Source of the DNA: Gammaproteobacteria bacterium
GTDB lineage: Bacteria; Pseudomonadota; Gammaproteobacteria; JAABTG01
DNA length: 64,000 bases
Assembly (NCBI GenBank): GCA_034522055.1
Contig: JAXHLS010000002.1
Location: 992,001-1,056,000 of the forward strand
Direction of reading: 5' to 3'
Made by a program: the position numbers and the translations under genes. Below, one piece after another: positions 1 to 64,000 of the stretch; the stretch's first letter is position 1, and each line of letters begins with the position of its first letter. The notes beneath the pieces are model-generated. The model saw only the letters and a list, made by a program, of their open reading frames with translations, had not been told where the DNA came from and searched no databases.

Positions 1-754
1 AGCTTGGCCGTGGCGCGGCTGAGGCGGCCCACGCCTTCGGCATCGACGGTCACGAAGGAGCGGGTGGGTCGCTCGGCGGTGCCGCCTACCCGGTAGGCAA
101 CGGCCACGATGGGGGCATCGACTACTTTCGTCGGCTCCTGGACCTCGGCGCGCAGGCGCACCCGCCGCAGCTGGTCGCCCGGCAGGCTGGAATAGACCGC
201 GTCTCCCGCCAGACGGTCCCGCTGATCGAGCACCTCGGTCACCGCCGTCACGTCGGACGGCCGCAGGATGTCCACCTCGAAGGTCAGTTCCGCGAAACGG
301 ATGGTGCCATCCGCGAAAGCGAAGGCCACCTGGTCACGCTCCACCACGCCGCCCACCGCGGTGGCGGACTGGCCACCGAAATCCAGTTGTCCGGCGGTGA
401 CGAAACGCCCGCTGGCGAGGTGGAACACCCGGTAGGCCCCATCCGCGGCCACCCTCACCCCCAGGGTGCCGTACTCGTCGGCGTTGAGCCACAGCGTGCG
501 CTTGGCCGGGAGTTCGTACTCGGCATGGGCCAGGGTATCGCCGCCGCCGCTTAGGGGCAGGGCCACCTTGACCAGGAAGACCATGATGCCGATGACGGCG
601 AAGATCACCAGCAGGCCGCCGATGGTGATGCCCCAGCCGGCGGCGCGGTCCATCAGCAGCACGGATTTGCGGGTGCTCTTGTCCCGCCGGCGCTGAGTGA
701 CCGCGCTGCGGCGGTCCGCCTTGTCCGAGTCGGATTGTCGAGTCGTGGTGCTCA
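1..754 (-). CDS. pstC: Phosphate ABC transporter permease PstC, N-terminal part (runs off window edge)
   Basis: Only the first ~251 codons are in the window; the rest lies before position 1. The start ATG is at 754. The protein begins with a very basic cytosolic stretch of ~35 residues, then one membrane segment (~36-58), then a long predicted periplasmic domain rich in beta-type sequence. Many proteobacterial PstC proteins have such an extended N-terminal periplasmic domain before the permease domain. The main support for the name is its position directly downstream of pstS on the same strand, as in Pst operons; the conserved permease loop is not visible. It would form the inner-membrane channel of the high-affinity phosphate importer with PstA, with PstB as ATPase; both are presumably further downstream, outside the window. 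Confidence 0.75.
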
Positions 755-860
755 TATACGGGTTCCGCCGGGGTTAGGTTGTGAGCAGTAAATAGGTAGC
801 GGTAAAAGACGCCGGTGGTACGGCACCTTTCCCGCTCCCCACTCGAAGAACCTTACTGAA

Positions 861-883
861 CCGGGGCGGCGACGCCGCCCCGG
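861..883 (-). terminator. GC-rich hairpin between pstS and pstC
   Basis: A perfect 10-bp inverted repeat (CCGGGGCGGC / GCCGCCCCGG) with a 3-nt loop sits 23 nt after the pstS stop and ~107 nt before pstC. No uridine run follows on the minus strand. It is therefore more likely a partial terminator or an mRNA-stabilising stem than a full terminator. Such stems in transporter operons often keep the binding-protein message in excess over the permease message. Confidence 0.55.
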
Positions 884-905
884 TATCCAACACGAGGTTG
901 TCGGC

Positions 906-1871
906 CTACTTCAGGCCCAGGGCCTCGAGGTCGTCATCGGCGATGGCCTTGGTGATCGGGTAGTAACCGTCCTTGATCACGTCCAGCTGCCCATCCCGTG
1001 AGAGCATGTAGCGGATGAACTCGCCGCGCAGCGGGTCCAGGCTCTCGTTGGGATTCTTGTTGACGTAGACATAGAGGAAGCGCGAGATGGGATAGTCACC
1101 CGCGTAGGCGTTCTCGGCATTGGCATCGAAGCACTCGCCGCCGGCGCTGCTCTTGAGCGGCACTGAGCGCACATCCGCGGTCTTGTAGCCCACGCCGGAA
1201 TAGCCGACGCCTGCCTTGTCGGAGGCCACGCCCTGCACCACCGTGGACGAACCCGGCTGCTCCTTCACCTCATCCTTGTAGTCGCCGTTGAACAGGGCGA
1301 CCTTCTTGTAGTAGCCATAGGTGCCGGAAGCGGAGTTACGGCCATATAGGGAGATGGGCATACTGGCCCACTCGCCCTTCAGCCCGACGTCGCCCCAGGT
1401 GGTGATGTCCTTGGGGTAGCCGCCATTGCGGGTCTTGGAGAAGATCGCGTCCACCTGCTTCATGGACAGGCACTCGAGGGGGTTGTCCTTGTGCACGTAG
1501 ACGGCGAGTGCGTCCACCGCGCCGCGGATGGAGCTAGGCTTGTAGCCGTACTTGGACTCGAACGTCTCCTCTTCCTTGGATTTCATGGGGCGGGACATGG
1601 GCCCGAACTGGGCGGTGCCGGCGATGAGGGCGGGCGGCGCGGTGGATGAACCCTTGCCCTCGATCTCGATCTTGACGTTGGGATACTGGCCCAGGAAGCC
1701 CTCCGCCCACAGGGTCATGAGATTATTCAGGGTGTCGGAGCCGATGGACTTGAGGGAGCCGGAGACACCGCTGACCGGCTTGTAATCCGTCAGCGCGGGA
1801 TCCACTTCCACCGCGGTCGCCGGCATGGCCAGCGCGAGGCCCACGGACATGGCTAGGAGTTGCTTTTTCAT
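906..1871 (-). CDS. pstS: Phosphate ABC transporter substrate-binding protein PstS
   Basis: A 321-residue periplasmic phosphate-binding protein. The ATG at 1871 is preferred over the in-frame TTG at 1889, because AAGGA lies 9 nt upstream and the product then starts with a clean signal peptide (MKKQLLAMSVGLALAMPATA). The mature part has the family's phosphate-binding loops: a GSLKSIGSDTLNNLM-like segment near the N-terminus, a GKGSSTAPPAL segment, and RNSASGTYGY near the middle. It delivers phosphate to PstC/PstA. pstC follows on the same strand after a hairpin, and a possible Pho box lies upstream. Confidence 0.95.
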   Translation of the reverse strand: MKKQLLAMSVGLALAMPATAVEVDPALTDYKPVSGVSGSLKSIGSDTLNNLMTLWAEGFLGQYPNVKIEIEGKGSSTAPPALIAGTAQFGPMSRPMKSKEEETFESKYGYKPSSIRGAVDALAVYVHKDNPLECLSMKQVDAIFSKTRNGGYPKDITTWGDVGLKGEWASMPISLYGRNSASGTYGYYKKVALFNGDYKDEVKEQPGSSTVVQGVASDKAGVGYSGVGYKTADVRSVPLKSSAGGECFDANAENAYAGDYPISRFLYVYVNKNPNESLDPLRGEFIRYMLSRDGQLDVIKDGYYPITKAIADDDLEALGLK

Positions 1872-1980
1872 TACGTCTCGTCCTTTCAAGGTTAGTGAAT
1901 GAGTTTCAAAGAGATTTCACTTTTCGCGACGCCGCAGGATGAATCGCCGTTGCGACTGGACGAGACTTTAAAGCCATTGT

Positions 1981-1998
1981 GTGACAATTTGATTGCAT
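1981..1998 (-). promoter_or_regulatory. Candidate Pho box upstream of pstS
   Basis: Read on the minus strand, ATGCAAT and TTGTCAC lie as two 7-bp half sites 11 bp apart. This is the spacing of PhoB-binding direct repeats (consensus CTGTCAT-N4-CTGTCAT). The second half matches well (TTGTCAC) and the first only moderately (4 of 7). A TTTAAA hexamer follows 8 nt downstream and could be the -10. The site lies ~110 nt before pstS. PhoB/PhoR are encoded 8-9 kb away in this window. Confidence 0.35.
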
Positions 1999-2152
1999 GG
2001 TTGCGGTGGCGCGGCCGGGAGTCCCCACGAGACCCCGAACCAACCCACCGGCGGCCCCGCGCGGGGCCCTGTAAACACACGGATTATCGGCCTGCGACGG
2101 CCGAAATCAGCGCCGGGCATCCCTTCGCCGGGGTATAAACCATGGCGGCGTC

Positions 2153-4390
<2,238 letters not shown>

Positions 4391-4688
4391 CTGGTCAGCT
4401 CCGCCGCGCCGCCGCCGATCCAATAGGGTGGAGCGGCACGGCCATATTTTGATTACCATCGCGCCCATGGCCCCGGGATGTTCCCGGGGGCCGACCCGAA
4501 CCTCCGTGGCAAGGAGGCCCGCCGCCGCCGGCGGCACGTTCTGGTAGAGTGGGCACCGACACCTACCACTACATTGAAAGTCTACCAGTTTTACCGGGAC
4601 CACCGCTCCAGCTCAGCGGCCGACGACGCCATGCCCCGGGACCACTAGAATAAGGCCTGCAATAAGGGCAGCGGAAAACCACCCCACC
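4391..4688. promoter_or_regulatory. Divergent intergenic region between ppk1 and corC-like gene
   Basis: About 300 nt between two divergent genes, so it should contain both promoters. A GC-rich imperfect hairpin (GGCCCCGGGA / TCCCGGGGGCC) lies at ~4469-4492. No convincing Pho box or sigma-70 pair was found; one FNR-like half site at 4450 was rejected. Confidence 0.4.
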
Positions 4689-6203
4689 ATGCTCGAGTCC
4701 ATCGCCCAACAGGCCGCCGCCTACTGGCATCAGGGGCTGGTCTACCTCGCCTTCGACCCCGCCCTGCTGGCGGAGCCGGCCATGATCGTTCGCCTCACCC
4801 TGCAGGTGCTGCTGTTCATCGCCTCGGCCTTCTTCTCCGGCTCGGAGACGGCCCTGTTCGCCCTGTCGCGCCTGGACATGCAGAAGCTGCGGCGCGAGCG
4901 CAACCGCCATGCCGACAGTCTCCACGCCCTGCTGGACCAGCCCCGGCGTCTCATCATCTCCATCCTGTCCGGCAACGAGGTGGTCAACATCGCCGCCACC
5001 GCCAACATGACGGGGATCCTGGTGACCCTCTACGGCGACGAGCGGGCAGGGGTGGTGGCCACCCTGGTGATGGTGCCCCTGCTGCTGCTGTTCGGCGAGG
5101 TGACCCCCAAGACCATCGCCGTATCCAACCCGGTGCGCATCAGCACCAACGTGGTGGCCGCGCCCATGAACCTGTGGGTGCGACTAGTATCCCCCCTGCG
5201 CTGGGTCATCCGCGGCGTGGCGGACCGCATCACCACTTATATCGTGGGGGCGGAGAAGGCGGCGGAGAACATCCTCCAGCTGGACGAGTTCCGCAGCCTG
5301 GTGGAAGAGGTGGCCAAGGAGGGGGACCTCAACGCCACCGAACGGGCTCTGATCTACAACCTGCTGGAGGCCGGCGACACCGAGATCGTCGAGATCATGA
5401 CGCCGCGCACCCGCACCCGCTTCCTCGACGCCAACGCCCCGGTGGACGAGCTGGTGGAGCAGTTCAAGCGCTACCGCCACTCCCGGGTGCCGGTATTCCG
5501 CACCCATCGGGACAACCTCATCGGCTTCGTCCATGCCGAGGACGTGGTGCGCCTCACCTTCAAGCACGACGACCTGTCCCAACTCACGGTGGACGATATC
5601 GTGCGCCCCCCCGTAGTCGTGCCCTTGACCAAGAAGGTGGACGAGATGTTCGACTTCTTCCAGGAGAAGAACGCCCGGGCGGCGGTGGTGCTGAACGAGT
5701 TCGGCGGCGTGGACGGCTTCGTGACCATGGCGGATGTCATCAATTTCATCTTCGGCCACACCGCCGGCGACGTCACCGGCCAGGAGTACTACCAGGAGCG
5801 GGACGAGAATGTCTACGAGGTGGACGGCGACATGAAACTGACGGACTTCAACAACCTCACCAATTTCGGCATCGAGGATCCGCGCATGACCACCATCGGC
5901 GGCGTGGCCTTCCGCCACCTGGACCGCCTGCCGCAGGTCGGCGACACGGTGAACGTGGAGGGCATACGCCTGACGGTGCTGGAGATGGACTCCCACCGCA
6001 TCGCCAAGCTGCGGGTGGCGCGAGGCGACTGGACGGACGAGGAAGCCCCGGCAACCGAGGCGGGGGCCGGCGAGCCGCCGCCCGAGAGTCCCGCCCTCGG
6101 CGCCGAGGATCACGAGGTAGCGGAACAGGCCTGGAACGACGAGATGCCCCCCGACGACAGGGACAGTGACAATGTCGAGAAGCGATCCGATAGCGGCGCG
6201 TAA
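4689..6203 (+). CDS. CNNM/HlyC-CorC family membrane protein (CBS domains)
   Basis: A 504-residue inner-membrane protein with the hemolysin/CorC layout. A short N-terminal extension is followed by a CNNM/DUF21 transmembrane domain (~30-200, including FFSGSETALFALSRL), then a CBS pair (~220-345, with EIMTPRTRTRFLD and NEFGGVDGFVTM), then a C-terminal CorC_HlyC domain (~365-445). A ~60-residue acidic, Pro-rich tail follows. Proteins of this family are implicated in Mg2+/Co2+ homeostasis or efflux; the ion here is unknown. A paralogue follows 42 nt downstream, so the two probably form an operon and perhaps a heteromer. Confidence 0.9.
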   Translation: MLESIAQQAAAYWHQGLVYLAFDPALLAEPAMIVRLTLQVLLFIASAFFSGSETALFALSRLDMQKLRRERNRHADSLHALLDQPRRLIISILSGNEVVNIAATANMTGILVTLYGDERAGVVATLVMVPLLLLFGEVTPKTIAVSNPVRISTNVVAAPMNLWVRLVSPLRWVIRGVADRITTYIVGAEKAAENILQLDEFRSLVEEVAKEGDLNATERALIYNLLEAGDTEIVEIMTPRTRTRFLDANAPVDELVEQFKRYRHSRVPVFRTHRDNLIGFVHAEDVVRLTFKHDDLSQLTVDDIVRPPVVVPLTKKVDEMFDFFQEKNARAAVVLNEFGGVDGFVTMADVINFIFGHTAGDVTGQEYYQERDENVYEVDGDMKLTDFNNLTNFGIEDPRMTTIGGVAFRHLDRLPQVGDTVNVEGIRLTVLEMDSHRIAKLRVARGDWTDEEAPATEAGAGEPPPESPALGAEDHEVAEQAWNDEMPPDDRDSDNVEKRSDSGA

Positions 6204-6245
6204 GAGGCTGGGATAAATGATGAAGTATTCACCCAGGAGAGAATC

Positions 6246-7508
6246 ATGGACCTGCTGCTGATCATCCTGGTGATGGTGGCGCTACTGCTCGTCAAGGGCT
6301 TCTTCTCGGGTTCCGAGATCGCCCTGGTGAACGCCGATAAGCTGAAGCTGCATCACCGGGCCAACCAGGGCCACAAGGGCGCCCGCATGGCGGTGAAGCT
6401 CTTCAAGACCCCTGACCTGCTGCTGGGCACCACCCTGGTAGGCACCAACATCTCCACCGTCATCCTCACCGCCCTCGGCACCATGCTGATGATCCGCCAC
6501 TTCGGCGAGCGCGGCGACCTCTACGCCTTCCTGGTCTATACCCCCCTGTTCCTGGTGCTGGGTGAGATCGTGCCGAAAAGCGTGTTCCAGCAGAAGTCCG
6601 ACGCCCTCGCACCCGTCATCATCTATCCACTGCGCGCCTTCACCATTCTCTTCTATCCCGTGATCTTCACCTTCTCGCGCATCGCCCGCCTGGTGGCGCG
6701 CCTGGTGGGCGCGGGGAGGAGCGAACAGAACGTGTTCATGACCAAGGAGCAGATCCGCATGGTGGTGGAGATGGCGGAACGGGGCGCCAACGTGGACGTC
6801 TTCGACCGCCAGCGCATCAAGCGGGTCATCCGTTTCTCCGAGACCACGGTGGGCGAGGCCATGGTGCCCATCGCCGAGATCACGGCCATCAACCGCGACC
6901 GCACCACCAAGGAGGCCATCCGGCTGGTGCGCCGGCGCGGCTTCAACCGGCTGCCGGTGTTCAAGCGCAACATCAGCAACATCGTCGGCATCGTCACCAT
7001 CACCACCTGGGATCTCCTGGACCCCGAATTATCGGACAAGCCCCTCACGGACCTCATTCGCCCGGCCCACTACGTCACCCCCTTCCAGCCCATCGACGAG
7101 CTGCTGCCGGTGCTGCGCAAGCGCGACGACCACATGGCCATCGTGGTGGACGAGTTCGGCTCCGCAATGGGCATCATCACCATCGAGGACATCCTCGAGG
7201 AGGTGGTGGGGGAGATCGACGTGGGTCTCGACTTCGAGGAATACCTGCCGAAGCCGAAGCGCATCTACGAGACCCTCGGCGACGATGCCTACCGCATGGA
7301 TTCCCGCATGCCCATCTCCGAGGTCAACGAGGTGCTGGGCATCTCCCTGCCGGCCAACGAGTCCCACACCCTGGGAGGGCTGGTGATGGCGCGCCTCAAA
7401 CGCATCCCCCGAGAAGGGGAGTCCATCGTCGAGGCCGGTTACCGCATCACCGTGGAGCAGGCCACGGAGCGTTCCCTCATCAAGCTGCGGGTGGAGCAGG
7501 CAGTGTAG
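6246..7508 (+). CDS. CNNM/HlyC-CorC family membrane protein (CBS domains), second copy
   Basis: 420 residues, the usual family length. The CNNM/DUF21 membrane domain (FFSGSEIALVNADKLKLH at the start) has three to four hydrophobic segments in residues 1-150. A CBS pair follows (~200-320, with EAMVPIAEITAINRD and VDEFGSAMGIITIED), then a CorC_HlyC domain to the end. AGGAGAG lies shortly before the ATG. It resembles its upstream neighbour at domain level but lacks the acidic tail. Function inferred from family: cation homeostasis; substrate not predictable. Confidence 0.9.
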   Translation: MDLLLIILVMVALLLVKGFFSGSEIALVNADKLKLHHRANQGHKGARMAVKLFKTPDLLLGTTLVGTNISTVILTALGTMLMIRHFGERGDLYAFLVYTPLFLVLGEIVPKSVFQQKSDALAPVIIYPLRAFTILFYPVIFTFSRIARLVARLVGAGRSEQNVFMTKEQIRMVVEMAERGANVDVFDRQRIKRVIRFSETTVGEAMVPIAEITAINRDRTTKEAIRLVRRRGFNRLPVFKRNISNIVGIVTITTWDLLDPELSDKPLTDLIRPAHYVTPFQPIDELLPVLRKRDDHMAIVVDEFGSAMGIITIEDILEEVVGEIDVGLDFEEYLPKPKRIYETLGDDAYRMDSRMPISEVNEVLGISLPANESHTLGGLVMARLKRIPREGESIVEAGYRITVEQATERSLIKLRVEQAV

Positions 7509-7722
7509 GGACGCGGGACGCCGGGGCGGGCGGGATAACACCATCCCTTTCGCGGGTGAAAACAGCGCATGAAGGTGGGAAAATTCCTGCCCCGAGCGGC
7601 ACGCGGAGTGGCCCGATGCCGTGGCGTGAGGCACTATAGGGGTCGGCGGGTCGCGCCCACGGCTGCGGGCCCAGGGCCCGGATGACCCCGAGGTGACCCA
7701 GGACATGACCCAGGACCTGACC

Positions 7723-8052
7723 ATGGACAATCGAGAGCTCAGGGCGCTGGTCTACATGGCGCCCTCGCCCATTCATGGCAAGGGGCTGTTCGCCCGCCGG
7801 CGTATCCCCAAAGGCGATTACATCGGCACCTACCAGGGCCCCGAGGCCAAGCGTAACGGCAGCCACGTGCTGTGGGTATTCGAGGAGGGGCAGGAGCCCG
7901 TGGGGCGGCGGGGATTCAATCTCCTGCGCTACCTCAACCACGATGACGAGCCCCTGGCCGAATTCGACGGTTTCGACCTGTATGCCCTGCGTACCATCGA
8001 ACCGGACGAGGAGATCACTATCGATTACAACGGCGTGGAGGAGGAGGCGTAG
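7723..8052 (+). CDS. Small SET-domain protein
   Basis: About 109 residues, nearly all SET domain. Visible are SPIHGKGLFARRRIPKG at the N-terminus, then the SET core NLLRYLNHDDEP (the R-x-x-NH pocket motif) and EPDEEITIDYNG (the GEELxxDY motif). SET proteins are S-adenosylmethionine-dependent lysine methyltransferases; bacterial single-domain versions have few known substrates. The ATG at 7723 has AGGA 7 nt upstream. ATG 7705 and GTG 7693 are in-frame alternatives that add only a repetitive TQDMTQDLT leader. No post-SET cysteine cluster is present. fdxA follows after ~100 nt. Confidence 0.82.
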   Translation: MDNRELRALVYMAPSPIHGKGLFARRRIPKGDYIGTYQGPEAKRNGSHVLWVFEEGQEPVGRRGFNLLRYLNHDDEPLAEFDGFDLYALRTIEPDEEITIDYNGVEEEA

Positions 8053-8154
8053 CATGATCGACCCGCATCACCCTTCCCGGCCATCCGGGCCCCCAAGGCT
8101 CCCATACAGCCGCTCCGCCGTGCCCTTTTATCAACCGCTGATCCGGAGTTTCCT

Positions 8155-8478
8155 ATGACCTACGTCGTGCTCGACAACTGCATCCGCTGCAAATACACGG
8201 ATTGCGTGGAGGTGTGTCCCGTGGACTGTTTCCACGAGGGGGCCAATTTCCTGGTCATCGACCCGGATGAATGCATCGACTGCACCCTGTGCGAGCCGGA
8301 ATGCCCCATCGGCGCCATCGTCTCGGAGGACGATGTACCACCGGGTCAGGAGGAATTCATCGAACTCAACGCCGAGCTGTCGCGGGAATGGCCGATCATC
8401 ACGGAAAAGAAGGACGCGCCCCCCGACGCCGATGAGTGGGACGGCAAGGAGAACAAGCTCCAGTACCTGGAACGCTGA
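8155..8478 (+). CDS. fdxA: 7Fe/8Fe ferredoxin FdxA
   Basis: A 107-residue ferredoxin of the Azotobacter FdI/FdxA type. Cysteines at 9, 12, 17, 21, 25 and 40, 43, 46, 50 match the pattern for one [3Fe-4S] and one [4Fe-4S] cluster ([17 protein letters not shown] then [12 protein letters not shown]). The C-terminal half is the acidic extension typical of the family. It is a soluble low-potential electron carrier. It sits alone between the SET gene and the convergent phoU, so its partner cannot be deduced from the neighbours. Confidence 0.95.
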
Positions 8479-8562
8479 CCCCACTCCCCGGCGGCTCCAT
8501 CGGGACCCGGCCGCCGGCTCGCCCCACGATTGTCCCGCTCCTTCACCCACCCATGAAGCCCG

Positions 8563-9303
8563 TCAGCGATGCCCGGGCGACGTGACCGGCGCCGGCGTCT
8601 CCCGCGGCGTGGGGTGGGTGTGCCGGATATCCTTGCCGTAGACCAGGTACACCACGTACTCGGCGACGTTCTTGGCGTGGTCGCCGATGCGCTCGAGGGC
8701 GCGTGCCGCCCAGCAGATGCCCATCAGGCGATCGATGTCGGCGGGCACCGCACTCATCCGGCACAGCACCCGGCGTTGCACCTCATCGTGCTCCTGATCG
8801 ATCGCCGCATCGTTGCGGATCACCTCCAGGGCGGCCTCCGCGTCCACGCGTGCAAAGGCATCCAGGGCGCCATGGAGCTGGCGCTTCACCGACACCCCCA
8901 TGAGGCCCAGGCGCGAGGCCTCCCGCTGGGCGAAATCCTCACCGCTTGCCGTAATGCGCACCGCCATCAGGGCCACCCGCTTGGATTCGTCGCCGATACG
9001 CTCCAGGTCGGCGATGGTCTTGCTTACCGTGAGCACCAGGCGCATGTCCGTGGCCGCCGGCTGGCGCAGGGCGATGAGGCGGGCGCAGCGTTCGTCGATG
9101 GCCACCTCCATGGCGTTGACCCGATAGTCGGCCCGCGCCACCGCCTCGCCCAACTCGCCGTCGCCCGTGGTCAGTGCGGTCAGGGCGCCATCCAGCTGGT
9201 GCTCCACCAGGCCGCCCATGGTGAGCACATGATGGCGCAGATCCTCCAGATCCGTGTTGAAGCGCTGCACGATGTGGTGATTGAGGTCGCCCAATATGCC
9301 CAT
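8563..9303 (-). CDS. phoU: Phosphate signalling regulator PhoU
   Basis: 246 residues with two PhoU three-helix repeats. Each carries the conserved metal-binding E/D-rich motif: DLERIGDESKRVALMAV in repeat 1 and ALERIGDHAKNVAEYVVYL in repeat 2. PhoU couples Pst transport to PhoR and represses the Pho response in high phosphate. The start at 9303 is chosen because GGGAG lies 10 nt upstream; the ATG at 9312 is only 1 nt from it. It lies downstream of phoBR rather than in the pst operon, after a 190-nt gap containing an AT-rich stretch (9405-9455) that could hold its own promoter. Confidence 0.95.
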   Translation of the reverse strand: MGILGDLNHHIVQRFNTDLEDLRHHVLTMGGLVEHQLDGALTALTTGDGELGEAVARADYRVNAMEVAIDERCARLIALRQPAATDMRLVLTVSKTIADLERIGDESKRVALMAVRITASGEDFAQREASRLGLMGVSVKRQLHGALDAFARVDAEAALEVIRNDAAIDQEHDEVQRRVLCRMSAVPADIDRLMGICWAARALERIGDHAKNVAEYVVYLVYGKDIRHTHPTPRETPAPVTSPGHR

Positions 9304-9493
9304 GAATCCCATGCTCCCTGGATGTGGCCGGGCTCGCGAGGATCTCGGTTACCCGTGCGACGTTGGTTTCCAGAATGGCCTTCGCTCCACTATACGGGGC
9401 CCATATTGACGTTTTTATTACTAAAACCAATAACAAAAAACGAAAAGATAAGATGGAACGGGAAGTCTCTACAGCAACATCTTGGCAGCCCGG

Positions 9494-10840
9494 TTACCGG
9501 CTGGAGGCGATATGCAGGGACGGGCCATCGGCCGCCACATCGGGCGCGGCGCGCTCCACCCGCTCGGGCGGGAAGGTGCAGGTGAAGGTGCTGCCAACGC
9601 CAGGCTCGCTGTCGATGGTGAGGCTGGCCTCGTGACGGTTGAGGACGTGCTTGACGATGGCCAGGCCGAGTCCCGTGCCACCCAGCTCCGTGGAACGTCC
9701 CTTGTCCACCCGGTAGAAGCGTTCGGTGAGGCGGGACAGGTGCTGGGGCGGGATGCCGATGCCGGTATCCGCCACCTGAAAATGGGCGCCGCCCTCGTCG
9801 GCGAACCAGCGCACCGTGATGGTGCCGCCGTCCGGGGTGTAGCGCACCGCATTCTGCACCAGGTTCGAGAAGGCGCTGCGCAGCTCCTCGCCGCCGCCGC
9901 GGATGCGCAGGGTGGGATCCGCCTCCACCACGATGGTGAGGCGCTCGCCGCACACCAGGCGGGCATCCTCCTCCATGGAGGCCACCAGGGCAGGCACGTA
10001 GACCGTCTGATGATCGGCCTCGCCGAGGTCCGTGGTCTCCAGCCGTGACAGCAGCAACAGGTCTTCGAGCAGGCGCGCCATGCGGGCCGCCTGCTGCTCC
10101 ATGGTACCCAGGGAGCGCCGCCAGTGCTCGGGGTACGCCCCTTCCGCGTCCATCATGGCCTCCACGTAGCCGGTGATGACCGTGAGGGGTGTCTTCAGTT
10201 CGTGGGACACGTTGGCGACGAAATCCCGGCGAATGGTCTCCAGGCGATGCAACAGGGTGACGTCACGGGCGATGAGCAGGCGCTTGTTCTTGCCATAATT
10301 GATGATACGCACCGACAGGCGCATCTCGGCATCCTGGGGCGAGTCGAATTCCACCGCCTCCTCCTCGGACCCCTCCCGCACGTAGCCCAAGAAGTCGGGA
10401 TGGCGCACCAGGTTGCCGATGCGCTGGCCCACGTCAAGGGGATGGGAGAGGCCCAGCAGGCGCTGGGCGGCCGAGTTGAACCATTCGATGGCCCCCTCCT
10501 CGTCGAGCACCACGGTGGCGTCGGGCATGGCCTCGGTGGACTGCCGGAAGCGCTTGAGATACTGGGTCAATTTTTTCTTACGCTTCTTGTTGCGCTGCTG
10601 CAGCCGGTCGATATGGTGAAACACCTCGCCCCACACGCCGTGGGCCGCGGGCAGCGGCGACTTGCGGCGCTGCCGGAACCAGCGGTAAAGGGCGGCGAGG
10701 TGGTAGACGTGGCGCAGGGTATAGAGGGCGAGCCCCGCCAGCAGCCCATAAAGTGACTGCCCGAGGACCAGTCCCGCGCCCCCCCCCGCCCCCAGGAACA
10801 GCAGGGCTCGGAACAGTTCGCCTAGCCAGGGCCGGGTCAA
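9494..10840 (-). CDS. phoR: Phosphate regulon sensor histidine kinase PhoR
   Basis: 448 residues. Two N-terminal membrane segments (~10-50) have no real periplasmic domain, then a basic linker (~58-95), a PAS domain (~103-190), HisKA with the phospho-acceptor His213 (VANVSHELKTPL), and HATPase with N-box NLVQNAVRYTPDGG, DTGIGIPP and GTGLGLAIVKH. This is the PhoR layout. It phosphorylates PhoB when phosphate is low. The start is a TTG at 10840 just 9 nt after the phoB stop; no in-frame ATG gives a complete membrane domain. Confidence 0.93.
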   Translation of the reverse strand: MTRPWLGELFRALLFLGAGGGAGLVLGQSLYGLLAGLALYTLRHVYHLAALYRWFRQRRKSPLPAAHGVWGEVFHHIDRLQQRNKKRKKKLTQYLKRFRQSTEAMPDATVVLDEEGAIEWFNSAAQRLLGLSHPLDVGQRIGNLVRHPDFLGYVREGSEEEAVEFDSPQDAEMRLSVRIINYGKNKRLLIARDVTLLHRLETIRRDFVANVSHELKTPLTVITGYVEAMMDAEGAYPEHWRRSLGTMEQQAARMARLLEDLLLLSRLETTDLGEADHQTVYVPALVASMEEDARLVCGERLTIVVEADPTLRIRGGGEELRSAFSNLVQNAVRYTPDGGTITVRWFADEGGAHFQVADTGIGIPPQHLSRLTERFYRVDKGRSTELGGTGLGLAIVKHVLNRHEASLTIDSEPGVGSTFTCTFPPERVERAAPDVAADGPSLHIASSR

Positions 10841-10849
10841 GGCCGGCCG

Positions 10850-11539
<690 letters not shown>

Positions 11540-11586
11540 GGGTTTGTGACAGATCGTTTTCTTATGCCTCTATTTAACCCAAGACA

Positions 11587-11604
11587 TATTACCGATTTGT
11601 TACC
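11587..11604 (-). promoter_or_regulatory. 11-bp-phased direct repeat upstream of phoB (possible PhoB site)
   Basis: On the minus strand GGTAACA and GGTAATA are separated by 4 nt, giving the 11-bp period of PhoB boxes, followed by TTAAAT as a possible -10. The half sites fit the enteric consensus CTGTCAT poorly. It is reported for spacing and position (48-65 nt before phoB) only. Confidence 0.25.
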
Positions 11605-11655
11605 CTGGGTTATGGAAAAGCCACCCGCCCCCGCCGACGAGGACAGGTGAATCCC

Positions 11656-12699
11656 ATGGCGCGTTCCCGAGATCACGAGTACCACCGGCCCGCCCGGGAC
11701 ATCCACGCCCGCGCCCTCGAAGCCTGCCCCCGACCGCCGGGCGAGGTGGCGGGACGGCTGGATATGGTGCTGCAGCCCGAGGCCCGGGCCGACGAGAGCA
11801 TGAAGGTGGTCCTGGGCCGACTGCGTGCCGCCATGGCGTACAACCTGCCCGGCATGCTCGCCAACCTGGACCCGGAATTTCTCCACGACTACCGGGTGGC
11901 GGTGCGGCGCACCCGCTCGGCCCTGACCCAGGTGAAGGGTGTGTTCGCCGCCGGCATCACCCGGCGCTACCGGGAACACTTCGCCCGCCTCGGCGCCCTC
12001 ACCAGTCCGGCCCGGGACGCAGACGTCTACCTGCTCGCCCTGGACGACTATCGGACCCTGCTGGGGCCCGCCCTCGGCCCCGCCCTCGATGCCTTCGCGG
12101 ACTTCCTGGAAGCGCACCGGGCCCGGGAATACGGGCGTCTCCGGGCAGAGCTGTCCCGCCCAGGCCAGCGCCGCACCATGGACGCCTGGGGCGACTTCCT
12201 GGCCCGGCCGGTGCCCCGGCACCCGGCGGCCGTCAACGCCGCCCGCCCCGTCAAGGAACTGGCCGATGAGCGCACCTGGAAGATGTTCCGCCGCGTCATG
12301 AAGGAGGGCCGGGCCATCACCGCCACGGCGCCGCCGGAGGCCCTCCACGAACTGCGCAAGAGCTGCAAGAAGCTGCGCTACCTGATGGAATTCTTCGCCA
12401 GCCTCTATCCTGCCGGCGAGACCGAACCGCTCATCAAGGCCTTGAAACGCTTTCAGGACAACCTGGGGGAATATCAGGACCTGTCGGTGCAGATGGACCA
12501 GTTGGCCGGCTTCGAGGCGGATATGGCCCGGGAGGGGCATCTGGCACCGGCGACGCGCCAGGCCATGGAGGCTCTGGTGGTACGCCTTGCGGCGCGTCGC
12601 GGGGAGGTGCGCGACGCCTTCGACGAACGCTTCGCGGCCTTCTCCGAGCCCGCCGTCCAGGCGACCTTCGAAGCCCTCTACCACCGCGGCGAGGGCTGA
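11656..12699 (+). CDS. CHAD domain-containing protein
   Basis: 347 residues, essentially one CHAD domain (conserved histidine alpha-helical domain). Helices are rich in conserved His and basic residues: DPEFLHDYRVAVRRTRSAL near the N-terminus and ALHELRKSCKKLRYLMEFF in the second half. CHAD domains bind inorganic polyphosphate and often associate with polyphosphate granules or with CYTH proteins; no CYTH domain is present here. It is divergent from phoB, and ppk1 and the Pho genes are close by, which fits a polyphosphate role. The ATG at 11656 follows GAGGACAGG; a GTG at 11647 is an alternative. Confidence 0.88.
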   Translation: MARSRDHEYHRPARDIHARALEACPRPPGEVAGRLDMVLQPEARADESMKVVLGRLRAAMAYNLPGMLANLDPEFLHDYRVAVRRTRSALTQVKGVFAAGITRRYREHFARLGALTSPARDADVYLLALDDYRTLLGPALGPALDAFADFLEAHRAREYGRLRAELSRPGQRRTMDAWGDFLARPVPRHPAAVNAARPVKELADERTWKMFRRVMKEGRAITATAPPEALHELRKSCKKLRYLMEFFASLYPAGETEPLIKALKRFQDNLGEYQDLSVQMDQLAGFEADMAREGHLAPATRQAMEALVVRLAARRGEVRDAFDERFAAFSEPAVQATFEALYHRGEG

Positions 12700-12808
12700 G
12701 GCCCGGGAGGTCGCGCCCCAATCGCCGGCCGCCGTCGCCTGTGGCAAGCTGTGGGAGGAAAGGAAGAGACACCTGGTCCGTTCATGAACCGCCGCCGCAA
12801 CCACAAGA

Positions 12809-13678
12809 ATGACTGAAGGCACCGCCATAATCCTGCTGGTCATCGCCGAACTGGGCATCGTCCTCCTGATTGCCGGCATCGCCGGGGCGATCCTGTGGAA
12901 CCGCCGTCGACGGCGCGAGCAACAGGCGATGGCCGCACTCATCGCCGCGATGGCGAGCCGCCAGGACACCCGGCGCGTCACTCTGATGGGCTGGCTGAGC
13001 CACAACCTGGGTTATCCGCAAGGGGAGGCCACGTCACGAGCGGATGGACTGCTGGAGGCGGAGACCGAGATCTACCGGCGCATCGCCATGGCGCTCCACG
13101 GCCCCGAGGCCGAGAGACTGGAGAGTATCGTCGCCGGCATGGATGTCCTCACCCACCTCTATCGGGACACCGCGTCCAATGCCCCGGGGGAGGCCGCGGA
13201 GCATATCGCCTACTCCGCGGAACCCGCCGAGGCCGACGACGAACTCACCAAGCTCGACGAGGCCGATACGCCCGGGGCCGGGAACGACGCCCCACCGCAG
13301 CCCGGCGGCGCGGGCGCCACGGCGAGCCAGGACCCGGATGACCTGTTCGGAGACGGCTGGTCGCCGGCGCCGGAAGAGGCCGAGAACGCGCCCCCCTCGG
13401 AGCATGTGGCACTGCAGCCGGCGGGAGACGGTGAGGGGCAAAAAGAGGAACTCACGGCACCACCGCCGGCGGAAAGCTCCACGGCGGCCGACGCCGACAC
13501 GCGGCAGGACACCCTGGATCAGACGGCCCTCGACCTGGCTTGGGAGGAGGCCCTCCAGGAACAGACCGCCGGCGAAGAGGCCGATGAACCGGCAACGGCC
13601 ACAGCCCCGCCCGACCTGCTGGACGACCTCTTCGACGCTAAGGACGACGCCGACGGCGAGCCGCCGGTTCATCGTTGA
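12809..13678 (+). CDS. Hypothetical membrane-anchored protein with acidic tail
   Basis: 289 residues, family not recognised. One N-terminal membrane helix (residues 7-29) is followed by a basic stop-transfer stretch (NRRRRREQQ), so the bulk is probably cytoplasmic. Residues 30-110 look helical and globular. From ~115 to the end the protein is low-complexity, very acidic and rich in Ala/Pro/Glu/Asp. Two related motifs stand out in the tail: DPDDLFGDGW (~175) and PDLLDDLFDAKDD near the C-terminus. These could be short docking motifs. It follows the CHAD gene by 109 nt on the same strand. Confidence 0.6.
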   Translation: MTEGTAIILLVIAELGIVLLIAGIAGAILWNRRRRREQQAMAALIAAMASRQDTRRVTLMGWLSHNLGYPQGEATSRADGLLEAETEIYRRIAMALHGPEAERLESIVAGMDVLTHLYRDTASNAPGEAAEHIAYSAEPAEADDELTKLDEADTPGAGNDAPPQPGGAGATASQDPDDLFGDGWSPAPEEAENAPPSEHVALQPAGDGEGQKEELTAPPPAESSTAADADTRQDTLDQTALDLAWEEALQEQTAGEEADEPATATAPPDLLDDLFDAKDDADGEPPVHR

Positions 13679-13682
13679 ACTC

Positions 13683-13770
13683 ACCGGGTTGAACCCACCG
13701 GGCTGAACCCACCGGGCTGAAACCCACCGGGCTGAAACCCACCGGGCTGAAACCCACCGGGTTGAAACCC
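13683..13770. repeat. Six-unit 14/15-bp tandem repeat
   Basis: Six back-to-back units of ACCGGG(C/T)TGAA(A)CCC: two of 14 bp, then four of 15 bp. The array fills most of the space between the hypothetical gene's stop and the end of the convergent hypC. Each unit contains a GGG/CCC-type inverted core, so transcripts could fold into alternating short stems. No spacers, so not a CRISPR. Confidence 0.9.
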
Positions 13771-13789
13771 AGAAGCGGCGGTACGGGTA

Positions 13790-14032
13790 TCAGACCGGCG
13801 CGGACCCACCCTCCGCCGCCAGGATCTGGTCGTAGAGTTCCCACGCCTCCCGCGCCTCCCGTTCCGTCATGGTCTGCAACACCTGGCCGAGATGGACCAT
13901 GACGTAATCCCCCGGCGCGATGGCCGTCTCCTGCATGAGAAAGAGGCTCACGGTACGCTCCTCGCCGCGAGCCTCGCAGCGGGCGCTGTAACCGTCAATC
14001 TCCACCACCCGCATAGGAATTCCGAGACACAT
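13790..14032 (-). CDS. hypC: Hydrogenase maturation chaperone HypC/HupF family
   Basis: 80 residues beginning MCLGIPMRV, the invariant HypC start in which Cys2 is the functional residue. Later GDYVMVHLGQVLQTM matches the family's beta-barrel segment. HypC binds HypD and the hydrogenase large subunit during Fe(CN)2CO delivery. The ATG at 14032 (after AGGAG) is chosen over the preceding TTG because Cys must be residue 2. It is divergent from the hydrogenase operon, and no other hyp genes are in the window. Confidence 0.93.
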   Translation of the reverse strand: MCLGIPMRVVEIDGYSARCEARGEERTVSLFLMQETAIAPGDYVMVHLGQVLQTMTEREAREAWELYDQILAAEGGSAPV

Positions 14033-14145
14033 CAACAGGGCTCCTGGGTTGAGAGGACCGGCCCCGGGACGGGGCCGGAAGATTGCTATTGTGGCCCTAT
14101 TCCGGGGCGCGATGGATCACCGCGGGGCGGTGCGGCTCCAATACC

Positions 14146-14159
14146 TTGACCCAAGTCAA
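14146..14159. promoter_or_regulatory. FNR/FixK-type palindrome between hypC and the hydrogenase operon
   Basis: TTGACCCAAGTCAA is a perfect palindrome matching TTGA-N6-TCAA of CRP/FNR-family regulators, extended by C/G outside. It lies 114 nt upstream of hypC (minus) and 379 nt upstream of hynD (plus). In Thiocapsa the related hyn hydrogenase is known to be activated by an FNR homologue. The rest of the 14033-14537 gap holds a dispersed repeat (14206-14333) and no visible gene. Confidence 0.65.
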
Positions 14160-14205
14160 GTAGGGAACACATCGGACTGTCCACTGATCCACCCGGTAAC
14201 TAGAC

Positions 14206-14333
14206 TTAACTCTCATGGCGATACCGCCGCCCGAGATGATGAAAGAGGAGCGCGTATCGCCATGCTCGTTCCCTCACCCCATCCCTCTCCCAGAGGGAGA
14301 GGGGGAGAGCGTGCTTCGCGACTTTCACGTTAA
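14206..14333. repeat. Dispersed REP/MITE-like element, copy A (short form)
   Basis: 128 bp bounded by TTAAC and GTTAA. Near the left end is an inverted repeat around GATGATGAAAGAGGA (GGCGATAC... / ...GTATCGCC). The right half contains CCCTCTCCCAGAGGGAGAGGG, a second perfect stem. It is ~95% identical to the ends of copies B and C but lacks their 73-bp central insert. No coding capacity. It lies between the FNR-type site and hynD. Confidence 0.85.
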
Positions 14334-14537
14334 GAATAGATGCCAGAGGAATTTTCTACAGAAGAGCGCCGCCGGCGTCTTCCGCGCCCCCGGCCACCCC
14401 GTCAGGCACACGAATGACGGGGGCCGCGCCGACCGGGTGTCCCAATTCGGATGGGTCGCATCATCACCCTCCAGGGGGTTCCCCTGGCGGCGGCGCGTGA
14501 TCGCCAACCTGGAAACCGACATGAGAATCGCGATTAC

Positions 14538-15011
14538 ATGGGCATAGGGACTTTGATCCTCGGCATCGGCAACACCCTGCTTACTGACGAAGGCGTGGGG
14601 ATCCATGTCCTCAAGGCACTCGAGAATCAGGGCCGACTGCCGGCGGACGTGACCTTCATGGACGGCGGCACCTTGAGCTTCACTCTGGCGGGTCCCATCG
14701 AGGACTGCGCCCGCCTCATCGCCGTGGACGCCGCCGAATTGAAACAACCTCCGGGTAGCATTCGGGTATTCGAGGGCGCGGACATGGACACCCACGTGGC
14801 CGCCGGCGGCAAACGCAGCGTCCACGAGGTCAGCCTCGCCGATGTCCTCGGCATGGCGGCCCTGGCGGGCCGCCTGCCACCACAGCGGGCCCTGGTGGGC
14901 ATCCAACCCAAGTACATGGACTGGGGCGACGGCCCCACTCCGGAGGTGGAGGCCGTCATCCCGGATGCCTGCCGCGCCATCGGGGACATCATCGCGAGGT
15001 GGTACCCATGA
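14538..15011 (+). CDS. hynD: Hydrogenase maturation protease (HyaD/HupD/HynD type)
   Basis: 157 residues. It starts LILGIGNTLLTDEGVGIHVL, with the Ni-binding Glu of the peptidase M52 family. The second metal Asp lies in IAVDAAEL and the His in RSVHEVSLADVL. It removes the C-terminal peptide of the large subunit after nickel insertion; its likely substrate is HynL three genes further on. The ATG at 14538 has a poor ribosome site, but upstream sequence lacks family similarity. Its stop overlaps the next start (ATGA). Confidence 0.93.
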   Translation: MGIGTLILGIGNTLLTDEGVGIHVLKALENQGRLPADVTFMDGGTLSFTLAGPIEDCARLIAVDAAELKQPPGSIRVFEGADMDTHVAAGGKRSVHEVSLADVLGMAALAGRLPPQRALVGIQPKYMDWGDGPTPEVEAVIPDACRAIGDIIARWYP

Positions 15012-15430
15012 GCCTGTCGGACATCCCTGTAACGGTGGAACCCCTGGTCCGTCCCACGGGCATGGCCCATGCCCTGCTGCGGGAGATCGCCGACCACCTG
15101 GCCGCCCTCGACGAGGCCGGCACGGAGAATGCCATCGATCTGTCCAGCCTGCCCATGAACAGCGCCGACATCGACGAGCTGAAGGCCCTGCTCGGTCACG
15201 GCGAGGTGAAGGTGGAACTCGAGACCGTGGGTCGCAGCGAGTTCCACGAGACCATCTATACCGGCATCTGGTGGGCCACCCACTTCGGCGATGACGGCAC
15301 CAAGTTGACCGAGCGCATTGAAATCACCGCCGTACCTGCCATGATCAAAAGCCATCCGGACGATATCCGCAACGCCCATCGGCGCTTGCGCGACACCCTT
15401 TCCACCGACGATCAGGAGATCCGCCCATGA
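15008..15430 (+). CDS. hupH: Hydrogenase expression/formation protein HupH/HyaF-like
   Basis: 140 residues matching the HupH C-terminal domain: EVKVELETVGRSEFHETIYTG and GIWWATHF are typical. HupH/HyaF proteins assist small- or large-subunit maturation; the exact step is unclear. This is a short version (classic HyaF is ~280 residues) with the C-terminal domain only. GAGGTGG before ATG 15008 supports the start. It overlaps hynD by 4 nt and hynS by 4 nt, indicating translational coupling. Confidence 0.85.
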   Translation: MSLSDIPVTVEPLVRPTGMAHALLREIADHLAALDEAGTENAIDLSSLPMNSADIDELKALLGHGEVKVELETVGRSEFHETIYTGIWWATHFGDDGTKLTERIEITAVPAMIKSHPDDIRNAHRRLRDTLSTDDQEIRP

Positions 15431-16497
15431 GCCAGCGAGAAGAGAACCTGGGCCAGTACATGGCCCGCCGCGGCATCTCACGGCGCACCTTTTTGAAATT
15501 CTGCACCGTCATGGGCTCCACCATGGCTCTGTCCCCCGCCCAGGCGGCGGAGATGGCGGAGACCATGGCCAAGGCGACGCGGCAATCGGTCATCTGGCTC
15601 TCCTTCCAGGAATGCACGGGCTGCACGGAGTCCATCACCCGCTCCCACAACCCCACCCTCGAGAGCCTCATATTCGATTTCATCTCCCTCGACTACCACC
15701 ACACCCTGCAGGCCGCCGCCGGCGACGCCGCCGAGCACGCCCGCGAAGAGGCCATGAGGAAACACAAGGGCAAGTACGTGGTGGTGGTGGACGGCTCCAT
15801 ACCCGTGGGCGAGAACGCCCATTACTCCACCATCGCGGGCCATACCAACGAGCAGATCCTCAAGGATACCGCGAGGGACTGCTTCGCCATCGTCACGGTG
15901 GGCACCTGTGCCGCCTTCGGCGGGATCCCGGCGGCCCGCCCCAATCCCACGGGCGCGGTGGCGGTGTCGGACATCATCAAGGACAAGCCCATCATCAATG
16001 TCTCGGGCTGCCCCCCCATGCCCCAGGTGATGACCGGCACCCTGTCCCACATCCTTACTTTCGGCGCCATTCCGGAGCTGGATCATCTGGGCCGGCCCAT
16101 CGCTTTCTTCGGCGAGACCATCCACGACCGCTGCTACCGGCGGCCCTTCTACGAGAAGGGGCAGTTCGCCAAATCCTTCGACGACGAGGGCGCCCGCAGG
16201 GGCTGGTGCCTGTACGAGGTGGGCTGCAAGGGCCCCACCACCTACAACGCCTGCGCCAACCTCAAGTGGAACGGCGCCGACACTTTCCCCATCCAGTCCG
16301 GCCACGGCTGCCTGGGTTGCTCCGAACCCAACTTCTGGGACCAGGCGGGCGGCTTCTATACGCCCCTGTCCGTGGGCGACTGGGGCTCCCACGAGGTGCT
16401 GGCGGGTGCCGCCGTGGCGGGTGCCGCCGTGGGCACCGCCGCCGCCCTGGCGGCACGTTCCAAGCAGAAAACCAGCCAGCAGGAGAACAAGTCATGA
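15427..16497 (+). CDS. hynS: Isp-type [NiFe] hydrogenase small subunit
   Basis: 356 residues with a Tat signal (SRRTFLK at 18-24), so the folded enzyme is exported. Fe-S ligands are visible: CTGC for the proximal cluster with GTCAAFGG and GCPPMP, HDRCYRR and GWCLYEVGCKG for the distal cluster, and NACANLKWNG...GHGCLGCSEPNFWD for the medial cluster. The C-terminus has a weakly hydrophobic Ala/Gly/Val stretch (~325-345) that may anchor it. The operon hynS-isp1-isp2-hynL defines the Isp (group 1e) type known from Thiocapsa and Allochromatium. Confidence 0.95.
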   Translation: MSQREENLGQYMARRGISRRTFLKFCTVMGSTMALSPAQAAEMAETMAKATRQSVIWLSFQECTGCTESITRSHNPTLESLIFDFISLDYHHTLQAAAGDAAEHAREEAMRKHKGKYVVVVDGSIPVGENAHYSTIAGHTNEQILKDTARDCFAIVTVGTCAAFGGIPAARPNPTGAVAVSDIIKDKPIINVSGCPPMPQVMTGTLSHILTFGAIPELDHLGRPIAFFGETIHDRCYRRPFYEKGQFAKSFDDEGARRGWCLYEVGCKGPTTYNACANLKWNGADTFPIQSGHGCLGCSEPNFWDQAGGFYTPLSVGDWGSHEVLAGAAVAGAAVGTAAALAARSKQKTSQQENKS

Positions 16498-17159
16498 CAT
16501 TGCTCGAATTCGCCCGCGGGCCGGCCATGGAGTGGTCCCTGATCATCCTCGTGGCCGGGGTCGTACTGCGCTTCGCCGGGATATTCCTCCTCACCCGCCA
16601 CAAGACCCACTTCCGTCCCAAGGGCGGCAGTACCGTGGCCGCCGGCCTGCGCACCATGGGCAGCCGATGGGCGCCCACGCCGGACCCGCAGCACCGGGTG
16701 CGCTTCTCCCATTACGCCGGCTATCTGTGGCATATTGGTTTGTTCATCACCGTGCTGTTCTACGCCCCCCATATCCTGTTCTTCGAGTCCATCCTCGGCT
16801 TCGGCTGGCCGGCCCTGCCCACCAGCGTGGTGCTGTTCTCGGCGGCGGTCACCCTGGCAGTGCTCATCGCCCTGTTGATACGGCGCATGGTGCACCCGGT
16901 GCTGAAGACCATCTCCAGCTTCGACGACTACGCGGGCTGGTTCGTCACCACCCTGCCCCTGGTCACCGGCCTGGTGGCCTTCGGTCACATGGGGGCGAGC
17001 TTCGGCTGGCGCTATGAGACCCTGCTGGCGGTGCATATCCTCAGCGTGGAACTGCTGTTCGTGTACTTCCCGTTCGGTAAGCTGTTCCACCCCTTCAGCA
17101 TCTGGTTCACGCGGTACATGATCGGCGGACAAATGGAACAACGGGGGGTACGGGCATGA
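16494..17159 (+). CDS. isp1: Isp1, NarI-like b-type cytochrome of the hydrogenase
   Basis: 221 residues with five hydrophobic segments, several carrying His (YAGYLWHIGLF, FYAPHILFF, VAFGHMG, VHILSVELLF). This matches the respiratory nitrate reductase gamma / DsrM-like cytochrome b fold. It should pass electrons between the periplasmic HynSL dimer and Isp2 or the quinone pool. Both ends overlap neighbours by 4 nt (ATGA). Confidence 0.93.
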   Translation: MTLLEFARGPAMEWSLIILVAGVVLRFAGIFLLTRHKTHFRPKGGSTVAAGLRTMGSRWAPTPDPQHRVRFSHYAGYLWHIGLFITVLFYAPHILFFESILGFGWPALPTSVVLFSAAVTLAVLIALLIRRMVHPVLKTISSFDDYAGWFVTTLPLVTGLVAFGHMGASFGWRYETLLAVHILSVELLFVYFPFGKLFHPFSIWFTRYMIGGQMEQRGVRA

Positions 17160-18532
17160 GTCTCAACTATGAAGCCTTCAACCAATTCGCCGAGATGGCG
17201 GGCCAGCTGGCGGACATGGACACGCCGGTGGAGATGCCGAACGACCAGCGGGTGGCCAACGCCAAACGGGTGATGATGGAGAAGATGGATGCCCCCAAGG
17301 CGGCGATGCTGGAATCCTGCATCCACTGCGGCATGTGCGCCGAGGTGTGCCACTTCTACATGACCCAGGAGGACGGCCGGCTCACCCCCATCCGCAAGCT
17401 CGACCTGCTGAAGCGCGTCTACCGCCGGGAACTCTCGCCCCTGCGCTGGATGCACCGGCTCTATACCCGGGACGTCACCATCGAGGACCTGGAAGAATGG
17501 CAGGAGCTGGTGTACGACACCTGCACGGTGTGCGGGCGCTGCAGCCTCATCTGCCCCATGGGCATCCACATCGCCGCCATGATGCCCATCATGCGCAACG
17601 CCTACGCGGCGGCGGGCATGGTGCCGGCGGAACTCCATCTCATGGACAGCCAGCAGGACCAGGGCCATCTGTTCGGGGTGGGCCAGAACGAGTTCATGGG
17701 CCTCATCGAGCAACTGCGCGGCCAGGGCCTGGAGATCCCGGTGGACAAGGACAAGGCGGACATCATGATCCTCACCTCGGTGCTGGACATCATGGTGAGC
17801 CAGGACTCTCTCGTCGCCATGATCAAGATCATGAACCACCTGGGCTACGACTGGACCTTCCGCAGCGATGGCTACGAGTGCGCCAACTTCGGCATGCTGT
17901 CGGGCGACGAGGAGGTCCAACTCAAGGCCTCCAAGCGCATCATCGATGCCGCCATAGCCTGCGGCGCCAAGAAGGTCATCGTGGCCGAGTGCGGCCACTC
18001 CTATCCGGCCCTGCGCTACGAGGCACCGGATATCTGGGGCCACGCCCTGCCCTTCGAGGTCCTGGCCACCTCCGAATTCCTGGGCCAGGAGGTGGAGAAG
18101 GGAAGACTCAAGCTCAAGAAGGCCGAGGGTGCCCACAGCGTCACCTTCCACGACCCCTGCAAAAACAACCGCTGGGGCGGCGTCGAAAAGGAACCCCGGG
18201 CGGTGCTCACGGCCCTGGGTCTCGAGATCCGCGAGCCGGAATCCACCGGCCGCACCAACATCTGCTGCGGCGGCGGCGGCGGGGCCTTCCTCATCAATCG
18301 TGCGGCGGAGCGTCGCCAGCGGGTGTTCGAACTCAAGCGCGACCAGATCGACGCCACGGGCTCCGAGGCCCTGGTGGTGACCTGCGGCAGTTGCCGCCTC
18401 AACTTCGAGGTCGGCAAGATGAAGAGCAACTGGGGCAAGCCCATCGAGAGCCTGGTGGAGATGGTGGGCGACAACCTCGATGACGGCTCCGGTGAGTCCA
18501 CCACCCGCACCGCGCAAACCAGCACGCAATAA
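17156..18532 (+). CDS. isp2: Isp2, heterodisulfide reductase HdrD-like iron-sulfur protein
   Basis: 458 residues, no signal peptide or membrane helix, so cytoplasmic. Two [4Fe-4S] motifs are at CIHCGMCAEVC and CTVCGRCSLICP (~58-130). Two CCG (cysteine-rich, HdrD-type) domains follow, with CGHSYPAL, HDPCKNNRWGG, NICCGGGGGAF and VTCGSCRLNF. CCG domains bind the noncubane [4Fe-4S] site of disulfide reduction in HdrB/HdrD. Isp2 is proposed to link the hydrogenase to a cytoplasmic thiol/disulfide or sulfur reaction through Isp1; the partner is not established. Confidence 0.94.
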   Translation: MSLNYEAFNQFAEMAGQLADMDTPVEMPNDQRVANAKRVMMEKMDAPKAAMLESCIHCGMCAEVCHFYMTQEDGRLTPIRKLDLLKRVYRRELSPLRWMHRLYTRDVTIEDLEEWQELVYDTCTVCGRCSLICPMGIHIAAMMPIMRNAYAAAGMVPAELHLMDSQQDQGHLFGVGQNEFMGLIEQLRGQGLEIPVDKDKADIMILTSVLDIMVSQDSLVAMIKIMNHLGYDWTFRSDGYECANFGMLSGDEEVQLKASKRIIDAAIACGAKKVIVAECGHSYPALRYEAPDIWGHALPFEVLATSEFLGQEVEKGRLKLKKAEGAHSVTFHDPCKNNRWGGVEKEPRAVLTALGLEIREPESTGRTNICCGGGGGAFLINRAAERRQRVFELKRDQIDATGSEALVVTCGSCRLNFEVGKMKSNWGKPIESLVEMVGDNLDDGSGESTTRTAQTSTQ

Positions 18533-18544
18533 AAGGACAGTCCC

Positions 18545-20302
18545 ATGGCACAACGAGTCGTAGTCGATCCCATCACCCGCATCGAAGGCCACCTGCGTAT
18601 CGAGGCCGCCACCGATGACGCGGGCAACATCTCCTCGGCCTACAGCTCCGGGACCATGGTGCGGGGCATCGAGACCATTCTCAAAGGCCGCGACCCGCGG
18701 GACGCCTGGGCCTTCGCCCAGCGTATCTGCGGCGTGTGCACCCTGGTCCACGGCATCGCCTCGGTGCGTTCGGTGGAGGACGCCCTGAACTACAAGATCC
18801 CCCAGAACGCACAGCTCATCCGCAACCTGATGATCGGCGCCCAGTACGTGCATGACCACGTGATGCACTTCTACCACCTTCACGCCCTGGACTGGGTGGA
18901 CGTGGTGTCGGCCCTGGACGCGGATCCCAAGAAGACCTCGGAGCTGGCCCAGTCCATATCGGACTACGCCCGTTCATCCCCCGGCTACTTCAAGGATGTC
19001 CAGAAACGCGTGAAGGAACTGGTGGAATCCGGCCAGCTCGGGATCTTCGCCAACGGCTACTGGGGACATCCCGAGTACAAGCTGCCGCCCGAGGCCAATC
19101 TCATGGCGGTGGCCCATTATCTGGACGCCCTGGCCTGGCAGCGGGACGTGGCAAAGCTCCATGCCATCCTCGGCGGCAAGAATCCCCATCCCAACTTCCT
19201 GGTGGGGGGCGCGCCCTCGCCCATCAGCATCGACACCGGCGGCACTACCGGCGGCGCCGCGGGCACGGCCCTGAATGTGGTGACCCTGAGCACCATCCGC
19301 AACATCATCCAGTCCATGCAGCAGTTCGTCGACCAGGTCTACGTGCCCGACACCCTGGCCATCGCCGGCTTCTACAAGGACTGGTTCGCCCGCGGTGAGG
19401 GTACCCGCAATTTCATGGTGTTCGGCGACCTGCCAGAAAAGGGCATGGACGACCCCGACAGCTACTTCTTCAAGCCCGGCGTCATCCTCAACCGCGACCT
19501 GTCCCACATCGAACCCGTGGACCTCAACGATCCGGAGCAGATAAAGGAGTTCGTCTCCCATTCCTGGTATGACTACAGTAGCGGCAAGGATGGGGGGCTG
19601 CACCCCTACGACGGCGAGACGGAACTGAACTACCACGGCCGCGGTGGCCCGGCGCCGCCCTACAAGCAGCTCAACGTGGACGACGGCTACTCGTGGCTGA
19701 AGTCGCCGCGCTGGCGCGGCCATGCAGTGGAGGTGGGCCCCCTGGCCCGCGTCCTCATGCTCTACGCCCAGGGCCACGAGCCCACCAAGGAACTGGCCGG
19801 TATGGCCCTGAAGAAGCTGGACGCCCCCATCGAGGCCATGTTCTCCACCCTCGGGCGCACCGCCGCCCGTACCCTGGAGTCCAAGCTGGTGGCCGACCAG
19901 ATGATCAACTGGCTGGATATCCTGGTGGCCAACATCAAGGCCGGCGACTTGAAGGTCCACAATGATGAGATGTGGGACCCGAGGACGTGGCCGAAGGAGG
20001 CCAGAGGCGTCGGCTACATGGAGGCCCCCCGTGGTGCCCTGTCCCATTACATCGTCATCAAGGATGGCAAGATAGACAACTATCAGGCGGTGGTGCCCTC
20101 CACCTGGAACGCCGGCCCGCGGGATACCGAGAACGTCGCCGGGCCCTACGAGGCGGCGCTGCAGGACAACCACAGTCTCCACGACGCCGCCCAGCCCATC
20201 GAGATCCTGCGCACCATTCACAGCTTCGATCCCTGCATCGCCTGTGCGGTGCATGTGAATGATCCCGATGGGGAAGAGGTGGTGAAGGTTAAGGTCCGGT
20301 AG
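18545..20302 (+). CDS. hynL: Isp-type [NiFe] hydrogenase large subunit
   Basis: 585 residues. The N-terminal L1 motif RICGVCTLVHG (Cys62, Cys65) and C-terminal L2 motif FDPCIACAVH (Cys564, Cys567) bind the Ni-Fe centre. After His570 a 15-residue tail remains, the peptide HynD should remove. It catalyses H2 to 2H+ + 2e- and is co-exported with HynS. AAAGGACAG precedes the ATG. The last gene of the operon, 12 nt after isp2 and followed by a strong terminator. Confidence 0.97.
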   Translation: MAQRVVVDPITRIEGHLRIEAATDDAGNISSAYSSGTMVRGIETILKGRDPRDAWAFAQRICGVCTLVHGIASVRSVEDALNYKIPQNAQLIRNLMIGAQYVHDHVMHFYHLHALDWVDVVSALDADPKKTSELAQSISDYARSSPGYFKDVQKRVKELVESGQLGIFANGYWGHPEYKLPPEANLMAVAHYLDALAWQRDVAKLHAILGGKNPHPNFLVGGAPSPISIDTGGTTGGAAGTALNVVTLSTIRNIIQSMQQFVDQVYVPDTLAIAGFYKDWFARGEGTRNFMVFGDLPEKGMDDPDSYFFKPGVILNRDLSHIEPVDLNDPEQIKEFVSHSWYDYSSGKDGGLHPYDGETELNYHGRGGPAPPYKQLNVDDGYSWLKSPRWRGHAVEVGPLARVLMLYAQGHEPTKELAGMALKKLDAPIEAMFSTLGRTAARTLESKLVADQMINWLDILVANIKAGDLKVHNDEMWDPRTWPKEARGVGYMEAPRGALSHYIVIKDGKIDNYQAVVPSTWNAGPRDTENVAGPYEAALQDNHSLHDAAQPIEILRTIHSFDPCIACAVHVNDPDGEEVVKVKVR

Positions 20303-20331
20303 TTAGCCGGTACCTGGTTGGCCGGATGGAG

Positions 20332-20362
20332 GAAACCCGCCTGACGGCGGGTTTCTTCTTTT
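20332..20362 (+). terminator. Rho-independent terminator after hynL
   Basis: A perfect 10-bp stem GAAACCCGCC / GGCGGGTTTC with a TGAC tetraloop is followed at once by TTCTTTT. It lies 30 nt after the hynL stop and closes the hydrogenase operon. Confidence 0.93.
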
Positions 20363-20404
20363 GGCTCGTTCGCAGAATTCGTGGGTGTAGAGAGAAGAGT
20401 CAAG

Positions 20405-20452
20405 CTGTAGGTCGGGCTGTAGGTCGGGCTGTAGGTCGGGCTGTAGGTCGGG
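20405..20452. repeat. Four-unit 12-bp tandem repeat
   Basis: CTGTAGGTCGGG is repeated four times without change. The last unit runs into CTTCAGCCCGACA, forming the frequent gammaproteobacterial intergenic stem GTCGGGCTTCAGCCCGAC. The gap 20303-20707 otherwise holds the hynL terminator and two 112-bp direct repeats; no gene is seen. Confidence 0.9.
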
Positions 20453-20552
20453 CTTCAGCCCGACACCGAACCCTGGCGGGTGGTACCGACCCGGCGCGGG
20501 GTGCGTGAGGCGGGGTTTAATGTCGGGATGAATCCCGACCTACATTCGTGCC
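20441..20552. repeat. 112-bp direct repeat, copy 1
   Basis: Starts with one CTGTAGGTCGGG unit and contains the stem TGTCGGG...CCCGACA twice: GTCGGGCTTCAGCCCGAC on the left and GTCGGGATGAATCCCGAC on the right. The copy at 20601 differs at only 3 positions. A recent local duplication of a REP-like composite is likely. Confidence 0.88.
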
Positions 20553-20600
20553 GCAGGAATGGGCGGTGGGGGTGTTGTGTCGATCGGGCTGTAGGTCGGG

Positions 20601-20712
20601 CTGTAGGTCGGGCTTCAGCCCGACACCCAACGCTGGCGGGTGGTACCGACCCGGCGCGGGGTGCGTGGGGCGGGGTTTAATGTCGGGATGAATCCCGACC
20701 TACATTCGTGCC
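20601..20712. repeat. 112-bp direct repeat, copy 2
   Basis: ~97% identical to the copy at 20441-20552 and preceded by one more CTGTAGGTCGGG unit (20589-20600). Its last bases overlap the first possible start codon of the Nudix gene (GTG 20708). Confidence 0.88.
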
Positions 20713-21289
20713 AAAGTCCAGGCTGGCTGTCAGCGATTATGCTGAACGACGTTTGAAATACGGGATTAAGCTGGTGGAGCAGCCCTCGAACAAGGCCGGC
20801 ACCGGCGAGGTGTTTCATATCCACGATGCCGGACAGGACTGGCTCGCCACCTGGCACGAGCCGGCGACGGTGCCGGACGGGCAGGCCCATGGCTCGGCTG
20901 CCGCCTGCCTGACGTCCACGGGCGGCATCGTACTGGTCAGTGCCAACGGCGGCCTGAGCTGGCAGTTTCCCGGCGGTCGCCCCGAACGTGGCGAAGGCTG
21001 GCAGGCCACCCTGGAGCGGGAAGTGCGCGAAGAGGCCTGCGCGCGGGTGGATGCCGCGACACTGGTGGGTTTCATCAGACTCAGTTGCCACCATGGTGTG
21101 CGGGAAGGCGAGGTCCTGGTGCGCTCCCTGTGGCGGGCCGAGGTGACGCTGCTGCCCTGGCATCCCCGGCACGAGATGACCCACCGGCGCGTCGCGGGGC
21201 TCGAGGAGGCATTGGCCAGCCTCACCCGGCCGCAGGGCGTGGGCCCCATGTACGCCAAGTGGCTTCGTCTCGCCCTCACTGCATCATAA
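20708..21289 (+). CDS. Nudix hydrolase
   Basis: Up to 193 residues. The Nudix box is clear: GRPERGEGWQATLEREVREE fits G-x5-E-x7-REUxEE, with Cys replacing the usual late Gly. The substrate, a nucleoside diphosphate linked to something, cannot be told. The GTG at 20708 is inside a repeat and has no good ribosome site. TTG 20753 and GTG 20774 are possible later starts that keep the whole domain. GC content resembles its neighbours. Convergent with the PilZ gene. Confidence 0.8.
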   Translation: MPKSRLAVSDYAERRLKYGIKLVEQPSNKAGTGEVFHIHDAGQDWLATWHEPATVPDGQAHGSAAACLTSTGGIVLVSANGGLSWQFPGGRPERGEGWQATLEREVREEACARVDAATLVGFIRLSCHHGVREGEVLVRSLWRAEVTLLPWHPRHEMTHRRVAGLEEALASLTRPQGVGPMYAKWLRLALTAS

Positions 21290-21326
21290 GCCAGCCCACC
21301 GCACTCGCCCGGCACGCGAGGCGCGG

Positions 21327-21710
21327 TCATCGAGACCCGTGGCCACCCTGCGCCCGGGCCACCCACTGCTCCAATACCTCCAGTTGACGGGGATCGAGCA
21401 CCTCGAATCGGGTCCCCACCTGGTACCGATCCTGGGACAAGCGCCTGACATGCTGGACCCGACATGGCAACGCGACCTCCGGCGCACCGTCTTCGACACC
21501 GGCACCCCGGCTCGATACATGAATGCGGTCTCCGAGCGTGAGGATCGAACCGGCCTGGGCCAAGGCCAGCACCACCTCGCGCCTCACCCACAGGGTCAGG
21601 CCGGTCAGGGAGACCTCGCGGATCTCCATATCGCGGTATTCGCTATTCGGACCCTGAACGGCCGCCGGACAACGGCAGCGGTAACGGGCACTCAGGCGAC
21701 GCTCTTGCAT
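21327..21710 (-). CDS. PilZ-domain protein (putative c-di-GMP binding)
   Basis: 127 residues, a single PilZ domain. The N-terminal arginine motif is RRLSARYRCR. The second c-di-GMP motif (D/N-x-S-x-x-G) appears as EVSLTGL, with Glu in place of Asp/Asn, so ligand binding is probable but not certain. The rest is beta-rich and ends in a helix (RQLEVLEQWV). It may control surface behaviour in response to c-di-GMP. It follows tag by 12 nt on the same strand. Confidence 0.8.
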   Translation of the reverse strand: MQERRLSARYRCRCPAAVQGPNSEYRDMEIREVSLTGLTLWVRREVVLALAQAGSILTLGDRIHVSSRGAGVEDGAPEVALPCRVQHVRRLSQDRYQVGTRFEVLDPRQLEVLEQWVARAQGGHGSR

Positions 21711-21722
21711 GATACCCGGCGC

Positions 21723-22355
21723 TTACCGGTGCCTGGGCCGGGCGGCCCCGGAAGCGTCGCCATGTGTCGCTCGGCCCCGGACCGCCACCTCGTCATGGCG
21801 CGGGCAACCCACCAAGTGGTCGTTGACCACCCCGCCCGCCTGGAGAAAGGCATAGCAGATGGTGGAGCCCACGAAGGAAAAGCCCGCCGCCCTCAGGGCG
21901 CGACTCACCTCATCGGACAGGGGCGTAGCAGCGGGCACGTCGCTCATGGAACGCCAGTGGTTGGTGATGGTGTGGCCAGCGGTGAAGGACCAGATGTAGG
22001 CGTCGAAGGAACCATGGCGCGCCTGTAAGTTCAGAAAGGCCTCGGCGTTCCGGACCGCGGCCTGGATCTTCAGGCGATTGCGGATGATGGCGGGATTGGT
22101 ACGGGCGTGTTCCAACTCGGACGGCGTCATGGCCGCCACCCGCCCGGGCTCGAAGCCATGAAAAACCCGGCGCAAGGTTTCGCGCTTGTGCAGCACCGTA
22201 CGCCATGACAAGCCTGCCTGAAAGGCGTCCAGCACCATGTACTCGAACCACAGGCGGTCGTCATGAACGGGTACGCCCCACTCCTCGTCGTGATAGCAAC
22301 GCATGAGTGCGTCCTGCCCGGGCCAGGTACAGGGCCCTTCGTTCGTCGCATCCAC
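21723..22355 (-). CDS. tag: DNA-3-methyladenine glycosylase I
   Basis: 210 residues. The Tag zinc site is present: CYHDEEWG near the N-terminus and NDHLVGCPRHD near the C-terminus supply Cys/His ligands. The core FEYMVLDAFQAGLSWRTVL and catalytic-pocket residues are typical. It excises 3-methyladenine from alkylated DNA. The start is a GTG with GGGAG 6 nt upstream. The C-terminus carries ~20 extra Arg/Ala-rich residues. Confidence 0.95.
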   Translation of the reverse strand: MDATNEGPCTWPGQDALMRCYHDEEWGVPVHDDRLWFEYMVLDAFQAGLSWRTVLHKRETLRRVFHGFEPGRVAAMTPSELEHARTNPAIIRNRLKIQAAVRNAEAFLNLQARHGSFDAYIWSFTAGHTITNHWRSMSDVPAATPLSDEVSRALRAAGFSFVGSTICYAFLQAGGVVNDHLVGCPRHDEVAVRGRATHGDASGAARPRHR

Positions 22356-22664
22356 ATCATTCTCCCGTTGGCGCCACTATTATGGCAAATATGGCAAAGT
22401 CGGCGCTGGTACGCCTGCGCCCCGCGGGCCATTAAAGTTTGTTAATGAAAGAAACGCCTCCGCATCTATGATGAAAGCTGTTAACCGGGCAACGGGTCGC
22501 CTGGATACGGATCTCCCGAGGCCTTGAACGGATCACCCCCGCGCCGCCGCCTCTGCCGATGTTGACAGCGGTCGTCGGGGTTGCTTCCTTATTCATTGGG
22601 CTCATCAATCCGGTATCCGCGCCGGCAGACGTTCCCGAGGCAAACAACCGACTGGAGGAAGAAC
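22356..22664. promoter_or_regulatory. Divergent intergenic region between tag and cfa
   Basis: 309 nt separating divergent genes. An AT-richer island (~22375-22475, with TTTGTTAATGAAAG and TATGAT) probably holds the promoters, but the spacing of visible hexamers (22 nt) is too long for a normal sigma-70 pair. No small gene is supported. Confidence 0.35.
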
Positions 22665-23843
22665 ATGGCGCGCTCCGCATCGCTCACTCGCAGCCACCAG
22701 GACAAGATTGCCGAAACACCCCGGCGCGAAGCACCCGGAGTACTCAGGGAGTTGACCGATGCCGCCGGCGTCACTTTCAATGGCTCGCAACCCTGGGACA
22801 TCCAGGTCAAGGACGACCGGCTCTACGACCGCGTGATCCGCGAGGGGTCGCTCGGCTTCGGCGAGGCCTACATGGACGGCTGGTGGGAATGCGAGCGCCT
22901 GGACGAGCTGTTCCACCAGCTCCTGTCCGTGGAGGCCGACGAGGGGCTGGGCCGGGTGGCGCGCCTGCGGTTCGTCATCGCCTACCTGCGCAACGTGCTG
23001 ATGAACCGTCAGTCAAAAAGCCGTGCCGGTGAAGTGGGGGAACAACACTACGATGCCGGCAATCACATCTTCGAGGCCATGCTCGACCCCACCATGAGCT
23101 ACAGCTGCGGCTACTGGGCCGACGCCGACAACCTGGCGGATGCCCAGCTGGCCAAGCTACGGTTGAGCTGCGAGAAGCTCCAACTCGAACCGGGCCAGCG
23201 GCTGCTGGACATCGGTTGCGGCTGGGGCGGCCTGGCTAAGTTCGCGGCCGAGAACTACGGCGTCGAGGTCACCGGCATCACCATCTCCGGGGAACAGAAG
23301 GCCCTGGCCGAGGAGCGCTGCCGCGGCCTCCCGGTGACCATCGAGCTGATGGACTATCGGGACCTCGAGGGCACCTTCGACCGGGTGGTGTCCATCGGCA
23401 TGTTCGAGCACGTGGGCCCCAAGAACTACGACGCCTACTTCGCCACCGTCCATCGCCTGCTGGCCGACGAGGGGTTGTTCCTGCTCCATACCATCGCCAA
23501 CCACCGCACCGCCGAGGCCAACGACGATTGGATGGACAAGTACATCTTCCCCAACGGCAAGCTGCCCTCGGCCCAGACCCTGACCGCGGCCATGGAGCCC
23601 TATTTCCTCATCGAGGACTGGCACGCCTTCGGCCAGGACTACGATCGGACGCTGATGGCGTGGTGGGACAACTTCGATCGCGCCTGGCCCGATCTGGAAC
23701 ACCCCCAGGGGGAGCGTTTCTACCGCATGTGGAAATACTACCTGCAACTCTGTGCCGGCTTCTTTCGCTCGCGCCAGGGCCAGCTGTGGCAGGTGATGAT
23801 GGGCAAGCGCAGCCGGCGGGACGTCTACCGCTCCATCCGCTGA
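22665..23843 (+). CDS. cfa: Cyclopropane-fatty-acyl-phospholipid synthase
   Basis: 392 residues. It adds a methylene from S-adenosylmethionine across double bonds of membrane phospholipid acyl chains. Visible are the family N-terminal domain (EAYMDGWWECERLDEL), EQHYDAGNHIFEAMLD and YSCGYW, the SAM motif LLDIGCGWGGLAKFA, SIGMFEHVG, and the C-terminal KYYLQLCAGFFRS. GGAGGA 5 nt before ATG 22665 fixes the start. Monocistronic, divergent from tag. Confidence 0.96.
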   Translation: MARSASLTRSHQDKIAETPRREAPGVLRELTDAAGVTFNGSQPWDIQVKDDRLYDRVIREGSLGFGEAYMDGWWECERLDELFHQLLSVEADEGLGRVARLRFVIAYLRNVLMNRQSKSRAGEVGEQHYDAGNHIFEAMLDPTMSYSCGYWADADNLADAQLAKLRLSCEKLQLEPGQRLLDIGCGWGGLAKFAAENYGVEVTGITISGEQKALAEERCRGLPVTIELMDYRDLEGTFDRVVSIGMFEHVGPKNYDAYFATVHRLLADEGLFLLHTIANHRTAEANDDWMDKYIFPNGKLPSAQTLTAAMEPYFLIEDWHAFGQDYDRTLMAWWDNFDRAWPDLEHPQGERFYRMWKYYLQLCAGFFRSRQGQLWQVMMGKRSRRDVYRSIR

Positions 23844-23941
23844 GAAGAGGCTTTGCGCAGGCCTCGGTTCCCAGCAGCGCCAGGACCGCACAGATGCGGG
23901 CAGTCCTTGGTGCCTGCCTCCTGAAGCCTGCCCCAACGGCC

Positions 23942-25318
23942 TCAACACTCGATGACGTTCACCGCAAGACCGCCCCGCGCCGTCTCCTTGTACTTGGACT
24001 TCATGTCGGCGCCGGTGTCGCGCATGGTCTTGATGGCGCGGTCCAGGGAGACGTAGTGTCGCCCGTCGCCCCGCAGGGCCATGCGGGAGGCGTTGATGGC
24101 TTTGACGGCGCCCATGGCGTTGCGCTCTATGCAGGGCACCTGAACCAACCCGCCCACCGGGTCACAGGTGAGCCCCAGGTTGTGCTCGATGCCGATCTCC
24201 GCCGCGTTCTCCACCTGCTCTGGCGTACCCCCCAACACCTCCGTCAGGCCGGCCGCGGCCATGGCGCAGGCCGCGCCCACCTCGCCCTGACAGCCCACCT
24301 CGGCACCGGAGATGGAGGCGTTCTCCTTGATGAGGATCCCGATGGCCGCGGCGGTCAACAGCAAGCGCGCCACGCCGTCTTCAGATGCCCCCGGCGAGAA
24401 GTGCCAGTAGTAATGCAGCACCGCGGGGATGATACCCGCGGCACCATTGGTGGGCGCCGTCACCACCCGCCCGCCGGCGGCGTTCTCCTCGTTGACCGCC
24501 AGGGCGTAGAGGTTCACCCAGTCCATGGTGCCCAGGGGTACGTTGTTCAGCTCCTTCTCGCTCACCAGTTGGCGGTGCAGGCGGGCGGCGCGCCGGCGCA
24601 CCTTCATGCCCCCCGGCAACACGCCCTCGGTACGGCAACCGGCGGCCACGCATGCCTGCATCACCCCCCAGATGGCGAGCAAGTCCCGGCGGATCTCATC
24701 CTCGGTCCGCCATGCCAGCTCGTTCTCCAGCATCACCCGGCTCATGGACAGGCCGCCGGCGGCGCACCGGGCCACCAGTTCATCGGCGCTGGCGAAGGGA
24801 TGGGTGAGGGTGGTGGTATCCGCCACGATACGGTCGGCGGAGGCGGCGGACTCATCCACCACGAAGCCGCCGCCCACGGAATAATAGGTCCGCTCCATCA
24901 CCACCCCACCCGCCCCGTCCAGGGCCTGGAAGATCATGCCGTTGGGATGGTAGGGCAGGGATCTGCGGCGATGAAAGACGATATCCCGCGCCGTGTCCAG
25001 GCCCACCTCATGACCGCCCGCCACCACGATACGGCCCGCCTGTTCCACGGTGGCCACGCGTGCCGGGATGGCGGCCACATCCACCGTCTCCGGGGCCTCG
25101 CCCTGGAGACCCAGGATCACCGCCTTGTGGGTGCCGTGGCCGCGACCGGTGGCCCCCAGGGAGCCGAACAACTCCACCCGCAGGGCCGTCACGCGGCCCG
25201 GGGCATCCAGGGCGCCCAGATGGGCGGCGAAGCGCGCGGCCGCTTTCATGGGGCCGACGGTATGGGAACTCGAGGGCCCGATGCCGATCTTGAACAGATC
25301 GAAGGCGCTTATGGGCAT
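23942..25318 (-). CDS. sdaA: L-serine ammonia-lyase (iron-sulfur type)
   Basis: 458 residues, the single-chain form. The beta domain begins [21 protein letters not shown]. The alpha domain carries the cluster cysteines ([32 protein letters not shown], and the terminal Cys of VNVIEC that is a cluster ligand and competitive plug in the family). It deaminates L-serine to pyruvate and ammonia. The downstream partner of a Sel1-repeat gene 15 nt away on the same strand. Confidence 0.96.
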
Positions 25319-25333
25319 CTCTTCGGGGCCGCG

Positions 25334-25786
25334 TCAGGCGAACTCGCTGGGGTCGAAACCCGCCTTCTCGAAGTAGGCCCTGGCCTTGACCTCGTCCCGT
25401 GGCACGCCGTTGCCCTCGTTGTACATCATGGCCAGGGTGGTGAGGGAGCCCAGCAGCCCCTGTTCCGCCGCCTTCTCGAACCAGTGGGCGGCCAGTTTGC
25501 CATTCTTCTCCACACACTCGCCTTCCAGGTACATGAAGCCGAGGCCGTGCTGGGCCAGGGCATGGTCCTGCTCCGCCGCCCGGTGCATGGCCTCCAGGGC
25601 GCGCTCCGGGTTGGCAACCATGCCGAGGCCGTTCTGGCTCATCACGGCGATGCGATACAGGGCCTCGGGATGACCACCATCCGCCAGGTCCTTGAGCAAC
25701 TCGTAGGCCCTCGAGAAGTGCTTGGCCTCGAAGGCCGAGATGCCGCTGGAGAGGGTCAGTTCGGTGTCGGCTTGGTCTCTGTTCAT
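25334..25786 (-). CDS. Sel1/TPR-like repeat protein
   Basis: 150 residues made of about three Sel1-like repeats (AFEAKHFSRAYELLKDLAD, PEALYRIAVMSQNGLGM, AHWFEKAAEQGLLGSL and AMMYNEGNGVPRDEVKA). No signal peptide, so cytoplasmic. Such repeats mediate protein contacts; no specific role can be assigned. The ATG at 25786 follows AGGAG by 7 nt; the longer frame upstream has no similarity. Co-oriented with sdaA 15 nt downstream, likely one transcript. Confidence 0.82.
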   Translation of the reverse strand: MNRDQADTELTLSSGISAFEAKHFSRAYELLKDLADGGHPEALYRIAVMSQNGLGMVANPERALEAMHRAAEQDHALAQHGLGFMYLEGECVEKNGKLAAHWFEKAAEQGLLGSLTTLAMMYNEGNGVPRDEVKARAYFEKAGFDPSEFA

Positions 25787-26029
25787 GATGGTGCTCCTGC
25801 AGGGTGGGTCTGAAAATTCGGCCACTCGACGCCATGGTGCCACCACTATGAAACCATTCACCACGGTTGTTAACCCGCTTTCCCGGAGGATACCGCTACG
25901 CGTGCCGGCGCCGGCCGCCCCCGCGGTCGGCGCGGGGATCCTGTCGCCGACTGGCGGCCTCGAATCTTGGCTGGCGGACCGGCACGGACCACTTCCTGCG
26001 CCGGCGCTCCCCAGGAAATGCCTTCGCGG

Positions 26030-26230
26030 TTAACTCTCATGGCGATACGCGCCACCCAAAATGATGAAAGAGGAGCGCATATCGCCATGTTCGTCCCCTC
26101 ACCCCATCCCTGTACTCCGGGCATCCTGCCCTTCGCCCTGCGGGCCGCGCCAAGGCGCGTTCAAATCCGTTCCCGACGGATTTGTCCCAGAGGGAGAGGG
26201 GGAGTTCGTGCTTCGCGACTTTCACGTTAA
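26030..26230. repeat. Dispersed REP/MITE-like element, copy B (long form)
   Basis: 201 bp from TTAAC to GTTAA, ~97% identical to copy C and in the same orientation. It contains the left inverted repeat, a 73-bp central module with its own stem (AAATCCGT / ACGGATTT), and the AGAGGGAGAGGGG tail. Its right end supplies the TAA stop of sixA. The remainder of the gap (25787-26029) holds nothing recognisable. Confidence 0.88.
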
Positions 26231-26736
26231 AGGTCCCTTGGGCGTTGCTGGATGATGAGTTCGGCACAACCGGCGGGCAGGACACTCCAATCGTCGGGCA
26301 GGGCGAGTTCGGCGAGGGCCGCCGTGGTCATGAGTTTGCCCTTGGGATCGGCCTCGGCGTGACCGCCCGACAGGTGCATGAGGAGTTCGTCGAGGCCCGG
26401 GTTATGACCCACCAGCAGGGTACAGGTGGCGCTGGCGGGGCAGTCCGCCAGGACCTCCAGCAGCTGGTCCAGAGGGGCCTCGTAGATGCGGGTGTCCCAG
26501 AACACCTGCCGCTTGCCGATCCCCAGGGACCCGCACACCGCGAGGGTGGTCTGCCGGGCCCGTTGGGCCGGCGAACTCACCACATGGTCCGGAAGCGGCC
26601 CGCGGGCCGCCAGCCACTCCCCCATGCGGGCCGCGTCCCGGCCGCCCCGCTTGGCCAGGGGGCGGTCGAAGTCGTCGGGGGTGCCCGCATGCCAGTCGGA
26701 TTTGCCGTGGCGCAGGAGCCATAGTCGTCGCGTCAT
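26227..26736 (-). CDS. sixA: SixA-type phosphohistidine phosphatase
   Basis: 169 residues of the histidine phosphatase (phosphoglycerate mutase-like) superfamily. It has the catalytic RHGKSDW (His10), a second Arg in SPAQRARQT, and VGHNPGL with the second catalytic His. SixA proteins dephosphorylate phosphohistidine in HPt domains or PTS proteins. The start overlaps the stop of the upstream gene (ATGA), indicating coupling. The final stop codon lies in the terminal repeat of element B, so the native C-terminus may have been altered by its insertion. Confidence 0.92.
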   Translation of the reverse strand: MTRRLWLLRHGKSDWHAGTPDDFDRPLAKRGGRDAARMGEWLAARGPLPDHVVSSPAQRARQTTLAVCGSLGIGKRQVFWDTRIYEAPLDQLLEVLADCPASATCTLLVGHNPGLDELLMHLSGGHAEADPKGKLMTTAALAELALPDDWSVLPAGCAELIIQQRPRDL

Positions 26737-28877
26737 GGCCCACCTCCCGGGGCTGTCCCGGTGCCCTCCTGCCGCACCGCCAGCAACTCGCGCAGGAAGC
26801 TGATGTCCTCGGCCACGGCCATCTCGAAGCCGGCGCGCTCACCCTGGCGGTCGTCGAGCAGCAGGCCGTTGAGGAAGGCCTCCGCCTCCGCGGTATCCCA
26901 CAGGTCGACGATACGCGCCACCAGGTGAGGATAGCGCGCCTCCATATCGACCATAGCCGGCGTTTCCTCCTCCCACGCCGGAGGCACCACGTTGTAACGG
27001 GCGCGGAAACGCTGCTCCAGGGCGTCGAAGGCCTGCCGATCGTCCGTCTGCCGATACAGGGAGAAGGCCATGGACCAGGGTCGCATGTCGGGCTGGTCGG
27101 GGGATTCGCGGTCGATGAGGTCCCGCAACACCTCGGCGGCATCGCCGTACTGCTCGTAGAGCAGGTGCAACTCCACCTCCAGCAGGCGCACGGTGACGGA
27201 GCGGTTGAGCTGGCGACTCTGTTCTTCGGAGATGCCACCGGTGGTCTCGGGTTCTCCGGCGGCCACCTCGGGTTCCACCAGATTGAGGAACTCCGCCTCC
27301 ACGGCGTTTCCCCCATGCCCCGCCTCCCAGTCCATGAGTTCCAGGGGGATCTCCTGGGTCCGCTCCGTGGACCGGGGCGCCTCCCAGCCCTCCTGGACGG
27401 CCGGCCGTTCCCCGGCCAGGGCCTCCCGAACCTGCGCCGCCGGCAGCCGTGAATCGTCACTGGTGAAGGGGGGCGGCGTGACCACCGGCGTGACTTCTGC
27501 CGGCGTCACCTCGGGAATCACCGCGGGCGGGCGGTCGTCCATTGGGAAGGGTATCTCCCCACCCGCCTTCCGGCGTCCAGCCAGCCACCCCAGCACCACG
27601 GCCAACAGCAGCACCAGCAACGCGCCTCCCCCCAGCCATACCCACCACGGTGGCTCCCGCTGGCGGCCCTGCTCTTCCCGCAGGGCCGCGGCGAGAGACC
27701 GCACCTCCGCCTGCAATGCGGCCATGTCGCTGGCCATGGTGGCCATGCGCTCCCGTGCCGCCGCCAGTTCCGCCTGCGCCTGGCGGGCGGCTTCTGAAAC
27801 GGCCTCGTCGTCCGCGACGCGCGCCGGTGGGGCATCCACCGGCGTCTCCGGCGGGGCGGCCGGCGGCGCTTCGGCAGGCTCGGCTTCGGCGCCGATTCCC
27901 ACCTCCGCGGCCGGCACGGGCTCCGTCCCCCCTGCAGGCTGCGCCACCGGGGCCACCACCACATCCAGACGCACCGGATCCAGCTCGTGGGTCATGCGCA
28001 TTGCGGGGTAACGCAGCTCCTCGTCCGCCGACAGGATGTGCAGCCTGGGCGCCTCCGCCGGTGGCGGAGGTGACGGCAAGGGCGGCGGGGACGGCAGGGG
28101 CGGAGGGGACGGCGACCGTGAAGGTGAAGACCGCGCTGGGGCCGCCTCGACGACGCCCCGGGGAAGCGTGCCGGGCAGGGACAGGCGGACCCCGGCTAAC
28201 AACCGGTTCGGGTCGCCATCCCTGAAGGCATGGGGGTTCGCCGCCACGATGGCACGGGCCTGGCCCGCCCGATCCGCGCCGGCGGGATAATGACGTATGA
28301 CGATGGCGGACAGGGTGTCACCGGGATTCACCGTCACCACGCTGCCGGGCGCGGCCGGCCGTGAAGGCGCCGCCGGGGCCTGGCGCGAGGACGGAGGGGC
28401 CGACACCCCCCGATCCGGCACAGCCGGTGTCGGGGCCGGCTTATAGGCGGGGGGATCCAGCAGGATGGTGTAATCCCGCGCCAGCCGGTAACCGCTACCG
28501 CAGGCCAGTTCCACCGTGAACTCCACCACCGGTTCCCGCACCGAACCGGCCGTCGACAGGGCGAGCACGGGCCGACCCGAACGCTCACCGGCCTCCAGGC
28601 GGGGGCGGTCCAGGGCGCTGCGGCCAAGGGCCGGGAGGTCGGCCAGCCGCCAGCCACAGCGCCGGGGCCAGCCGGTGCCCGCGGTGTTGTGAACCGGCAG
28701 GATCACCTCCAGGCGTTGGCCCAGAGCGGATCCCACCTCGGCTTCACCCAACCCCAGGGCGATCGACGTCCCCCCGTGAACAAGCAGACACGCGACCATC
28801 GTCAGGCGCCAGCTGCGCCCGCCGCCGATCGCGGCGGCGGCGGCGATATACATCCACCCGGGTGGAGACAAGTGCAT
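26733..28877 (-). CDS. FimV-like LysM protein
   Basis: 714 residues. An N-terminal signal-like stretch (~25-42) runs into ALGLGEAEVGSALGQRLEV, the conserved FimV N-terminus. A LysM peptidoglycan-binding domain (~180-238: VTVNPGDTLSAIV) follows, then a Pro/Ser and Ala/Pro/Glu-rich linker, a coiled coil (~370-405), one membrane helix (PPWWVWLGGGALLVLLLAVV), and an acidic cytoplasmic region with TPR-like helices. FimV/TspA proteins organise polar type IV pilus and secretion machinery. Copy C of the dispersed repeat ends 8 nt before this ATG, so the true start may be an internal Met (residue 9 or 27). Confidence 0.82.
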   Translation of the reverse strand: MHLSPPGWMYIAAAAAIGGGRSWRLTMVACLLVHGGTSIALGLGEAEVGSALGQRLEVILPVHNTAGTGWPRRCGWRLADLPALGRSALDRPRLEAGERSGRPVLALSTAGSVREPVVEFTVELACGSGYRLARDYTILLDPPAYKPAPTPAVPDRGVSAPPSSRQAPAAPSRPAAPGSVVTVNPGDTLSAIVIRHYPAGADRAGQARAIVAANPHAFRDGDPNRLLAGVRLSLPGTLPRGVVEAAPARSSPSRSPSPPPLPSPPPLPSPPPPAEAPRLHILSADEELRYPAMRMTHELDPVRLDVVVAPVAQPAGGTEPVPAAEVGIGAEAEPAEAPPAAPPETPVDAPPARVADDEAVSEAARQAQAELAAARERMATMASDMAALQAEVRSLAAALREEQGRQREPPWWVWLGGGALLVLLLAVVLGWLAGRRKAGGEIPFPMDDRPPAVIPEVTPAEVTPVVTPPPFTSDDSRLPAAQVREALAGERPAVQEGWEAPRSTERTQEIPLELMDWEAGHGGNAVEAEFLNLVEPEVAAGEPETTGGISEEQSRQLNRSVTVRLLEVELHLLYEQYGDAAEVLRDLIDRESPDQPDMRPWSMAFSLYRQTDDRQAFDALEQRFRARYNVVPPAWEEETPAMVDMEARYPHLVARIVDLWDTAEAEAFLNGLLLDDRQGERAGFEMAVAEDISFLRELLAVRQEGTGTAPGGGP

Positions 28878-28884
28878 TCCTTAG

Positions 28885-29085
28885 TTAACTCTCATGGCGA
28901 TACGCGCCGCCCAAGATGATGAAAGAGGAGCGCGTATCGCCATGTTCGTTCCCTCACCCCATCCCTGTACTCCGGGCATCCTGCCCTTCGCCCTGCGGGC
29001 CGCGCCAAGGCGCGTTCAAATCCGTTCCCGACGGATTTGTCCCAGAGGGAGAGGGGGAGTTTGTGCTTCGCGACGTTCACGTTAA
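28885..29085. repeat. Dispersed REP/MITE-like element, copy C (long form)
   Basis: 201 bp, same ends, orientation and 73-bp central module as copy B; six differences seen. It fills most of the gap before the FimV-like gene. The remaining 29086-29203 shows a short AT-rich patch (TTCGTTTTTTACC) and no gene. Confidence 0.88.
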
Positions 29086-29203
29086 GAGCAGGGCTCGGAG
29101 AGCTTCGTTTTTTACCGATTCTAATGAGTTGTTTCCCAAGTCGCCACAAGGGGTGTCGCGGCAACGCCGAGGCGGACGGGGGCGGCGGGCGGAGCGATGA
29201 GAC

Positions 29204-31435
29204 TCAGGCGGCGGCGGCGTCCAACATCTCCATGAGGTTGGACACCGCTCGGTCGAACAGGGGCTCGTCCTCGATAAGCACGGCGTCGCCCGCCGCCAGT
29301 TCCAGCGCCAGTTCCCGGGGGGCGCGCTCGAGCACCCGGGAACCCCGGTGATCGGTGAACAGATAACGCCCGCTGATGCTGCTCACCCAGGACAGCCGGG
29401 CCCTTACCGCGCCCCCCTGGCCGCCCCCCTGGCGGAATTCCAGCCAGGTACCGCGATCCAGCTCCCTGACGATGGCCAGGAACTCCGCATCGGGCTCGGG
29501 CAGTGGCACCACGTTGTCCTCCGGCGGTGGCGAGACGCTGTCCGGCTGGTCCTCCAGCACCGGCAGGCCGTGGTCTTCGGCCACCTCCTCCGGCGGCTTG
29601 ACGGCGCGCCCATGGAGAGGGGCCAGGGCGCTGATGAAGTTATTGCACTCGTCGCCGTCCATGCCGATGCGCCGCGCGCCGTCCTTGATGCGCCGCAGCA
29701 GTTCCGGCAGCAAGCCCACCAGGCGCCGTCGCTCGCCTGCCGAGCCCTTGGGCTCGAGGCTCCACAACAGGATATCCATGGTCTCCACGTCGAGTTTCCA
29801 GGCCCCCGCCCCGCGGCCTTCGTCCAGGGCCGTGCGCTCCAGCACCCGGCGCCAGGTGTGGTCGAAGAACTGCCCCACCAGGACTGGTACTCGGGGCCGT
29901 TCCAGACGCTTGCGCACTTCGGCCTCGGCACGCTGGCGGGCGATGTCGAGGCGCTCCTCGGCGGCGGCATCCGCAGCCACCGCCTCGATGGCGGCCTCGG
30001 CGCCGGCCAGTTCCCGTTCCAGAACGGCCCGGAAGTCCTCCACGAGTTCCGTGAACAGCCCGATGTCGTCCTCGAACTCGTCCACCACCCGCTGGGCCGT
30101 GGCGGCGATCTCCCGGAACAGGAGCCGGTCCCGCTCCTCATCTTCCCGCAGTCCCACTCCGGTGGCGGCCAGGGTGTCCACCAGGACACGGGCCGGGTGG
30201 TGCTTGTCGGAGAACAGGGAGCGATCCAACAGGGCCACCTTGAGCAGGGGAAACTGCAGGCGCGCCAGCTGGGCCTTGATGACGTCGGGCAGGGCATCGT
30301 CGTCGAGGATGTAGTCGAACATCATGGCGACGATGTCCAGGGTGGTGGCGTCGGCGGTACCACTGCCCAGCACGCCGCTGGAGCGCAGGGTGTGGAGCAC
30401 GTTCACCGGCGCCCCGGTGGCGGCTACCGGTGTCACGTCACCGCTCACGCCACCCAACACGCCGCCGGCCCGGCCACCGCGCTGCAGGGCCGTCAGATCG
30501 GCGACCACGGCACCGGTGGCCAGCGGCGCGCCACCGCCGGCGGCTGAACCATACCCTCTCATACCGGGTGAACCGCTACCGCCATGACCCACCACCCCAC
30601 CACCGCCACCGGCACCCGCGAGGAGTCGCGCCAGTACGCTGAAGACATCGTCCCCCCCACCGGGCGCGCCACCACCGCCGGGCCCCGCGGCTGCCGCCGT
30701 AGCGGCGGCCACTGCGCCGGCCTGCTCTTCCACGGCCTGCTCCTCCTCGGTAGACGCCGCTTCGGTCCGTGACGGGGACGGATGGGAAGGAAGCTTCTCC
30801 TTAACCGGCAACTCCCGCAGGACATCCCGCTCCGCCAGGAAGGCGTTGAGGTGATCGTAGAACTCCACGATGTCCTGGAAGGCATAGCGATCGAAGAGCT
30901 TGAGAACGATGAGCTTCACCTCGATACCCGACTCGAGGCTGCGGCAACCTTCCTGGAAGGACCTGCAGAAGGCCTCCGGGCTCAGGGGATTATCGTCACC
31001 GGACAGCGCATCCCGCTTGAGGAGGAACCCCATGCGCATATCCAGGGCGGCCAGGGCCTCGTGGGCGGACTCCCGGAGCTTGCTCACCATGTTGTCGACG
31101 GCCAGGGATTCCTCCAACTCGTCCATGTCCACCAGTCCCAGGGCTATCTCCCCCGCTGACTGCTCCGCTGCACCGCTGTCTCGGTACGCCTCCGTGCGGG
31201 TACCGAATGCAGCCTGGAAGTGATCGCGGCAGCCGGACTCGATGGCAGGACGCTTAAGCCGCACCTCGCGCATGGCGTCGAAATAGAGGCTCTGGAGTTG
31301 GTTGCTCTCCGCCTTGTCGGCCATGGAGAACAGGGCATCGTCGGTCTGATCCATGACCCTCGCCACACTCCGGTCGAGGTGCGTGTCCGCCATCCGGCGG
31401 ACCTCATCGAGCAGCTTGTGGTATGGGTTTTCCAT
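29204..31435 (-). CDS. DUF1631 family protein
   Basis: 743 residues matching the DUF1631 family of Gammaproteobacteria. It is helical and acidic, starting with a KLLDEVRRMADTHLDRS segment and ending with the family's C-terminal module (GTWLEFRQGG then RLSWVSSISGRYLFTDHRG), which resembles a PilZ-like beta fold. A central Gly/Ala/Pro-rich linker (~230-330) divides it. No signal peptide. The role is unknown; some relatives act in c-di-GMP or antimicrobial-stress responses. The FimV-like and SixA genes lie downstream, separated by the repeat. Confidence 0.85.
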   Translation of the reverse strand: MENPYHKLLDEVRRMADTHLDRSVARVMDQTDDALFSMADKAESNQLQSLYFDAMREVRLKRPAIESGCRDHFQAAFGTRTEAYRDSGAAEQSAGEIALGLVDMDELEESLAVDNMVSKLRESAHEALAALDMRMGFLLKRDALSGDDNPLSPEAFCRSFQEGCRSLESGIEVKLIVLKLFDRYAFQDIVEFYDHLNAFLAERDVLRELPVKEKLPSHPSPSRTEAASTEEEQAVEEQAGAVAAATAAAAGPGGGGAPGGGDDVFSVLARLLAGAGGGGGVVGHGGSGSPGMRGYGSAAGGGAPLATGAVVADLTALQRGGRAGGVLGGVSGDVTPVAATGAPVNVLHTLRSSGVLGSGTADATTLDIVAMMFDYILDDDALPDVIKAQLARLQFPLLKVALLDRSLFSDKHHPARVLVDTLAATGVGLREDEERDRLLFREIAATAQRVVDEFEDDIGLFTELVEDFRAVLERELAGAEAAIEAVAADAAAEERLDIARQRAEAEVRKRLERPRVPVLVGQFFDHTWRRVLERTALDEGRGAGAWKLDVETMDILLWSLEPKGSAGERRRLVGLLPELLRRIKDGARRIGMDGDECNNFISALAPLHGRAVKPPEEVAEDHGLPVLEDQPDSVSPPPEDNVVPLPEPDAEFLAIVRELDRGTWLEFRQGGGQGGAVRARLSWVSSISGRYLFTDHRGSRVLERAPRELALELAAGDAVLIEDEPLFDRAVSNLMEMLDAAAA

Positions 31436-31474
31436 GGTATCAGTCGTCAGACCCGGTCACGGGCGGGTGCCTTA

Positions 31475-32038
31475 TTAACGCATCATCCCGCCGGCAGCGG
31501 GTCCCAGCAACGTGCCGGCCATGCCCATCAGGCTGAAGCCCGCCACCGTGGCATTGGCTACCCGCCAGCCGCGGGGCCCTCGGGTAAGCCATAACCGCAC
31601 CTCGTCGGGCATCGCCTGGGGATGGCGCAGCCGCACCACGACATGGCCCGGGTCCGGCCGGGACGGCGGCAGCAGGTGGGCGCCGGCCAGCCAGGCCCTC
31701 ACTTCGTCACCATGCTCCCGCAACGCGACCAGGGCGACATGCTCGAGCCGCGCCCGCGCCTGGGCCTGTGAGCGACTGCGGGCGGCGGGCCCTGAAGCAT
31801 TCCAGCGCGGGCCTGTGACCTGTCTGGCAATTCCCTCCACGTCGAGCGCGGGGATGAGCTGGTGGCGCACCACGGCCTCCAGGGCCGCGGGGGACCTGCC
31901 GGGCGTGAGGGCCGCCTGCAGGCGAGTCATCAAGTGCCGTACCTGGGGCGTGGGATCGTCACGGGCCGCCGCGGGGGTCGTGAGACCGCCGCACATCAGT
32001 AGCACCATGAAGCAAATGAAACGGCGCCGCTCAATCAT
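31475..32038 (-). CDS. MlaC/Ttg2D-like periplasmic protein
   Basis: 187 residues from the ATG at 32038. A signal peptide (ERRRFICFMVLLMCGGLTTPAAA) is followed by a domain resembling MlaC phospholipid-binding proteins: LIPALDVEGIARQVTGPRWN, a basic helical stretch, LALREH-type helices, and a C-terminal DEVRLWLTRGPRGWRVANATV strand pair followed by GFSLM. It would shuttle phospholipids across the periplasm. No MlaD/E/F genes are adjacent, so it is an orphan. Similarity is moderate. Confidence 0.6.
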   Translation of the reverse strand: MIERRRFICFMVLLMCGGLTTPAAARDDPTPQVRHLMTRLQAALTPGRSPAALEAVVRHQLIPALDVEGIARQVTGPRWNASGPAARSRSQAQARARLEHVALVALREHGDEVRAWLAGAHLLPPSRPDPGHVVVRLRHPQAMPDEVRLWLTRGPRGWRVANATVAGFSLMGMAGTLLGPAAGGMMR

Positions 32039-32115
32039 GGGCTGGGGCCTCGATGGTCGAGGCGCCGCCGGCGCCCGGCCGGCCACCTCCGACACACCAG
32101 CCGTAGTGCCGGCCG

Positions 32116-32937
32116 CTAGGCATCGCCGGCCTCCGGTGATTCCGTTTGGGTGAGCATGTCCAATTCCTCGTTACTGAAGCCCGCCTGGCGGCGAGCGGGC
32201 AGATTCAGGGGCCCCTTGGGCAGGTGCCCGGTGTAGCGGCGTACCAACTCGCCGAAGGTGACCACCGGCTCCAGGCCCCGTGCCTCGCACAGCCAGTGGT
32301 ACCAGCGCGACCCCACGGCCACATGGCCGACCTCGTCCTTCAGGATGACGGCGAGGATCTCCGCGGCCCGGACATCACCGGCCTGCTCCAGGCGCGCCAT
32401 CATGGCGGGCGTCACATCCAGGCCGCGGGCCTCCAGCACCCGGGGCACCAGGGCCATGCGCACCAAGGGATCGCCGGCGGTCTTCACCGCCATCTCCCAC
32501 AGGCCGTCGTGGGCGTCGAAGCTGCCGTAATCGTACCCCTGTTCCCGCAGATGTTCCCGCAGCAGTTGGAAGTGGCCCGCCTCCTCCGCCGCCACCTCCA
32601 GCCAGTCCCCATAGTAGGCATCGGGCATCTCGCGAAAACGATAGACCGCATCCAGCGCGAGGTTGATGGCGTTGAACTCGATGTGGGTCACGGCGTGGAT
32701 GAGGGCCGCCCGCCCCTCCAGACTGCCCGGCTTGCGCCGCGGCAGGAGATCGTGGGAGACCAGGGGCGGCCGCGCGGGCCGGCCCGGGGTGGTAATGGCC
32801 TCCGCGGGGGAGCCGGCGGGCCGCGCCAGGCCCGCCACATACCAGTCCTGGCGCAGGGCCTGGACGCAGTCCATCTTGGCATCCGGGTCGCGGCACAGCA
32901 GGCAGTCCCGGGCCCGTTCGTAAAGGTTGTCCGTCAT
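32116..32937 (-). CDS. DUF455 family ferritin-like protein
   Basis: 273 residues. A di-iron ferritin-like pattern is visible: HAVTHIEFNAINLALDA, LEVAAEEAGHFQLLREHL and a C-terminal ILKDEVGHVAVGSRWYHWL provide E...ExxH pairs. The DUF455 family is distantly related to the tRNA hydroxylase MiaE. Substrate unknown. The N-terminus has four Cys within ~20 residues (CLLC and DC), unusual for this fold. The ATG at 32937 has GAGGG upstream and overlaps the tilS stop (ATGA), so it is translated together with a tRNA-modifying enzyme. Confidence 0.85.
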   Translation of the reverse strand: MTDNLYERARDCLLCRDPDAKMDCVQALRQDWYVAGLARPAGSPAEAITTPGRPARPPLVSHDLLPRRKPGSLEGRAALIHAVTHIEFNAINLALDAVYRFREMPDAYYGDWLEVAAEEAGHFQLLREHLREQGYDYGSFDAHDGLWEMAVKTAGDPLVRMALVPRVLEARGLDVTPAMMARLEQAGDVRAAEILAVILKDEVGHVAVGSRWYHWLCEARGLEPVVTFGELVRRYTGHLPKGPLNLPARRQAGFSNEELDMLTQTESPEAGDA

Positions 32938-34376
32938 GGAACCCTCGTGGTGGATGGGTGATGGGTGCCGGCTTCGCACCAGCGCAGGCGATGGCCCCAT
33001 TCCCGGGGCGGCGCGGCGAAGGGGGCGCACACCCAGAGGTCCGCCACCGCCGCCAGTTGGTCATCCACATAGATCAGGGGCAGGCGGTCCCGCAGCCACG
33101 GCGGCACCCGCCGCTCCTGGAACAACCGTTTCAGGGTCTGGCCATGCTCCCGGTCCGCGGGCCGGCAGCGCTCGCCGCCCCGGCGCCAGCCGATGGTGAT
33201 GCGCCGGCCGGGGATCGCCGAGGCCCGGATGCCGGCACCCCGTTGCCGCGTCGACTCCAGACTACCGTGTTGGAGTTCCAGCCGGCCCTCGAGGTTCCAG
33301 GGGATGAACGACCGCGGATCACGGGGGGGCAGGGGTGCGCCGAACCACACGCAGCCGTCGTAGCGGCGGGCCTGCGCCCCGGGCCAGGTGACCAGGGGGT
33401 TACGGTCCCGCCCGGCGCCCGCCAGCATCACCCGTATCGCCTCCAGGTGGGCCGCGCCAGGGGGTGGCAGCCCCAGGGACCTCACCGCATAACGCAGCAG
33501 GTTGCGCTGGCGGTGGGGGTCAAGGCGGGCGATGGCGGCCAGCACCAGGCTGTGGTCCGCGGGGCCCCGGGCGGCCTCGCGATCCGCCGCCGCCACCTCG
33601 TCCAGGATATGGGCCGCCCCCGCCTGCAGGCCGGCGCTCCGGCCCAGGGTCCGGGCCGCCTGTGGCCACATCCGCGTCACTACGGGCAGCACCTCGTGGC
33701 GCAGAAAGTTGCGCTGGAGATGGAGTTCTCGGTTGGAGGGGTCCTCCACCCAGGAAAGTCCCTCGCGGGCGGCGTAGGCCGCCAGTTCCGCGCGGCCGAA
33801 TGCGAGCAGCGGACGCCCCAGGCGGCCCCCGCCGCAGGGGCGCAGGGCCGGCATGGCGGCGAGGCCGTGGGGCCCGCCACCCCGCAGCAGCTGCAACAGC
33901 AGGGTCTCCGCCTGGTCGTCCAGGTGGTGGGCCGTGAGTAGCAGTTCATCGGTCCCCACCCGCACCTCCAGGACCCCATAGCGGGCGCGCCGCGCGGCGT
34001 CCTCGGGGCTCTCGCCGGGGGCCGGCGTGGCGTCCACGGCCACCACCTCCAGCGGCACCCCCCACCGGCCGCAGGTCTCCCGGCAGTGGCGGGTCCAGGC
34101 ATCGGCCTCCGGCAACAGCCCATGATGCACGTGGATCGCCCGTAGCGGGAGGCGACCCATCGGCTCCCCCATGTGCCTCAGACCGTGGAGCAGTACCGCC
34201 GAATCCAGCCCGCCGCTGTAGGCCACCAGCAACGGACCGAAGGGCTGGAATGCGGCCAGTCGACCGGCCAGCGCATGCGGGGAGAACCCCGTGCCGGCAG
34301 GGCCTCCATGACCCGCCCGCGGCGGGTGACCCGCTTGAGAAAAGTCAAGCGCTTCCTTCGACACCTTCACTACCAT
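32934..34376 (-). CDS. tilS: tRNA(Ile)-lysidine synthase
   Basis: ~480 residues. The PP-loop ATPase motif VAYSGGLDSAVLL is followed by AIHVHHGLLPEADAW and HHLDDQAETLLLQLLRGGG, all diagnostic. A central substrate-binding region and a C-terminal TilS domain (GGERCRPADREHGQTLKRLF) complete it. It lysidinylates C34 of tRNA-Ile(CAU). The start is uncertain: ATG 34376 is the best codon, but the first ~40 residues are not conserved and overlap an FNR-type site, so the real protein may be shorter. Confidence 0.95.
   Translation of the reverse strand: MVVKVSKEALDFSQAGHPPRAGHGGPAGTGFSPHALAGRLAAFQPFGPLLVAYSGGLDSAVLLHGLRHMGEPMGRLPLRAIHVHHGLLPEADAWTRHCRETCGRWGVPLEVVAVDATPAPGESPEDAARRARYGVLEVRVGTDELLLTAHHLDDQAETLLLQLLRGGGPHGLAAMPALRPCGGGRLGRPLLAFGRAELAAYAAREGLSWVEDPSNRELHLQRNFLRHEVLPVVTRMWPQAARTLGRSAGLQAGAAHILDEVAAADREAARGPADHSLVLAAIARLDPHRQRNLLRYAVRSLGLPPPGAAHLEAIRVMLAGAGRDRNPLVTWPGAQARRYDGCVWFGAPLPPRDPRSFIPWNLEGRLELQHGSLESTRQRGAGIRASAIPGRRITIGWRRGGERCRPADREHGQTLKRLFQERRVPPWLRDRLPLIYVDDQLAAVADLWVCAPFAAPPREWGHRLRWCEAGTHHPSTTRVP
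34335..34348 (+). promoter_or_regulatory. FNR/FixK-type palindrome before the heme-copper island
   Basis: TTGAGAAAAGTCAA, extended to GCTTGA-N6-TCAAGC, is a strong CRP/FNR-family site. A TACCAT hexamer begins at 34371, exactly where a class II FNR promoter (site centred at -41.5) would have its -10. The predicted start site is ~94 nt before the first gene of the island. Confidence 0.65.
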
Positions 34377-34476
34377 GCCTGTACCCCGCCGGCCACCGGG
34401 GGACACGTGTCGGCACCGCCCCCAGCCACCGACGGGGCACGCCAATCGGCCTCAGCACCCATGGGAGAAAGCTGTG

Positions 34477-34647
34477 ATGACAAACCCGGAAGAACAAGAG
34501 ACCCCAAACACCCGGGAGCGCATCCCCGGGATGCAATCCCTGCTGGACAACCCGTTCCTGCTGCTCTTCATCGGTGTCGCCATGCCCACCGTGTTCTACC
34601 TGGTGTGGGGCATCATGGAGATCGTCACCCTGCCCGTCGCGCCCTGA
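34477..34647 (+). CDS. Small single-pass membrane protein, first gene of the heme-copper island
   Basis: 56 residues: a polar, charged N-terminus (~25) and one membrane helix (NPFLLLFIGVAMPTVFYLVW). GGGAGAAAG precedes ATG 34477. It lies 25 nt before the CuA subunit gene and is probably a small accessory subunit of the same complex, like the short subunits of B-type oxidases; family not recognised. Confidence 0.72.
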   Translation: MTNPEEQETPNTRERIPGMQSLLDNPFLLLFIGVAMPTVFYLVWGIMEIVTLPVAP

Positions 34648-34672
34648 TTCACCCCGGCCCAGGAGACCTGCA

Positions 34673-35209
34673 ATGACCTCATACATGCCCCCCGCGGATC
34701 GCATCTGGTGGAAGGTGCCCGTCGGCCGCCAGGAACTGGTGTGGATCGCCATCGCCCTGGTGTGGTGCCTGATCATGTTCGCCATGATGCCTTACTGGCA
34801 CGTCTACGGAAAACAGAACCTGTCCACCGAGGCCTACCAGACCACGCCCGAGAAATTCGGCATCAAGGTCCAGGAGATGATCGACAAGTACCAGGTCGGG
34901 GAAGAGGGCGGCATCCCCATCGTCAAGCCCCCCGCCGGCAGTGACATCTACCAGCTCGGGCGTCTCTGGCAGTGGTGGCCCATCTTCGAGCTCGAGAAGG
35001 ACAAGAGCTACCGCCTGCACCTGTCCTCCATGGACTGGCAGCACGGCTGGTCGTTGCAACCCGACAACATCAATCTGCAGATCGTGCCGGGCTACGAAAT
35101 GGTGTTGAAGATCACCCCCGATCGCGCCGGCGAGTACGGGGTGGTGTGCAACGAGTACTGCGGTATCGGCCACCACACGATGGTGGGCAAGATCTACGTG
35201 CGGGAGTAA
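34673..35209 (+). CDS. CuA-containing subunit II of a heme-copper oxidase/NO reductase
   Basis: 178 residues: one N-terminal membrane helix (~20-40) and a periplasmic cupredoxin domain with a complete CuA site. Ligands are His124 (MDWQHGW), Cys159 and Cys163 (VCNEYCGIGHH), His167 and Met170. The short, single-helix form resembles ba3-type subunit II and the NorS subunit of sNOR. It accepts electrons from a c-type cytochrome or cupredoxin and passes them to subunit I, 5 nt downstream. AGGAG precedes the ATG. Confidence 0.92.
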   Translation: MTSYMPPADRIWWKVPVGRQELVWIAIALVWCLIMFAMMPYWHVYGKQNLSTEAYQTTPEKFGIKVQEMIDKYQVGEEGGIPIVKPPAGSDIYQLGRLWQWWPIFELEKDKSYRLHLSSMDWQHGWSLQPDNINLQIVPGYEMVLKITPDRAGEYGVVCNEYCGIGHHTMVGKIYVRE

Positions 35210-35214
35210 AAACC

Positions 35215-36951
35215 ATGTCCGAATTTCGCATCTGTCCCGACTCCGGGTTCTATTTCCACAGGTCCGCCGAGAGCCTGATGAAGGTCAACGCGGTGGCCGG
35301 CGTGGTGGCCCTGCTGGTGGCGGGCGTGCTCGCCCTGGGGGTGGTCCTGACCCGCTGGCAGGAGGTCCACCTGCTGTCGCCGGAGGACTTCTACCTGGCC
35401 CTGACGGCCCACGGCATCAATGCCCTCATCTTCTGGATCATCTTCTTCGAGATGGCGGTGCTGCACTTCGCCGCCTCCACCCTGTTGCGGGCGCGCCTGG
35501 CGACCCCGGCCTGGGCCTGGACCGGCTTCCTGCTCATGCTGGTGGGGGCCATCATGAACAACGTCGCGGTGTTCCAGGGCAACTCCAGCGTCATGATGAC
35601 CTCCTACGTGCCCATGCAGGCCGAGCCCCATTTCTACCTGGGCCTCATCCTGTTCGCCGTGGGGGCCCTGATCCAGGTGTTCGTGTTCTTCGGCACCCTG
35701 GTGGTGGCCCAGCAGGAGAAGACCTACGAGGGCTCGGTGCCCCTGGTGACCTTCGGCGCCATCACCGCCGCCATCATCGCGGTCTTCACCATCGCCTCCG
35801 GCGCCATCATCCTGATACCCACCTTCCTGTGGTCCATCGGTTACATCAGCCACATCGACGCCGAGATGTACCGCATCGTGTGGTGGGGACTGGGACACTC
35901 ATCACAGCAGATCAACGTCGCCGCCCACGTCTCCATCTGGTACCTGCTGGCCGGGGTGCTGTTCGGTGCCCGCCCCATGTCCGAGAAGGTGAGCCGCACG
36001 GCCTTCCTGCTCTACATCTTCTTTCTGCAACTGGCCTGTGCCCACCATATCCTGGTGGACCCGGGCGTGGGCACGGAATGGAAAATCTTCAACACCAGCT
36101 ATGCCATGTACTTGGCGGTGCTGGCGAGCATGATCCACGGCCTCACGGTGCCGGGCGCCATGGAGGTGGCGCTGCGCAAGAAGGGTTATTCCAACGGCAT
36201 GTTCGAGTGGCTGCGCAAGGCCCCCTGGGGCAACCCGGTGTTCTCCGGCATGTTCATCTCCCTCGTGACCTTCGGCTTCATCGGCGGCATCACAGGGGTG
36301 GTGATGGGCACCGAGCAGATCAATCTCATCATCCACAACACCATCTACGTCCCGGCGCACTTCCATGCGACGGTGGTGACGGGGACCACCCTGACCTTCA
36401 TGGCCCTGACCTACCTGCTCATACCGGTGCTGTTCCGGCGCGAGATGATCCTGCCCAAGATGGCCAGGCTGCAGCCCTATGTCTTCGGCGGCGGCATGAC
36501 GGTGCTGATCCTGTTCATGCTGGGCGCCGGCACCCTCGGGGTATCACGCCGCCACTGGGACATGGACTTCACCGGAGCGGCCCTGCCCTTCGAGTACCCG
36601 GGCATGGCCTACACCCTCATGGCCATCGGTGCCATCGGCGGCGTGCTGGCCATCGTGGGGGGCGCCATGTTCCTGCTGGTGACCGTGGGCTCCCTGCTGG
36701 TCGGTAAGAAGCTGGACTCCTCCGCGGGCCTGCTCCAGAGCTTCATCGGCAAGCCGCTGGCCAGGGACAGCTACACCACGGCCACCCCCGAGACCCTGCC
36801 CATGGCGCCGCGTCTCACGGTGGAGGAGCACGGCTCGGCCGGCTTCGAGGCCCCCGGCACCTTCGTCCTGGCCATGCTGCTGCTGGTCACCTTCGTCGTC
36901 TACTACTTCATCAACTGGAAGTACCTGGCATCCGTCTGGCCCCTCGGATGA
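35215..36951 (+). CDS. Heme-copper oxidase superfamily subunit I (B-type/sNOR-like)
   Basis: 578 residues, 12-14 membrane helices. The six heme/metal histidines are in place: His66 (ALTAHGINA), His228 (WWGLGHSSQQ), His277-His278 (CAHHILVDPG), and His382 and His384 (PAHFHATVV). The residue four after His228, which in O2 reductases is the cross-linked Tyr, is Gln232. Loss of that Tyr is typical of NO-reducing branches. Gene order CuA subunit, subunit I, then SCO/SenC recalls norSY-senC of sNOR. The alternative, an aberrant B-type O2 reductase, is favoured by the adjacent heme O synthase and nearby heme A synthase genes. An acidic C-terminal loop precedes the last helix. Confidence 0.88.
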   Translation: MSEFRICPDSGFYFHRSAESLMKVNAVAGVVALLVAGVLALGVVLTRWQEVHLLSPEDFYLALTAHGINALIFWIIFFEMAVLHFAASTLLRARLATPAWAWTGFLLMLVGAIMNNVAVFQGNSSVMMTSYVPMQAEPHFYLGLILFAVGALIQVFVFFGTLVVAQQEKTYEGSVPLVTFGAITAAIIAVFTIASGAIILIPTFLWSIGYISHIDAEMYRIVWWGLGHSSQQINVAAHVSIWYLLAGVLFGARPMSEKVSRTAFLLYIFFLQLACAHHILVDPGVGTEWKIFNTSYAMYLAVLASMIHGLTVPGAMEVALRKKGYSNGMFEWLRKAPWGNPVFSGMFISLVTFGFIGGITGVVMGTEQINLIIHNTIYVPAHFHATVVTGTTLTFMALTYLLIPVLFRREMILPKMARLQPYVFGGGMTVLILFMLGAGTLGVSRRHWDMDFTGAALPFEYPGMAYTLMAIGAIGGVLAIVGGAMFLLVTVGSLLVGKKLDSSAGLLQSFIGKPLARDSYTTATPETLPMAPRLTVEEHGSAGFEAPGTFVLAMLLLVTFVVYYFINWKYLASVWPLG

Positions 36952-37042
36952 ACCAGGAATGAACGGCCGGGGCAACGCGCATGCAGGCGTTGCTCCGGCC
37001 CTGTTTTCCGGCACCACCAGGCCCCCACAGAGGCACAGCCCC

Positions 37043-37891
37043 ATGGTCAGACTGCTCATCGACGTGTTCAAAGTCCGCATCGGCGTGATGATGTCCATCA
37101 CCGCCGTGGTGGCCCTGATGGTGAGCCCCGGGCGGCCGGCCACCACCATGGACGTCGCCGTCCTGGCCCTGGCGGTGCTTTTCGCCTCCGCCAGTGCCGG
37201 CGCCTTCAACCAGTACTACGAGCGGGACCTGGATGCCCGCATGAAGCGCACCCGCAACCGGGCCTTCGTCACCGGAGTATTCACCCACAGCCGCTGGTGG
37301 CTGGCCCCCATCCTCGGGCTGCTGGTGGCGGGCGTGGGGGCGGCCGCCCTGCTGCTGAACGGGCTGTCCGCCCTGTTCGTCTTTCTCGGCGCCTTCTTCT
37401 ATGCCGTGGTCTATACCATGTGGCTGAAGCGCCGCACCTGGCTGAACATCGTCATCGGCGGCGCCTCCGGCAGCTTCGCCGTGCTGGCCGGTGGTGCGGT
37501 GGTGGACCCCAGCCTCGGCCCCATCCCCATCACCCTCGCCATCGTGCTGTTCCTGTGGACGCCGCCTCACTTCTGGAGCCTCGCCATCGCCCAGCGGGCG
37601 GACTACGCGGCGGCCGGCGTCCCCATGCTGCCGGTGGTGGTGGGCGACGACCAGGCGGCCCGGGCGGTGTTATGGAACGCCATCGCCCTGGCCTTGGCCT
37701 CCCTGCTGCCCTTCTACTTCGGTCTCGGCTGGCTGTATCTCCTGGGTGCCGCCGGCGGGGGCGGCTATTTCGTCTATCGCAGCTGGCTGCTGGCCCGCGA
37801 CCCCTCCCGCGGCAACGCCATCCAGAGTTTCCTGGCCTCCCTGGTCCAGCTCGTCGTGCTGCTGCTGTTCGCGGTGCTGGACACCCTGTGA
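37043..37891 (+). CDS. ctaB: Protoheme IX farnesyltransferase (heme O synthase)
   Basis: 282 residues, UbiA-family, eight to nine membrane helices. The prenyl-diphosphate motif NQYYERDLDARMKRTRNR and the second motif (TPPHFWSLAIAQRADY) are clear. It converts heme B to heme O for oxidase assembly. The ATG at 37043 follows GAGG. It is part of the island, 91 nt after subunit I, and suggests that at least one subunit I here holds heme O or A. Confidence 0.95.
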   Translation: MVRLLIDVFKVRIGVMMSITAVVALMVSPGRPATTMDVAVLALAVLFASASAGAFNQYYERDLDARMKRTRNRAFVTGVFTHSRWWLAPILGLLVAGVGAAALLLNGLSALFVFLGAFFYAVVYTMWLKRRTWLNIVIGGASGSFAVLAGGAVVDPSLGPIPITLAIVLFLWTPPHFWSLAIAQRADYAAAGVPMLPVVVGDDQAARAVLWNAIALALASLLPFYFGLGWLYLLGAAGGGGYFVYRSWLLARDPSRGNAIQSFLASLVQLVVLLLFAVLDTL

Positions 37892-37956
37892 CGCCGCTAC
37901 CCGCGGGCGGCGCAGGGGCGGCGGGGAAGAGGCCCCGGTATCGCGATTCCAGACCC

Positions 37957-38790
37957 ATGCACCCGCTGCTGATGATCATGCTGTTGGCTACGGCGATGGC
38001 CGCGGCCACCGCCTCGGCTCGGCCATTGAAGCCCAACGATGCCGACTCCCTCGAGGCCTTCGATTACAAGGCGGCCCTGGCGGCCAGCCAGGGTGCCATC
38101 GGCCGCCGGCTCTCCGACCACATGCTGACCGATGCCGCCGGCCGACGGGTGACGTTGGCCGGGTTCCGGGGCAAACCCCTGGTGATGAGCCTGGTGTTCA
38201 CCAGTTGTTCCACCATCTGTCCCACCACCACCCGGCACCTCGCCAGGGTGGTGGAAAAGGCCCGGGACACCGTGGGCGAAGGAAACTTCAATGTGGCCCT
38301 GGTGGGCTTCGACAGTCGCTTCGATACCCCCGAGATGATGGCGCGGTTCGCACGCAAGCAGGGTATTGCCGACAAGGGCTGGCATCTCCTCAGTGCCGAT
38401 GAGGACACCATCGCCGCCCTGACCCGGGAGCTGGGCTTCTACTTCGCCCCCTCGCCCAGCGGCTTCGACCACCTTGTGCAGGCCTCCATCATCGACGGCG
38501 ATGGCCAAGTCTACCGCCAGGTCTACGGCGAGGTCTTCGACACCCCCCTGCTGGTGGAACCCCTGTTGGAGCTGGTGCTCGGCCGTCCCCAGGTCCACCA
38601 CTCCGCCATCGATGATCTGATCAACCGGGTGCGCCTGTTCTGCACCACCTATGACCCCGTCACCGATTCCTACCATTTCGACTACTCCCTGTTCGTGGGC
38701 ATGTTTATCGGCGGACTGATCATGATGCTCACGGTGATCTTTCTGGTGCGGGAATATCTCCATGGCAAGGGCCGGCAACCCTCCTGCTGA
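37957..38790 (+). CDS. SCO1/SenC-family copper chaperone with C-terminal membrane helix
   Basis: 277 residues: a signal peptide (~1-22), then a thioredoxin-fold SCO domain with the copper motif TSCSTICPTT (C-x3-C) and the later His in FDHLVQ. After the domain there is an unusual ~55-residue extension ending in a membrane helix (SLFVGMFIGGLIMMLTVIFLV). SCO proteins metallate CuA. This C-terminal anchor replaces the usual N-terminal one. It lies between heme O synthase and the cytochrome b fusion gene. Confidence 0.9.
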   Translation: MHPLLMIMLLATAMAAATASARPLKPNDADSLEAFDYKAALAASQGAIGRRLSDHMLTDAAGRRVTLAGFRGKPLVMSLVFTSCSTICPTTTRHLARVVEKARDTVGEGNFNVALVGFDSRFDTPEMMARFARKQGIADKGWHLLSADEDTIAALTRELGFYFAPSPSGFDHLVQASIIDGDGQVYRQVYGEVFDTPLLVEPLLELVLGRPQVHHSAIDDLINRVRLFCTTYDPVTDSYHFDYSLFVGMFIGGLIMMLTVIFLVREYLHGKGRQPSC

Positions 38791-38814
38791 GGCGACGGCG
38801 CGAGGCTCGGCACT

Positions 38815-40398
38815 GTGACCTTCGTTAACCCGTTGAAACGTGCCTACCGCTGGCTCGAGGCCTGGTTCAACCTGTCCTTCGGGCCGGCATGGAATCCCCT
38901 CTATAACCTGGGCACCCTGGCCTTTTTCTTCTTCTGGATCGTCTTCATCAGCGGCCTGTACCTGTTCATCTTCTTCGATACAAGCCTCGCAGGCGCCTAC
39001 GCCTCGATGGAGTATATGACCCACGAGCAATGGTATGCAGCCGGCGTGATGCGCAGCCTCCATCGCTATGCCTCGGATGCGGCGGTGGTGACCATCCTGC
39101 TGCACATGTTCCGTGAGTTCGCCCTCGACCGTTACCGGGGCTTCCGCTGGTTCTCATGGTTCACCGGCGTGCCCACCCTGGGGCTGGTGATCGTGCTGGG
39201 GATCACCGGTTACTGGCTGGTATGGGACGAGTTGGCGCTGTATGTGGCCATGCTGTCGTCACGGCTGGCGGACGCCCTGCCGCTGGTGGGCGGGTCCATG
39301 GAGCGGGACTTCCTCGTCGGCCAGCTCACGGACAGGTTCTTCACCCTGATGGCCTTCCTCCACCTGCTCGGCCTGCCGGTGCTGTTCCTATTCGCCATCT
39401 GGATCCACGTCAAACGCCTGGCCAGGGTGGAGATCAACCCCCCGCGGGGTCTCGCGGTGGGCAGCCTGGTGGCGCTGCTGGCGCTGTCCCTGGCGGCGCC
39501 TGCCGAGAGCCATGGCCCGGCCGATCTGAGCCGGGTGGCGCCGGTGTTGAACCTGGACTGGTACTACCTCGGCCTCTATCCGCTGATGGACTACTGGAGC
39601 CCCGGCCAGACCTGGATCGCCATCCTCGGGCTGACCCTGCTGCTGATGCTGTTGCCATGGCTGCCACCCAGGCCCACCGGTCCGGCGGCGGAGGTCCATC
39701 TCGACCATTGCAACGGCTGCGGCCAATGCGCCGATGACTGCCCCTTCGATGCCATCACCGTACAGGCCCGCACCGATGGCGCGCGCTGGCCCCACGAGGT
39801 GGTGGTGGACCCCGCCCTGTGCGCCGCCTGCGGGATCTGCGTGGCCTCCTGCCCCTCTTCCAACCCCTTCCGCATGCGGGACAGGGCCCTGGTGACAGGC
39901 ATCGACATGCCGCAGTTCTCTGCCGATGACATGCGCAACCGCACCCGGGAGGCCCTGGCCGGCCTGGACACGGATACCCCCATCCTGGTGTTCGGCTGCG
40001 ACCATGCCCTGGACGTCTCGACCCTGGCGGCGGCGAACACCGCCACCATCAGCCTGTTCTGCACCGGCATGCTGCCGGCCACCCTGGTGGAGTTCGCCCT
40101 CAAGCACGGGGCCCATGGCGTTTTCATCACCGGTTGCCGCACCGGCGACTGCTACTACCGCTTCGGCAACCTGTGGCTGGATAAGCGCTTCGCGGGCAGT
40201 CGCAAGCCCATCCTGAGGGCTCGCGCCGATCGCTCGCGCATACGCGTGTTCCGCGGCGCGGAGACCGACGGCACCGCCATCCGCCAGGCCTTGGCGGATT
40301 TCGGCGAAGAGTTGGCCGGCCGCGCCCCTCCCGGCCAACCCCCCAGCCAACCCCCTAGTCCCCGCACGACCACGGAGACGGATCATGGCGCGCGATAG
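38815..40398 (+). CDS. Cytochrome b / 2x[4Fe-4S] ferredoxin / MvhD fusion protein
   Basis: 527 residues in three modules. (1) Residues 1-285: a b6-like diheme cytochrome b with His83/His97 and His183/His198 (13- and 14-residue spacings) and a later LDWYYLGLYP that recalls the Qo-site PEWY segment. (2) Residues 296-350: two C-x2-C-x2-C-x3-CP [4Fe-4S] motifs (Cys299-309 and Cys336-346). (3) Residues ~388-460: an MvhD/FlpD-type [2Fe-2S] domain with Cys395, Cys416, Cys441 and Cys446 (GCRTGDCYYRFGN), lacking one of the usual five Cys. It should move electrons between quinol and a cytoplasmic partner. Start is GTG with GAGG upstream; its stop overlaps the next gene by 14 nt. Confidence 0.88.
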   Translation: MTFVNPLKRAYRWLEAWFNLSFGPAWNPLYNLGTLAFFFFWIVFISGLYLFIFFDTSLAGAYASMEYMTHEQWYAAGVMRSLHRYASDAAVVTILLHMFREFALDRYRGFRWFSWFTGVPTLGLVIVLGITGYWLVWDELALYVAMLSSRLADALPLVGGSMERDFLVGQLTDRFFTLMAFLHLLGLPVLFLFAIWIHVKRLARVEINPPRGLAVGSLVALLALSLAAPAESHGPADLSRVAPVLNLDWYYLGLYPLMDYWSPGQTWIAILGLTLLLMLLPWLPPRPTGPAAEVHLDHCNGCGQCADDCPFDAITVQARTDGARWPHEVVVDPALCAACGICVASCPSSNPFRMRDRALVTGIDMPQFSADDMRNRTREALAGLDTDTPILVFGCDHALDVSTLAAANTATISLFCTGMLPATLVEFALKHGAHGVFITGCRTGDCYYRFGNLWLDKRFAGSRKPILRARADRSRIRVFRGAETDGTAIRQALADFGEELAGRAPPGQPPSQPPSPRTTTETDHGAR

Positions 40399-40891
40399 GG
40401 CGAAGCGCTTGGCGCTACAGGCGCTCAACTACGCCATGTTCATGGCGGTGGTGTGGTATTTCTCCTTCAGTCCCCCCTACCGACAGCTGGCGGCGGATGA
40501 GGCGGTGGTCACCGTGGCCTTCGGTCATACCTCCGAGCGCATCGCCCCCTGTGTCGCCTTGACCCCCGACGAGCTGGCACAACTGGCACCGAACATGCGC
40601 AAACCCATGGACTGTCCCCGCGAGCGCTCGCCCGTCACCCTGGAGCTGAGACTGGATGGCGAGGTGTTCGCACGCGAGGTGATCCAGCCCCCGGGGCTCT
40701 ACCGGGACCAGCGCATCGACGTCTTCCGCGAGGTCACCGCCCGGGAGGGGGCCCACCGCCTGTCCATCCTGATGAACGATGACGCCAGCGTGGAAGGGCC
40801 GACCTACCGGCTGCAGGACACCGTGGTCCTGCGGCCCGCCCAGCGGCTGGTGGTCGCCTTTTCCAAGGCCCAGGGGTTTTACATCCCATGA
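40385..40891 (+). CDS. Hypothetical membrane-anchored periplasmic protein
   Basis: 168 residues: a basic N-terminus, one membrane helix (~12-28, LNYAMFMAVVWYFSFSP), and a periplasmic beta-rich domain with two Cys (Cys57 and Cys77 region) and a C-terminal RLVVAFSKAQGFYIP. No family recognised. Overlap with the fusion gene upstream and 21 nt to the next heme-copper gene point to a role as subunit or assembly factor of the same complex. Confidence 0.72.
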   Translation: MARDRAKRLALQALNYAMFMAVVWYFSFSPPYRQLAADEAVVTVAFGHTSERIAPCVALTPDELAQLAPNMRKPMDCPRERSPVTLELRLDGEVFAREVIQPPGLYRDQRIDVFREVTAREGAHRLSILMNDDASVEGPTYRLQDTVVLRPAQRLVVAFSKAQGFYIP

Positions 40892-40912
40892 GGACCCACC
40901 AGGAACCGTGAC

Positions 40913-42415
40913 ATGACCAGAGAGATGACGCCATTCCAACCCGTGGACCACCACCCGGGGGCGACCTTTCCCCCGCCGGGCACCGGCGGCGACACCCCGG
41001 CGGATGTCGAGGCGGGCCGCATCGACGACTTCTACCTCGACATGCCCGGCCGCGACGCCGCCGGCCGCGCGGTGCGCCGCCTGACCATCGGCTGGCTGTC
41101 CTTGGCCCTCGGCTCCCTGGTGCTCGGCGGCCTCCTGACCCTGGTAATCGTGCTGTCGCGCACCCCCTACATCCAGGACGTCTTCCCCTGGACGGACCTG
41201 TTTCACACCGCGCTGGTGGTACACGTGGATCTCACCGTGCTGGTGTGGTTCCTCGCCGTGGCAGGGATGTTCTGGAGCCTCAACAGCCGGCCTGCTTGTG
41301 CGGCCTGGGGCTGGGTCGCCCTGGTGCTGGCCACCGCCGGCGCCCTCACCCTCACCGCCGCACCCTTCGTGGGCACCGGAGAGCCCCTGATGGTCAATTA
41401 CATCCCGGTGTTGGACGACCCCGTATTCTTCACCGGGCTCATCCTGTTCACGGCGGGTTTCGTGCTGCTGGTGGGCCGCAGCCTGGTGTTCTCCCACCCC
41501 ATCGGCGCCCGCATCAGCGGCCCGGGGGCGCTGCGCTTCGGTCTCTTCTCCTCCCTCATCGCCGCGGTGGTGGCCCTGAGTGCCTTTGCTGCCTCCTACC
41601 TGGGGCTCCCGGAGGGCATCCACGGCGAGCGTTACTTCGAGCTGCTGTTCTGGGGCGGCGGGCATACCCTGCAGTTCGTCCACATCCAGCTCATGCTGGT
41701 GGCCTGGCTGTGGCTGGCCACCGCCACCGGCATCACCTCCAGGCTGACTCCCCGGGTGGTGCTGGTGCTGTTCGCCGTCGGCCTCATCCCGGTGCTGTTG
41801 ACGCCCCTCGCCTATCTCAACTTCCCGGTGGATTCCCCGTCCCATCAGCACACCATGACCTGGCTGATGCGCTACGGCGGTGGCCTCGCCGCGGTCCCCA
41901 TCGGGCTGGTGATCCTCTTCAATCTCGTCCAGTCCATGGGGCGCCCCCACCAGTGGCGCCCGGAACGCGCCGCCCTGTTTTCCTCCATGGTGCTGTTCGG
42001 CGCCGGGGGCCTGGTGGCCTTCATGATCCAGGGCAGCGATGTCACCGTGCCCGCCCATTATCACGGCTCCATCGTGGCCGTGACCCTGGCCTACATGGGC
42101 ATGACCTATCACCTGCTGCCGCGCCTCGGCTTCGCCCGCCCCAGCGGCCGCGCGGCTACTCTCCAGCCCTGGCTCTACGGCGGGGGCCAACTCCTCCATG
42201 TCATCGGACTGGCCTGGTCGGGGGGCTATGGGGTCCAGCGCAAGACGGCGGGCGAGGCCCAGATGCTGGACGCCGTGGAGAAGATCGCCGGCATGGGCCT
42301 CATGGGCCTGGGCGGCCTGATCGCGGTGTCGGGCGGCGTCCTCTTTCTGGTACTTACCCTGGGTGCCATGAGGCCCCAACGGGGCGACAGGGCGTCTAGA
42401 GCAGTGCCTGAATGA
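40913..42415 (+). CDS. Second, divergent heme-copper oxidase-like subunit I
   Basis: 500 residues with about 12 membrane helices after a 55-residue hydrophilic N-terminus. Histidines at superfamily positions: His104 (LVVHVDLTV), His251 (WGGGHTLQFVH), His311 and His313 (SHQHTMTW, split by one residue instead of an HH pair), and His382 and His384 (PAHYHGSIV). The Tyr position after His251 is Phe255; His257 is extra. It has no own CuA or cytochrome c subunit next to it. Related to cbb3/NOR-like subunit I at the broad level; activity unknown. Its 3' end overlaps the convergent small gene by 20 nt. Confidence 0.82.
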   Translation: MTREMTPFQPVDHHPGATFPPPGTGGDTPADVEAGRIDDFYLDMPGRDAAGRAVRRLTIGWLSLALGSLVLGGLLTLVIVLSRTPYIQDVFPWTDLFHTALVVHVDLTVLVWFLAVAGMFWSLNSRPACAAWGWVALVLATAGALTLTAAPFVGTGEPLMVNYIPVLDDPVFFTGLILFTAGFVLLVGRSLVFSHPIGARISGPGALRFGLFSSLIAAVVALSAFAASYLGLPEGIHGERYFELLFWGGGHTLQFVHIQLMLVAWLWLATATGITSRLTPRVVLVLFAVGLIPVLLTPLAYLNFPVDSPSHQHTMTWLMRYGGGLAAVPIGLVILFNLVQSMGRPHQWRPERAALFSSMVLFGAGGLVAFMIQGSDVTVPAHYHGSIVAVTLAYMGMTYHLLPRLGFARPSGRAATLQPWLYGGGQLLHVIGLAWSGGYGVQRKTAGEAQMLDAVEKIAGMGLMGLGGLIAVSGGVLFLVLTLGAMRPQRGDRASRAVPE

Positions 42416-42572
42416 GCGAGAAGGAACCGAAGGCCAGTGCGAGAAAGATGAAGAAGAACACCACCGAGCGGTTGGGCAGGCGCTCGCCGTGCCTCACCTC
42501 GATGGCGTTCAACAGGCGATCCGCCGCGAGATAAAGGGCCACGCCCACCGCCATGAAGAGGATCATTTCCAT
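42396..42572 (-). CDS. Small two-helix membrane protein
   Basis: 58 residues with two membrane helices (residues 2-20 and 37-57) around a short basic loop (EVRHGERLPNR). GGAGCAGG lies just before ATG 42572. The last gene of the minus-strand group (membrane protein, SCO, DUF420, this gene). The C-terminal end overlaps the end of the convergent heme-copper gene. Function unknown, presumably oxidase-related by location. Confidence 0.72.
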   Translation of the reverse strand: MEMILFMAVGVALYLAADRLLNAIEVRHGERLPNRSVVFFFIFLALAFGSFSLIQALL

Positions 42573-42639
42573 CGCCTGCTCCGCTTGTCCGCCATCTGCC
42601 GCGCCGGGACATCGCCGGCGTCTATGGGACCGGCCCCCA

Positions 42640-43128
42640 TCATGGCGTCGCAGCGAGGCGCGTCGAGGCCGCCCCGCTCCCCTTGGCCATGTCGGCGGGA
42701 TCCATGCCGGGGTAGATGTGGAAGGCCATAGCATAGACCACCACCCCCGTCACCGACACGTAGAGCCATATGGGCAGGGTCCAGCGGGCCACGCGGCGGT
42801 GGCGCCCGGTGCGCGAACCGAGGGCCAGGCCGGCGGTGACGAGGGCCAGGGGAAACAGCACCGCCGCCAGGATCACGTGGGATGCCAGGATGGTAAAGTA
42901 CACCGGCCGAGCCACACCCTGACCGGCGAAAGGCACGTTACCGATGCGGGCGTGGTAGTAGAGGTAGAACACCATGAACACCACTGACACCAGCAAGGCA
43001 CTCACCATGCATGCCCGGTGGGCCCGCACCGCCCGGGCCCGGATGAACATGAAACCCACCGCTACCAGGATCGCCGCGGTGGCGTTCAGGGCGGCCAGCA
43101 GGTGGGGAATGACGTTGATCAGTTCCAT
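42640..43128 (-). CDS. DUF420 (CtaM/YozB-like) membrane protein
   Basis: 162 residues, four membrane helices. Start ELINVIPHLLAALNATAAIL and later HRACMVSALLVSVVFMVFYLYYH, HVILAAVLFP and HRRVARWTLPIWLYVSVTGVVVY with conserved His are typical of DUF420. The Bacillus/Staphylococcus members (CtaM) are needed for aa3-type oxidase maturation. It follows a SCO gene by 31 nt, a common pairing. GAGGATC lies before ATG 43128. Confidence 0.9.
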   Translation of the reverse strand: MELINVIPHLLAALNATAAILVAVGFMFIRARAVRAHRACMVSALLVSVVFMVFYLYYHARIGNVPFAGQGVARPVYFTILASHVILAAVLFPLALVTAGLALGSRTGRHRRVARWTLPIWLYVSVTGVVVYAMAFHIYPGMDPADMAKGSGAASTRLAATP

Positions 43129-43159
43129 AGCGGGATCCTCGGATGGCGGATGTGGGCGG

Positions 43160-43777
43160 TCAGCCGCCGGACGGAGCGGTAGTGCCGGCACGCAGCTCAC
43201 CGTAGAGGGCCGCCAGCTCCTCACGATGATGGGGTGGCGGAAAGGAGGCCACCACCGTGGCCCCGGGCTCCACCAGGAATACGGCGCCCGGATCCGCCGC
43301 CGGATCCCCCGTCGCCACACCGAAGGGCCGGGCGAACGCGGCAAGGGCCGGTGGCGGTCCCGTGAGGCCGATGAAGGCGCGGGAGAAGAAGGCCAGATAG
43401 GTGGCCAGCACCTCCGGCGTGTCGTGGGCCGGGTCCACGGTGACGAAGATCAACTGGGCCGCCCGCCGGGACGGGGCCGGCAGGTCACGCATCATGTAGG
43501 TCAGCTCCGTGAGGGCCGCGGGGCAATCGTCACGGCAGCGGGTGTGGCCGAAGAAGACGAAGCTCCAGCGCCCCTCCATGTCGGCGCGGGTGAAGTCCCG
43601 GCCGCGATGGTCCTGGAGTTCGAAGGAGCCGAGGGGTGCCCCGTCGATGATGGGCGACGGCGCGTAGCCGCCGTCGGACCGTGGCTGCGGGGAGGACATC
43701 AGCAGGGCCACCACACCCACCACCACCAGCCACAACAGGAACAAGGCCAGGGTGCCCACCGGCAGACGGGTCCTCAT
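43160..43777 (-). CDS. SCO family copper chaperone
   Basis: 205 residues: an N-terminal membrane anchor (~8-30), then the SCO domain with TRCRDDCPAAL (C-x3-C copper site), VTVDPAHDTPEVL, and His residues in PPPHHREEL. It delivers copper to, or reduces, CuA. Start ATG 43777 overlaps the stop of the upstream gene by 4 nt; DUF420 is downstream. Confidence 0.92.
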   Translation of the reverse strand: MRTRLPVGTLALFLLWLVVVGVVALLMSSPQPRSDGGYAPSPIIDGAPLGSFELQDHRGRDFTRADMEGRWSFVFFGHTRCRDDCPAALTELTYMMRDLPAPSRRAAQLIFVTVDPAHDTPEVLATYLAFFSRAFIGLTGPPPALAAFARPFGVATGDPAADPGAVFLVEPGATVVASFPPPHHREELAALYGELRAGTTAPSGG

Positions 43778-44142
43778 GGACGGCCTCCGGGGCCGGAGCG
43801 GGTTCGTTTCCACTCCCCCACGAACCACCAGGCGAAGCCGCCCATGACGGCGAGATTGATCACCAGGCCGATGAAAAAGAACCCCATCAGGCCGGGATCG
43901 GCGGAGTCCCCGGCCCCGGGACCCGGCGCGGCGACAAGCGGTTCCACCTGCGACCCACGGTTCTCCGCTTGCGCCACCGGCACCCCGTCCCGGGGGACGG
44001 CCGCGGCCGCCGAGACCCCTGCCATGAACCCTATGACCATGAACACGGCGGCCATCAGGACCATCAGGCAACGGCGGGCCCACCGCCCGGGGGCCGATAG
44101 GCCCGACACATCAATAATCGAACGATGGAGTGGTCTCGTCAT
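43774..44142 (-). CDS. Hypothetical two-helix membrane protein
   Basis: 122 residues: a hydrophobic N-terminal segment (~25-48, like a signal or anchor), a Pro/Gly/Ala-rich linker and a second helix (MGFFFIGLVINLAVMGGFAWWF) with a basic end. Translationally coupled to the SCO gene (ATGA). The ATG at 44142 has no ribosome site and overlaps the opposite-strand start at 44141; an internal Met (27 or 30) may be the true start. Family unknown. Confidence 0.6.
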   Translation of the reverse strand: MTRPLHRSIIDVSGLSAPGRWARRCLMVLMAAVFMVIGFMAGVSAAAAVPRDGVPVAQAENRGSQVEPLVAAPGPGAGDSADPGLMGFFFIGLVINLAVMGGFAWWFVGEWKRTRSGPGGRP

Positions 44143-44638
44143 GAAAGGTGTATACAGGTTTCGAGCAATACTTTCCGCGGCCCTCGTGCTATCGCTCCTG
44201 ATGCCGTCGTCTGGCCACGCCGATGAAGATAGCGGCGCCAGGCTCTCCGGTTACTACGCCCGCGAGCAGAACGACGGCGAGCTGGCCCGGGCCTCGCGAC
44301 GCAGCCACTACATCCGGTTCTATCCCGAAAACCGGGTGGTGCGGCTGGTCATTCCCTTCCCTTATGCCACCAGCCTCGATCCGGACACCGTGCGAGCGGT
44401 GTTCCGGCGAGCCGCGGGCAAAACCAGCGGCAGCGCCTATATCTCCGACACCTTCGGAGTGCTGGACCGCAGGGTCATGGCCCATATCGATTTCGTCAAG
44501 CGCATCGATGGACGGACCCTGTTCGATTGCGACCAAAGTGTTCCTTGTACGATGAAGTTCGATGACGGGTCCATGAGAATTATCAAGAAGGGGCTCATCA
44601 AGGATCATGTAACATCCTTTGCATTCATTCCGGACTGA
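44141..44638 (+). CDS. Hypothetical secreted protein
   Basis: 165 residues with a clear signal peptide (FRAILSAALVLSLLMPSSGHA). The mature part is ~140 residues, mixed alpha/beta, with two Cys close together (DCDQSVPC) that may form a disulfide and a basic C-terminal half. No family recognised. GGAG lies ~10 nt before the ATG. First of a plus-strand group leading to hemerythrin and ctaA. Confidence 0.68.
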   Translation: MKGVYRFRAILSAALVLSLLMPSSGHADEDSGARLSGYYAREQNDGELARASRRSHYIRFYPENRVVRLVIPFPYATSLDPDTVRAVFRRAAGKTSGSAYISDTFGVLDRRVMAHIDFVKRIDGRTLFDCDQSVPCTMKFDDGSMRIIKKGLIKDHVTSFAFIPD

Positions 44639-44686
44639 GGCGCGTCGAACGCCGGGACATCCGGCGTACGCCGGAGGGGGCTGACC

Positions 44687-45139
44687 ATGCTGGGTCGCAA
44701 GCGAACAACCGTAGTGGAGGGGGCCCATTGCCTGCTCAAGGACGTGGGCGTCAATGCCATCAATCGCCAGCACCTGCGGCTGGCGAGCTATGCAGTGGAG
44801 TTCAATCAGATCGTGGACGAGCTGTCCGGCAGGGAACCGACCAACGAGGACTGGCGGCGTTTCGACGCCCTCTTTTCCAAGGTCAGGCGCTACGTGCAGA
44901 CCCATTTCCAGGAAGAAGAGGCACTCATGCAGGCCCACGGCTATCCCGACTTCGCGGCCCATAAGCGCCTGCACGATGACTTCGTCAAGCAACTGATCGA
45001 CGTGCAATCGAAGATCAACGACCGGCGGGTGGAGTTCAAGGACAGGTTCGGCGTCATGCTATGGAACTGGCTCAAACACCATATCAACGAGGAAGACTAC
45101 AAGTACCGGGAGTTCTTCCGTGCCGAGGGGCTCGAATGA
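44687..45139 (+). CDS. Bacteriohemerythrin
   Basis: 150 residues. The di-iron ligands are conserved: His29 (NRQHLRL), His73 and Glu77 (THFQEEE), His92 and His96 (HKRLHDDF), His132 and Asp137 (HINEED). Bacterial hemerythrins bind O2, and some bind NO, and can supply or sense these gases. GGAGGGGG precedes the ATG; the stop overlaps the ctaA start by 4 nt, linking it to heme-copper oxidase biogenesis. Confidence 0.93.
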   Translation: MLGRKRTTVVEGAHCLLKDVGVNAINRQHLRLASYAVEFNQIVDELSGREPTNEDWRRFDALFSKVRRYVQTHFQEEEALMQAHGYPDFAAHKRLHDDFVKQLIDVQSKINDRRVEFKDRFGVMLWNWLKHHINEEDYKYREFFRAEGLE

Positions 45140-46248
45140 GCAGCGGCGAGGCGCCCATGGCCATGGGCGAGGCCGCGGCACCCGCCAGCCCCGCCGACCC
45201 CGGGAACGGGCGGCGGGCCATCGGCCTCTGGCTGCTCGCCTGCTGCGCCACCATCTATGCCATGGTGGTGTTGGGCGGGGTGACACGGCTCACCGGCTCC
45301 GGCCTGTCCATGGTGGATTGGCGGCCCATCCTGGGCGTCCTGCCACCTCTCAACGAGGCCCAGTGGCTCCGGGTCTTCGAGTTGTACCAGCAATCCCCGG
45401 AGTTCAAGGTCAAGAACTTCGGGATGGATCTCGCGAGCTTCAAGAATATATTCTGGTTCGAATACGCCCACCGCCTGCTGGGGCGCCTCATCGGGGTGAT
45501 CTTCCTGGTGCCGCTGCTCTACTTCGCCGCCACCCGGCGGGTGGACAAAGCGCTCGCCGGCAAGCTCGTCGCCCTGTTCATCCTGGGCGGCCTCCAGGGC
45601 CTGCTGGGGTGGTACATGGTCCAGAGCGGTCTGGTGGACGTCCCCCGGGTCAGCCCCTATCGGCTCACGGCCCATTTGGGGCTCGCATTCGTGATCTATG
45701 GATACATGTTCTGGGTCGCCCTCGACGTGCTCCGTCCCCATGGGTGGGCGGCCCGAATCGGCGACATGACCGGCCTGCGCCGGCTGGCCTACGGGGTCAC
45801 GGGCCTCATCGCCGTCACCATGCTGTCCGGGGGCTTCGTGGCCGGCCTGCGGGCGGGCTTGGCCTACAACACCTTCCCGCTGATGAACGGGCAATGGGTA
45901 CCGGATGGCCTGCTGTCCATGGATCCGATCTGGCGCAACCTGTTCGAGAACATCACCACGGTCCAGTTCGACCATCGCCTGCTGGCCGCCGTGACCAGCA
46001 TCGCCATCGTCATGCTGTGGCTGGCATCCCTGCGGCGGCGGCTGCCCACCGCCCTCCAGGCGGCGTCCCATGTGCTCCTGCTGCTGCTGGCGTTTCAGGT
46101 CACCCTGGGCATCACCACCCTGCTGCTCCACGTGCCGGTACCCCTGGCCGCCGCCCACCAGGCGGGCGCCCTGGCCCTGCTCACTGCCGCCCTGTTTCTC
46201 ACTCATGGATTGACTAAAGTCAAAGCCGCCCAACCCGACGGCGCCTAA
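45136..46248 (+). CDS. ctaA: Heme A synthase
   Basis: 370 residues, eight membrane helices. Conserved motifs: GGVTRLTGSGLSMVDW in helix 1 and its loop, FEYAHRLLGRLIG with heme-ligand His, a second His in YRLTAHLGLAF, then VQFDHRLLAA and AAAHQAGALALL. It oxidises the heme O methyl to a formyl group. With ctaB and three SCO genes it shows that the cell makes heme A. Coupled to hemerythrin by an ATGA overlap. An FNR-type site is inside its 3' end. Confidence 0.95.
   Translation: MSSGEAPMAMGEAAAPASPADPGNGRRAIGLWLLACCATIYAMVVLGGVTRLTGSGLSMVDWRPILGVLPPLNEAQWLRVFELYQQSPEFKVKNFGMDLASFKNIFWFEYAHRLLGRLIGVIFLVPLLYFAATRRVDKALAGKLVALFILGGLQGLLGWYMVQSGLVDVPRVSPYRLTAHLGLAFVIYGYMFWVALDVLRPHGWAARIGDMTGLRRLAYGVTGLIAVTMLSGGFVAGLRAGLAYNTFPLMNGQWVPDGLLSMDPIWRNLFENITTVQFDHRLLAAVTSIAIVMLWLASLRRRLPTALQAASHVLLLLLAFQVTLGITTLLLHVPVPLAAAHQAGALALLTAALFLTHGLTKVKAAQPDGA
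46210..46223 (+). promoter_or_regulatory. FNR/FixK-type palindrome in the 3' end of ctaA
   Basis: TTGACTAAAGTCAA is a perfect TTGAC-N4-GTCAA palindrome, the same type as at 14146. It lies inside the last codons of ctaA and 110 nt before the SCO gene at 46333, a reasonable distance for an FNR-activated promoter. No good -10 follows. Confidence 0.5.
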
Positions 46249-46332
46249 CGTTCCGATCATGCCCCCCATGCCCCGCCCGGCGGGCCGCATGGTCGGGGCG
46301 GCAAGGGCATCGAACCACGGGAGTTCAACGTA

Positions 46333-46968
46333 ATGGCTATGAGGTCATCCACCACCATCGGGCTGGCGGTGCTGCTGCTGGCGGGAGTGACCACCCTGGG
46401 CTTCGGCCTGACCCCGTGGCCCCATTCGAACGCCGCCGTACCGCCGGAGCTGCGGGCGGTGATGCGGCCTGAGCCCAGGCCCCTGGCCCCCTTCCATGTC
46501 GTGGACCACCACGGCCGGCCCTACGGCCTGGAGCGCCTGGAAGGCAAGTGGAGTTTCGTCTTCTTCGGCTACACCTACTGCCCGGACATCTGCCCCGCCA
46601 CCCTCTCCACCCTGGCCTTCGTATTCAAACGCCTGGAACGTACCGCCGGCGACGCGGCGGATATTCAGTCCCTGTTCGTTTCCGTGGACCCCGAGCGCGA
46701 TACCCCGCAGTTGCTGGCGGACTATGTCGGCTATTTTCATGACGAATTCACCGCCGCCACGGGGGGCCCCGGCGACATCGAGGACCTCGCCCGCCAATTC
46801 GGCGCCGGTTATATGCGGGAGGCCGGCAAGGAGGGCGACGACTACCTCATCAGCCATACCAGCTCCATCTTCCTGGTGGACCCCCAACAGCGGCTGGTCG
46901 CCGCCTTCGCACCACCCCACGACCCCGCCACCATCGCGACCCAGTTCACGCGCATCAGGGATCTCTGA
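46333..46968 (+). CDS. SCO family copper chaperone
   Basis: 211 residues: an N-terminal membrane anchor (~8-26), then a canonical SCO domain with FFGYTYCPDICPATLS (C-x3-C), VSVDPERDTP and the His of ISHTSSIFLVD. It supplies copper to CuA. Third SCO gene of the island; closest of the three to the standard SCO1 sequence. An FNR-type palindrome lies upstream. Confidence 0.94.
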   Translation: MAMRSSTTIGLAVLLLAGVTTLGFGLTPWPHSNAAVPPELRAVMRPEPRPLAPFHVVDHHGRPYGLERLEGKWSFVFFGYTYCPDICPATLSTLAFVFKRLERTAGDAADIQSLFVSVDPERDTPQLLADYVGYFHDEFTAATGGPGDIEDLARQFGAGYMREAGKEGDDYLISHTSSIFLVDPQQRLVAAFAPPHDPATIATQFTRIRDL

Positions 46969-47092
46969 CCCCGGCCCCGCCCCTCCGCGTGGGCCCGGCC
47001 GGCCATCCCCGCCCACCGTCTGGCCGCTTCAGCGCCCCCGAATTCCGCGCCATCCTCGCCGCCAGGGTGAGAAAGACGAGTGTCCGTTATAG

Positions 47093-48781
<1,689 letters not shown>

Positions 48782-48891
48782 AAAGCCGGTGAATAGTGAA
48801 TGGTAAAAGCGCACGGCACGTACCAGCGCCACCGCCGTAGTCGCCGTCAACGATTCACTACCCGCCAGTCTTCGGCCGTCCCGGGCTGGGG

Positions 48892-49494
48892 CTACATCTC
48901 GGTGGTGGCGTCGGGGAGCAGGCGGGTGGTGATGCGGTCCCAGTCCACCGCCACCTGCGGCAGCACCTCGAGGGTCGTGGTGCCGGAGAGGGCCTGGATG
49001 CGGGGGCGGGAGTAGGCGCTGCCGTCGTGGCGGTAGACGGTCAGCACCCGGTCCACCGGGTGGACCAGCCAGTATTCGCGCACCCCGGCCCGCTCGTAGG
49101 CGGCCAGCTTGCGGGTCTGGTCATGGCTCGCGGAGGACGGGGAGAGCACCTCCAGGACCCAGTCGGGCGCCCCCCGCACCCGGCGCCGGGACACCTTGCC
49201 GGGATCGCACACCACCAGGGCATCGGGCTGCACCACGGTGTCCACCACGCCGTCGGCCTCGTCCCCCCGGGGCAGGAGGACGTCCACCGGGGCCACCAGC
49301 ACCCGGCAGGAGTGGCCCTCCAGGGCATTGGCGACCTGGCGAGCCACCTCGAAGGCGACGGTCTGATGGTCCACCCCCGGGGCGGGGGACATCAGCCACG
49401 CGTTGCCGTCGATGAGCTCGTAGCGCTCGTCCTCGGGCCACTGGCAGTAGTCGTGGTAGGTATAACGGTTGTGGTCGCGCAGGGCGTAGCCCAT
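48892..49494 (-). CDS. Uma2 (DUF820) family restriction-endonuclease-fold protein
   Basis: 200 residues. The Uma2 pattern is present: YTYHDYCQWPEDERYELIDG, VVQPDALVVCD, GAPDWVLEVLSPSSASHDQ and KLAAYERAGVREYWLVHP. The Asp...Glu residues of the PD-(D/E)XK fold lie in QPDALVV and WVLEVLSP. The family is abundant in cyanobacteria and some proteobacteria; its role is unclear. GGAGGAC before ATG 49494 fixes the start. Confidence 0.9.
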   Translation of the reverse strand: MGYALRDHNRYTYHDYCQWPEDERYELIDGNAWLMSPAPGVDHQTVAFEVARQVANALEGHSCRVLVAPVDVLLPRGDEADGVVDTVVQPDALVVCDPGKVSRRRVRGAPDWVLEVLSPSSASHDQTRKLAAYERAGVREYWLVHPVDRVLTVYRHDGSAYSRPRIQALSGTTTLEVLPQVAVDWDRITTRLLPDATTEM

Positions 49495-49600
49495 GGTGTC
49501 CTCCTGTGGACTTCCGAACGGTCCGTGTGTCCGGCCTGAAAAGCTAATCATTCGGGCAGGTCCGGTCAAGGTGTGGCCGACGGTGGTTGCTGGAGGGAAA

Positions 49601-49642
49601 GGGGAAAGGGGAAAGGGGAAAGGGGAAAGGGGAAAGGGGAAA
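49601..49642. repeat. Heptamer tandem repeat (GGGGAAA)6
   Basis: Six perfect GGGGAAA units, with a partial unit before. Followed directly by ACAGGAGTGTAGCCCG; the same tail (CAGGAGTGTA) follows the GGGAATA array at 51912. The gap 49495-49749 also contains GTCGGGCTTCAACTCGACG, related to the stems near 20.45 kb. Confidence 0.92.
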
Positions 49643-49749
49643 ACAGGAGTGTAGCCCGCGATTGTCGGTGTCGGGCTTCAACTCGACGCCTTAGCGACCG
49701 ACATTTCTCGCCCTGATGCCGGGCCACGGGCTGGCCTGACGGCAGCCGG

Positions 49750-51876
<2,127 letters not shown>

Positions 51877-51911
51877 GACCGGGAGTGTAAGCGAAGCGCG
51901 CGGGGGTATCA

Positions 51912-51967
51912 GGGAATAGGGAATAGGGAATAGGGAATAGGGAATAGGGAATAGGGAATAGGGAATA
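51912..51967. repeat. Heptamer tandem repeat (GGGAATA)8
   Basis: Eight perfect GGGAATA units just upstream of ygiQ, followed by GCAGGAGTGTA. Shorter inverted copies of the same unit lie at 52045-52069. Confidence 0.93.
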
Positions 51968-52044
51968 GCAGGAGTGTACCCGACCGGTCCGGTGGCATGC
52001 CGGCGTGAGTTCGAAGCCAAGAGTGCCCGCGCTGTTGCGTCTTT

Positions 52045-52069
52045 CTATTCCCTATTCCCTATTCCCTAG
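52045..52069. repeat. Heptamer repeat, inverted orientation, at the accA stop
   Basis: Just over three units of the complementary heptamer (TATTCCC) on the plus strand, opposite to the array at 51912. The array overlaps the accA stop codon (TAG at 52066-52068). Confidence 0.85.
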
Positions 52070-53025
52070 CTTGTCTGCACCTTCCCATACGCCCGCAGCC
52101 GTTCCCGGCGGCGGGCCAGCACCTGGTCCATGGGTCGGGTGGTGAGGGCTTCGAGTTCCTCGCGCAGGACATCGGCGATGTTCTCCGCCATCTCCTCGTG
52201 GTCGCGGTGGGCGCCTCCCAGGGGCTCGGGGATGACGCCGTCGATGAGCCCCAGGTCCAGCAGGCGCTGGGAGGTGATACCCAAGGCCGCGGCGGCCTCC
52301 GGGGCCTTCTCTGCGCTCTTCCACAGGATGGAGGCGCAGCCCTCGGGGGAGATCACCGAATAGGTGCTGTACTGGAGCATGAACACCCGGTCGCCGACGC
52401 CGATGGCGAGCGCCCCGCCGGACCCCCCCTCGCCGATGACGATGGCGACGATGGGGGTCTCGAGGCCCGACATCTCGAACAGGTTGCGGGCGATGGCCTC
52501 GCTCTGACCCCGCTCCTCCGCGCCCACACCGGGATAGGCGCCGGGGGTGTCGATGAGGGTGACCACCGGCACCTTGAAGCGCTCGGCCATGTGCATCAGG
52601 CGCAGGGCCTTGCGGTAGCCCTCGGGCCGCGGCATGCCGAAGTTACGCAGCACCTTCTCCTTGGTGTCGCGGCCCTTCTGGTGGCCGATGACCATCACCG
52701 GCATGCCCTCGAAGCGAGCCAGCCCGCCGACGATGGCCGGGTCGTCGCCGTAGGCACGGTCGCCGTGGAGTTCGTTGAAGTCGGTGAAGACCCGCTCCAG
52801 GTAGTCCTTGGTATAGGGCCGCTGGGGGTGGCGCGCCACCTGGGCCACCTGCCACGGGGTCAGGGCGGCGAAGATGCTGTTCACCAGCTCCTCGCTCTTC
52901 TGCTCCAGGCGCTGGATCTCGGCGTCGATGTCGAGCTCGGAATCGTCGGTGACGTAGCGCAGCTCTTCGATCTTGGCCTCGAGTTCGGCGATGGGTTGTT
53001 CGAAATCGAGATAATTCAGGTTCAT
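52066..53025 (-). CDS. accA: Acetyl-CoA carboxylase carboxyltransferase subunit alpha
   Basis: 319 residues, the usual length. Typical segments: [18 protein letters not shown] at the start, [51 protein letters not shown] and [17 protein letters not shown]. With AccD it transfers CO2 from carboxybiotin to acetyl-CoA. Last gene of the envelope/replication cluster; its stop codon touches a heptamer array. Confidence 0.97.
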
Positions 53026-53146
53026 GGCAATCTGCTGATGGCGCCCCCGGAGAACCTGGAGCGGGGCCGGACCATCTCATCGCGCCCGGGCCCATGGTGT
53101 GGCGGTTAAACCCTCATTCTATCAGGCTTCAGGCGCCGGGTGCCCC

Positions 53147-56620
<3,474 letters not shown>

Positions 56621-56630
56621 GTCCCTATGA

Positions 56631-56915
56631 TTACCGACACAGGCCACCGCCCTCAATCTCTCCCTGGGCCACCAACAGGGCCTTCACCGGCGCGAAGGAG
56701 CGGCGGTGCATTCCACAGAGGCCGCAACGCCGCAGGGCCAGTGTCAAACGCCGGGCGGGGTTCAAAACCTTCGAATCCCGTACCGCCGGCGGCCGCCTGG
56801 CGCGGTCCAGGATCACGGCGGCGGCCACCACCGGAGCGGCCAGGGGGCCACGACCGGCCTCGTCCACCCCGGCCGTCAGGAGCCCCACAGACGAGTCGCG
56901 AGCGGTGTCCTTCAA
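56631..56915 (-). pseudogene. rnhB: Ribonuclease HII with large in-frame internal deletion
   Basis: 94 codons against ~200 for RNase HII. The N-terminal part is normal: [20 protein letters not shown] (Asp18, Glu19) and [15 protein letters not shown]. The text then jumps to the C-terminal signature [13 protein letters not shown], which in intact proteins is ~115 residues further on. The joint is at about codon 59-61 and keeps the frame. The deleted part includes the other two catalytic Asp residues (E. coli D108 and D126), so the product should be inactive. The start is a TTG overlapping the lpxB stop, the normal operon position. It may be a true deletion or, less likely, an assembly error. 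Confidence 0.85.
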
Positions 56916-58057
56916 TGGCGGGCCCGCGCCGCCGCCAGCCCCAGCACCGCCTCCGCGGCGCGGGCGTCGGCATCCCGGCGCAGGCCGAGATGAATGGCCT
57001 CCGCGGTATGCCGGTAGGCGGTGGCGGCAGCCTCGTCTTCCATCAGCCGCAGCAGTTCGGCGCCGAGGCGTTCCGGAACCACATCGTCCTGGATGAATTC
57101 GGGCACCAGGGCGCGCCCCGCCAGCAGGTTGGGGAGGGCATAGCGCTCCACCCGCAGCATGGGTTTCACCAGCCGGTAGGTGAGGGGATGCACACGGTAG
57201 GCCACCACCATAGGCCGCTTGATCAGCAAGGCCTCGAGGGTGGCCGTGCCCGAGGCCAGGAGCACGCCGTCGGCCGCCGCCATGGCCTCGCGGCTCCGGC
57301 CGTCCAGCAGCGTGACATCCAGTTGCGGCGCGGCGTTGCCGAGGGCCTGCTCCACCAGACCCCGGGTGCGCCCGTTCACCAGGGGGATCACGAAACGCAG
57401 CCCCGGCCGGGCCCGGGCCATCCAGTGAGCCGCCGCCAGCATGGCCGGCGCCAGACGGCGGATCTCGCTGCCGCGGCTGCCGGGCAGCAGAGCCACCCAG
57501 GTGGCCTGCTGCGCCAGGCCGAGGCGCCGGCGGGCGGCTTCGGGAGGGTTGTCCAGTGGGATGGCATCGGCCATGGGGTGGCCCACGAAGCGCACCGGCA
57601 CACCCGCCCGCTCATAGAACTCGGCCTCGAAGGGAAACAGGGTGAGCATGAGATCCGTGGATTTCCGTATGGCCTTGACGCGGTGGGCGCGCCACGCCCA
57701 TACCGAGGGGCTCACGTAATGGGCCGTGGGCACCCCGGCCCGTCGCAGGCGGCGCTCCAGCCCCAGATTGTAATCCGGCGCATCGATGCCGACGAATACC
57801 GCCGGCCCGGCGGCCACCAGCTGGCGCGCCAGGCGCCGGCGCTGGAGCAGCAGCTCCGGCAGGCGGCGGGCCACCTCCACCAGCCCCATCACCGACAACC
57901 GCTCCATGGGATAGAGGCCGTGGCAGCCCGCGGCCGCCATGCGGGGACCGCCGATGCCGAGGAACTCGCTGTCCGGGACCCGCCGTCGGATGGCCTCCAT
58001 GAGCCCCGCCCCCAGCAGGTCCCCCGAGGGCTCGCCGGCCACCAGGGCTATGCGCAC
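56912..58057 (-). CDS. lpxB: Lipid-A-disaccharide synthase
   Basis: 381 residues, GT19 family. Conserved: [17 protein letters not shown] at the start, [40 protein letters not shown] and [18 protein letters not shown]. It joins UDP-2,3-diacylglucosamine and lipid X. The start is a GTG at 58057. Stop overlaps the rnhB TTG by 4 nt; lpxA is 39 nt upstream. Confidence 0.97.
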
Positions 58058-58096
58058 GCAGGGATGGCGCAGCTGCGCCGGGGGGATTGCACGGCG

Positions 58097-58867
58097 TCAG
58101 CGGATGACACCGCGCCTCGAACCCTCGAGGAACTCCCGGAACAGGGCCACTTCCGGAAATTCGCCCGCGAGGGATGCAAGTTCGGCCTTGGCCTGGTCGA
58201 AGGAGAGATTCTGGCGGTAGAGTACCTTGTAGGCCTGGCGGACGGCGGCGATGGCCTCCTTGGAGAAGCCCTGGCGCCGCATGCCCTCGAGGTTGATGCC
58301 GTGGGGGGTGGCGAAGTTGCCCGAGGCCATGACGAAGGGCGGCACGTCCTTCAGCATTGCGGTGCCGATGGCGGTGATGCTGTAGGCGCCCACGCGGCAG
58401 AACTGATGCACCAGGGTGAAGCCACCGAGGATGGCGTGATCACCCACATGGACATGGCCGGCGAGGGAGGCACAGTTGGCGAACACGGTGTGATGGCCCA
58501 CCTGGCAGTCGTGGGCGATATGGACGTAGGCCATGATCCAGTTGTCATCGCCTATGCGGGTGGTGCCCGAGTCCTGCTCGGTGCCCCGGTTGATGGTGCA
58601 GAATTCCCGGATGGTGTTGCGGTCCCCGATCTCCAGGGCCGAGGCCTCACCGCCGTATTTCTTGTCCTGGGGATCGCCGCCGATGGAGCAGTGGGCATAG
58701 ATGCGGTTGTCCCGGCCGAGGCGCGTGGGGCCGTTGATCACCACATGGGGCCCGATGATGCAGCCTTCGCCCAACTCCACGTCCGCAGCGATGATGGAAT
58801 ACGGCCCCACCTCCGTGCCCTCCGGGATACGGGTCCGGGGGTCGATGATGGCGGTGGGATGGATCAC
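58097..58867 (-). CDS. lpxA: UDP-N-acetylglucosamine acyltransferase
   Basis: 256 residues with left-handed beta-helix hexapeptide repeats through residues 1-190 ([20 protein letters not shown] and onward). AYVHIAHDCQVGHH contains the catalytic His, and the C-terminal helical domain follows. First step of lipid A synthesis. GTG start overlaps the fabZ stop by 4 nt. Confidence 0.97.
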   Translation of the reverse strand: MIHPTAIIDPRTRIPEGTEVGPYSIIAADVELGEGCIIGPHVVINGPTRLGRDNRIYAHCSIGGDPQDKKYGGEASALEIGDRNTIREFCTINRGTEQDSGTTRIGDDNWIMAYVHIAHDCQVGHHTVFANCASLAGHVHVGDHAILGGFTLVHQFCRVGAYSITAIGTAMLKDVPPFVMASGNFATPHGINLEGMRRQGFSKEAIAAVRQAYKVLYRQNLSFDQAKAELASLAGEFPEVALFREFLEGSRRGVIR

Positions 58868-59322
58868 GGCTTGATTTCCCGGATCGCCCCCATGATCTCG
58901 GCGCTCGCCACCACCTTGTCATCCACCGAGGCGACACAGGTACAACGCCCTACTCCCCTCACCATCTGGTTCTCCTCCACGCGCATGCGCAACACGTCGC
59001 CGGGGGACACCAGACTCTTGAACCGCGCCTTGTCCACACCCACCAGGTAATAGACCCGGGTCCCGTCGAGACGCAGGTCGTCGCTCAACAGTGCCAGCAG
59101 GGCGGTGGCCTGGGCCAGGGCCTCCATGATGAGGACCCCCGGCATGATGGGGTTGTCGGGGAAATGGCCCTGGAAGAAAGGCTCATTGTAGGTGACGTTC
59201 TTGGTGGCCGTGAGCCATTTGTGGTTCTCGAAGGCATGAACCCGGTCGACCATCAGGAAAGGATAGCGATGGGGCAGGAAATCGAGTATGCCGTGGATAT
59301 CTAGTACGTCTATCTCGCTCAT
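58864..59322 (-). CDS. fabZ: 3-hydroxyacyl-[ACP] dehydratase FabZ
   Basis: 152 residues, hot-dog fold. The catalytic His and Glu are in [20 protein letters not shown]. The start [20 protein letters not shown] is typical. It dehydrates hydroxyacyl-ACP in fatty-acid synthesis, sharing precursors with LpxA. A 168-nt gap to lpxD upstream shows no gene. Confidence 0.97.
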
Positions 59323-59490
59323 GGCGTTCTTGGTCTCTGTGTTTTAGAAATGCCGCCGCACGGTAAGGCGCCCGCGTCGGGCAGAAATCACCGGCACGCC
59401 AGGCACCTGCCACGGAATGACGCAAGGGGCGCCGCCGGCGGACTCGCCTCGTGCCGCGGGACGGGTCATGACAGTCGGCATCCCATCACG

Positions 59491-60513
59491 TCACATACCG
59501 CCGTCGAGCTTGTGCTCCAGCGCCTTGATGCGCTTCATCATCTCATCGAGCTGACGGAACCTCAGGGTGTTCCTGCGCCAGCTCCGGTTGTCCTGCTCCA
59601 TGACCCCCGAGGAATAGACCCCGGGCTCGAGGATGCTCTGATAGACGGTGGTGTGCACCGTCAAGTAGACGCCATCGGCCAGCTCCACATGACCATTCAC
59701 GCCCACCCCGCCGCCGATCCCACAGTGTCTGCCGATGACGGCGCTACCCGCGACCCCCGACATGCCGGCGATGGCGGTATGTTCGCCGATACGCACGTTG
59801 TGGCCGATCTGCACATGGTTGTCCAACTTGACGCCGTCGCCGATGATCGTATCTTCCAGGGCCCCACGGTCCACGGCGGTATTGGCGCCGATCTCCACGT
59901 CATCCCCCAGCACCACCGAGCCCAGCTGCGGGATCTTGATCCAGCGCCCGCCATCCTGGGCGAAGCCGAAACCATCGGCGCCGATGACCGCCCCCGGATG
60001 GATAAGAAATCGCGCCCCCACCCGCACCGACTCGCCGATGTAGACGTTTGCCACCAGGCGCCCGCCGGGGCCCAACCCGGCACCACGGGCAACCACGCAG
60101 CCAGGGCCGATGAAGCAACCCGCCCCGATCCGGGCATTGGCCTCCACCACGGCGCCGGGACCGAGCCACACGCCTTCCCCGATACAAGCGGACGGGTCCA
60201 CGTGGGCCCCGGGATGGCACCCCACCGGCGCGGCATCGGGGGGGTTCAGGGCGGTGGCCGCGTAGGCGTAACCGGCATAGGGGTTGGCCATGACCAGTGC
60301 GTTGGTCGGGCAAGCCCCCAGGTCCTCCTCGCCCAGAATGACCGCGGAGGCCCGGGTGGTTCCCAGTTGGGCGCGATAGGCAGGGTTGGTCAGAAAACTG
60401 ACATCGCCCGCCACCGCCCCCGCCAGGGTGGCCATGCCACCGACGCGGACCTCGCCGTCACCCTCCAGGCGTGCCCCGATGCACTCTGCGAGTTCGTGCA
60501 GGCTGAGGTCCAC
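59491..60513 (-). CDS. lpxD: UDP-3-O-(3-hydroxyacyl)glucosamine N-acyltransferase
   Basis: 340 residues: an N-terminal uridine-binding domain (SLHELAECIGARLEG), a hexapeptide beta-helix (~100-290) and a C-terminal helix (FRQLDEMMKRIKALEHKL). The catalytic His is in KLDNHVQIGHNVRIG. Third acylation step of lipid A. The start is a GTG at 60513. Confidence 0.96.
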   Translation of the reverse strand: MDLSLHELAECIGARLEGDGEVRVGGMATLAGAVAGDVSFLTNPAYRAQLGTTRASAVILGEEDLGACPTNALVMANPYAGYAYAATALNPPDAAPVGCHPGAHVDPSACIGEGVWLGPGAVVEANARIGAGCFIGPGCVVARGAGLGPGGRLVANVYIGESVRVGARFLIHPGAVIGADGFGFAQDGGRWIKIPQLGSVVLGDDVEIGANTAVDRGALEDTIIGDGVKLDNHVQIGHNVRIGEHTAIAGMSGVAGSAVIGRHCGIGGGVGVNGHVELADGVYLTVHTTVYQSILEPGVYSSGVMEQDNRSWRRNTLRFRQLDEMMKRIKALEHKLDGGM

Positions 60514-60546
60514 GGCCGCCGCCCGGGGTTCTGACTGCGGGATCCC

Positions 60547-61047
60547 TCAGCGGCTCTCCAGGCGATCGATGACCTGGGCGGTGATATCGACCTTGTCGCT
60601 GTGGTAGAGCACATCCCGAACGATCAGGTCGTAATCCTGCTGCTTCGCCAGGGCCTGTATGGCCTCCAACACCCGGCGCTGGAGCTTGCCGAGCTCCTGG
60701 TTGCGACGGATGTTGAGGTCCTCACGGAATTCGTCCGTCATACGCTTGAGGTCGCGCTTCTTGGCGCGGATCTCCTGGGCCAGATTGGTGCGATCACTCT
60801 CGCTCATGATCGCCCCGTCCTTCTCCAGACGCTCGGCCATGTCCCGCAGATCCTTCTGGAACCTCACCAGTTCCCGGTCCCGCGGGGCGAACTCCTTTTC
60901 GATGGCCTCGCGGGCGCTGTCCGCCTGGGGCGCGGCCTCCAGGACCTTTTCGATATTCACGTAGCCCACCTTCACGTCCGCGGCATGGGTCAGGGCCGGC
61001 AATGCGCCGACGGCGAGGGCTAGCAGAGATATGACCAATCTATTCAA
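60547..61047 (-). CDS. skp: OmpH/Skp-family periplasmic chaperone
   Basis: 166 residues with a signal peptide (LVISLLALAVGALPALTHA) and a long charged coiled coil (~45-125) flanked by a short beta core (VKVGYVNIEKVLEAAP and YDLIVRDVLYHSDKVDIT). It holds unfolded outer-membrane proteins. The start appears to be TTG at 61047 with AGGAGTGAG 8 nt upstream. Between bamA and lpxD, the standard place. Confidence 0.95.
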   Translation of the reverse strand: MNRLVISLLALAVGALPALTHAADVKVGYVNIEKVLEAAPQADSAREAIEKEFAPRDRELVRFQKDLRDMAERLEKDGAIMSESDRTNLAQEIRAKKRDLKRMTDEFREDLNIRRNQELGKLQRRVLEAIQALAKQQDYDLIVRDVLYHSDKVDITAQVIDRLESR

Positions 61048-61084
61048 TTTCTCACTCCTGATGATTTATCGGGGAGGCAGGGCA

Positions 61085-63376
61085 CTAGAAGGTATTGCCG
61101 AAGGTGAACTGGAAGTTCTGGACCTCATCACCGTCTTCGTCGTTGAGGGGCTGAGCGATGCTGAAAGTCAGGGCCCCCAGGGGGGATAGCCAGGTCACCC
61201 CGACACCCACGGAAAACCTGAAATTATTGGTATCCACGTCATCTCCCGGCCCGAAAACGTTGCCCGCATCGGCGAAGGCGGACATTCTCAGGGACTTGCT
61301 GTCCGCCGCGAAGGGCACCGGCAACAGCAACTCGGCATTGCCCACCAGCTTCACGTCGCCGCCCAGGGGGTCGTCCTGGCTGTCCCGGGGACCCAGGGTA
61401 TTGTCCTCGAAACCGCGCACGGATCGTACACCACCGGCGAAGAAGTTTTCGAAAAAGGGCAGTTCGCCGGTGTCCCCGTAGGCGTCGCCGTAGCCCACAT
61501 CACCCTTAAGGAGCAGGGTGAAGCGCTCCGACAGGGGGATATACCAGTCATGGCGATAGGTGACCTTGTAATAATTCAGGTCGCCGCCGGGCATGGCCAC
61601 CTCCCCGGAAAAACGTTGAAACACGCCGCGGTCCGGGAATATGGCGCGGTTGCGTGAGTCGTGGCTCCAGGCCGCCGTCAGGGTCCAGGAGGTGAACTCG
61701 TCCCCCTCGCGATCGAGGAAATCGACGATCTGGGTGGATGGGAAGGATCCCAGATTGATGGCGGTATTCTCGATACCGACGCCGAGGAAGATGCGCTCGA
61801 ATTCGCTGATGGGCAGACCGAAGCGCAGGGCGCCCCCCAGACGGTCCGTGGTGAAATCGGAGACGTTGGCCTCCTCGGCATCGGTCTCCCGACTGAAAAG
61901 GCTGAAGCCGAGGCTCACGCCATCGATGGTCCAGTAGGGGTCGTCGTAGGAGAAGGAATAGACCGTGTTGACGTCACTGTTGTTGAAGGCCAGCCCGATG
62001 CGCTTGCCGGAACCCAGGAAGTTGTCCTGGGATATGCTGGTGCTGAAGATGATGCCCTGGGACTGGGAGAAGCCCGCGCCGGCGATGAGGTTGCCGGAGG
62101 GGTTCTCCGCCACGGTGAAATCCACATCCACCTGGTCCGTGGTGCCGGGCACGGGCGGGGTTTCCACATTGACCTCCTGGAAATAACCCAGCCGGTCCAG
62201 CCGCTGCTTGGAGAGGTCCACCTTGGAGGTGTCGATCCAGGCGCCCTCGAGCTGGCGCATCTCGCGGCGCAACACCTCGTCCCGCGTGCGGGTGTTGCCC
62301 TTGACGTTGATGCGCCGGACATAGACCCGCTTGCCCGGGTCCATGAAAAAGGTCAGCTCGACGGTCTTGTCTTCGTCATCGATCTCCGGCACCGCGTTCA
62401 CGTTGGCGAAGGCGTAGCCTTCTTCCCCGAGGCGGGTGGTGATGGCCTCGCTGGTGGCCGTGACCTTGCGGCGGGAGAACACGTCGCCGGAACCGATGGT
62501 GAGGAGCTTGAAGAGTTCCTCCTCGGGCAGCACCAGATCACCCGCCAGCTTGACCCGGTCCACCACATGCCTGTCGCCTTCCGTGATGTTGATGGTGATA
62601 TAGACCTGCTCGCGGTCCGGCGTCAGGGTGACCTGGGTGGACTCGACGTTGAAGTTGATGAAACCACTGTCCAGGTAATGGGAGCGCAGGGTCTCCAGAT
62701 CGCCCGCCAGCTTCTGCTTGGAATACTGGTCGTCACCGTAGATGAAGGACAGCAGGCCACCGGTGGAGAGCTGGAACAGGTCCAGCAACTCGTCCTCGTC
62801 GTAGGCCTTGTTGCCGACGATGTTGATCTGCTTGATGCGGGCGACATCACCTTCCTCGATGTCCAGGCTGACGCCCACCCGGTTGCGCTCCAGGGGAGTC
62901 ACCGTGGGCTCTATGGTGGCGCTGTACTTGCCCAGGGAGAAATAGACGTTCTGCAACTCACGCTGCACGGATTCCAACTGCGCCTGCTCGAACACCCGGC
63001 CCTCGGCGAAACCGATGGACTTCAACTGCTCGAGGATCTGGTCGGTCTCGATGGCGGAGTTGCCGCTTATCTCGATGTTGGCGATGGACGGGCGTTCCCT
63101 GACGAACACCACCAGCACGTCGCCGTCCCGCTCGAGGCGCACGTCCTTGAAGAATCCCGTCTTGAACAACTCGCGGATGGCCTCGGTGGCACCCCGCTCG
63201 TCCAGCCGGCTGCCCATCTGCACCGGCAGGTAGTTGAACACCGTGCCCGCCGTGACCCGCTGCAGCCCCTCGATGCGGATGTCATCCACCATGAAAGGCT
63301 CGAACGCCTGAACGGGCGCCGCCACGGCGCAACAGGTGAAAACAACGGCGTAAAAGTAGCGTCGCAACTGATTCAT
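61085..63376 (-). CDS. bamA: Outer membrane protein assembly factor BamA
   Basis: 763 residues: a signal peptide (to ~25), five POTRA domains (~26-425) and a C-terminal 16-strand barrel. The barrel ends NFQFTFGNTF with the terminal Phe signature and carries the loop-6 motif SVRGFEDN. It inserts outer-membrane beta-barrels. ATG 63376 is preferred to the GTG at 63391. It follows rseP on the same strand. Confidence 0.97.
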   Translation of the reverse strand: MNQLRRYFYAVVFTCCAVAAPVQAFEPFMVDDIRIEGLQRVTAGTVFNYLPVQMGSRLDERGATEAIRELFKTGFFKDVRLERDGDVLVVFVRERPSIANIEISGNSAIETDQILEQLKSIGFAEGRVFEQAQLESVQRELQNVYFSLGKYSATIEPTVTPLERNRVGVSLDIEEGDVARIKQINIVGNKAYDEDELLDLFQLSTGGLLSFIYGDDQYSKQKLAGDLETLRSHYLDSGFINFNVESTQVTLTPDREQVYITINITEGDRHVVDRVKLAGDLVLPEEELFKLLTIGSGDVFSRRKVTATSEAITTRLGEEGYAFANVNAVPEIDDEDKTVELTFFMDPGKRVYVRRINVKGNTRTRDEVLRREMRQLEGAWIDTSKVDLSKQRLDRLGYFQEVNVETPPVPGTTDQVDVDFTVAENPSGNLIAGAGFSQSQGIIFSTSISQDNFLGSGKRIGLAFNNSDVNTVYSFSYDDPYWTIDGVSLGFSLFSRETDAEEANVSDFTTDRLGGALRFGLPISEFERIFLGVGIENTAINLGSFPSTQIVDFLDREGDEFTSWTLTAAWSHDSRNRAIFPDRGVFQRFSGEVAMPGGDLNYYKVTYRHDWYIPLSERFTLLLKGDVGYGDAYGDTGELPFFENFFAGGVRSVRGFEDNTLGPRDSQDDPLGGDVKLVGNAELLLPVPFAADSKSLRMSAFADAGNVFGPGDDVDTNNFRFSVGVGVTWLSPLGALTFSIAQPLNDEDGDEVQNFQFTFGNTF

Positions 63377-63421
63377 TATTATTCTCGGCACCCGCGTCGG
63401 TCGGTCACACCCATTCCTCGA

Positions 63422-64000
63422 TCAGCCCAACAGGCGCACGAAGTCGTTGAAGAAAGCCAGTCCCATGAGGCCCGCCAGCATGGCCAGGCCGAGGCGCTGC
63501 CCCGCCAGCTGCGCCTCCTCGGAAACGGGTTTTCCTTTAAAAAGCTCGATAAGGTAATACATCAGGTGACCACCATCCAGTAGCGGGATAGGCAACAGGT
63601 TGAGGATACCCAGGCTGACGCTCACCAGGGCCAGGAACTCCAGGTAGCGGGCCAACCCCACCTTGGCCGAATCCCCGGCATACTGGGCGATGCTGATGGG
63701 CCCGCTGAGGTTGTCCGCCGAGATCTGCAGGGTCAACATCTTCCAGATCATGGCCAGGGTCAGCCGCGTGACCTCCCAGGTCTTCGCCGCCGCGTTGCCC
63801 AGCGCCGCGACGGGGCCATAACGTTCCACCACATAGAGGGGGTGGGTCGCCAGATCGGGCGCCACCACCGCGGCCCCGATGCGGCCCACGGTGGCACCAT
63901 TGTCCCGGGTCGCCGCGGGCACCAGGTCGAGGATGTGCCGGCTTCCCCCCCGCTCCACCACCAGGCTGATGGCCTTGCCCGGCCGCGCCCGCACGTAGTC
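63422..64000 (-). CDS. rseP: Site-2 protease RseP, C-terminal part (cut by window edge)
   Basis: About 190 residues of the C-terminal half. The end of a PDZ domain, a helix-rich region (TLQISADNLSGPISIAQYAG), the third metal-ligand motif in LNLLPIPLLDGGHLMYYLIE, and two final membrane helices are visible. RseP cleaves RseA within the membrane to release sigma-E. The HExxH part lies beyond the window. First in line of the rseP-bamA-skp-lpx cluster. Confidence 0.95.
   Translation of the reverse strand, partial: DYVRARPGKAISLVVERGGSRHILDLVPAATRDNGATVGRIGAAVVAPDLATHPLYVVERYGPVAALGNAAAKTWEVTRLTLAMIWKMLTLQISADNLSGPISIAQYAGDSAKVGLARYLEFLALVSVSLGILNLLPIPLLDGGHLMYYLIELFKGKPVSEEAQLAGQRLGLAMLAGLMGLAFFNDFVRLLG

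Follow-up and report, generated by a model that had tools for sequence, protein, structure and literature searches.

Known nitric oxide (NO) reductases receive their electrons from cytochrome c, cupredoxins or quinol. The eNOR family of heme-copper NO reductases (PMC8756737, citing Hemp and Gennis 2008) consists of enzymes whose subunit I is encoded with a cupredoxin subunit II directly upstream (PMC8756737), and its hallmark is a Gln at the Tyr position (Table A4 in PMC8756737). We analysed a window of 64,000 nucleotides from a gammaproteobacterial genome, in which an operon shares with the eNORs of Thermus and Thermomicrobium both the CuA subunit II gene upstream and a subunit I whose catalytic Tyr position is taken by Gln. 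Unlike those two systems, the window operon also contains a gene for a fused cytochrome b, Fe-S and FlpD protein and a gene for a 168-aa protein. Since the Thermus and Thermomicrobium eNORs do without this module, it is an add-on that is unnecessary for eNOR catalysis.

The fusion protein itself shares features with several described systems. With the cytochrome b of bc1 and b6f complexes it shares helices A-F, the four His ligands, a PEWY-like loop and the fold, but its operon has no Rieske and no cytochrome c1 or f genes, helices G-H are absent, and an Fe-S/MvhD tail has been added. The Fer4-Fer4-FlpD order, the sequence and the MvhD fold of this tail are common to MvhD/FlpD proteins and the C-terminal part of HdrA2, whereas here the tail is joined to a cytochrome b and not to an HdrA flavoprotein. 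In QmoABC, QmoB carries an MvhD-type domain, QmoC is an HdrE-type cytochrome b, and QmoA and QmoB are HdrA-like flavoproteins. That complex is thus similar in linking quinone chemistry to an MvhD-type domain, but the fusion lacks a flavin domain and its cytochrome b is of the bc type. A further entry is RME88945.1, in which cytochrome b6, a DMSOR_beta-like Fe-S domain and FlpD occur in one protein (Table A3 in PMC8756737). It has the same domains as the fusion and is listed there merely for also matching a cytochrome c (C1) domain, with neither its function nor its operon discussed (PMC8756737). Beyond this table row, no work in the literature covered brings together MvhD/FlpD, NO reductase and cytochrome b. 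The main eNOR survey, reportedly that of Murali et al. (PNAS 2024), lay outside that coverage and might mention the operon.

We examined the architecture of the fusion using domain searches, alignments and structure prediction. Its gene lies on the plus strand at 38815-40398 (all coordinates are positions within the window) and is an uninterrupted ORF of 527 aa from a GTG start to the stop. Pfam places Cytochrome_B at residues 27-200 (65 bits, above the curated cut-off), two Fer4 domains inside residues 293-357 (above the curated cut-offs) and FlpD at residues 406-500 (52.4 bits against a cut-off of 22.3). The domains named by an earlier, sequence-only reading of this DNA are thus all present in one intact protein. 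Partial matches in NCBIfam agree, the best being b-type cytochromes for the N-terminal part and, for residues 291-501, the C-terminal region of HdrA2 (NF040770). An assembly join or a frameshift, which the same reading had named as a finding that would undo it, is ruled out as the origin of the fusion by the single ORF, by about 80 relatives and by a finished Defluviimonas plasmid.

An alignment of 83 homologues shows which residues of the protein are conserved. His83, His97, His183 and His198 (encoded within 39061-39408) are invariant in 83/83, so that helices B and D carry two bis-His heme sites. The Qo-type ef-loop motif LDWY (residues 247-250; 39553-39564) replaces PEWY and stands opposite the PEWY of Aquifex cytochrome b in a phmmer alignment that is weak by sequence (17 bits), and its Asp248-Trp249 is likewise found in all 83 sequences. 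The two [4Fe-4S] ferredoxin motifs occupy residues 293-350 (39691-39864), and their eight Cys are retained in 82-83 of the 83 homologues. The sequence-only reading had described a diheme cytochrome b that has its two His pairs, LDWY in the position of the PEWY of Qo sites, and two complete ferredoxin motifs, and each of these holds across the family. Its MvhD-type domain also stands, located at residues 389-500 (39979-40314) by Pfam, alignment and fold match. Its count of "4 of 5 Cys", on the other hand, is better given as four family-conserved Cys (395, 416, 441 and 446; retained in 82-83/83), which are predicted to be enough for one [2Fe-2S] cluster.

Structural comparisons point in the same direction. 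In each of its two halves, the membrane domain aligns with mitochondrial cytochrome b at the level of the family profile, and profile and fold both align with cytochrome b across helices A-F. In the AlphaFold model (mean pLDDT 85.9, pTM 0.82), about 285 residues match bc1 cytochrome b, while a separate part matches the MvhD chain 8rvu_F (TM 0.77 by target).

The island around the fusion, from a gene for a 56-aa protein to one for a second heme-copper-like subunit, is a consecutive run of genes on the plus strand. The 56-aa protein (34477-34647; MTNPEEQETPNTRERIPGMQSLLDNPFLLLFIGVAMPTVFYLVWGIMEIVTLPVAP) is a single-helix membrane protein that, from a reading of its sequence, is a probable small eNOR subunit. 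It has no match in Pfam, and its equivalents precede CuA in 11 relatives and also in Defluviimonas, Thermus and Thermomicrobium. CuA subunit II follows (34673-35209; COX2 and CoxB matches) with the complete CxExCxxxHxxM ligand set and an upstream His, and the CuA ligands are conserved in 49-50 of 50 aligned homologues. This gene, with its full ligand set, lies immediately 5' of the gene for the heme-copper subunit I, HCO1 (35215-36951; COX1, 201 bits), which is the arrangement that characterizes eNOR. The GHSSQQ segment of HCO1 aligns with GHPIVY of ba3 oxidase and thereby places a Gln at the catalytic Tyr position; Gln-Gln is present in 54/54 HCO1 sequences of relatives. HCO1 is about 44% identical to homologues encoded on plasmids of Thermus thermophilus and Thermomicrobium roseum, both with GHGAQQ, and a Haloarcula ba3 oxidase from the same search retains the Tyr (GHPVVY). 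One Thermus sequence is named in the eNOR set of PMC8756737. As far as its encoded proteins tell, the island is the operon of an eNOR-type NO reductase, an enzyme that would be expected to reduce NO.

Between HCO1 and the fusion lie genes for a heme o synthase (CyoE/CtaB; 36959-37891; TIGR01473, 252.9 bits, above cut-off) and an SCO1/SenC-like copper chaperone (37957-38790; PF02630, 56 bits). Downstream, the end of the fusion gene is overlapped by the start of the gene for the 168-aa protein (40385-40891), which has an N-terminal membrane helix and a beta-sandwich according to the homologue alignment and a model with a pLDDT of 93.2. Across 76 homologues, Cys56 and Cys77 are invariant and His48 and His124 near-invariant. 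Pfam gives no match to this protein and fold searches return weak beta-sandwich matches only, the best of which (Foldseek E 2e-3; VIA Z 8.8) are both HGSNAT and uninformative. Its gene accompanies the cytochrome b gene even where HCO1 sits on another contig, and the protein could be a redox or copper-handling partner. The run ends with HCO2 (40913-42415; COX1, 43 bits, and alignment), a second heme-copper-like subunit I that is present beside the eNOR operon in most neighbourhoods of relatives. In the alignment, HCO2 retains one CuB-type His and three heme His, and the CuB His-His pair is missing, so that it probably has no CuB site. The stretch at 42396-46968 holds further recurrent neighbours, namely a small membrane protein, DUF420, SCO copies, bacteriohemerythrin and CtaA, and 23 of the 35 relatives with full flanks have a hemerythrin-type gene no more than 10 kb away.

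The sequence-only reading had placed the fusion beside CuA and heme-copper genes and proposed a tabulation of its genomic neighbours. The placement was correct and the arrangement is conserved. A contig scan gave 253 candidate relatives, and 80 were taken, from Gammaproteobacteria and Rhodospirillales-type Alphaproteobacteria. Nearly all relatives with enough flank have the order small TM protein, CuA, HCO1, (ctaB), SCO, fusion, 168-aa protein, and the finished plasmid, from Defluviimonas sp. SAOS-178_SWC and with one copy of the fusion, bears the full gene set together with hemerythrin. Among 398 Pseudomonadota genomes, the fusion occurs in 34, HCO1 in 30 and both in 29 (Fisher p = 8e-38, for genomes that are not independent). 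In the sole genome with HCO1 only (G122), the contig ends right after SCO, where the fusion would be expected; five genomes have the fusion without HCO1, and their assemblies are 69-82% complete in four cases and split into 730 contigs in the fifth (G197). Several genomes carry the fusion and 168-aa genes on a different contig than HCO1 and the genes still co-occur, so adjacency is insufficient to explain the pattern. The fusion is a near-obligate partner of this eNOR in Pseudomonadota.

Second copies of the fusion also stand alone, away from HCO1 (contigs L061, L071, L072 and L073), and the source genomes of L071-L073 carry an operon copy as well; some copies may therefore serve other enzymes. 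On L073 (2696-11515), an nqr-type operon and a gene for a multiheme cytochrome of the c7 type precede the solo fusion, a hint that the module may also work with other periplasmic acceptors. The NqrF gene next to this copy closes an nqrA-F-like operon and was hence taken as weak evidence only. The solo copies at L071:8192-11524 and L072:3-2655 come after a gene whose product combines cyclic-nucleotide-binding and rhodanese domains. FlpD-type fusion genes are also found in tandem, at L077:10001-13773 (Thioalkalivibrio denitrificans) and in G188, G253, G279 and G330, and such a pair is possibly a heterodimeric cytochrome b.

A different tail occurs on a sister cytochrome b. In one genome (G418), the same operon encodes a second cytochrome b that ends in Fer2, FAD_binding_6 and NAD_binding_1 instead of Fer4-Fer4-FlpD, this being the one case in which the domains of the reductase-tailed fusion were confirmed with Pfam. 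Full-length fusions of cytochrome b, Fer2, FAD and NAD domains are present in 18 genomes of one bacterial family, nearly all from different genera, and in 13/13 regions read the reductase-tailed copy is within or adjoining the eNOR operon, alongside the FlpD-type copy. In a phylogenetic tree, the 13 reductase-tailed heads form one clade with a support of 1.0 that is nested in the FlpD-type family. Of all the results, these copies hint most strongly that the cytochromes trade electrons on their cytoplasmic side with pyridine nucleotides or with a carrier reduced by them, and by analogy the FlpD-type copy may do the same.

The surroundings of the operon are often those of denitrification. Of the 35 full-flank relatives, 19 have some nir/nos gene no more than 10 kb away, and in 17 a gene of the cytochrome cd1 (nirS-type) nitrite reductase type is that close; in representatives, Pfam confirmed Cytochrom_D1, tetrapyrrole methylase, NirDL-like siroheme decarboxylase and NosR-like FMN_bind/Fer4_5. 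The genome from which the window comes has three cd1 (NirS)-type genes at 3.66 Mb of contig C2, with a cNOR NorB near them, and another bc-type cytochrome b elsewhere. Because a separate cNOR is present, the eNOR here is predicted to be a second NO reductase. That a cytochrome b with cytoplasmic Fe-S/MvhD domains might be coupled to NO respiration had been suggested from the sequence alone, and its place in an eNOR-type operon, often beside nir/nos genes, upholds this part of the suggestion.

Considering the observed architecture, ligand conservation, operon, near-obligate co-occurrence with eNOR and reductase-fused sister together, we think it likely on balance that the fusion serves an eNOR-type CuA NO reductase system as its dedicated subunit for electron transfer across the membrane, and that eNOR probably takes electrons from inside the cell by an uncharacterised route. 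The bc-type cytochrome b part would hold two b hemes and form, with LDWY, a quinone pocket on the P side, and the cytoplasmic tail would contribute two [4Fe-4S] clusters and an MvhD-type [2Fe-2S] domain. In the direction of flow that we infer, the soluble partner would be a cytoplasmic reductant, either NAD(P)H acting via a flavoprotein or ferredoxin, which would reduce the MvhD [2Fe-2S] cluster. Electrons would then pass through the two [4Fe-4S] clusters to heme bH and heme bL, and from heme bL, by a presumed direct contact, to CuA and the eNOR active site, where NO would be reduced. Quinol may be a second input at the LDWY site. Such a path would allow NO reduction without cytochrome bc1 and cytochrome c. 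A search for a flavoprotein partner adjoining the FlpD-type copy found none, and the invariant Qo-type residues exceed the needs of a pure cytoplasm-to-CuA wire, which counts against this explanation even though it is the best that we have.

Those residues are central to a possible but unlikely alternative, NO-driven bifurcation of quinol, in which quinol would be oxidised at LDWY, one electron would go to CuA and NO, and the other would travel over the b hemes and Fe-S clusters to ferredoxin or NAD(P)+. The conservation throughout of both the Qo-type Asp248-Trp249 (83/83) and the cytoplasmic clusters speaks for it, as do the sister copy with its NAD(P)H-type reductase and the many relatives that are sulfur-oxidising Gammaproteobacteria, since sulfur oxidisers could need reverse electron flow. 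However, the operon is without a Rieske protein, for which there was no match among the operon proteins of the window or in the identified recurrent neighbour clusters. With the textbook potentials of about +90 mV for ubiquinol and about +250 mV for CuA, the second electron would end up at about -70 mV. That is too high to reduce NAD+, except with menaquinol as the donor or with CuA kept very oxidised. It is in our judgement quite unlikely that a cytochrome b without a Rieske protein splits quinol electrons in a supercomplex with the NO reductase, sending one to CuA and NO and the other uphill through an MvhD or FNR tail to NAD(P)+ or ferredoxin, so that NO respiration would yield cytoplasmic reducing power. 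The conserved quinone-pocket motif, together with a core operon that has no cytochrome c gene, would also suit a plain quinol:CuA oxidoreductase that feeds eNOR and whose Fe-S/MvhD tail is a sensor or a relic. Yet the twelve Fe-S Cys are kept in at least 82/83 sequences, unlike in a relic, and sister copies swap the tail for another complete redox tail, which makes this reading distinctly doubtful. We regard it as highly improbable that the island is an O2 reductase and its module serves O2 respiration: HCO1 is homologous to the subunit I of ba3-type oxidases, and a heme o synthase gene and ctaA are close by, but every HCO1 has Gln for the catalytic Tyr where the Haloarcula ba3 relatives keep GHPVVY, and nir/nos genes are nearby.

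The sequence-only reading had proposed an exchange of electrons between the fusion and an Hdr/Isp2-type heterodisulfide-like enzyme, linking respiration to thiol/sulfur metabolism. Its starting points are real, in that residues 291-501, which make up the tail, are similar to the C-terminal region of HdrA2 (NF040770) and the window contains a gene for an HdrD-like Isp2 (17156-18532) with DsrK, HmcF and TmcB as best matches. This Isp2, however, was rejected as the partner of the fusion and assigned to its own [NiFe]-hydrogenase operon, which lies at 15427-20302 and encodes, in order, the small subunit, Isp1 (TmcC/HmcE-like), Isp2 (HdrD/DsrK-like) and the large subunit. The window's genome has no HdrA flavoprotein, the HdrA model matching ferredoxin stretches only, and a FlpD search of it returned a single domain, the fusion's own. 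Within the subset of CCG-domain proteins that was classified, two encoded elsewhere match GlcF best. With no HdrA, a single FlpD and Isp2 in a hydrogenase operon, the Hdr/Isp2 partner is not borne out; the thiol/sulfur link likewise finds no support, and what the sister cytochrome b carries as its tail is a ferredoxin reductase of the NAD(P)H type, not an Hdr protein. We therefore give this reading very little credence.

These results describe what appears to be a widespread family of likely N2O-forming enzymes with a cytochrome b of their own that reaches the cytoplasm. The tail of this eNOR-linked cytochrome b comes in two interchangeable forms, Fe-S/MvhD and NAD(P)H reductase, and the fusion is a testable example of a bc-type cytochrome b working without a Rieske protein. 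If active, the system would tie NO reduction directly to cytoplasmic redox pools, and would alter models of energy conservation and N2O release in many sulfur-oxidising and other denitrifiers.
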